Assembly (NCBI GenBank): GCA_030837085.1
Contig: JAUPLE010000650.1
Coordinates: forward strand, 1 to 40,456
Direction of reading: 5' to 3'
Source: Acidobacteriota bacterium
GTDB lineage: Bacteria; Acidobacteriota; Aminicenantia; UBA2199
DNA: 40,456 nt
Positions within the stretch are counted from its first letter, which is position 1. The number at the start of each line of letters is the position of its first letter. Positions 1 through 40,456 of this stretch are shown piece after piece. The translations under genes were made by a program, and so were the position numbers. The notes under the pieces were generated by a model that saw only the letters and a list, made by a program, of their open reading frames with translations, was not told the origin of the DNA and made no database searches.

Positions 1-1
1 A

Positions 2-3000
2 CCCAAAGAACACATTAAAATCTCTAAAGAAGCGGCTATCGCTTCCACTCAATCGCTCAAGGAAAAACAATTTTGGCTGAATAACCTGGAGGGTGAATGG
101 ACGCCGGGGATTTTCCCGTATGATAATTTCGATACCAGGGTCCAGGAAAGCCCGCGCCGGACTGCGGAGGAATGCTTTAAAATCACTGGCGAATTGTTTT
201 CACGTTTGATCCGGGTAAGCGGTGGCAATGCCCCCGCGCTTCACATGCTCCTGACCACCGCATTGATGATATTAATTTCTAAATATTCGGGCAGCACGGA
301 TTTTGTTATCGTCTCACCTATCGATAAGCAAGATATCGAAGGTGACTTTGTTAATACATTGCTGCCGCTTCGGATTCAAGTGGATGAAAATATAACCTTT
401 AAAGAGTTATTACTGCAAGTTAAAGACACCATCGATAAAGCTATCGAGCACCAGAACTACCCCATTGAAGTTTTAATCCATGACCACCTGGGCATCTCCT
501 TTGAAACGGGACTGCCCTTCGATGTAGCGATTTTGTTGGAAAATATCCAGAGTAAAATGTATTTAAAGCAAACTCCTTTTAGCCTAATTTTTTCTTTTTT
601 TAAGACCGATTCATGCATCGAAGGAATCATCGAATACAACCCGAGCCGATACCTTTTGACCACGATCCAGAGAATAATGTCCCACTTTAAATACTTACTC
701 CTGGGGGCTCTTTTTAATGCAAATTCAAAATTAGCAAACCTGGAGGTCTTGTCGGAAGAAGAAAAAAAACAATTACTTTGGGATTTTAACCATCCAGGGG
801 AAAATCCGGCTGTAGGGAGAGAAATTCCATGCCCTCGGGGAATTCATGAGTTATTCACAGAACAGGTGGAACGAACTCCAGGGTTAATGGCGGTCGTATA
901 CTATGAAGACTTAAGTGTCATATACGAAACGTTATATTCCGGGATCGAACATATATCCGCTGACCGATTGGCTTTATTTGAAAAATGCCGTTTCAAAAAA
1001 AATCCTTATATATTTGTCTACACTGAGCCGGGAACCTCGGTGAAAACCATATTGGAAGCAAGCCAGGTCGATACCTCATGGATTGAAAACTTGAAATGCA
1101 AGGAAGAAGAACTCCTTTGGCTGCAAACTCAAATACACAATGATGTAGTGATCACTCAGGGGACACTTGATTTATTGGAGGGTTTTACCGGCGAAGTCAA
1201 CCTGGTATCGTTATTCACAATGCTCAAAGAAAAAAAAGGAAACCCGGAATACCTGGTTTACGATATCAAGAAAAAGCGCATGAAGGACGGGCGCCTTGCC
1301 GGGGGGGAACTCCTTCGTCTCGAAACCAATAAGGGATTTAATGATTTTATCTTATTGATAAAGGAGTTGTTCCAATCACACCTGGTGGAGTTGATCAACC
1401 TGTCGGATTACTCGATAACAAAGAATATCCCATTTCCCACCGTTGCGGCATTAACCGGGGCCGACCATCGAAAACCAAGCCGCCAGAAGTCTCCCGTCAC
1501 GATTCTTCTCCTAGGAGACACGATTGGAGCAGCCAGCACGGGATTGTTGTATCTTGCTTCATATTTAAGAAGGAACGGCATCGATGCTGTATGCCAATCG
1601 AATGATAGGGTAAGAAAAAACAGCCTACTAAAACCCCACCTGGAAAAACTTTTATCGGAATTTCAGCCCAAGATCGTGGGGGTTAGTATGAAATGGTTTA
1701 CCCATATAGCCCGGGCATTGGAAATTTGTAAAATCATTAAAACTATCGATCCAACCGTTAAAGTGGTGATAGGCGGAAATACCGGGTCTTTTTTTGGGGA
1801 AAACCTCATCGACTATGAATATGTGGATATGGTGGTTCGTGGAGATGGCGAAGTACCACTGTTGAAAATCTGCAGGGGAGAAGACGAAGATAAAATTCCC
1901 AATATTGTCTATAAAAAAAATGGGCAAATGATAATAAATCCCATTACTTATGTCCAGGATGAAAACAACAGCAGTGATGTTTTTCTATCTCACCTTGATG
2001 AAATATTTATTTCCGATTTAGAGCCTTATTTAAACGATGGCTTTTACATCAATACAGGGAAAGGTTGTTCGCAGCGGTGTTTCTATTGTGGGGGATGCAG
2101 GGACGTGCAAGTCCAAACATTTAACCGGGGAAAACCATTTCTTCGAGGTACGGCAGAAGTCCAAAAAGACATCGAGGCAGCTTTGGATTATACCTCGACC
2201 TTTATATTTGATTTTGATTTGCCTCTTTACGGTTCCGTCGATTATTACAAGAAAATCTGGGAAGGAATAGATTTATCCCGTCATTTCTGCCAGTTCTATT
2301 TTTGGAAGTTACCTTCGGTAGAGTTTATCTCCCTGGTGGCCCGTACATTCAAATATGCCTATTTGATGATCGATGTGGGTAGTCTTTCGGAAGATCATCG
2401 CAAAAAGCTTGAATCGTTAGGGCTGGTTAAACCTCAGCCCACGGATGACGAGCTTTTTTCCTTCTTTGACACCTGTGAAACGTATCGGAATATCGAAGTC
2501 CATATCACTCAAATAGCCGGATTGCCTTATTTTTCCCTTGAGGATATAGGAAAAAGTAATGCGGTTCTTGCCCGTATTATGGCCAGGTATTCCTGTTTTA
2601 GAACGATCGATTGGGGACGGCTGCATGCTCAGCCTGGGGCCCCATTAGTAACTGATTGTGAAAAATACGGGATGGTTTCTTATGCCCGAACTTTTGAAGA
2701 TTTTTTATATTTCAGCCAGTTAAATCTCAAAGAGGAGGCTTACCCGGACCTGGAAAAGATGAATTATCCATATATATATTGGAAAGATGACAGGATGAAT
2801 TCAGAAATCGGGGAGTATTACTCCGACACTGCCAAAAAAATAGCCGGACATCGGGAAAAATTGGAAAAATCGTTATTCCTGGTCAGGACTGCCACTTATA
2901 AGGAACTGGAAGACAGGACCTATAACCTGGCTGTATTATTGCAGGAAAAAGGTGTGATATCTGGGGATATCGTGGCCCTTATGGTAGAGAAGCCAATACA

Positions 3001-4720
3001 TGCGGTATATGGGATCCTTGGAATATTGAAAGCCGGGGCCGCTTATTTGCCCATCGATCCGGATTATCCCGGGGACCGAATCCGCTATATGTTGAAAGAC
3101 AGTGGGGCCAAAATTATTGTAGTGAGTAAGGAAGTCTGCTCCGCGGAATTGAATTGTCAATGCTTAATTGTGAATGATGAAGGCTTAATAAGCGCACCCC
3201 GGGCTTCTTTTAATCCTTCATCCTCCATTCTTCATTCTTCAAGCCAACTCGCTTACGTCATCTACACTTCGGGATCTACGGGGAGACCCAAAGGGGTGGC
3301 TGTGGAACATAAAAATGCATTCAATACACTCTTAGCAAGGAAAGAAGCCTATAAAATGGATCATAGGGCAACGGCATTGCAGTTATTCTCTTATGCCTTT
3401 GACGGTTTTGTCACCAGTTTTTTTACACCGGTTATTTCCGGGGCCAGGATTGTCCTGTTAAGTGGAGAAGAGGTAAGGGATATTTCCAGGATCAGGAATG
3501 CAATATTGGAGAATAAAGTTAGTCATTTTATCGCCGTACCGGCATTATTCAAGGAAATAGCAGAGAACCTCGAGAGAGAAGAATTAGCTTCATTAGAGGT
3601 CGTTGTCCTGGCCGGTGATAAATTGCAGCCCAGTGTACTGGAAAAAGTAAGGGAAAAAAATAAAATTTTCGAAATCGTCAATGAATATGGAGTAACGGAG
3701 GCGGCGGTCATGTCCACCCTATTCCGACACCAGGAGCAGGATCAAATCATAAAAATAGGCCGCCCCATTTGGAACACAAATCTCTATATCCTCGATCGCC
3801 ATAACCACCCGCTGCCTATTGGGAGCCCGGGAGAATTATGTATCTCGGGGCTAGGAGTTGCCAGGGGCTATTTAAACAACCCCGAATTAACCGCGGAAAG
3901 ATTTATAAAAAATGTCATTAGCCCTTCGTCATTAGTCATTAGTAGTATTAAGAATCCTTCAAGTGACCAATGTCCAATGAATAATGACCGCTTATACAAA
4001 ACCGGTGACCTGGCCCGATGGCTCGCTGATGGGAATATCGAATTTTTAGGCCGAATCGATACCCAGGTAAAAATAAGAGGTTTTCGTGTCGAATTGGGGG
4101 AAATCGAGAATCTCCTAATCACCCATGAAAGTATTAAAGAAGCTGTTGTTCTCGATAACCAGGGCAATAATGATAACAAATATTTTTGTGCATACCTTGT
4201 GCCGGTAGATGGGAAAAAGGTTGATATTCCTGGAATTAAAACCTTTTTATTAACGCATTTGCCGGTTTACATGATCCCATTGTATTTAATAGAACTAGAC
4301 AAAATCCCCTTAACCATGAATGGAAAAATTGACAAGAATGCGTTACTCAAACTTGAAGAGAATCGCCTCTCTTTAAAAGCAACTTTTACGCCGCCGGGGA
4401 CAGAAATGGAAAAAGAGATAGCCAATGTCTGGAAAGAGGTACTTCAAACAGAACAGGTGGACATCGATGATAATTTCTTCGATATCGGTGGAAATTCCAT
4501 AAATATAATAAAAGTCGAAATAAAATTAGAGAAATTTTTTAACCGGGAAATTGCAGTTGTCGATCTGTTTAGATATACTACCATTCGTTCATTAGCCCAA
4601 TATTTCAACCAGGGAGAAAACCGGCAAGCAGGGGGGCTGACTCCCGAAGAGAAAATGGATAACCGTATCGATATAATGCAGGAGACCAGTAAACTTTTAC
4701 TGGGAGATGAGGAGGATTAA
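2..4720 (+). CDS. NRPS, 5'-truncated: C domain (partial) - adenylation domain interrupted by a B12-binding/radical SAM insert - thiolation (PCP) domain
   Basis: The frame is open to the window edge (codons from nt 2: PKEHIKISKEAAIASTQSLKEKQFWLNNLEG...), so the ORF-track start at 194 is an internal TTG. C-domain C-terminal half; A-domain entry GIHELFTEQVERTPG; rSAM motif CSQRCFYC; A-domain resumes at TYKELEDRTYNLA; A3 YTSGSTGRPKG; A5 NEYGVTEAAV; A7/A8 YKTGDLARW..GRIDTQVKIRGFRVELGEIE; A10 NGKIDKNAL; T domain DNFFDIGGNSINI. Confidence 0.93.
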   Translation, partial: PKEHIKISKEAAIASTQSLKEKQFWLNNLEGEWTPGIFPYDNFDTRVQESPRRTAEECFKITGELFSRLIRVSGGNAPALHMLLTTALMILISKYSGSTDFVIVSPIDKQDIEGDFVNTLLPLRIQVDENITFKELLLQVKDTIDKAIEHQNYPIEVLIHDHLGISFETGLPFDVAILLENIQSKMYLKQTPFSLIFSFFKTDSCIEGIIEYNPSRYLLTTIQRIMSHFKYLLLGALFNANSKLANLEVLSEEEKKQLLWDFNHPGENPAVGREIPCPRGIHELFTEQVERTPGLMAVVYYEDLSVIYETLYSGIEHISADRLALFEKCRFKKNPYIFVYTEPGTSVKTILEASQVDTSWIENLKCKEEELLWLQTQIHNDVVITQGTLDLLEGFTGEVNLVSLFTMLKEKKGNPEYLVYDIKKKRMKDGRLAGGELLRLETNKGFNDFILLIKELFQSHLVELINLSDYSITKNIPFPTVAALTGADHRKPSRQKSPVTILLLGDTIGAASTGLLYLASYLRRNGIDAVCQSNDRVRKNSLLKPHLEKLLSEFQPKIVGVSMKWFTHIARALEICKIIKTIDPTVKVVIGGNTGSFFGENLIDYEYVDMVVRGDGEVPLLKICRGEDEDKIPNIVYKKNGQMIINPITYVQDENNSSDVFLSHLDEIFISDLEPYLNDGFYINTGKGCSQRCFYCGGCRDVQVQTFNRGKPFLRGTAEVQKDIEAALDYTSTFIFDFDLPLYGSVDYYKKIWEGIDLSRHFCQFYFWKLPSVEFISLVARTFKYAYLMIDVGSLSEDHRKKLESLGLVKPQPTDDELFSFFDTCETYRNIEVHITQIAGLPYFSLEDIGKSNAVLARIMARYSCFRTIDWGRLHAQPGAPLVTDCEKYGMVSYARTFEDFLYFSQLNLKEEAYPDLEKMNYPYIYWKDDRMNSEIGEYYSDTAKKIAGHREKLEKSLFLVRTATYKELEDRTYNLAVLLQEKGVISGDIVALMVEKPIHAVYGILGILKAGAAYLPIDPDYPGDRIRYMLKDSGAKIIVVSKEVCSAELNCQCLIVNDEGLISAPRASFNPSSSILHSSSQLAYVIYTSGSTGRPKGVAVEHKNAFNTLLARKEAYKMDHRATALQLFSYAFDGFVTSFFTPVISGARIVLLSGEEVRDISRIRNAILENKVSHFIAVPALFKEIAENLEREELASLEVVVLAGDKLQPSVLEKVREKNKIFEIVNEYGVTEAAVMSTLFRHQEQDQIIKIGRPIWNTNLYILDRHNHPLPIGSPGELCISGLGVARGYLNNPELTAERFIKNVISPSSLVISSIKNPSSDQCPMNNDRLYKTGDLARWLADGNIEFLGRIDTQVKIRGFRVELGEIENLLITHESIKEAVVLDNQGNNDNKYFCAYLVPVDGKKVDIPGIKTFLLTHLPVYMIPLYLIELDKIPLTMNGKIDKNALLKLEENRLSLKATFTPPGTEMEKEIANVWKEVLQTEQVDIDDNFFDIGGNSINIIKVEIKLEKFFNREIAVVDLFRYTTIRSLAQYFNQGENRQAGGLTPEEKMDNRIDIMQETSKLLLGDEED
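905..2890 (+). other. Inserted domain in the NRPS A domain: N-terminal region of unknown function (~190 aa), B12-binding-like Rossmann region, radical SAM core
   Basis: Sits between MAVVYYED and TATYKELEDR, which are normally adjacent in A domains. VTILLLGDTIGAASTGLLYLASYLRRNGID...IVGVSMKWFTHIARALEICKIIKTIDPTVKVVIGG...VVRGDGEVPLLKI resembles the N-terminal domain of B12-binding radical SAM proteins. GKGCSQRCFYCGGC carries Cx3Cx2C at 2066-2089. Confidence 0.85.
3212..3239 (+). repeat. Heptanucleotide tandem repeat in coding sequence (aatcctt catcctc cattctt cattctt)
   Basis: Four consecutive 7-bp units in register just before the A3 motif (SSSILHSSSQLAYVIYTSGSTG). Confidence 0.6.
3914..3941 (+). 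repeat. Heptanucleotide tandem repeat in coding sequence (gtcatta gcccttc gtcatta gtcatta)
   Basis: 7-bp register, three identical units and one degenerate; located in an extra linker between A6 and A7 (FIKNVISPSSLVISSIKNPSSDQCPMNNDRLYKTGDLARW). Confidence 0.65.
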
Positions 4721-4726
4721 AACCGC

Positions 4727-7700
4727 ATGTTGGACCATCCCATTCAAACTCGGCTTAATGAAGTCTTTGATACCTGTAAGGATCGGATTGCCATCGAATA
4801 CGGCGATGTGAGTATATCATATTCCCAATTGGATGAAAAATCCAATCGCATTGCCAACACCATTATCGATAAAGGAATAAAAACAGGTTCATTTATCGGA
4901 ATCCTGCTGGAAGACAGAATTGAATTAATTGCAGTTATCCTGGGAATTTTAAAGACCGGCTGCGTTTTTGTCCCATTGGATTCCAGGTATCCCACCGAAC
5001 GGTTGAAAATAATGCTTCATTCCACAGACACAAAATTCCTATTCATTGATAATCATGACCTGGGTGACGCTTTTTCCGTTGAAACATTGGAATTGTCGTC
5101 CATGGCTCCAGCGTTTGCCTCTATCACGGCGACGATATCTGCCAACAGACCGGCGCTTCGATACAGTTTGAACGACAGCATTTATATCTATTTTACCTCC
5201 GGCACCACCGGGAAACCCAAAGCCATTATCGGTCAAAATAAAGGACTTCTTCACTTTATAAATTGGGAAATCCAACAATTCGACATCACCGGCCAATTCC
5301 GAGTCAGCCAATTTACCTCCCAATGCCATGACCCGTTTTTAAGAGATATTTTTGTCCCCTTATGCACCGGGGGGACAATGTGTATTCCCCCTACCCGGGA
5401 GACCCTGTTGGAACCACTTCATCTAAAAAAATGGCTCGAACAGTCCGCGGTTAACCTTATTCATTGTACTCCGGGGATGTTTAATATTTTAAACGCATCG
5501 ATTTTGAATTTAAATGCTCAAAATTACCCGGCTTTAAAATACATCTTAATGGGAGGAGAACGAATTATCCCGGCGGAACTCTCCAGTTGGTATGCCGTCT
5601 TTGGAGAGAGAGTTCAATTAGTCAATTTCTATGGCCCCACCGAAACAACTTTAGTAAAAATATATTACTTAATAATGCCACAGGATGCCGAACGAAAAAA
5701 CATTCCTATCGGGCAACCCATCGCAGGGGCAAAAGTCATTATTCTCGATCAACATTTAAGATTATGTAACCAGGGCGAAGTGGGAGAAATATATATCCGT
5801 ACACCCTATATGACAATCGGGTATTGCAATGAACCGGAATTGACTGCCCGGTATTTTATTCGCAATCCTTTCTCAAAGAAGGCCGGCGACCTGGTGTACA
5901 AAACCGGGGACCTGGGGCGAATGCTGCCGGCCCCCACCACGCCAGGAGCAGGAACCTATTTAATCGAATTCCTGGGCCGAATCGACCGGCAGGTGAAGAT
6001 AAGGGGCTTCAGGGTAGAATTGCTCGAAATCGAAAATGTAGTATTAAAGCATGAAGCAATATCCAGGTGTGTGGTAGATTTCCGGGAAGATGAGCATGAT
6101 GTTTTTGGTGATGGACATTTAATATTATACTATATACCCACACAATTCCCCGGTATTTCTCCCCAGGAACTGCGAACCTACATGCAAAAACAGCTTCCTA
6201 TATACATGCTGCCCTCCCAATCGATATCATTAGACCACATGCCCTTGACTGAAAACGGGAAAATAGATATTAAAACGTTACGGGGCCTCCGGAAGAGTTC
6301 CACCGAAAATGTTGCTCCACCCGCCGATAGAACCGAACAAAAATTATGGGAAATATGGTGCGATATTTTGCGCATCGATAATGTGGGAGTTGATGAAAAT
6401 TTCCTCCAGGTGGGCGGAAACTCATTAAATATCATGACTCTCATCTCCAGGATTCACAGGGAATTCGACATAAGACTTTCACTGGGGGATGTATTTCAAA
6501 ACCCCACCATAAAAATGCAAGCAAAAATTCTAAACCGTAAGAACCGGGAAAAATATATTCCTATCGAGCCAATCGAAAAAAAAGAATACTATGCGTTATC
6601 TTCAGCTCAGCAGAGGTTATATGTTCTTCAACGGCTGAATCCGGGGAATATCGTATATAATTTAACGGAAGCATTTTTGTTGGAAGGAGAGAGCGAATCT
6701 TTAGTGGAAAAATTCCGAAATACGTTTCATCGACTCATTGAAAGGCATGAAGTATTTCGAACCTCCTTTCATGTCGTGGGAGAGGGGCCTGTACAGCGGA
6801 TACTTGCAGGAGTGGATTTTAAGATCGAGTATTATGATTTTTCCAAAAACCACACCGAAAGATCACATGAAATAGATAATATGATTCATCGTTCCATTCG
6901 CCCCTTCGAATTAGCGAAAGCGCCTCTGCTGCGTGTGTTTTTTATGAAAATCGAAAAAAGTAAACACCTGCTGGTGGTGGATTTTCATCATATCATATCC
7001 GATGGTATTTCCCGCCAGGTATTGATAAAGGATTTTGCGGCGCTGTACCAGGGTGAAGAATTACCCCCGTTAGAACTCCAGTACAAGGACTTTTCCGAAT
7101 GGGAGCACAAGAATAAGCAAAATCCACTGTCCAGGATAAAGGAACAGGAAACCTATTGGTTGAAGATGTTCGACGGCGAAATCCCCAAATTGAATTTGCC
7201 GCTGGATTTTGAAAGTCCACCCGGGGAAAGATTCGAGAGCGGTCATTTAAGCTTCATTATCGACGATCAATTATACAACAAATTAAAAACGTTACAGCAA
7301 GAAACCAGCATTACGTTATATATGGCTTTATTGGTGGGGTATTTTATATTATTATCCAGGTATAGCCGGCAGGAAGATATCGTGATAGGCTCACCTATTT
7401 CAGGAAGGAGTCACCCGGACCTGGAGAATATTGTCGGCATGTTTATCAATATGTTGGCAATGCGTAATAAACCGGGAGGCCATAAAACCATTAGGCAATT
7501 TATCTCTGAAGTAAGAGATAATACCTTGAACGCAATGGAGAACGGCGATTATCAATTTGACGATTTAGTCAGTAAACTGGGAGTAGACAGGGATACCCGG
7601 GGCATTCCATTATCTGAAGTTGTATTCAACATGCTTAACCTGGCTAGCGGCAATCCCCCTCAACCCGACGGTAATGATCCCGGCGACCACTTTCTTTCCG

Positions 7701-7981
7701 ATTTAAAAATCTCCCCTTACACATTTGATATCGAGACGATGCCATTTAACTTACTGTTGGATGCCAGTGAAGCCTCCGGCGCTGTTTATTTGAATTTAAA
7801 CTATGCCTCTGCTTTATTTAAGAAAACCACCATTGAAAAAATGTCCAGACACTATATCGAAATATTAAACGTGATGTCGACGATAAAGGACATCAAATTG
7901 GCGGATATTAAGATTTCTCATGAGCTAATGCCTGTAAAACCCACCACCCTCCGGGATAATCAAGAGGCTTTTGATTTATAA
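4727..7981 (+). CDS. NRPS: A-T-C
   Basis: ATG at 4727 with GGAGG overlapping the end of the upstream gene. A3 YFTSGTTGKPKA, A5 NFYGPTETT, A7 YKTGDLGRM, A8 GRIDRQVKIRGFRVELLEIE, A10 NGKIDIKTL; T motif ENFLQVGGNSLNI; C-domain HHIISDG. Confidence 0.93.
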   Translation: MLDHPIQTRLNEVFDTCKDRIAIEYGDVSISYSQLDEKSNRIANTIIDKGIKTGSFIGILLEDRIELIAVILGILKTGCVFVPLDSRYPTERLKIMLHSTDTKFLFIDNHDLGDAFSVETLELSSMAPAFASITATISANRPALRYSLNDSIYIYFTSGTTGKPKAIIGQNKGLLHFINWEIQQFDITGQFRVSQFTSQCHDPFLRDIFVPLCTGGTMCIPPTRETLLEPLHLKKWLEQSAVNLIHCTPGMFNILNASILNLNAQNYPALKYILMGGERIIPAELSSWYAVFGERVQLVNFYGPTETTLVKIYYLIMPQDAERKNIPIGQPIAGAKVIILDQHLRLCNQGEVGEIYIRTPYMTIGYCNEPELTARYFIRNPFSKKAGDLVYKTGDLGRMLPAPTTPGAGTYLIEFLGRIDRQVKIRGFRVELLEIENVVLKHEAISRCVVDFREDEHDVFGDGHLILYYIPTQFPGISPQELRTYMQKQLPIYMLPSQSISLDHMPLTENGKIDIKTLRGLRKSSTENVAPPADRTEQKLWEIWCDILRIDNVGVDENFLQVGGNSLNIMTLISRIHREFDIRLSLGDVFQNPTIKMQAKILNRKNREKYIPIEPIEKKEYYALSSAQQRLYVLQRLNPGNIVYNLTEAFLLEGESESLVEKFRNTFHRLIERHEVFRTSFHVVGEGPVQRILAGVDFKIEYYDFSKNHTERSHEIDNMIHRSIRPFELAKAPLLRVFFMKIEKSKHLLVVDFHHIISDGISRQVLIKDFAALYQGEELPPLELQYKDFSEWEHKNKQNPLSRIKEQETYWLKMFDGEIPKLNLPLDFESPPGERFESGHLSFIIDDQLYNKLKTLQQETSITLYMALLVGYFILLSRYSRQEDIVIGSPISGRSHPDLENIVGMFINMLAMRNKPGGHKTIRQFISEVRDNTLNAMENGDYQFDDLVSKLGVDRDTRGIPLSEVVFNMLNLASGNPPQPDGNDPGDHFLSDLKISPYTFDIETMPFNLLLDASEASGAVYLNLNYASALFKKTTIEKMSRHYIEILNVMSTIKDIKLADIKISHELMPVKPTTLRDNQEAFDL

Positions 7982-7997
7982 ATAAAAGGAGTATAAC

Positions 7998-9695
7998 ATG
8001 TCCGATATTAAAAAAATTCTCTTAGCCCTAATGCCCTATTGGGACCCCCTGATCCCCCCCAATGGCATCGCCCACCTCAAACGATTTCTCCAGGACTACG
8101 GTTTCCAGGTGAAAACCGTAGATGTCATCCTACAAGAACCTTTTCAACAAATATACGATAGTTACTTCAAACTATTAAAAGAGTGGGTCCCGGAAGATCA
8201 CCAGGGGAATTTTTATAATATTGGACATGAGGTGCTGGAAAACCATCTGATGGCCCATTACAATTATACCGACGAGAAGAAATACCTGGAAGCGGTAAAA
8301 CAATTGGTATATAATACATATTACATTCATATCCAAGACAACCAGGTCTGTGCATTGAATCGATTAATGACTGAATTTTATGAAACCCTGGAAGCATACA
8401 TTCTGCGACTGGCGGCTGAAGAAAAGCCCGAGGTCCTGGGTTTAACCGCATATAGAGGCACACTACCGGCCTCGTTATTTGCTCTTAAAATCATTAAAAT
8501 AAATTATCCCCATATTAAAACAGTCATTGGAGGAGGTATTTTTACAGATACCCACGCCATCGGAACTCCCAATTTCGATACTCTTTTAGAATATTCCAAA
8601 GATTTTTTAGATAAAATCATTATCGGCCAGGGGGAACTATTATTTCTAAAATACCTGCAGGGTGAACTCCCCCCAACCCAACGAGTATATACGCGGGCAG
8701 ATATCAAAGGGGACATTTTAACGTTTCCCCATATGAAAATCCCCGACTTCTCCGATTTCGATTTCTCGAGATACCCTTACCTGACTGGCGCCGCTTCTGT
8801 TAGTTGCCCTTATGAATGCAGTTTCTGCGGCACTAGAATTTTTTGGGGAGAACATCGGGTAAAGGACCCTAAACAAACCGTCAGCGAAATGGTTGAGCTG
8901 CATAAATTATATGAACGCCAATTGTTTTTTATGACCGATGCGCTGTTAAATCCCATTGTGGGGGAACTAGCCGGGGGGTTTATTAAAAACAGCGCACCCA
9001 TTTACTATGACGCTTATTTCAGGGTAGACGAAGCAACCGCCAATATTGAAAATACTCTTTTGTGGAGGCGCGGGGGGTTATACAGGGTCCGGCTGGGAAC
9101 CGAAAGCGGGTCACAGCGGGTCCTGGATATGATGGGAAAACAAATCACCCCAGCCATGATAAAAGCCGCTGTCTCCAGCCTGGCCCTGGCCGGTATCAAA
9201 ACCACGACTTATTGGGTCATCGGCCACCCCGGAGAAACAGAGGAAGATTTCCAGGCAACCCTGGATCTTATCGAAGAACTCAAAGATGATATCTATCAAT
9301 CAGAACCCAACCCCTTTATATACCACTATTCACACCAGAGCAATTCCTCGCAATGGGAATCCCACCGTAAGCCGCTGTACCCTGACGATATCCAGGATAT
9401 CATGGTATTCAAAACCTGGACTTTGGATATAGAACCCCGGCGCGAAGAGGTCTACAGCAGGCTATATCGCTTCACACAGCACTGTAAAAAACTTGGCATC
9501 CCGAATCCCTACTCGCTGGGTGATTACCAAAAAGCAGAATTACGCTGGAAAAAATTACACCACAATGCCGTACCTTCCATAATGGATTTCCTTAGTAGGA
9601 AAAAAGAATATATCGATGAAAAGAAAAACGTGAAACTTCCAGTCGTTGCCGGGGCTGCCCGGGAAGATCGCACCTCTATTTCTTTCGAATTATAA
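7998..9695 (+). CDS. B12-binding-domain radical SAM protein (standalone)
   Basis: N-terminal LLALMPYWDPLIPPNGIAHLKRFLQDYGFQVKTVDV typical of B12-binding rSAM proteins; IGGGIFTDT...; rSAM motif CPYECSFC at 8805-8828; later TESGSQRVLDMMGKQ and GHPGETEEDFQATLDLI, typical of BchE-like/MTTase-like rSAM cores. RBS-like AAGGAG upstream. Confidence 0.88.
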   Translation: MSDIKKILLALMPYWDPLIPPNGIAHLKRFLQDYGFQVKTVDVILQEPFQQIYDSYFKLLKEWVPEDHQGNFYNIGHEVLENHLMAHYNYTDEKKYLEAVKQLVYNTYYIHIQDNQVCALNRLMTEFYETLEAYILRLAAEEKPEVLGLTAYRGTLPASLFALKIIKINYPHIKTVIGGGIFTDTHAIGTPNFDTLLEYSKDFLDKIIIGQGELLFLKYLQGELPPTQRVYTRADIKGDILTFPHMKIPDFSDFDFSRYPYLTGAASVSCPYECSFCGTRIFWGEHRVKDPKQTVSEMVELHKLYERQLFFMTDALLNPIVGELAGGFIKNSAPIYYDAYFRVDEATANIENTLLWRRGGLYRVRLGTESGSQRVLDMMGKQITPAMIKAAVSSLALAGIKTTTYWVIGHPGETEEDFQATLDLIEELKDDIYQSEPNPFIYHYSHQSNSSQWESHRKPLYPDDIQDIMVFKTWTLDIEPRREEVYSRLYRFTQHCKKLGIPNPYSLGDYQKAELRWKKLHHNAVPSIMDFLSRKKEYIDEKKNVKLPVVAGAAREDRTSISFEL

Positions 9696-9723
9696 TATAA
9701 GATTTTTAATATCCGGTAGTAGT

Positions 9724-9744
9724 CGTTCACCGTTCACCGTTTAC
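9724..9744 (+). repeat. Heptanucleotide tandem repeat (cgttcac cgttcac cgtttac) in the rSAM-PKS intergenic region
   Basis: Three 7-bp units in register. Confidence 0.6.
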
Positions 9745-9786
9745 CATTTTCAATATTTTTCAGAAGACAAATTCGAGGAGATCAAG

Positions 9787-12700
9787 ATGAGCAGTAATGA
9801 AAACAATATCCACAGGACAGGCTTGGAGATAGCAGTAATCGGTATGGCGTTGAGATTCCCCGACGCCGCTAATATCCATGAATTCTGGCATAACCTGGTA
9901 AATGGCAAGGAATCCGTTTCCATCATCCCCGATGAACAACTGGAAAAGTTGGGAATAAAAGCCTCGCAGCTAAACAACCCCAATTATGTGAAAACAAAGA
10001 CGTACCCTAAAAATAAAGAGTATTTTGATGCATCCTTCTTCGGTTTTACTCCCCAGGAGGCCGAATTTATGCATCCACAGACACGTCTCTTTTTCGAATG
10101 CACCTGGGAAGCGTTAGAGGATGCCGGCTATGACCCGGAAACCTATGAAGGTTCAATCGGCCTTTATGCAGGTGGGACTACCAGCTTTTTCTGGGAAGCG
10201 CTTTTTCATCTGCGGGAAAAACACCGGGATGAAGTAGGGAATAATCTAAGCATGCATCTTTACGAAAAAGATTTCATGTGTTCCCAAATCGCTTATAACT
10301 TGAATTTAAAAGGGGCATGTGCATCGGTTCATACCGCATGCTCAACATCCCTGGTATCCATTTACCTGGCCTGCCGGGCATTGTTAATGGGGGAAAGCGA
10401 CATGGTGTTGGCAGGGGGCGCCTGTATAGATGCGTCCCCCCAATGTGGCTATTTGTACCAGGAAGGCATGATCCTATCGCCGGACGGTCACTGCCGAACC
10501 TTTGACGCTAAATCCAAAGGAACCATCCCGGGAAACGGTGTGGGTATCGTATTACTCAAGCGCCTGAAAACAGCGCTTGCGGATAGAGATCATATATACG
10601 CGATTATCAAAGGAGCCGCTATCGATAACGACGGTAGGAGAAAAGTCGGCTACCGGGCCCCCAGTATCGAAGGGCAAGCAGACGCCATCCGGGCAGCCCA
10701 ACGAATGGCGCGTGTTGAACCGGAATCCATTTCCTACATCGAAACCCACGGCACCGGCACCATCCTGGGCGACCCCGTCGAAATGGCAGGCCTTAAACTC
10801 GCTTTTCCCGCGACTAAAAAAAAATTCTGCGCCATCGGTTCCGTTAAAACCAATATCGGGCACCTGGACACAGCCGCGGGTGTCGCCGGTTTTATTAAAA
10901 CCGTTTTAGCTCTTAAACACCGCTTAATCCCCCCCAGTTTAAATTTCGAATCGCCCAACCCAAAACTCGATCTTGACAATAGCCCATTCTATGTAAATAC
11001 AATCCCCAAAAAATGGGAAAACCATGGTTTTCCCTTACGGGCAGGGGTCAGTTCCTTCGGGGCCGGGGGCACCAATGCCCATGTTATCCTGGAGGAAGCG
11101 CCGCAGCCGGTGCAATCCCCGGAAAATAAACATTGGAAGCTCCTGCTTTTTTCTACGAAAACCAGCTCCGCTTTGGATAAAATGACGACCCATTTCGCGG
11201 CGTTCTTAAAGCAAAATCCCGGTATTAATTTGTCCGACGCCGCCTATACACTGCAAATAGGCAGGGGCGCGTTTCAATACAGGAAAATGCTCGTATGCGC
11301 GGACTGCGTCGACGCCATTGAGGTTTTATCCTCCGCCGATTCCCGAAAAGTGAAAACCGGCATGGCAAAAAATACCACGCCTGCCATCGTGTTTATGTTT
11401 CCCGGTTTAGGCGCCCAATATGTAAATATGGGGTTGGAACTGTTCCGGGGGGAACCTGTTTTCCAGGAAGCCATAAACCGCTGTTTCGAAATTTTAAAAC
11501 CCCTGGGTTACGATTTAAATGAAATACTCTATCCTTCCTTCGAGGAGGATAACCGGGTCAATAATTCCTATAAGCCCAATATTAACCAATTCGACATTGC
11601 TCAATTGGTGGTTTTCACCATTGAATATTCCCTGGCGAAACTATTAATAGCCTGGGGAATCACCCCGTATGCCATGATCGGCTACAGTTTTGGGGAATAT
11701 GCCGCCGCCTGTATCTCCGGGGTAATTTCCCTGGAAGACGCCCTGAAATTGATAACAACCAGGGGAAAGTTGATCGAACAAACGCCCCCGGGCGCCATGT
11801 TAAGCATACCCCTGCCGATAAACCAGGTAACGCCTTTGCTCAATAATCGCCTCTCCATTGCCATCGATAACGGAGATTCGACCGTCTTATCCGGCGCAGT
11901 CGAGGACATTGCCGTCTTTGAAAGGGATATGCAAACCAGGAAACTGGTTTGTGTACGTTTAAAGGGTGCATATGCCCTCCATTCGACTCTAATGAAACCG
12001 ATTTCAACGGAATTTACAGCCACTGTGGAGCAGGTGACATTAAAGCAGCCTGGAATCCCCTATATTTCCAATGTAACAGGTGATTGGCTTACCCCCGCGG
12101 AAGCGCTAAACCCGGCATATTGGTCCACCCATCTACTGGAAACTGTTCACTTTGCCGGAGGTGTCAAAAAACTCCTGGACGAACCCTCGGCGCTGTTTGT
12201 CGAAATAGGGCCCGGACGGGACTTATGCTCACTGGTTAAACGCTATTTCCCCGGTGAATCCGCCCCAAAAACATACAATATGATACGAACTCCGCAAGAA
12301 AACGCCGGAGACATTTATTATTTATTAAACAGGGTCGGGCAATTGTGGCTTCAAGGGGTAAAAATCGATTGGCGCCATTTTCATAAAGATGAAAAAAGAT
12401 TTCATATCCCCTTGCCCACTTATCCCTTTGAAGGACAATATTATTGGTATGAAGAGAACGTCTTTGCTAAAGGGGCAGACAAGATTTTAGACGATAACCG
12501 CATACATAAACAACCGGATATGGCGGATTGGTTTTATGTCCCTTCCTGGACACGTTCAGTATTGCCGCAGACCACCGCTGCTCTCGATTCACCCACGGCG
12601 CCCGGGGCAAAGGAAACCCCGTCTAGCTCATATCAATTGGTCTTTAGCCATGAAAATCATTTTGCCTCTGAATTGGACCAAAGGTTGAGACAAAATAATC

Positions 12701-15264
12701 CCCATATCATTACCGTAAGAAAAGGGTTTTCCTTTAATAAAATTGATAACCGGGAATATATTATTAATCCCCGGCAAAGTAGTGATTACGATGAACTATT
12801 CTCTAACCTCCGCAGCCAGGGACAATTGCCCCGGCAAATACTCCATTTATGGTGTATTACCGGCGCTAATGCCGATCAGGAAGAACCGGCCAGCGATTTC
12901 GAAAAGCTCCAGGATATCGGGTTTTACAGTCTTCTCTACCTGGCTAAGTCGATCGGTAAACAGAAACTGGTCGCCGATATTCGTATCGAAGTGGTATCCG
13001 ATAACATTCAAAAGGTAACCGGCGGGGAAACGATATGTCCCGGGAAGGCAACGGTTCTGGGACCGGTGAAAGTTATCCCGCAAGAATATCCCTATATCAT
13101 TTGTCGCAGTATCGATATTGAAATGCCGGAACCCGGAGACCCACATGAAGAGATGCTCATCCGACAGTTAATCGAGGAATTTGCGGCAGACCCTGCCGAC
13201 ACAGCCATCGCTTATCGCAACAATTATCGTTGGGTGCAGGCATTTCAACCTGTTCGTTTGTCGCCGCCCCAGGGTACCCCTACCCCGCCTTTAAGGCCGG
13301 GGGGCGTTTACTTAATTACCGGTGGACTCGGCAATATCGGGTTTTCATTGGCCAGGTACCTGGTAGAAAGCAGCCGGGCCAAATTAATATTAATCGGACG
13401 TACAGCCATTCCTCCCGAAGAGGAGTGGAATTCGGTAAAAGAAGAAAACCTTAAAGATAAAATCGAAAAGCTTCGCCAATTGAAAACCATGGGCGCGGAA
13501 ATGCTTATCTTTAGCGTCGATGTAGCCCATAAAGAATCCATGCAAGCCGTGGTAAATAAAGCCGAAAAAAAATTGGGGCCGGTTAATGGTGTAATTCATG
13601 CCGCGGGAAGGGTGGACGCCGAATTATTTCAAGCCATCGCTGCCATTAGCCGGGAAAAATGCAGCGCCCATTTTCTCCCCAAAGTATGTGGAATCCAGGT
13701 TTTGAAGGAAATCTTCCAGGGAAAAGAATTGGACTTCTGTCTGCTGGTATCATCGTTATCGCCCATCCTGGGAGGACTGGGTTTTGTAGCTTATGCAGCG
13801 GCCAATCTTTTCCTGGACGCCTTTGTTCATCAGTTTAACCGGGAAAATCCCCAGGGCCAGGGTTGGCTCTGCGTCAATTGGGCGGATTGGCAATTCGGGG
13901 AAATTACCAACGCAGGTTCCGCATTAGGGGCGTCCGCCATTGAATTGTCCATTACCCCCGGGCAGGGCATTGCTACTTTTCAACGTATCTTAAACAATTA
14001 TCATCTCCAGCAGATCATTGTTTCTGCCGGTCGCTTGCAAGACAGGATCGATCAATGGGTAAAACTAAAATCCCTGCGCCAGGAGGATGATACCACTGTC
14101 AAGCAGTCTTCTCCAATAGTTGCAAGACCCGATTTGTTGAGTCCGTATGTACCTTCACGGGACCCACTGGAAAAGAGCCTGGCGGATATCTGGCAAGGTT
14201 TTTTTGGTCTTGACCGGATCGGTATCCAGGATAATTTTTTCGAGTTGGGAGGAGATTCATTAAAAGCTATCACCGTTATTGCAAAGGTTCATAAAAAATT
14301 GAATATTACCATACCCCTGGCAGAATTCTTCAATAGGCCCACCATTGAAAAACTGGCAGATTTCCTGCGCAATGACGATAATCAAAGTTTGGCTCTTCCT
14401 GTGAACGAAGAAAATTTAGTCCTTTTGAAAAAAGGCGCTGATAACGCCGATCATTTTTTCTTTATCCATGACGGCACCGGTGACGCCGATGTTTATATCG
14501 ATTTATGCAACCAGGTGAATACAGGAATTAATTATTGGGGAATCCGGGCGGATCGGTTGCAAAATTATACTCCCTGTGATTTCGATATCGAACAAGGGGC
14601 AGCAAAATACATTGAAAAAATTAAAAAGATTCAACCCAATGGGCCGTATTCACTGGGTGGTTGGTCTTTTGGAGGTATTGTTGCTTTTGAAGTGGTCAGA
14701 CAGTTGGAGAATATGCACGAGTCCATTAAACATTTTGCCTTGATTGACCCGGTGACTCCACCCCAAGCTTCGCAGGGGGAATACAGGCCTTTTACGGTAG
14801 AATCGGAGTTACGTTATCTGGCTTATTTCCTGCAGGGGGTCGCCGATGAAATATCCAAAAAGATACATGAGGGAAAAATAACTGGATTAAAGCAGTTTTG
14901 GCCTGTTGTTTTGGAATACCTGGGGGATATTCATTTCGATATTGAAACAATTAAAAGCGCCATTCCCGGGACTATTATGAGGGCCATAGCCAATTTTGAT
15001 CGTTCGGATATAGGCAAGTTGATATATTATACTAATGCCATCAGGAGTTTCAGCCAGTCATTGGATTATTATAGTCCAAAGAATAAAATACAAACGCCAA
15101 TTCATTATTTTGGCGCCAGTGAATCCAGGGAATCGGAAGAGTTCAATAGGGAAGGATGGAACGGTTATAGTAGTCAGCCCATTGTGTTTTATGAAATTCC
15201 CGGCGATCATTTTACCATATTAAAATTGCCGGAGGTCGCCGGGTTGGCAAAAGTTTTTGCTTGA
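9787..15264 (+). CDS. Type I PKS with terminal thioesterase: KS-AT-KR-T-TE
   Basis: ORF-track start at 9646 overlaps the upstream gene; the better start is ATG 9787 (MSSNENNIHRTGLEIAVIGMALRFP) preceded by GAGGAG. KS TACSTS, ETHGTGT, KTNIGHLD; AT FPGLGAQY and GYSFGEY; KR GVYLITGGLGNIG and SSLSPILGGLGFVAYAAAN; T DNFFELGGDSLK; TE GGWSFGG. Confidence 0.93.
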   Translation: MSSNENNIHRTGLEIAVIGMALRFPDAANIHEFWHNLVNGKESVSIIPDEQLEKLGIKASQLNNPNYVKTKTYPKNKEYFDASFFGFTPQEAEFMHPQTRLFFECTWEALEDAGYDPETYEGSIGLYAGGTTSFFWEALFHLREKHRDEVGNNLSMHLYEKDFMCSQIAYNLNLKGACASVHTACSTSLVSIYLACRALLMGESDMVLAGGACIDASPQCGYLYQEGMILSPDGHCRTFDAKSKGTIPGNGVGIVLLKRLKTALADRDHIYAIIKGAAIDNDGRRKVGYRAPSIEGQADAIRAAQRMARVEPESISYIETHGTGTILGDPVEMAGLKLAFPATKKKFCAIGSVKTNIGHLDTAAGVAGFIKTVLALKHRLIPPSLNFESPNPKLDLDNSPFYVNTIPKKWENHGFPLRAGVSSFGAGGTNAHVILEEAPQPVQSPENKHWKLLLFSTKTSSALDKMTTHFAAFLKQNPGINLSDAAYTLQIGRGAFQYRKMLVCADCVDAIEVLSSADSRKVKTGMAKNTTPAIVFMFPGLGAQYVNMGLELFRGEPVFQEAINRCFEILKPLGYDLNEILYPSFEEDNRVNNSYKPNINQFDIAQLVVFTIEYSLAKLLIAWGITPYAMIGYSFGEYAAACISGVISLEDALKLITTRGKLIEQTPPGAMLSIPLPINQVTPLLNNRLSIAIDNGDSTVLSGAVEDIAVFERDMQTRKLVCVRLKGAYALHSTLMKPISTEFTATVEQVTLKQPGIPYISNVTGDWLTPAEALNPAYWSTHLLETVHFAGGVKKLLDEPSALFVEIGPGRDLCSLVKRYFPGESAPKTYNMIRTPQENAGDIYYLLNRVGQLWLQGVKIDWRHFHKDEKRFHIPLPTYPFEGQYYWYEENVFAKGADKILDDNRIHKQPDMADWFYVPSWTRSVLPQTTAALDSPTAPGAKETPSSSYQLVFSHENHFASELDQRLRQNNPHIITVRKGFSFNKIDNREYIINPRQSSDYDELFSNLRSQGQLPRQILHLWCITGANADQEEPASDFEKLQDIGFYSLLYLAKSIGKQKLVADIRIEVVSDNIQKVTGGETICPGKATVLGPVKVIPQEYPYIICRSIDIEMPEPGDPHEEMLIRQLIEEFAADPADTAIAYRNNYRWVQAFQPVRLSPPQGTPTPPLRPGGVYLITGGLGNIGFSLARYLVESSRAKLILIGRTAIPPEEEWNSVKEENLKDKIEKLRQLKTMGAEMLIFSVDVAHKESMQAVVNKAEKKLGPVNGVIHAAGRVDAELFQAIAAISREKCSAHFLPKVCGIQVLKEIFQGKELDFCLLVSSLSPILGGLGFVAYAAANLFLDAFVHQFNRENPQGQGWLCVNWADWQFGEITNAGSALGASAIELSITPGQGIATFQRILNNYHLQQIIVSAGRLQDRIDQWVKLKSLRQEDDTTVKQSSPIVARPDLLSPYVPSRDPLEKSLADIWQGFFGLDRIGIQDNFFELGGDSLKAITVIAKVHKKLNITIPLAEFFNRPTIEKLADFLRNDDNQSLALPVNEENLVLLKKGADNADHFFFIHDGTGDADVYIDLCNQVNTGINYWGIRADRLQNYTPCDFDIEQGAAKYIEKIKKIQPNGPYSLGGWSFGGIVAFEVVRQLENMHESIKHFALIDPVTPPQASQGEYRPFTVESELRYLAYFLQGVADEISKKIHEGKITGLKQFWPVVLEYLGDIHFDIETIKSAIPGTIMRAIANFDRSDIGKLIYYTNAIRSFSQSLDYYSPKNKIQTPIHYFGASESRESEEFNREGWNGYSSQPIVFYEIPGDHFTILKLPEVAGLAKVFA

Positions 15265-15289
15265 AAAAAACTTGATAAAGTTATATAAT
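15261..15289 (+). promoter_or_regulatory. Sigma70-like promoter (TTGAAA-N17-TATAAT)
   Basis: TTGAAA 15261-15266 overlaps the PKS stop codon; 17-nt spacer; TATAAT 15284-15289; 26 nt before ATG 15316. Confidence 0.65.
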
Positions 15290-15315
15290 CCCCCAAAAAT
15301 ACAAGGAGAAAGAAT

Positions 15316-15798
15316 ATGAAACGATTCATGTTGGGTATGATGTTTATCGTATTGGGTTTTGTGTTGGTTTTTGGCGAGACATACGAGCATAAAGAGGGTG
15401 GGTTATCCATCTGGTTCCCTGACACCTGGAAAATAAAGGCCGAGGAAAATGTCCTGGAAGCGGATGCGCCGGATGAGGATGCCTATGTGCAATTATTAAT
15501 GTTGGAAGACGTAGAGACAATGGAAACAGCCATTGATGCGCTGGTTGAGGAATTGGCCCCCATTGTTAAGAACTTCAAATTAACCACGGAGGGACAGGAA
15601 GAAAAATTCAACGGATTGAATTTTTATCTTGTCGAAGGTGAAGGCATGGTCGAGGGAGTGAAGATGGGAGTATCTGTTGTTTTAATTGCAACGCCCAAAG
15701 AGCAAATCGGCATGATGACTTTACTGTGTCCCGAGGTAGTATATAAGAAATACGAAAAAGATTTTGAGAAAATCATAAAGAACATAAAAGCGATTTAA
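15316..15798 (+). CDS. Small secreted protein with N-terminal signal peptide, unknown function
   Basis: RBS AAGGAGAAAG; hydrophobic N-terminus MKRFMLGMMFIVLGFVLVFG; body ...GLSIWFPDTWKIKAEENVLEADAPDEDAYVQLLMLED... Confidence 0.75.
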   Translation: MKRFMLGMMFIVLGFVLVFGETYEHKEGGLSIWFPDTWKIKAEENVLEADAPDEDAYVQLLMLEDVETMETAIDALVEELAPIVKNFKLTTEGQEEKFNGLNFYLVEGEGMVEGVKMGVSVVLIATPKEQIGMMTLLCPEVVYKKYEKDFEKIIKNIKAI

Positions 15799-15891
15799 GG
15801 GAAACAAATTTTGCCTGTTCCCTTCCGCACTTCCGTTCCACCTATTGGCGTTGATTAATATAATCCGATCAAAGATTAATATGAAGTGAGG

Positions 15892-16101
15892 GATGTCTAC
15901 CAAGCGCTGAGGGATGTTTGCCAAGCAGTGAGGAATGTTTTCCAAGCACTTAACGATGTTTACTGAGCACTGAGGAATGTTTAGTAAGCACTTAATGATG
16001 TTTACCAAGCGCTGAGGAATGTTTAGTAAGCACTTAACGATGTTTACCAAGCACTAAGGAATGGGTAATCAGCACTAAATGATGTTTAATAATCGCTGAG
16101 T
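15892..16101. repeat. Tandem array of ten 21-bp units, with flanking degenerate copies
   Basis: Consensus (g/a)atgttta(c)caagc(g/a)ct(gagg/taac). Units start at 15892, 15913, 15934, 15955, 15976, 15997, 16018, 16039, 16060 and 16081 with exact 21-bp spacing. Alternating gagg/taa(c/t) junctions give a 42-bp higher-order unit (15976-16017 vs 16018-16059 nearly identical). Confidence 0.9.
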
Positions 16102-16230
16102 AGTGATGAATAAAACCTTTTCAATGTCCCAGGACAACAAATCTCTCTTTCCAAATACCCAACCACCCAATCATTCAAGTAAAGCGGATAAACCAATCAG
16201 TGATAAGCTGGATAATCTGTGTACGTACGT

Positions 16231-16277
16231 TTTTTTTCGCGGTCCTTCGCGTTCTTCGCGGCTAAAAAAAATTTTTC
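16231..16277. repeat. GC-rich CTTCGCG-type repetitive element in the intergenic region
   Basis: ttttcgcggtccttcgcgttcttcgcggctaaaaaaaattttt: internal ttcgcg repeats followed by an A-tract/T-tract. Confidence 0.4.
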
Positions 16278-16360
16278 TCTAAACTTTTGAAACAAAAAAT
16301 GTTATACTTACGTATAATTAATCTTACTTAAACGATAATGAGGAAAATTGGAGATAACGA

Positions 16361-17656
16361 ATGCCCAATAACAAAAGTAAAAAGAGTATGTCAAAGAAGA
16401 AAAAATATTTCCTGGTCATTGGAGGGATCGTACTGCTGCTGATTTTAAGAACCGCCTTTTGCGGTAAGAAGAACCCACCCGTCATAGTCCAGACGGAAAA
16501 AGTCACAAAACGTACTATTACCCAGATCGTGACCGCTACCGGCAAAATCAACCCGGTCAATCAAGTGGTCATCACCCCTGAAGTAACAGGCGAAATTGTA
16601 TCCCTACCCGTCAAAGAAGGAGACGCCGTCCAAAAAGGTCAGTTGCTGATCAAAATAAAACCCGATACTTATTTAGCGCAAAGAGAGCGCGCCAAAGCCA
16701 ACCTGGATTCAGCCCGGGCCAACCTGAAAATGAGAAAAGTCGAGCTCACCTATATCCAGGCCGAATACGACCGCGCCCAGAACTTATTAAAAAACGGCGT
16801 GGCCAACCAGCAGCAAATGGAAAAAGCCCAATCGGACCTCTCCTCCACCCAGGCCCAAATAGAAGCCCTGAACGCCGCGGTTTCCCAGGCTGAGGCGGCG
16901 CTCAAAGAAGCCGACGAAAGCCTGTACAAAACCACCATCTATTCACCCATGGACGGCACCGTAAGCCAACTCAATGTCGAGCTGGGCGAACGCATCCTGG
17001 GCAGCGGGTTTTCCCAGGGAACCAACCTCATGACCGTGGCCGATTTGAACCAGATGGAAGCCGTGATAGAAGTAGATGAAAACGATGTGGTCCTGGTCTC
17101 CGTGGGCGACAAAGCCAAAATCCAGATCGATGCCTTTAAAGACAAAACCTTCACCGGGACTGTATCACAAATCGGCAACAGCGCCAAAAGCGTCGGCGAA
17201 GGCACCCAGGAAGTGGTCGTTAATTTCGAAATCAAGATCGCCCTGGACAAGGCCGGCGAAGCGGTCCGGCCGGGAATGTCCTGCAACGCCGACATCGAAA
17301 CCGAAACCCGGACCAATGTACTTTCCGTCCCCATCATGAGCGTCACCGCCCGCTCCCCTGAAGAAAAGAAAAAAGAAGAAACAGGAGAAGCAGGCGGCGA
17401 TACCCAGGTCTTAGCCGTCCAGAAAGCAAAAGCCCGCAATAAACCGCAAGAAGTCGTCTTCACCGTCAAAGATCAAAAAGCCCTTATGAAACCCGTAAAA
17501 ACCGGGATCAGCGACGACACCTATATCGAAGTCAGCAGTGGCTTAAACGAAGGCGAGGAAGTGGTCAGCGGCTCCTATAAAGCAATCTCCAAAGAACTCG
17601 ACGACGGTACAAAAGTGCAGGTTAAAAATGAAGAAAAAGGGACAAAAAAGCAATAA
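16361..17656 (+). CDS. HlyD/MacA-like periplasmic adaptor (membrane fusion protein)
   Basis: N-terminal TM (YFLVIGGIVLLLILRTAFC), barrel-sandwich/hairpin sequence GEIVSLPVKEGDAVQKGQLLIKI, coiled coil, VRPGMSCNADIET; followed by ABC genes. Confidence 0.9.
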   Translation: MPNNKSKKSMSKKKKYFLVIGGIVLLLILRTAFCGKKNPPVIVQTEKVTKRTITQIVTATGKINPVNQVVITPEVTGEIVSLPVKEGDAVQKGQLLIKIKPDTYLAQRERAKANLDSARANLKMRKVELTYIQAEYDRAQNLLKNGVANQQQMEKAQSDLSSTQAQIEALNAAVSQAEAALKEADESLYKTTIYSPMDGTVSQLNVELGERILGSGFSQGTNLMTVADLNQMEAVIEVDENDVVLVSVGDKAKIQIDAFKDKTFTGTVSQIGNSAKSVGEGTQEVVVNFEIKIALDKAGEAVRPGMSCNADIETETRTNVLSVPIMSVTARSPEEKKKEETGEAGGDTQVLAVQKAKARNKPQEVVFTVKDQKALMKPVKTGISDDTYIEVSSGLNEGEEVVSGSYKAISKELDDGTKVQVKNEEKGTKKQ

Positions 17657-17681
17657 TTGACCCTTACAGGATCAGGCCAAT

Positions 17682-18413
17682 ATGAATATCATTAACATAG
17701 AAAATATAACGAGGCTCTACGAAGTGGGCGCCGAGGAAGTACGGGCATTAGACGGGGTTTCACTGGCCATCGGGAAAAATGAATACGTCGCCATCATGGG
17801 TCCCTCAGGCTCCGGGAAATCCACCCTGATGAACATCCTGGGCTGCCTTGATACACCCTCTTCAGGCACTTACCTCTTCAAAAACATCCAGGTCAGCGAC
17901 ATGACCGATAATCAATTAGCCGAAATACGGAACCGGGAAATCGGTTTCGTTTTCCAGACCTTTAATTTGCTGCCGCGCTCCGATTCCTTGCACAACGTTG
18001 AATTGCCGTTGATTTATGCAGGAATTCCCTCATCGCAGCGAAAAGAAATGGCAATGAATGCCCTGGTTAGCGTCGGCCTGGGAGACCGTGTCCATCACAA
18101 GCCCAACGAACTCTCGGGCGGACAGCGGCAGCGCGTGGCCATTGCCCGGGCCTTAGTCACCAATCCGGCCATCATCCTGGCGGATGAACCCACCGGCAAT
18201 CTCGACTCCAAAACCGGCGAAGATATTATGACCGTTTTCGCTGAGATCCACCGCCAGGGCAATACCATCATCCTGGTTACCCATGAAGAGTACATAGCCG
18301 AACACGCCAATCGAATTATCCGCCTGCGGGACGGAAAGATCGAAAAGGATGAGAAAAACTCCCACTCCCATCATGCCCCCCTGACAAAAGCCGCCGCCAT
18401 GACAGGATCATAA
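17682..18413 (+). CDS. ABC transporter ATP-binding protein (MacB/LolD-like)
   Basis: Walker [10 protein letters not shown], signature [15 protein letters not shown], Walker [18 protein letters not shown]-loop VTHEE. Confidence 0.95.
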
Positions 18414-18436
18414 TTGATCCTGAAGGAGAAACGAAC

Positions 18437-19669
18437 TTGAATCGCTATTGGTTTGAATTAAAAGAAGGAGTGTTATTCTCACTCAAGGCCATCAAAGCCA
18501 ATAAAGCCCGCTCGATGCTGACCACACTGGGCATCGTTATCGGGATATGTTCGGTGGCGTTGATGGCAACCGCCATCAAGGGCATCGATCGCGCTTTCGA
18601 ACAGGGTATCAGCGCGCTGGGCGCCGATAACCTGTGGATCGATAAGTGGCCCTGGTTCACCGATGAAGAATGGTGGAAAATACGCAACCGGCGAAATTTA
18701 ACCATGGAAAATTACGAGAAATATAAATCCCTGGCCAAGAAACCCCTTGCCGTGGCCCCAACCTTATGGTCATCATGCAAAGTCCAGTACAATGGTCACT
18801 ATATCGAGGACACACTGGTGACCGGCTCCACCGCCGATTACGTGAAAACCACCAATTTCGATTTTGCCCAGGGTCGTTTTTACTCTGAAATAGAAGCAGA
18901 TGGGGCCCGGGATGTGGCCGTGGTAGGCAACGATATTGTCGAGAACCTGTTCAAACATATCAATCCACTGGATCAATATATCGAAGTCGATCGCATCAAA
19001 TTTAAAATCGTGGGCGTCTTGAAAAAACAGGGCAGCAACTTGCTCGGTGATTTCAATCCCGACAAGCAAGTCTACATACCTATCGGCGCTTCAATCAAAT
19101 ATTACACCGGCCATAGACGCAGTATTGCCATCGTGGTCCGGGCCAAAAGTACAGCCCAGGTCAAGGAAACAGCCGAAGAAGCCGAGGAAATGATGCGCCG
19201 CGCACGGGGACTTAAATACAATCAAGAGAATGATTTCTCCATCAACCAACAGGAAGGCTTGATGCGTAATTATAATCAAACCGTCGGCGTCATCAAATTG
19301 GTAGGCTTGTTTATTACCGGCTTGTCCCTTTTGGTGGGCGCCATCGGCATCATGAATATTATGTTTGTTTCAGTCAAAGAACGCACCAGGGAGATCGGCA
19401 TCCGTAAGGCCATCGGCGCTAAAAAACGGACCATTCTCAGCCAATTCCTGGCTGAGGCCGCCTTGATTTGTTTGATCGGCGGAATGATCGGTCTTACCCT
19501 GGCGATTGTCTTAAGTATGGGCATCAATAAATTTCTACCCACCAGTGTCCAAATGGATACGGTTTTTTTGGCCATTACCATTTCCATACTAACCGGTATT
19601 ATATCGGGGTTTGTCCCGGCTTATACAGCAGCCAAAATGGACCCCGTCGATGCATTGAGGTACGAGTAA
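18437..19669 (+). CDS. MacB/FtsX-family ABC transporter permease
   Basis: TTG start with upstream GGAGAA; KARSMLTTLGIVIGI, GAIGIMNIMFVSVKERTREIGIRKAIGAKKR, C-terminal AAKMDPVDALRYE. Confidence 0.93.
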   Translation: MNRYWFELKEGVLFSLKAIKANKARSMLTTLGIVIGICSVALMATAIKGIDRAFEQGISALGADNLWIDKWPWFTDEEWWKIRNRRNLTMENYEKYKSLAKKPLAVAPTLWSSCKVQYNGHYIEDTLVTGSTADYVKTTNFDFAQGRFYSEIEADGARDVAVVGNDIVENLFKHINPLDQYIEVDRIKFKIVGVLKKQGSNLLGDFNPDKQVYIPIGASIKYYTGHRRSIAIVVRAKSTAQVKETAEEAEEMMRRARGLKYNQENDFSINQQEGLMRNYNQTVGVIKLVGLFITGLSLLVGAIGIMNIMFVSVKERTREIGIRKAIGAKKRTILSQFLAEAALICLIGGMIGLTLAIVLSMGINKFLPTSVQMDTVFLAITISILTGIISGFVPAYTAAKMDPVDALRYE

Positions 19670-20895
19670 TGAAAATCGGGGAAACAGTCCAGGTCGCTTT
19701 TGGTTCGCTGAGAACCAATAAATTGCGTTCAGCGCTAACCGTTTTAGGTATCGTCATCGGCATTTTTTCTATCATTTCCATAAGCACCGTCATTTCCATG
19801 ATGCAAAATTCCATCGAACAAGGTTTATCCGAGCTGGGTAAGTACACGTTTCAAATCCAGAAATTCCCGGCAATGCAGATGGGAAGGATGAGCGATAAAA
19901 TATGGCACCGGAAAAAAATTACCATCGACGAATATTACCGTTTGCGCGACTTGCTTACCGAAGCCAAATATGTCGGGGCTGAGCAATGGCGGTTCGGCTG
20001 CCGAGTGAAGTCTCAATGGGAGGCTACCAATCCCAATATTCAAGCGGCCGGCGTCACACCCGAAGCACTATTAACCAACCAGTTGACGGTAGAATCCGGC
20101 CGGGCCGTCACTCAAAATGATCTCGATTACAATCACCGCGTTTGCATTTTGGGGACCGACCTGGTTAAGAAATTGTTCAAATCCGTTGATCCCATCGACC
20201 AGGAAATCCAGGTGAATAACCTGCGATTGAAGGTCATCGGGGTGTTTGAAGCGCGGGGCCAGATTTTTGGACAGAGTCGAGATAATTTTTTAGTGATGCC
20301 GCTGACGGTTTTCCAAAATGAATACGGCAAGTATGCCAGGAGCATTAATATTACCGTCATGGCCTATGGACCGCAAAGTTACAATGCTACCATCGACGCA
20401 GCCACCGGTCTCTTTCGGACCATCCGCAAAGTACCTCCCGGGGAAGAGAATGATTTTGAAATATATTCCAATGACTCCTTGATCATGCAGATGAATGCCA
20501 TCACAAAATATGTCAAATGGGGTTCCATCATGGTAGCCCTGATTGCCCTGTTGGCCGCAGGCGTCGGCATTATGAATATCATGCTGGTTTCAGTAACGGA
20601 GCGAACACGTGAAATCGGTATTCGTAAAGCCCTGGGCGCCAAAAAGCGGAATATACTCGTCCAGTTCTTGATCGAGGCCATCGCATTGAGTCAATTTGGG
20701 GGCGTAATCGGTATTATCCTGGGTTTAATGGCCGGTAACATGGCCGGATCGCTGTTGAAAGCGCCGCCGGCTTTCCCGTTGGATTGGATTATCACCGGTA
20801 TCGCGTTATGTGTCCTGGTGGGAATCGGCTTTGGCACATACCCAGCTTATAAAGCCGCCTCACTGGACCCCATCGAAGCGTTGCGCTACGAATAA
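19669..20895 (+). CDS. MacB/FtsX-family ABC transporter permease (second)
   Basis: ATG overlaps the upstream stop (TAATG); LRSALTVLGIVIGIFS, GIMNIMLVSVTERTREIGIRKALGAKKR, AASLDPIEALRYE. Confidence 0.93.
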   Translation: MKIGETVQVAFGSLRTNKLRSALTVLGIVIGIFSIISISTVISMMQNSIEQGLSELGKYTFQIQKFPAMQMGRMSDKIWHRKKITIDEYYRLRDLLTEAKYVGAEQWRFGCRVKSQWEATNPNIQAAGVTPEALLTNQLTVESGRAVTQNDLDYNHRVCILGTDLVKKLFKSVDPIDQEIQVNNLRLKVIGVFEARGQIFGQSRDNFLVMPLTVFQNEYGKYARSINITVMAYGPQSYNATIDAATGLFRTIRKVPPGEENDFEIYSNDSLIMQMNAITKYVKWGSIMVALIALLAAGVGIMNIMLVSVTERTREIGIRKALGAKKRNILVQFLIEAIALSQFGGVIGIILGLMAGNMAGSLLKAPPAFPLDWIITGIALCVLVGIGFGTYPAYKAASLDPIEALRYE

Positions 20896-20925
20896 AACCA
20901 GCGGCCGTAAAACGTAAAAATCACA

Positions 20926-20954
20926 TTGCATAACCATGCATTTTATGTTAAACT
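20926..20954 (+). promoter_or_regulatory. Candidate sigma70-like promoter (TTGCAT-N17-TAAACT)
   Basis: Correct spacing, about 40 nt before ATG 20996; weak -10. Confidence 0.35.
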
Positions 20955-20995
20955 TTACTTTTAAATTTCAATTTATAACAAAATAGGAGAAAAAC

Positions 20996-22987
20996 ATGCT
21001 GCTATGGATTGAAACAATCATATTTACGGCCCTTTTGATCCTAACCATTTATGGATTCTTCAGCCCCCTTTACCTCAGGTATAAGCTGCTAAAACTGGGC
21101 AAATCCGAAACCCGCTTCGACACCCCCGCTAAACGAATCAAAGACGCCGTCGTTTCCTTCTTTTTTCTCAACTGCACATTGAAAAAAGAAAGAGTATTTA
21201 CAGGTATCATGCATTTCTTTTTCCTCTACGGCTCATTGACCTTTGATACCGTCAGCATCAACCATGTATTGGAAGGATATAAAGCCGGTTTCCACCTTCT
21301 CGGCCACGGCGGGGCCCGGATGATCTACAGCGCCTGGGCGGATGTCTTCGGCATCATGGTCCTGGTGGGTGTGCTCTATTTTGTCATCCGCCGTTATATC
21401 CTCAAACCCAAATCCTATACCTACCCCTCCAGGGAATCCGTTTTTATCTATTTGCTCCTGGTAACCGTGACCCTGACCTTTTTCCTCTACGAAGGCGCAG
21501 TAATCGCCCACAACCCGGCGGAAACTTATGCAGCCTTTGCCGGGAAAGAAGTGGCTGTCTGGATGCAGGCCGTCGCCCCGATGAATATGACTGCGGTTAA
21601 AATCCTCTGGTGGATTCATATCTTGAACGTATTTGCTTTCGTATTGTACGTGCCCCGTTCCAAATACCTTCACATGATCGCCGGTCCCATCAATATCGCT
21701 TTTCAGGATTATAACCCCGGCAGTACTATCAAAACCCTGAACCTGGAAGACGAAAACGCACAAGGTTTCGGCGTAGTAAAAGCTGCAGATCTCACCTGGA
21801 AAGATTTATTGGACGGTTTTGCCTGCATCGACTGCGGCCGCTGCGACGATTACTGCCCGGCCAACCGTAGCGAGAAACCCCTTTCACCGAAAAAACTGAT
21901 CCTCAAACTTAAAGAAGAAATGTTAAAAGAAGGCCGCGCAGTCCTTAAATCCAACCAACAAAAAGAATTCGAACCCCTAATGGGCCGCATCTACTCCGAA
22001 GACGAAATCTGGACCTGCACAAGCTGCGGCGCTTGCATGCATGTCTGTCCCGTGAAAAACGAACACCTGTCCAAAATTTTCGGCTTGCGGCAGAGCTTGG
22101 TCTTGATGGAAGCCAAATTCCCCGAAGAACTCGGTACATTTTTTAAAGGCATGGAAACCAACAGCAACCCGTGGGGGTTCGGTTCATCCACCCGCGCCGA
22201 GTGGGCCGAAGGCCTGGAAGTGAAAACATTAGCCAACAACCCCGATGTCGATATCCTCTACTGGGTCGGCTGCGCCGGTTCTTTTGACGAAAAAGGCAAA
22301 AAAGTTTCCACCGCCATGGTGAAGATACTCAAAGAAGCCGGTGTAAATTTCGGTATCCTGGGACGGGAAGAGAACTGCTGCGGCGACCAGGTGCGCCGGT
22401 TGGGCAATGAATACCTCTTCCAAACAATGGCCCAGGCAAATATCGAGACCCTTAAGAAATATAACGTCAAAAAAATCCTGGTGACCTGCCCCCACGGCTA
22501 CAATACATTTAAGAATGAGTACCCCAAATTAGCCCGGGCCGCCGGCACCAACGATTGGAATGTCGAAGTAATACACCATTCCGAGTTTATCGCCGACTTA
22601 CTCCGACAAGGAAAATTGAAATTCAAACAAGAAATAAAATCCTCCGTTACCTATCATGATCCATGTTACCTGGGACGGCATAACAATATATTTAAGGCCC
22701 CGAGAACCCTATTATCCGAGACCGGCGCAAAGATGTTGGAGATGAAGAACCATTCTAACCACAGCTTTTGCTGCGGCGCCGGCGGCGGTCTCATGTGGAC
22801 CGAGGAAAAACTGGGGAAAAAGGCTTACCAGTTGAGAACCGATGAAGCCCTGGAAACAGGCACCCAATTGATTTCCGTGGCGTGTCCTTTTTGTATGACC
22901 ATGCTGGATGACGGAGTCAAAGACAAAGGCAAAGAAGAAACCGTACGCGTGAAAGATATCGCCGAAATCGTAGCGGGATGCTTATAA
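20996..22987 (+). CDS. Membrane-bound Fe-S oxidoreductase: NarI-like membrane domain, two 4Fe-4S motifs, two CCG (HdrD/GlcF-like) domains; candidate ETF:menaquinone oxidoreductase-type protein
   Basis: Multiple N-terminal TM helices; CIDCGRCDDYCP and CTSCGACMHVCP; CCG regions GREENCCGDQVRR and YHDPCYLGRHN...SFCCGAGGGLMW. Confidence 0.85.
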   Translation: MLLWIETIIFTALLILTIYGFFSPLYLRYKLLKLGKSETRFDTPAKRIKDAVVSFFFLNCTLKKERVFTGIMHFFFLYGSLTFDTVSINHVLEGYKAGFHLLGHGGARMIYSAWADVFGIMVLVGVLYFVIRRYILKPKSYTYPSRESVFIYLLLVTVTLTFFLYEGAVIAHNPAETYAAFAGKEVAVWMQAVAPMNMTAVKILWWIHILNVFAFVLYVPRSKYLHMIAGPINIAFQDYNPGSTIKTLNLEDENAQGFGVVKAADLTWKDLLDGFACIDCGRCDDYCPANRSEKPLSPKKLILKLKEEMLKEGRAVLKSNQQKEFEPLMGRIYSEDEIWTCTSCGACMHVCPVKNEHLSKIFGLRQSLVLMEAKFPEELGTFFKGMETNSNPWGFGSSTRAEWAEGLEVKTLANNPDVDILYWVGCAGSFDEKGKKVSTAMVKILKEAGVNFGILGREENCCGDQVRRLGNEYLFQTMAQANIETLKKYNVKKILVTCPHGYNTFKNEYPKLARAAGTNDWNVEVIHHSEFIADLLRQGKLKFKQEIKSSVTYHDPCYLGRHNNIFKAPRTLLSETGAKMLEMKNHSNHSFCCGAGGGLMWTEEKLGKKAYQLRTDEALETGTQLISVACPFCMTMLDDGVKDKGKEETVRVKDIAEIVAGCL

Positions 22988-23051
22988 ATACCCAGGAACC
23001 CATTTGAAAAAGGGTTACTGGACCTCCCAAAACATTTGATAGGGCCCCCTC

Positions 23052-23080
23052 TTACAATAAAAGTTTTTTTATGGTATAGT
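23052..23080 (+). promoter_or_regulatory. Sigma70-like promoter (TTACAA-N17-TATAGT)
   Basis: 17-nt spacer, with an overlapping downstream TATACT; about 37 nt before ATG 23118. Confidence 0.5.
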
Positions 23081-23117
23081 TATACTCTTCAAATATTTTA
23101 TTATCGGAGGTCAAACA

Positions 23118-24704
23118 ATGTTGCTTCACCAGGAATTTATTAAAAGAGCAAAAAAAAACGGGAAAAAACTTGCTATTATCGATCGTACAACGGAAAAGCG
23201 GATTACCTATTCCAAGGCTTTAATTGCGTCGATAATATTGGCAAACAAATTCAAAGCCTATAAGGATGGCTTTATCGGGGTCATGATTCCCAATTCCGCG
23301 GGATCCATGCTCAGCATCCTGGGCATTGTAATGGCCGGTAAAGTTCCCGTGATGATCAATTATTCCACCGGCGCAGCTTCCAATTGCGAATATGCCCAGA
23401 ATAAATGCGGTTTTAAAACCATTATCACGTCGCGGGCATTGCTGGAAAAAATCGGCTGCCGCCTGGTCCCGGGCATGGTTTTTATCGAAGACATCATGGA
23501 AAAAGTCACTGTCAAAGACAAACTCCAGGCCGCTTTAAAATCCAAATTACCCACCAATATGCTAATGAAAACCGTTCACCAGGGCGACCCGGACGACAAC
23601 GTCGTGATCCTTTTCACCAGCGGCAGTGAAAAAGATCCCAAAGCCGTACAGTTGACCCACAAGAACCTGATCTCCAATATTAATGATGTTTACCAGGTGC
23701 TGGAGATCATGGATAACGATATCATGCTGTCCAATTTGCCCCTGTTCCACGTGTTCGGTCATAATGTGAATTTCTGGCTTCCCATGATGCGGGGTATTAC
23801 GGCCGTTTCTTATGCCAACCCGCTGGAATACCAGAAAGTAGTGGATATTGTCAGAGAAGAAAAAGTAACGCTGATGGTCGGTACACCCATATTTTTCATG
23901 GGGTACTTAAGGAAATCCAGGCGGGGCGATTTCGATTCGATCCGGCTCTCTGTTACAGGCGCGGATAAAACCCCTGACTGGCTGCGGGAAGAGTTCATGA
24001 AAAAGCATGGCCTGACTGTCTATGAAGGGTACGGCTGTACGGAAACAAGCCCGGTGATCTCCTTGAATATGGGCAAAAACAACCGGCCCGGGAGTATCGG
24101 CAAGCCCTTCCCCAGTGTAAAGGTAAAAATCGCGGATATTAATTCCGGTGAAACACTGCCCGCCGGCCAGGAAGGCAAAATCCTGGTTAAGGGCGACCTG
24201 GTAATGAAAGGTTATTTCGATGACCTCGAAGAAACATCCTTGAGGATAAAGGACGGCTGGTACGATACCGGCGATATGGGAATGTTCGACGAGGACGGCT
24301 TTTTGTGGCACCGGGGCCGATTGAAACGATTTGTTAAAATCGGCGGTGAAATGGTTTCGCTGGTTAAAGTAGAGAGCGTACTGACGGAGATTCTACCGAC
24401 AGATGTAGACTGCTGCGTGGTGGAGGTTCCCGATTTCTTGAAGGGCGCAAAGATTGTAGCCACAGTGACGCAAGCCATCGATGAAAAGAGAACTCTGACT
24501 GATATGGCCAAACGGTTGTCCCCAATTGAAATACCCAAACAATTCCTGGTGATCCCGGAACTCCCCAAAATGGGCAGTGGAAAAGTGGATTTTCGTTCGG
24601 TCACGGAAATGGTAAAAGCGAAATTGTCCAACGATAGCGATATGGCCGAACAAACTGCTAAAGGAAAACACAAAAATAAAGCGGATAAGAAGTCGAAAAT
24701 ATAA
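23118..24704 (+). CDS. AMP-binding acyl-CoA/acyl-ACP synthetase-like protein
   Basis: LFTSGSEKDPKAVQLTHKN, YGCTETSPVI, WYDTGDMGMFDEDGFLWHRGRLKRFVKIGGEMV, PKMGSGKVDFR; resembles the acyl-ACP synthetase half of Aas; no T domain. Confidence 0.85.
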   Translation: MLLHQEFIKRAKKNGKKLAIIDRTTEKRITYSKALIASIILANKFKAYKDGFIGVMIPNSAGSMLSILGIVMAGKVPVMINYSTGAASNCEYAQNKCGFKTIITSRALLEKIGCRLVPGMVFIEDIMEKVTVKDKLQAALKSKLPTNMLMKTVHQGDPDDNVVILFTSGSEKDPKAVQLTHKNLISNINDVYQVLEIMDNDIMLSNLPLFHVFGHNVNFWLPMMRGITAVSYANPLEYQKVVDIVREEKVTLMVGTPIFFMGYLRKSRRGDFDSIRLSVTGADKTPDWLREEFMKKHGLTVYEGYGCTETSPVISLNMGKNNRPGSIGKPFPSVKVKIADINSGETLPAGQEGKILVKGDLVMKGYFDDLEETSLRIKDGWYDTGDMGMFDEDGFLWHRGRLKRFVKIGGEMVSLVKVESVLTEILPTDVDCCVVEVPDFLKGAKIVATVTQAIDEKRTLTDMAKRLSPIEIPKQFLVIPELPKMGSGKVDFRSVTEMVKAKLSNDSDMAEQTAKGKHKNKADKKSKI

Positions 24705-24742
24705 TAACACCCTGGGGTGCCAGGCAAATTAGCACGAAACTA

Positions 24743-27700
24743 TTATGCTTCCTTTCGGTTTTTGGATTCAATTTGATTTAATATTTTCCTGACCACTTGC
24801 GCATTTTCTACTATATGATCGGGATTAAACATCTCATTATGTTTTCCAAGCCCATTGTAAATTAATACTGGTTTAGAGGTAAATTCATCCCAACAGTGAA
24901 AGCTAATAAATTCACTTTCCCGGGCTTCCTCAGAAGACAATAGATGTACATTGGCGTTAATACACTCGATGACTTTTTTATTCTTTGTATAACTAAAATA
25001 GCTATCGATCTTTTTAAGCACTTTTTCTTTAAGATATTCCATACCGATTTTCCCCAGGAATTCAACTATCTCCATCATAAAATTTTGCTTAACATCATCA
25101 AGATCAAGACTTTCAAATAAAAAGCTATCGATTAAAATAATATCCGATACTTCCCGTCCACACTCTTCCAGGACCCTGGTTACATCAAATATTAACTTAC
25201 CAGCCGCCGACCACCCCAAAAAGATGTAAGGCCCTGTTGGTTGCTGATTTAACATAATATTCATATAGTTGATTAACCTATTCTCATTTTCAATAAAATT
25301 AAATGAACAAAAGGAGTAATCATTAATCACATTTGCAAGACGCTGGTATGCCAATCCAAATGCACTTGCAGGCGGAAAGGTAAACAATTTTTTTTGGTTA
25401 TCACCATTGAAAAATACCATTGGTTCATCGATGTATTTCTTTGACTTTATGCAAATTGCAATTTCTTGTATCGTGGGATTCTGATAAATATGAGTAATCG
25501 GCATTTCAATCCCAAATTCATTAAATATCATGGACAACAGTTTGATTAAACCAATTGAGTATCCACCCAATTGAAAAAAATTATGCCTGACGCTAATTTT
25601 TTCTTTTTCCAGTCCCAGGATATCCATCCATATACGCGTTAATTTTTCTTCGATTTCATCCCTTGGGGCCATATATTCGCCGCTAAAGATATCCCCTGTT
25701 TCAGGTACCGGTAGTGCCTTCCTGTCTATTTTTCCATTGGGAGTTAAAGGCATTTTCTCCAATTGTACAAAATGCAAAGGTATCATATAATCGGGCAAAT
25801 ACTGTGCTAGAAAAGCCCTTAATTCCGGTAAGGGGATTTTTTCAACGGCTATTAAATAGGCACATAGGTATTTTTCTTTTCCTCTATCTTCCCGGTATAG
25901 TACGATTGCTTCCATAATATCTTTATGGCTGAGCAACCGGCATTCGATTTCTCCTAATTCAATACGGAACCCTCTTATTTTTATCTGGCGGTCGATACGG
26001 CCAAGATACTCGATATTTCCGTCAGGAAGCCATCGGGCTAAATCGCCGGTTTTGTGGAAAATATAAGTTCTATTGGACCTATATGGCCTAATAAATCTCT
26101 CGGCGGTTAATTCCGGGCTATTTAGATACCCCCTGGCTAAACCGATTCCGCTAATACATAATTCACCAGGTATTCCTATTGGTTGTAATTGCAAAAACCG
26201 ATTGATGATATAAAGTTGAATATTATCGATGGGTTTACCGATCGGGATATTCACCGGGACGTCTCTAGCCGGGCAATTAAAGTAAGATACATCGACTGTG
26301 GCTTCTGTGGGGCCATACAGGTTTATCAATCCAGTCCCGTTGCTTTGATTCAATACTCGGTTGAAATCTTCCACTTGCCGTGAATTTAAAGCCTCCCCGC
26401 TGGCGAACACCTTTTTCAAGCCTGAAAGTTTAGAAGACACGGAATTTGTTTCAACATAGTCCAGGAAAGCGCTTAACATTGGCGGTACAAAATGCATGAC
26501 CGTAACGCCAAAACGTTCTACTGCTCCAATAATGCGTTGCGGATTTTTTTCCCCCCCGGATTCCAAGAGGTAAAGAGATGCTCCCTCAAAACTCCACCAG
26601 AAAATTTCCCATACTGAAACATCAAACATAAAGGAGGTCTTTTGAATCAAGACATCCTTTCCCGATATAGGGTAATTCTCCTGCATCCAATGTAAACGGT
26701 TCACTACAGAGCGGTGTTCGATCAATACACCTTTGGGCCGACCGGTTGACCCGGAGGTGTAGATGATATAAGCGAGATTTGAGGAGTTTAGAAGGTAAGA
26801 GGGTAAGAAGGTAAGAGGGTAAGAAGATTTGGGGATTTCTTCTAGAAGAATTTTCTCACCTTCTTTATCTTTGGAGGTAACCAACAAGTTGGCTCCGCTA
26901 TCTTTTAGCATAAAATCGATTCTATCTTGTGGGAGTTCAGGATCGATGGGCAAATAGACTCCACCCGATTTCAATATTCCTAAAATTCCCACAATCATAG
27001 AGACGGTTCGCTCGATCGAAATTCCTACTATGGTATTGGACCAAAATCCTTCTTCATTTAATTCATGCGCCAATCTATTGGCATTTGCATTCAATTCGTG
27101 GTAAGTTACCTGATGTTGGCCAGAGGTTGGGCAACCATGGGAAGCTTCCGCTACGAGGGCAATCCGATCCGGTACTCTTACGACTTGCTCCTCGAACAAT
27201 AGATGAATGGTTTTATCGCTGGGGTAATCGGCTTCAGTATCATTAAAAAACAATAATATCCTCTTTTTTTCCTCATCGGGTAACATCTCTATTTCCGATA
27301 ACAGCAGATCTCTTTCCCTATCCCCCAGGAAACCGGATATTATTTTTTTAAAATATTCGCTGAATCTTTCAATGGTGGATTTTCTAAACAATTGGGTGCT
27401 GTATTCCATGACAAATAAGAGGTTATTTTCCAATTCAGCACCTATCAAAGTCAAATCAAATTTAGCTATCTTGTTTTCGAATTGATAAGGCGATAATTTC
27501 ATCCCCTGGTTCTCATTTCCTGCAGCATCGAGATTCTGAAGCACCAACATAGAGTCAAACAATGGATTTCGGCTCACATCCCTGTTGAAGACAACTTTCT
27601 CTACCAGGTTATCATATTGGTATTCCTGGTTCTCAAATGCTCTTAAGGTTTTTTCTTTAACTTCCCGGAGAAACTCTTTAAATGTTTTTTCGCCCGCGGG

Positions 27701-30700
27701 ATAATTTCTAAAAGCCAGCGTATTTACAAACATCCCGATAATGTTTTCCAAGCCTGCATGACTTCGTCCAGCCAGGGGACTTCCAACGACGATATCCTCC
27801 TGGTTACCGAGCTTCGACAAAAATATGGTAAATGCAGACAGTAAAACCATGTACAATGTAATCCCATCCTTAAGCGCCAAATCTTTCAATTTCTGCGCGG
27901 TCTCGTTGTCTATTTCAAAACTTATATTATTTCCTTCATAGCCCTGGACGGATGGCCTCGCAAAATCATAGGGGAGTTGTAATACGGGTATTTCCCCAGC
28001 AAATTCATTTAACCAAAATACTTCCTGGTCCTTTAACGCACCTTCCTCTCGATCCCGGTTCTGCCAATCTGAGAAATCTTTGTATTGGAACCGAAGGGCC
28101 GGTAAATCCCGACCTTCATTCAATGCTATAAAATCCCTTAGCAAAATATTCATGGACATACCGTCTGAAACAATATGATGCATATCCGCCATCAATATAT
28201 TCTGTCCCTGGCTTTCTTTTATCAAACCAATGCGCAGTAACGGCGCTTTCGATAAATCGAAAGGACGGATAAAATGATCGATTATTCCCATTATGTCCAG
28301 CATAATTCCTGTTGTAGAATCAAAATACTGGATATCAAATTCCACATTTTCATGAATCCTCTGCGCAGGTTGATTATCGATAATATGAAATGAAGTCCTG
28401 AAACTTTCATGCCTATTTATCAGTTCCTGAAAAACAGCGACCAACCTGTCCTTTATAATCTCTCCGGCCAAACTCGAAACGAACGGGATATTGTATTCTT
28501 TTCCCTGTTCATTCATCCGGTATAAAATATATAACCGCTTCTGTGCCGATGACAATGGATAATATTCTTTTTTTTCTATAGGCTCTATCGAACTATATTT
28601 AAATTCCTTTTCCTGGCGGATAAAATCAGCCAATGCTTTTATGGTGGGAGTCCTAAAAAGTTCTGTAATCGTGACTTTTACCTTTAACTCTTTTTGTATC
28701 TTCAATGCCACTGTCGTCGCTTTTAATGAATCCCCACCCAATTCAAAAAAATCATCTTCGATTCCGACTTCTTCAAACCCAAAGAATTGTTTAAAGATTT
28801 CAGTAAGACATTGCTGGATATTATCACTGGGAGCGACATAGGGTACACTTAATTCAGGCCGTGGGTATGCTGTTCCCCTGCTTTCATTTTCCTTCGATTC
28901 CGAATCCAGGTATTCCTGATCACGGTACATACGTACGACGTTTCCCTCTTCCATCAACTCATTTAAATCCAACATAGAAATTGCTACGCGATGAAGTTGG
29001 TTTTCCATAATACGAGCGAAAACATCTACTCCTTGTTCTGGGGACAGAGCTCCATATAGTTTTGAATTTAATTCAGCTTTATCGATATTCCCACCATATT
29101 TCTTTGTAAATGACTCCACGGTCATTCCGACATCGAGCCAATCGCACCAATTAATGGCTGTATAAAAAGTACTGTTTTGGGCTGCGGAAACGTTATGTTT
29201 TTTTTGTTTATAAAGTGCATAGGCGTCCAAAAATTCATTTGCGGCGTTATATCCGACCTGGCCGAATTTGAATGCATACAATTGGTTCCCCAGGGATGAA
29301 AATAAAACAAAAAAATCCAGGGGCTCATGTTCTAGCAGGCGTTCCAACACCAGTGTACCCTTGACTTTGGGGGCCATTGCTTCTTCATTCATTTCCCGTG
29401 TTCTTCGCTGAATGACACCTTTATAATCAATAATGCCGGCAGTATGAAGGACGCCGGTAATGGAACCAAACTGTTCCTTTGCCCGGGAAATGACTTCATT
29501 CATCTGTATAAAGTCAGAAACATCTGCACTAAATATCATAACCTCGGCCCCCAGTTCCTCAAACTCCCTGATTTTTTGTATTTTATTACGAATTTGTTCC
29601 TTTTGATCACGACGGCTCAGTATTTCATCCCATTCCTCTCTTGCCGGGAAAACGGATCGCCCCACCAGCACCAACCTGGCTTTGTAACGTGCTGCCAGAT
29701 ATCCTGCCAGAGTTAACCCCATTCCCCCCATTCCACCGGTGATCAAATAGACCCCCTTTTCTTTTAATCGATTAAAAGTTTTGGCCATTTTAGTAAGGCG
29801 GTGTGGTTTCATTATGGGAATCCAACGGTGAAGACCTCTATACGCGATGACATTATCTAGATGATCTGGCATCTCCGAGATACACTCGCCAACCAGGTGT
29901 TTAATTAGGTGGTTTTCGAGATGGCTCCCGGGTTCCGGGATAACAATATCTATACTCCGACAGCTTATATTGGCATATTCGAGTGGAATAATTTTGACGG
30001 CCCCGATGATGGTCCCTTTTTCAGGGCAAATCGCTTCTTCACCGGTTACCGATTGCATATGGTTTGTTATGATTACAATTTGAATTTCAGTCGCAATAGC
30101 GTGATATCCAATGGTTTGGGCGATATACATTAAACTATATAATCCCAGGTCCTGTGACCTATAAATGTTTTCGAGGTTTACAGGATCACTATTACCTGGG
30201 GTTACGCTCCATAAATGTAAGATTTTTCCAGGTATTCTACCGGTATTTTTAAGGTCCCGAAAAATATTATCATAGTGGGCGTTCTGCCCGGGATCGATTG
30301 TATAGGTGCTGTCAATCTCTTTAATAAATTGTGTCCCTGATTTCACGGTAGTTACAATTTGATTTTTTTGCAATAAAAACTCGGCGATTTTCGGACCCAA
30401 GCCCTCTTCATTGATAAATAACAGCCACTTAAGGGGTGGGACTATCCGGGTAAATTCATTATCGCCGGGTACGCACTGCTGCCATACGGGTACATAGAAC
30501 CAATCGGCGATATCCTCTTTTACCGATCGAGATGTGTTGGCCACCATTCCTGCACTGATCTTGAATGGGTCTCCCTTAATCCAGTATTTCCGGCGATCAT
30601 AGGGATAGGATGGTAGGGAGACGCGGTGAGGTTTTCCCCGATCATAAAATCCATCCCAATCAATGGTTAAGCCGTAAAGCCATAAATAACCGATTTTTTT

Positions 30701-33253
30701 CAGCAAGTAATAAGCATCCGATATTTTTTGTTGAGGCGGTCTTACCAGGTTCACTGCGTATTGCATAAGTTTATCATCGACAAAGCGTTTCGTCATGATA
30801 CTGAGATCGCGTCCCGGTCCAACTTCAATGAATATCGCATGGCGCTTCTTTGCTAATTCTTTGAATCCGTCCGCAAAACGCACTGTTTTTCCCAGGTGAT
30901 TGCACAAATACCCTGGATTTCCAACATCCTGGGAAGTAATCCAGGTCCCGGTTAAATTCGATATATAAGGTATTTTCGGTATATTAAAAGTGATTTTTTC
31001 CAATTCTTTTTTAAATTTACTCAAAATAGGTTCCATCATCTGCGAATGCATGGCAACCGAATGTGAAACCGGCATACACAAGAGTTTTTTTTGCTTCATT
31101 TCCTGTTCAAAGAAAGTTATCTCAGCAGCGGGACCGGCAACAATGCATGTTGAACCATTATCAATAGCGAGAGACAATTTCCTGGGAAGCAAAGGGGCTA
31201 TTTCCTCACTTGAGAGAGGTATACTTAGCATGGCCCCCCCCGGGACTTCCGCTAGCAATCTCCCCCTAATGAGAATGATTTTCAATGCATCTTCAAGAGA
31301 GAAAACTCCAGATAAGCAAGCAGCAGTATATTCACCGAGACTATAACCGATCATGGCATCCGGTTTTATCCCCCACTTCATCAATAATTTAGCAAGCGCA
31401 TATTCGAAAATAAATAACACGGGTTGGGCGACACTGGTTTGATCGATGTGGTGCCTTGCGGTTTCTTCTTGACCGAAACTTCCGGATGAACCCTCACCGG
31501 GATAAAGCACATCTTTTATATCATAGCCTTGGGTTGATTCAAAAATTTTAAAGCATTGGTCCATTGCCTCACGGAACACGGGCTCGTTCCGGTAGAGTTC
31601 CAATCCCATGTCGACATATTGTGCACCCTGGCCAGGGAACATGAAAACAACGAAAGGACTCTCGTTTTTGGTATCGAATGAATGAAATTTCCCGGAGTGA
31701 GGAGGGGATGACAGTCCGCCGATGACTTGCTCCAGTTCTGAACAAACGAGGAATCCCCGGTGTTGAAATGCAGCTCTTCCGACTTGCAAAGTATAAGCGA
31801 CATCTTCCAGGTTAAGGTAAGAATTTTTTTTCAAATTATCCGCCAGGTTCTTGGCGGCATTGTTAAGTGCGGTTTCGGTTTTGGCTGACAAAAGAGTTAG
31901 TTTCCAATTTTTAGATATTTCATTTCCAGGTGCTTGGTCTACAGGTGGGGCTTCTTCAAGTAAGATATGCACATTAGTACCGCCAATACCGAAGGAGCTT
32001 ACTCCTGCCCTAAGGGGATAGCGATCATTTTTCCATTCTTGTAGTTTTATATTTACATAAAAGGGGCTGTTTTCAAAATCGATTTTGGGATTTGGAGATC
32101 TGAAGTGTAAACTGGGAGGAATTTGTTTGTGTTTTAAGGCGAGAACGGTTTTGATGAATCCGGCGATTCCGGCAGCAGCGTCGAGGTGTCCTATATTGGT
32201 TTTTACAGAACCGATGGCACAGTATTTTTTTAAAGGAGAATTAAATGCTTGTTTAAGTGCTTCTATTTCGATCGGATCCCCGAGGATTGTTCCAGTCCCA
32301 TGAGTTTCGATATACCCAATACTTTCGGGTTCAATGCGGGTGACCCTGTGGACGGCCCGGATAACGCTTACCTGTCCTTCAATACTTGGAGCAGTATAGC
32401 CTACTTTTCTGGTTCCGTCATTGTTAACAGCAGAACCGAGGACCACAGCATAAATATGGTCTTTATCAGTGTGTGCATATTTGAGTCGTTTTAAGACAAC
32501 GATACCGGATCCATTTCCACCGGTAGTTCCTTTGGCGTCAGCATCGAATGCCCGGCAGTGGCCGTCAGGTGAAAAGATCATGCCTTCCCGGTATAAATAA
32601 CCGTAGGCATCTTCCCCAGGCACAGACACGCCGCCTGCCAGGGCGATATCGCATTCACCTGTAATTAGTGCGCGGCATGCCATATGAATAACTGTCAACG
32701 ATGTGGAGCAAGCTGTCTGTACCAATACTGCCGGTCCTTTTAAATTGAGTTTATAGGCGATCCGGGTACTTAAAAAATCTCTATCGGTCAGTTGTCTGGC
32801 AGCAAATTCTCCTATTTCATAGACTTTCCCGGTTACTACAGCAAGGGCTTGCCAATAAAAATGCGATGAAGCCCCTACATAAATCCCAATCGCGCCTTCA
32901 TAGGTATAAGGGTTATACCCTGCATCTTCCAACGCTTCCCATGCACATTCATGAAGAATCCTGAATTGAGGATCCATGATTTCAGCTTCTTTGGGCGTGT
33001 AGCCAAAGAAAGATGCATCGAAATACTCCCTATTTTCGAGAAAGCCTCCCTTGGTTTTAACAAAATTAGGATTCTCCAGTAATTGATCTTCTCCCCCTAA
33101 TTCTTTGACTTGGTCATCGGTAAGAAAAATTATAGACTCGACGCCATTTTTTAAGTTATCCCAAAACTGCTGGATGCTCGGGGCTTGTGGGAATCTGCCA
33201 GACATCCCGATTACTGCAATTTCTAGCCCTGTTGTGATCTTCTGCTCAACCAT
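24743..33253 (-). CDS. Hybrid PKS-NRPS: KS-AT-KR-T-C-A(Ser predicted)-T-TE
   Basis: KS TACSTS/ETHGTGT/KTNIGHLD; AT FPGQGAQY and GYSLGEY; KR GVYLITGGMGGMG and SSLGNQLYAFKFGQVGYNAAN; T DDFFELGGDSLK; C HHIVSDG; A YTSGSTGRPKG/LYGPTEATV/NGKIDRKAL; T NFFQLGGYSIG; TE GWSAAG. Confidence 0.95.
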   Translation of the reverse strand: MVEQKITTGLEIAVIGMSGRFPQAPSIQQFWDNLKNGVESIIFLTDDQVKELGGEDQLLENPNFVKTKGGFLENREYFDASFFGYTPKEAEIMDPQFRILHECAWEALEDAGYNPYTYEGAIGIYVGASSHFYWQALAVVTGKVYEIGEFAARQLTDRDFLSTRIAYKLNLKGPAVLVQTACSTSLTVIHMACRALITGECDIALAGGVSVPGEDAYGYLYREGMIFSPDGHCRAFDADAKGTTGGNGSGIVVLKRLKYAHTDKDHIYAVVLGSAVNNDGTRKVGYTAPSIEGQVSVIRAVHRVTRIEPESIGYIETHGTGTILGDPIEIEALKQAFNSPLKKYCAIGSVKTNIGHLDAAAGIAGFIKTVLALKHKQIPPSLHFRSPNPKIDFENSPFYVNIKLQEWKNDRYPLRAGVSSFGIGGTNVHILLEEAPPVDQAPGNEISKNWKLTLLSAKTETALNNAAKNLADNLKKNSYLNLEDVAYTLQVGRAAFQHRGFLVCSELEQVIGGLSSPPHSGKFHSFDTKNESPFVVFMFPGQGAQYVDMGLELYRNEPVFREAMDQCFKIFESTQGYDIKDVLYPGEGSSGSFGQEETARHHIDQTSVAQPVLFIFEYALAKLLMKWGIKPDAMIGYSLGEYTAACLSGVFSLEDALKIILIRGRLLAEVPGGAMLSIPLSSEEIAPLLPRKLSLAIDNGSTCIVAGPAAEITFFEQEMKQKKLLCMPVSHSVAMHSQMMEPILSKFKKELEKITFNIPKIPYISNLTGTWITSQDVGNPGYLCNHLGKTVRFADGFKELAKKRHAIFIEVGPGRDLSIMTKRFVDDKLMQYAVNLVRPPQQKISDAYYLLKKIGYLWLYGLTIDWDGFYDRGKPHRVSLPSYPYDRRKYWIKGDPFKISAGMVANTSRSVKEDIADWFYVPVWQQCVPGDNEFTRIVPPLKWLLFINEEGLGPKIAEFLLQKNQIVTTVKSGTQFIKEIDSTYTIDPGQNAHYDNIFRDLKNTGRIPGKILHLWSVTPGNSDPVNLENIYRSQDLGLYSLMYIAQTIGYHAIATEIQIVIITNHMQSVTGEEAICPEKGTIIGAVKIIPLEYANISCRSIDIVIPEPGSHLENHLIKHLVGECISEMPDHLDNVIAYRGLHRWIPIMKPHRLTKMAKTFNRLKEKGVYLITGGMGGMGLTLAGYLAARYKARLVLVGRSVFPAREEWDEILSRRDQKEQIRNKIQKIREFEELGAEVMIFSADVSDFIQMNEVISRAKEQFGSITGVLHTAGIIDYKGVIQRRTREMNEEAMAPKVKGTLVLERLLEHEPLDFFVLFSSLGNQLYAFKFGQVGYNAANEFLDAYALYKQKKHNVSAAQNSTFYTAINWCDWLDVGMTVESFTKKYGGNIDKAELNSKLYGALSPEQGVDVFARIMENQLHRVAISMLDLNELMEEGNVVRMYRDQEYLDSESKENESRGTAYPRPELSVPYVAPSDNIQQCLTEIFKQFFGFEEVGIEDDFFELGGDSLKATTVALKIQKELKVKVTITELFRTPTIKALADFIRQEKEFKYSSIEPIEKKEYYPLSSAQKRLYILYRMNEQGKEYNIPFVSSLAGEIIKDRLVAVFQELINRHESFRTSFHIIDNQPAQRIHENVEFDIQYFDSTTGIMLDIMGIIDHFIRPFDLSKAPLLRIGLIKESQGQNILMADMHHIVSDGMSMNILLRDFIALNEGRDLPALRFQYKDFSDWQNRDREEGALKDQEVFWLNEFAGEIPVLQLPYDFARPSVQGYEGNNISFEIDNETAQKLKDLALKDGITLYMVLLSAFTIFLSKLGNQEDIVVGSPLAGRSHAGLENIIGMFVNTLAFRNYPAGEKTFKEFLREVKEKTLRAFENQEYQYDNLVEKVVFNRDVSRNPLFDSMLVLQNLDAAGNENQGMKLSPYQFENKIAKFDLTLIGAELENNLLFVMEYSTQLFRKSTIERFSEYFKKIISGFLGDRERDLLLSEIEMLPDEEKKRILLFFNDTEADYPSDKTIHLLFEEQVVRVPDRIALVAEASHGCPTSGQHQVTYHELNANANRLAHELNEEGFWSNTIVGISIERTVSMIVGILGILKSGGVYLPIDPELPQDRIDFMLKDSGANLLVTSKDKEGEKILLEEIPKSSYPLTFLPSYLLNSSNLAYIIYTSGSTGRPKGVLIEHRSVVNRLHWMQENYPISGKDVLIQKTSFMFDVSVWEIFWWSFEGASLYLLESGGEKNPQRIIGAVERFGVTVMHFVPPMLSAFLDYVETNSVSSKLSGLKKVFASGEALNSRQVEDFNRVLNQSNGTGLINLYGPTEATVDVSYFNCPARDVPVNIPIGKPIDNIQLYIINRFLQLQPIGIPGELCISGIGLARGYLNSPELTAERFIRPYRSNRTYIFHKTGDLARWLPDGNIEYLGRIDRQIKIRGFRIELGEIECRLLSHKDIMEAIVLYREDRGKEKYLCAYLIAVEKIPLPELRAFLAQYLPDYMIPLHFVQLEKMPLTPNGKIDRKALPVPETGDIFSGEYMAPRDEIEEKLTRIWMDILGLEKEKISVRHNFFQLGGYSIGLIKLLSMIFNEFGIEMPITHIYQNPTIQEIAICIKSKKYIDEPMVFFNGDNQKKLFTFPPASAFGLAYQRLANVINDYSFCSFNFIENENRLINYMNIMLNQQPTGPYIFLGWSAAGKLIFDVTRVLEECGREVSDIILIDSFLFESLDLDDVKQNFMMEIVEFLGKIGMEYLKEKVLKKIDSYFSYTKNKKVIECINANVHLLSSEEARESEFISFHCWDEFTSKPVLIYNGLGKHNEMFNPDHIVENAQVVRKILNQIESKNRKEA
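26793..26824. repeat. Octanucleotide tandem repeat (4 x [a/g]ggtaaga) in coding sequence
   Basis: aggtaaga gggtaaga aggtaaga gggtaaga; encodes YPLTFLPSYLL on the minus strand just before A3. Confidence 0.8.
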
Positions 33254-36200
33254 TACGATATCTCCTCGAAAAAGTGAACAGCATCTAACAGCGAGTCATC
33301 CGCCCTTTTTATTAACCTTTCCTCTTTTTCTTTTTTCATCAGATTGCCGGTTTGCGAACTCTCCTGGTTTAGATATTGTGCCAGGGAACGTATAGTGGGG
33401 TATTGAAAGAGAGTCGTCATCTGTATATCTTTTTTGAGAATAGTACTCAACTTATTGGCAATGATAATGATATTCAAGGAATTTCCACCTATATCAAAAA
33501 AATTATAGTCGATGCCGATTTGTTCACGTTTCAATTCTGCTGCCCAGGTTGTGGCCAGGACTTGTTCCAACTCTGTGGCAGGTTCTACATATTCGCGGTC
33601 GGGGTCCTCATACTTTTTGCTCATTTCCAACATTTTTCTATCTACTTTCCCACTGGGCGTCAGGGGTATTTTTTCCAGTTGAGTAAAGTAAGTGGGGATC
33701 ATGTAGTGGGGTAATTTCAAGGCTAAGAATGTTTTCAATTCAGATATTTTAAAAGTCCCATCCATAACGATATATGCATTTAGACAATTCTCGCTGTCTG
33801 GTCCTGTTGCGATCAATACCACCGCATCTTTTACAGCTTCATATGCCAACAGTCGGTTCTCAATCTCACCCAATTCGATCCTGAATCCCCTGATTTTCAC
33901 CTGTGAGTCGATTCTCCCAAAAAATTCGATATTGCCATCAGGTAACCATCGGGCTATATCACCGGTTCGGTAAACCAGGGGGGCTTTTTTCGAGAAAACC
34001 GCCCCACCGGCCCCTCTGTAAAAGCCTTTGCTTATTTCATCCTGATCAAACTTTTCCGAGGTCATTTCGGGTTGGTTCAGGTAACCGCGCCCCACACCGG
34101 CGCCGGCGATATAAAGTTCTCCCATTACACCGATGGCGACGGGGGTTAAATATCTATCCAATATATAAATAACAGTATTGGCAATGGGCTTACCAATAGT
34201 TAATGGGATTTCTCCGCTTAAATCCGCAATAGTCGACCAGATAGTGGTTTCCGTAGGGCCATACATGTTAAATATACGCCCCCGAATCATCGGTCTGACC
34301 ATACTCAACAACGACCCAGAGAAAGCCTCTCCTCCTACCAGCAAATAAGTAAGGTTTTCAAAACTCTTTTTGGTTCGATCATCATTCAACAGTAACTGGA
34401 GACGTGACGGTGTAACCTGCAATATATTCACTTTTTCCCTCTCCATGGCGCGGAAAGCCGCCGAAGCATCGATCTGCTCTTCGTGGCTTCCGATAACCAC
34501 AACAGAGCCCCGAGTGAGAGGCAGTAGGGTCTCAAGGCCAAATATATCAAAAGATATTGTGGTTAGCGACAATATACAATCATTCTCCTTAAACGGAATA
34601 ATACGAGTCATGGCGGATATAAAGTTTACAACCGCTTTATGTTCGATCATTACGCCTTTGGGATTTCCCGTAGAGCCGGAAGTATAAATAACGTAAGCGA
34701 GATTTGAAGAACAGAAATCACCTTTTGAAGCATGAACATTGAAATTCAAATTCCGAATTTCGGTTTCATTAATTAAAATCCCGGCGCTGCTGTCTTTTAA
34801 CATAAAATCGATTCTATCTTGCGGGAGTTCAGGATCGATGGGCAAATAGGCGCCCCCAGCCTTTAATATGCCCATTATCCCGATAATCATTTCCACTGAG
34901 CGTTCCATCATAATGCCCACAATATTATCAGCCAGGACACCTTTTTCAATTAACAATCCCGCCAATCGGTTGGATTGCTCGTTTAATTGGCGGTAAGACA
35001 GACTGATAGGTCTAACCTCAACGACAGGTTGGATGGAAAATTTTTCATGTTTTTCGAGTACTTCGCGGGCAACCAAAGCAATGTGGTCCGGCACCTTTTT
35101 TACCTGCTCCTCAAACAATTGATGAATGGTCTTTTCGCTGGGGTAATCGGCGTTAGTATCATTAAAATCCAATAATATCCTCCTTTTTTCCTCATCGGGT
35201 AACATCTCTATTTCTGACAGCAGCCGATCTCTTTCTCTATCCCCCAAAATAGCGGATATTATCTTTTTAAAGTATCCGATGAATCTTTCAATGGTAGATT
35301 TTTTAAACAATTGAGTGCTGTATTCCATGGCAAACAAAAGTTTATTTTTCAATTCGGCTCCGATCAAGGTCAAATCAAATTTCGCTATCTTATTTTCATA
35401 TTCATAAGTTGATAAATTCAAATCCTGGTTTTTAATTCCTGTGGCATCCATATTCTGGAGCATCAACATAGCGTCAAACAATGGATTTCGACTCACATCC
35501 CTGTTCAAGACGACTTTTTCTACCAGGTTATCATATTGGTATTCCTGGTTCTCAAATGCTCTTAAGGTTTTCCCCTTGACTTCACGGAGAAACCCTTTAA
35601 ATGTCTTTTCACCCGCGGGACAATTTCTAAATGCCAGCGTATTTACAAACATCCCTATAATGTTTTGCAGGTCCACATGACTTCGACCAGCTAGAGGACT
35701 TCCAACAACGATATCCTCCTGGTTACCGAGCTTCGACAAAAATATGGTAAATGCAGACAGTAAAAGCATATACAACGTGACACCTTCTATAAGCGCCAAA
35801 TCTTTCAATTTCTGCGCTGTCTCGTTGTCTATTTCAAAACTTATATTATTTCCTTCATAACCCTGGATGGGTGGTCTGGTGTAATCGTACGGGAGCTGCA
35901 ATACGGGGATCTCCCCTGCAAATTCTTTTAGCCAAAATGCTTCCTGGTCCTTTAGCACACCTTTCTCTCGACCCCGGTTCTGCCAATCTGAGAAATCTTT
36001 GTATTGGAGCCTGAGAACCGGTAAATCCCCTCCTTCATTCACTGCTATAAAATCCCTTAGCAAAATATTCATGGACACACCATCCGAAACAATATGATGC
36101 ATATCCGCCATCAAGATATTCTGTCCCTGGCTTTCTTTTATCAAACCAATGCGCAGTAACGGTGCTTTCGATAAATCGAAAGGACGGATGAAATGATCGA

Positions 36201-39200
36201 TTGCTTCCTTTGTATCCGAAGTGATTCCCATGGTAAAATCAAAATACTGGATATCAAATTCCACATTTTCATGAATCCTCTGCGCAGGTTGATTATCGAT
36301 CATATGAAATGAAGTCCTGAGACTTTCATGCCTATTTATCAGTTCCTGGAAAACGTCGATCAACATGCCCTTCTGAATCTCTCCGGCCAATCTCGAAACG
36401 AATGGGATATTGTATTCTTTTCCCTGTTCATTCATCCGGTATAAAATATATAACCGCTTCTGTGCCGATGACAATGGATAATATTCTTTTTTTTCTATTG
36501 GCTCTATCGAACTATATTTAAATTCCTTTTCCTTGCGGATAAAATCGGCCAGCGCTTTTATGGTGGGGGTTTTAAAAAGCTCTGTAAGTGGAACTTTTAC
36601 TTTTAACTCTTTATGTATTTTCGATATCAGTGTGGTTGCTTTTAAAGAGTGGCCCCCTATCTGGAAAAAATTACCATAGACACTAATTTTTTCCTTGTCT
36701 AAGGTCAAAACTTCCCCCCATATCTCCACCAATTTTCCTTCTAATTTAGAAGATGGAGGGACGTATTTTCCCCCCGGGTAATCGTTTATTTCCGGATCGG
36801 GTAAAGCTTTTTTATCTAGTTTTCCATTTGGAGTTAGAGGTATTTTATCTAGCTGCATAAAATAAGATGGGATCATATACTCCGGCAATATCATCGACAG
36901 GTATACCCGTAATTCAGAAATAACGAGTTCACTTTCGGAAATAATATAGGCGCATAGATATTTATCCCCATTAGCTTCTTCTCGCGCCATCACCAATGCA
37001 TCTTTTACTCCCGGGTGATTCAATAACCGATTCTCTATCTCACCCAGTTCAATACGGAATCCTCTTATCTTTACTTGATGATCTAACCTTCCAAAAAATT
37101 CGAGATTTCCATTCGGCTGCCACCGGGCAAGATCCCCGGTTCTGTATATGATTCCGCCAACGACAAATGGGTTCTTTTTAAAAGAAACACTCCCTGCACC
37201 TCCACAATAACCTTCTATGGTGGGTAATTTGACAAATTTCTCACATGTTAATTCCGGCCTATTCAAATAGCCTCTGCTCAACCCATCTCCCCCAATATAA
37301 AGCTCACCAGGTACACCGATAGGAACCAGGTGCTGCGCGCCATCAAGAATATAGATTGTCGTATTGGTAATAGGTTTACCGATATTCAATGTCTCCCCTT
37401 CACTCACCTCTTTAACCGTAGACCAGATGGTGGTTTCTGTCGGCCCATACATATTGAATATTTTCCCGGTAACAAACGTTCTGACCTTTTCCAGCAAAGG
37501 TGCAGGAAAAGCCTCTCCTCCTACCAGTAAAAATTTTAATATTTTCAAGTTAACTGCCGCTCCCGGTAGAGACATTATCATTTGCAGCATTGAGGGAGTG
37601 ACCTGTAAAATAGAGATGCTTTCTTTTTCAATAACAATACCGGCCATTTCCGGGTTTAATTGTTCCTCCCTGCCGCCCATTATAACCAAAGAACCGCGAA
37701 CAAGAGGAACCAATGTCTCAAGGCCAAATATATCGAAGGAAATCGTGGTTAATGACAATATCCGGTCTTTCGCCGTAAAGGGAATAATGTCGGTGACTCC
37801 TTTCATAAAATTTGCCACAGAACGGTGGTTTATCATAACACCTTTTGGTGTGCCCGTGGAGCCGGAGGTGTAGATGGTGTAAGCGAGATTTGAAGAATTT
37901 TGGAGGTAAGAAGGTAAGATGGTATAAGGGTGAGAAGAGCGAAGTAGTTTTTCGGTGTAATATGTTGCACCGCCCCACCTTTTCACCTTCTTACTTTCTT
38001 TGGCCAAACTGCGGTTGGTAACTAGCAATTTAGCTGCGCTGTCTTTCAACATATAGTAAATTCTATCTTCGGGGTAATCCGGGTCAATGGGCAGATAGGC
38101 ACCATGGGATTTTAATATACCCATAATCACGATAATCATTTCAATAGAACGTGTTACCATTATAGCTACAATATTATTTACCAGGACACCCTTCATTATT
38201 AACGAAAGGGCCAGACACCCGGAGCGATCATCCAATTCGCGGTAGGTAATAGCTATAAACATATTATTGACGGTGTTAGGAAGGATCTGGCCGCGGCCAA
38301 ACACTGCAATATGATCCGGGGTTCGTACTACTTGTTCTGCAAAAAATTCGTGAATGTTCTTGTCTTCCGGGTATTTCGCTTCCGTAGCATTGAACTCATA
38401 TAATAGCCGACTCTTCTCCTCTTCCGATAGAGGCAATAACTCTCTAATCTCCAAATCCTGGTTTGCGATAACCTGATCAAATATAGCGCTGAAATTTTTT
38501 GCAAGTCTTTCTACAAAAGTTCCCTCATAAACATTGCCATTATATTGATATTTTATCCTTAATTGCTCCGAACCTTCCAAAATGACATTAAAGTCATAAT
38601 TGGTTTGCTCAAATAATTCCGCATTTGCTAATTTTAATGATGTTTTAGTGCTAATATTTTTTTCTCTTCCATAACCTTCTATTTGTTTCACAATGGGGTA
38701 ATTCTCGAATATCAAGATGTGATCGATTAAATTTTGGTTTAATACAGTCCCAGCTTGAATTTCGGCTAATGGGCAGTAATGATGAGGAGCACCGGCTAAA
38801 GCTTCCTTCTGAACTTGCTGAAGCAGTTTATGAAATTTCATTTTTTCTTCAAAACTGATGCGGACCGGGATGGTATTGATAAATAAACCTACCATCGATT
38901 CTACTCCATCTAATTGGGATGGACGTCCGGAAACCACCGCACCGAATACCACATCTGTTTTCCCATTATATTTTCCCAGGAGAATTCCCCATAGCGTTTG
39001 AATCACTGTATTCAAAGTAACATGTTCTTGGACTGCCAACCTATTCACCGTGGCTGTTTTTTCCATGTCGAATACTATCGAAACTGTTTCATTTCTATAG
39101 TTGTTTTCTTCATTCAACAATATCTTTGTTTTAGGAACCCCCGTCTGCTCTTCAAACAAATCCAGGTAGTTTTCCCAATACCTGGCCGAAACTTCCTTAT

Positions 39201-40455
39201 CTTGTTTTTCAAGCCATTCAATATACGTTCGATAAGGTTTAACTTCCGGCAATTGATACATCCTTTTCTCTATATAACTAGAATATATCTCGAAAAATTC
39301 ATTATTGATTATCCCAAAGCACCATCCATCCATCAATATATGGTGAAAACTCCAAATCAACTCATACTCCAGTTTATCGATTTGAAGTATCGACACACGC
39401 ATCAATACCCCTCTGCTTAAATCAAAACCCCGTTTTCTATCTATTATTTTAAATTCTTCTATCTTTCTCACTGTTTCTTCATACGTCCCGACCTTTCGGA
39501 TATCCCGGTAAGTAAAATCGATGGCCCTATCTTTCAATACAACCTGCATAGGACGTTCGATATCCTTATCTACAAATGCAGTTCGTAATATATCGTGCCG
39601 TTTAAACAACTGGTTCAAGCTTCTCTCGATAATGCATATATCTAATTCTCCTTCCAACCGATAAGACATCTGCTCGAAATATGAATAAGACGCTTCATCC
39701 GCCAATGCATGGAACAACATCCCCTCCTGCATATAACTCAACGTGTAAAGATCAGCTATTCCAGGATACTCCTTAACTAATCTCTTTATGCTTTCTATCG
39801 ATAATCCTTTATATGTAAAATCACTGGGAGTAAACTCCGTATATTTTTTCTCACAGCAAAACCCGATAATATTCAAAAGCTCCGAATGGAAATTTGCCAC
39901 TAATCTCTGCATGGTTTCCGCCTTAAAATGCTTCGCACTGTAAGTAAATGCCATGGATAAACGGTTTGCAGCTATCATTCCATTTACTTCGATGAGGCAT
40001 TCCCGTCGATTATTCAATCCGATTGGATTTCCTGTCGATTCCCCGGCTATCTCGATAAACGATTTTTGCTTTACGTCAGCATCGAATTGCCCCAGGTAAT
40101 TAAAACTTAATTGAGGGTTTAATTTAAATTCAATATCTCTTTTATTTTCCTCTGCCGTCAAATATTTTATTATCCCATAACCGATTCCTTTATTGGGAAT
40201 TCGTCTTAAGGTTTCTTTGATCTCTTTTAACTGCCTAGCGATGTTTCCTGCGAAAGAAAAATCTAACACAACAGGATACATACTGGTAAACCAGCCAACT
40301 GTCCGGTTGATATCGATATCTTCCATTATCTCTTCCCTGCCATGGCCTTCAAGAACTATGGATATTGGATTTAGATCGAACGTTTTCTTTATCCCCAATC
40401 CCAGTGCGGTCAACAAGATATCATTTATCTCTGTTTTGTATGCATGGTTCACGCA
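33253..40455 (-). CDS. NRPS, 5'-truncated: E(partial)-C-A(Gly predicted)-T-C-A(Gly predicted)-T
   Basis: E-domain motifs EINDILLTALGL, EGHGRE, NRTVGWFTSMYPV; C HHILMDG; A YTSGSTGTPKG/MYGPTETTIW; T GGHSLK; C HHIVSDG; A YTSGSTGNPKG/MYGPTETTIW; T GGNSLN. Frame open to the window edge. Stop overlaps the start of the next gene (TAATG). Confidence 0.94.
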   Translation of the reverse strand, partial: CVNHAYKTEINDILLTALGLGIKKTFDLNPISIVLEGHGREEIMEDIDINRTVGWFTSMYPVVLDFSFAGNIARQLKEIKETLRRIPNKGIGYGIIKYLTAEENKRDIEFKLNPQLSFNYLGQFDADVKQKSFIEIAGESTGNPIGLNNRRECLIEVNGMIAANRLSMAFTYSAKHFKAETMQRLVANFHSELLNIIGFCCEKKYTEFTPSDFTYKGLSIESIKRLVKEYPGIADLYTLSYMQEGMLFHALADEASYSYFEQMSYRLEGELDICIIERSLNQLFKRHDILRTAFVDKDIERPMQVVLKDRAIDFTYRDIRKVGTYEETVRKIEEFKIIDRKRGFDLSRGVLMRVSILQIDKLEYELIWSFHHILMDGWCFGIINNEFFEIYSSYIEKRMYQLPEVKPYRTYIEWLEKQDKEVSARYWENYLDLFEEQTGVPKTKILLNEENNYRNETVSIVFDMEKTATVNRLAVQEHVTLNTVIQTLWGILLGKYNGKTDVVFGAVVSGRPSQLDGVESMVGLFINTIPVRISFEEKMKFHKLLQQVQKEALAGAPHHYCPLAEIQAGTVLNQNLIDHILIFENYPIVKQIEGYGREKNISTKTSLKLANAELFEQTNYDFNVILEGSEQLRIKYQYNGNVYEGTFVERLAKNFSAIFDQVIANQDLEIRELLPLSEEEKSRLLYEFNATEAKYPEDKNIHEFFAEQVVRTPDHIAVFGRGQILPNTVNNMFIAITYRELDDRSGCLALSLIMKGVLVNNIVAIMVTRSIEMIIVIMGILKSHGAYLPIDPDYPEDRIYYMLKDSAAKLLVTNRSLAKESKKVKRWGGATYYTEKLLRSSHPYTILPSYLQNSSNLAYTIYTSGSTGTPKGVMINHRSVANFMKGVTDIIPFTAKDRILSLTTISFDIFGLETLVPLVRGSLVIMGGREEQLNPEMAGIVIEKESISILQVTPSMLQMIMSLPGAAVNLKILKFLLVGGEAFPAPLLEKVRTFVTGKIFNMYGPTETTIWSTVKEVSEGETLNIGKPITNTTIYILDGAQHLVPIGVPGELYIGGDGLSRGYLNRPELTCEKFVKLPTIEGYCGGAGSVSFKKNPFVVGGIIYRTGDLARWQPNGNLEFFGRLDHQVKIRGFRIELGEIENRLLNHPGVKDALVMAREEANGDKYLCAYIISESELVISELRVYLSMILPEYMIPSYFMQLDKIPLTPNGKLDKKALPDPEINDYPGGKYVPPSSKLEGKLVEIWGEVLTLDKEKISVYGNFFQIGGHSLKATTLISKIHKELKVKVPLTELFKTPTIKALADFIRKEKEFKYSSIEPIEKKEYYPLSSAQKRLYILYRMNEQGKEYNIPFVSRLAGEIQKGMLIDVFQELINRHESLRTSFHMIDNQPAQRIHENVEFDIQYFDFTMGITSDTKEAIDHFIRPFDLSKAPLLRIGLIKESQGQNILMADMHHIVSDGVSMNILLRDFIAVNEGGDLPVLRLQYKDFSDWQNRGREKGVLKDQEAFWLKEFAGEIPVLQLPYDYTRPPIQGYEGNNISFEIDNETAQKLKDLALIEGVTLYMLLLSAFTIFLSKLGNQEDIVVGSPLAGRSHVDLQNIIGMFVNTLAFRNCPAGEKTFKGFLREVKGKTLRAFENQEYQYDNLVEKVVLNRDVSRNPLFDAMLMLQNMDATGIKNQDLNLSTYEYENKIAKFDLTLIGAELKNKLLFAMEYSTQLFKKSTIERFIGYFKKIISAILGDRERDRLLSEIEMLPDEEKRRILLDFNDTNADYPSEKTIHQLFEEQVKKVPDHIALVAREVLEKHEKFSIQPVVEVRPISLSYRQLNEQSNRLAGLLIEKGVLADNIVGIMMERSVEMIIGIMGILKAGGAYLPIDPELPQDRIDFMLKDSSAGILINETEIRNLNFNVHASKGDFCSSNLAYVIYTSGSTGNPKGVMIEHKAVVNFISAMTRIIPFKENDCILSLTTISFDIFGLETLLPLTRGSVVVIGSHEEQIDASAAFRAMEREKVNILQVTPSRLQLLLNDDRTKKSFENLTYLLVGGEAFSGSLLSMVRPMIRGRIFNMYGPTETTIWSTIADLSGEIPLTIGKPIANTVIYILDRYLTPVAIGVMGELYIAGAGVGRGYLNQPEMTSEKFDQDEISKGFYRGAGGAVFSKKAPLVYRTGDIARWLPDGNIEFFGRIDSQVKIRGFRIELGEIENRLLAYEAVKDAVVLIATGPDSENCLNAYIVMDGTFKISELKTFLALKLPHYMIPTYFTQLEKIPLTPSGKVDRKMLEMSKKYEDPDREYVEPATELEQVLATTWAAELKREQIGIDYNFFDIGGNSLNIIIIANKLSTILKKDIQMTTLFQYPTIRSLAQYLNQESSQTGNLMKKEKEERLIKRADDSLLDAVHFFEEIS
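37904..37935. repeat. Octanucleotide tandem repeat (aggtaaga aggtaaga tggtataa gggtgaga) in coding sequence
   Basis: Same 8-bp period and the same position upstream of A3 as 26793-26824; encodes HPYTILPSYL. Confidence 0.7.
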
Positions 40456-40456
40456 G

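Follow-up and report, generated by a model that had tools for sequence, protein, structure and literature searches.

The window analysed here, that is, the whole stretch of 40,456 nucleotides, is contig C993 of an Acidobacteriota genome (G000, a 6.9 Mb assembly). Its plus strand carries two NRPS genes, a stand-alone radical SAM (rSAM) gene, referred to below as the free rSAM, and a PKS gene. The following features were assigned:

2..4720, plus strand: NRPS ORF1, half-C-A[B12-rSAM]-T (Pfam, homologues), with the start codon just beyond the contig end
2..796, plus strand: C-terminal half of a condensation domain (half-C), candidate tail receptor, with the putative specificity residue Ala at 236-238
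1502..2770, plus strand: fused rSAM domain at the beginning of the A domain of ORF1, a family of its own (Pfam, family comparison)
4727..7981, plus strand: NRPS ORF2, A-T-C, with a complete terminal C domain bearing HHIISDG (Pfam)
7955..7978, plus strand: C-terminal tail DNQEAFDL of ORF2, of the same kind as the tails of free rSAMs (tail comparison)
7998..9695, plus strand: free radical SAM gene of the cobalamin type, 565 aa, ATG start
8010..8672, plus strand: B12-type, Rossmann-like N-terminal region (aa ~5-225) with a helical insertion (Pfam B12-binding at aa 132-186, AF2 model, invariant residues)
8802..9272, plus strand: radical SAM core, aa 269-425 (Pfam)
8805..8828, plus strand: CPYECSFC, the CxxxCxxC [4Fe-4S] motif (sequence, family alignment)
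9648..9692, plus strand: disordered C-terminal tail ending in SISFEL, putative docking motif (AF2 pLDDT <50, tail statistics)
9787..15264, plus strand: PKS ORF, KS-AT-KR-T-TE, for which ATG 9787 is preferred over the listed TTG 9646

An earlier note on this DNA had placed a free B12-type rSAM gene at 7998-9695, and the ORF, its Pfam domains and the CPYECSFC motif were all borne out; AAGGAG stands directly 5' of the ATG. The note had also described a closely spaced gene set of C-A[rSAM]-T, A-T-C, rSAM and PKS. The close spacing, the A-T-C, the rSAM and the PKS were confirmed, but the "C" of ORF1 proved to comprise no more than the C-terminal half of a condensation domain. The contig edge alone does not account for this, since homologous ORFs begin at the same domain point, and the window starts about where their Met would be. 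On the plus strand, the gaps are 6 bp between ORF1 and ORF2, 16 bp between ORF2 and the free rSAM, and 91 bp between the rSAM and the PKS if the latter starts at ATG 9787; the listed TTG overlaps the rSAM gene. Because the gaps are short and no terminator-like site was found on the plus strand between 5378 and 10000, it is plausible that the free rSAM forms an operon with ORF1, ORF2 and the PKS. ORF1 ends in a T domain followed by ...LLLGDEED; since this resembles the end ...ILLGDENA which precedes a KS at locus L035, the PKS may take over from ORF1, and gene order may be non-colinear; any gene 5' of ORF1 would lie beyond the contig.

Further features of the window are recorded for completeness. 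The fused rSAM of ORF1 lies early in the A domain, before the TYKEL motif, and some 130 or more residues without domain assignment precede its B12 domain. Downstream on the same strand are a 160-aa ORF (15316-15798) without Pfam or NCBIfam match, and MacA/MacB-type ABC exporter genes (16361-20895), which may serve product export. The opposite strand (24743-40455, minus) encodes a second line, C-A-T-C-A-T then KS-AT-KR-T-C-A-T-TE-like, with an epimerisation-type signature (TIGR01720) at 39781-40242.

The free radical SAM protein and its family

The free protein matches Pfam Radical_SAM (E=5e-14, aa 269-425, above the curated cut-off) and B12-binding (E=2e-8, aa 132-186, 34.5 bits against a cut-off of 32.1). 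Cys 270, 274 and 277 of the motif are invariant in 40/40 family members; other invariant residues include G178-G179, F182, D205, G210, G367-x-E369, G409-x-P411-G412-E413 and R516-W517. The AF2 model has a pLDDT of 91, with the last 15 residues (aa 551-565) disordered, and the closest PDB folds are the cobalamin rSAM enzymes TsrM, OxsB, MgmA and TokK; CysS stands lower in the list and AprD4 is also among the matches. When compared with NCBIfam equivalogs (BchE, PhpK, RiPP C-methyltransferase and others), the protein reached no curated cut-off, the nearest being BchE (TIGR02026) and PhpK (TIGR04479) at 97 bits, far below their cut-offs (481 and 600). By its core motif and B12-type Rossmann domain we assign the gene to the cobalamin-type (class B) rSAMs, with cobalamin binding and methyl transfer as putative properties.

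The family comprises about 50 copies or fragments in seven NRPS-rich relatives (full matches and fragments: G000 7, G001 6, G002 1, G003 11, G006 25, G007 2, G013 3) and one copy in Chitinophaga sp. S165. The window genome itself holds four further full copies, 48-54% identical, and one broken copy. In small-genome members of the same taxonomic family only general rSAMs were found, at about 30% identity. Among named genomes the one close match is that of Chitinophaga sp. S165, a member of another phylum, at 44% over nearly the full length; a scan of named-genome contigs with the single free rSAM protein gave nothing, and this copy came from the alignment-based search. It was also the sole match in 399 genomes of Chitinophaga's family. 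The earlier note had raised the possibility of an unrelated housekeeping family, which we reject because 395 of the 396 sampled genomes of the phylum show no match at threshold and the gene lies nearly always inside NRPS loci.

Broken free rSAM copies, affected by an in-frame stop, an internal deletion or a truncation, were seen between NRPS genes (G000:C434:20506-21609; L036:1568-2515 and 6846-7259; L035:473-2260). A second kind of rSAM domain, matched by the free-family profile, sits inside the A domain of half-C-A-T-C proteins (L166:2696-8293, L170:6603-12281).

A shared C-terminal tail and its putative half-C partner

There are about 38 loci with flanking NRPS genes, and in nearly all of them the free rSAM follows a complete terminal C domain and precedes a half-C-A-T ORF. 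The same layout (complete C, free rSAM, half-C) recurs in Chitinophaga sp. S165, where another subunit of the same line has what we take to be a TubC-type N-terminus. L034 and the window copy do not adjoin a half-C. The half-C corresponds to C residues ~184-350 and is about 265 aa long, with conserved positions in the 49 ORFs listed, window ORF1 included. The HHxxxDG motif is absent from 49/49 of these domains; upstream terminal C domains mostly retain it, several with DG changed to DA or similar. The half-C fold is well predicted by AF2, and Foldseek places the model on C domains and also matches it to the X-domain/OxyB complex 4tx3.

Free rSAMs and the NRPSs ending in C that precede them share a C-terminal tail with the consensus D/E-D/E-x-G-D-F-x-F. 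Endings of the form [FW]x[FILM]x? are common on free rSAMs (35/39) and on NRPSs that terminate in C (38/45) but rare on NRPSs with other ends (1/22) and on background ORFs (32/803). The rSAM tail and the upstream NRPS tail of one locus are closer to each other than tails from different loci (permutation p=1e-4; within genomes p=6e-4). A half-C protein comes next after a tail-bearing protein in 52 of 56 junctions and after other proteins in 4 of 34 (p=2e-15); at 14 junctions the C-tail leads directly to the half-C, with no rSAM between. The tail is carried by 46/51 rSAMs which adjoin an NRPS and by 6/23 of those elsewhere in the genomes, although two of these six belong to such clusters or to the free family. 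It is found, moreover, on other B12-type rSAM families in NRPS loci, which are ~30% identical to the free gene or the fused domain, and on a U32-peptidase-like protein of 390 aa in NRPS loci of G003 and G001. This protein is possibly an oxygen-independent hydroxylase recruited in the same way. Two U32-like copies lie among rSAM genes (L166:11927-13096 and L167:7404-8588, tails DIGFDL and VDFDFA); the assignment is by Pfam PF01136, E=1e-11 for the L166 copy. At L044 and L045 the NRPSs ending in C carry instead a DDLENE terminus and the next protein begins directly with an A domain, which is perhaps another docking type.

Three tail features were compared with all half-C columns by within-genome permutation. 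The class of the residue two positions ahead of the tail aromatic (position -2) is correlated with the charge at the half-C position bracketed in SxxSDx[R]LHMIL (r=-0.80, reached by 0/2000 permutations), and for the remaining two features the best familywise p values were 0.27 and 0.02. A hydrophobic -2 residue goes with an uncharged half-C residue in 17/18 pairs and any other -2 residue with R/K in 31/34 (p=9e-10, tree structure ignored). The code holds for rSAMs alone (p=3e-5) and for NRPSs alone (p=5e-4), tree structure being ignored here too. Loci L037, L043 and L050 contain both pair types, correctly matched, and Chitinophaga conforms as well. On the best half-C tree, which has few supported branches, the charge changes at least eight times. 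AF2 models of tail and half-C in cis gave a tail pLDDT of about 54-70 and no strand.

In the window, the Ala of the ORF1 half-C and the SISFEL tail of the free rSAM (Ile at -2) form a matched pair under this code, and the ORF2 tail QEAFDL, with E at -2, is mismatched to the ORF1 half-C class. The window rSAM tail lacks the acidic residues, and the adjoining downstream gene is a PKS without half-C. Since uncharged half-C residues are paired with I/V-type tails, of which ISFEL is one, ORF1 is the most likely partner of the free rSAM. The shared tail and its half-C partner, which the earlier note had missed, are in our opinion the more telling feature of this locus.

Proposed function and alternatives

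On balance we consider it probable that the free gene encodes a trans-acting, stand-alone B12-type rSAM tailoring enzyme, most likely C-methylating, which is recruited via the tail/half-C pair. The enzyme would act in trans on a carrier-bound substrate in the NRPS/PKS line. Its short disordered tail, imitating the tails of NRPS subunits ending in C, would bring it to the acceptor NRPS subunit, whose catalytically empty half-C before the A domain would read that tail. Most likely, a methyl group would be placed on an otherwise unreactive side-chain carbon of an amino acid.

As for the substrate, distances between free rSAMs correlate with those of the half-C (r=0.66) and the downstream A domain (0.60), then with the upstream A (0.44) and the upstream C (0.26). 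In the closest pairs, for example L028/L038 and L048/L051, the downstream A code is kept and the upstream code is changed. Because both the distances and the closest pairs follow the downstream partner, the likeliest substrate, with moderate confidence, is the residue which the half-C-A-T subunit loads. The downstream codes, as we read them, are Asn-like (DLTKIGEVG), Tyr-like (DGTITAEVM) and also Val-, Asp- and Pro-like. A fixed single amino-acid substrate for the family was rejected on account of this variation, which fits side-chain C-methyltransferases as a group but is no proof of them. The window copy falls among members with an Asn-reading A domain downstream; the ORF1 code is Tyr-like.

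The strongest alternative keeps the recruitment and changes the chemistry to hydroxylation, cyclisation, epimerisation or dehydration. BchE, OxsB and AprD4 perform reactions other than methylation on the B12-type rSAM scaffold, AprD4 being a dehydratase that is not known to bind B12. The best NCBIfam matches, far below cut-off, are to BchE and PhpK, AprD4 and OxsB are fold neighbours, and the copies adjoin A domains of many different predicted specificities. The structural neighbours are mostly methyltransferases, however, and for epimerisation a substitute is not needed, given that E domains are plentiful in these genomes. We regard another chemistry as possible, but clearly the less probable choice.

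It seems rather unlikely that the tail and half-C only dock NRPS subunits while the rSAM rides along and modifies an unbound amino acid or the product after its release. The 14 junctions without rSAM, as well as L034 and the window copy, neither of them next to a half-C, would fit such an arrangement. The rSAMs, however, carry the tail themselves, do so in several distinct families and mostly in NRPS loci, and obey the code when taken alone. Even less credible is the half-C as a degenerate remnant, with correlations which merely reflect the joint duplication of whole clusters. Its size, conserved positions and well predicted fold do not suit a remnant; and although the trees of free rSAM, half-C and downstream A correlate and the half-C tree is weakly supported, the repeated charge changes, the three loci with both pair types and the recurrence of the layout in Chitinophaga speak against joint duplication.

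The fused rSAM belongs to a family of its own, with some nine members spread over four of the genomes; most of these are half-C-A[rSAM] proteins. Fused and free copies occur together in five contigs: C993 and C434 (G000), C173 (G001), C551 (G003) and C285 (G006). The motif CSQRCFYC, reported in the earlier note, was found in ORF1, in surroundings unlike those of CPYECSFC. A BLASTP alignment between the window's fused and free rSAMs covers only 94 B12-domain residues, at 30% identity, and the two fall into separate families with relatives at 44-57% each; on these sequence comparisons they are different enzymes, and the view that they do not represent a simple duplication was upheld. That the free gene arose as a detached copy of the fused rSAM and does the same job, as B12-type rSAMs in one gene set might suggest, can practically be dismissed on the same low identity, separate families and different motif surroundings. 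That the two catalyse two different steps is the natural reading and a plausible one.

Comparison with known systems

How O2-sensitive rSAM tailoring enzymes find the right NRPS module is, to our knowledge, largely an open question. The recruitment signal proposed here from sequence would consist of six to ten tail residues and one receptor residue. If true, it shows how such enzymes are deployed at a chosen assembly-line step; the tail could then predict the module served by a trans enzyme in uncultured bacteria and help to equip other lines with radical chemistry. With Chitinophaga sp. S165 there is one copy on record from a named strain. In the open-access literature we found no description of a half-C receptor or of tail-recruited radical SAM enzymes. 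Whether we are dealing with a docking class not described in the literature searched is a claim on which we are evenly divided: in such a class the half-C would read a D/E-x-x-[DE]-F-x-F tail, and a single address code, comprising two or more orthogonal types per cluster, would both order NRPS subunits and recruit several tailoring families (B12-type rSAMs, U32-like) to chosen modules.

The enzymes CysS and TokK, cobalamin-dependent rSAMs whose substrates are bound to a carrier or to pantetheine, resemble the free rSAM in their B12-type Rossmann domain, rSAM core, CxxxCxxC motif and natural-product setting, but are only 12-16% identical to it in structure alignment. Neither is known to us to have such a tail or a half-C partner. 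CysS is part of an NRPS pathway (PMC7966384); according to its PDB title, the structure was determined with a pantetheinylated substrate.

In SLiM/beta-hairpin docking pairs, a short disordered C-terminal motif with charged and hydrophobic positions is used; such motifs were reported also on enzymes such as oxidases, and a single motif type may serve several partners (PMC9113145). The free rSAM tail matches this short disordered motif. The receptor there is a beta-hairpin docking domain, whereas here the next subunits start with a half-C fold, and the donors there end in a T domain, those here in a C domain. The X-domain of glycopeptide NRPSs, which recruits P450 Oxy enzymes (PMC6333238), is like the half-C a member of the C superfamily without condensation function, and it recruits trans tailoring enzymes. 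It is, however, of whole C-domain size, stands before the terminal TE and binds P450s, while the half-C lacks the N-lobe, occupies the N-terminus before an A domain, has rSAM neighbours and also links NRPS subunits.
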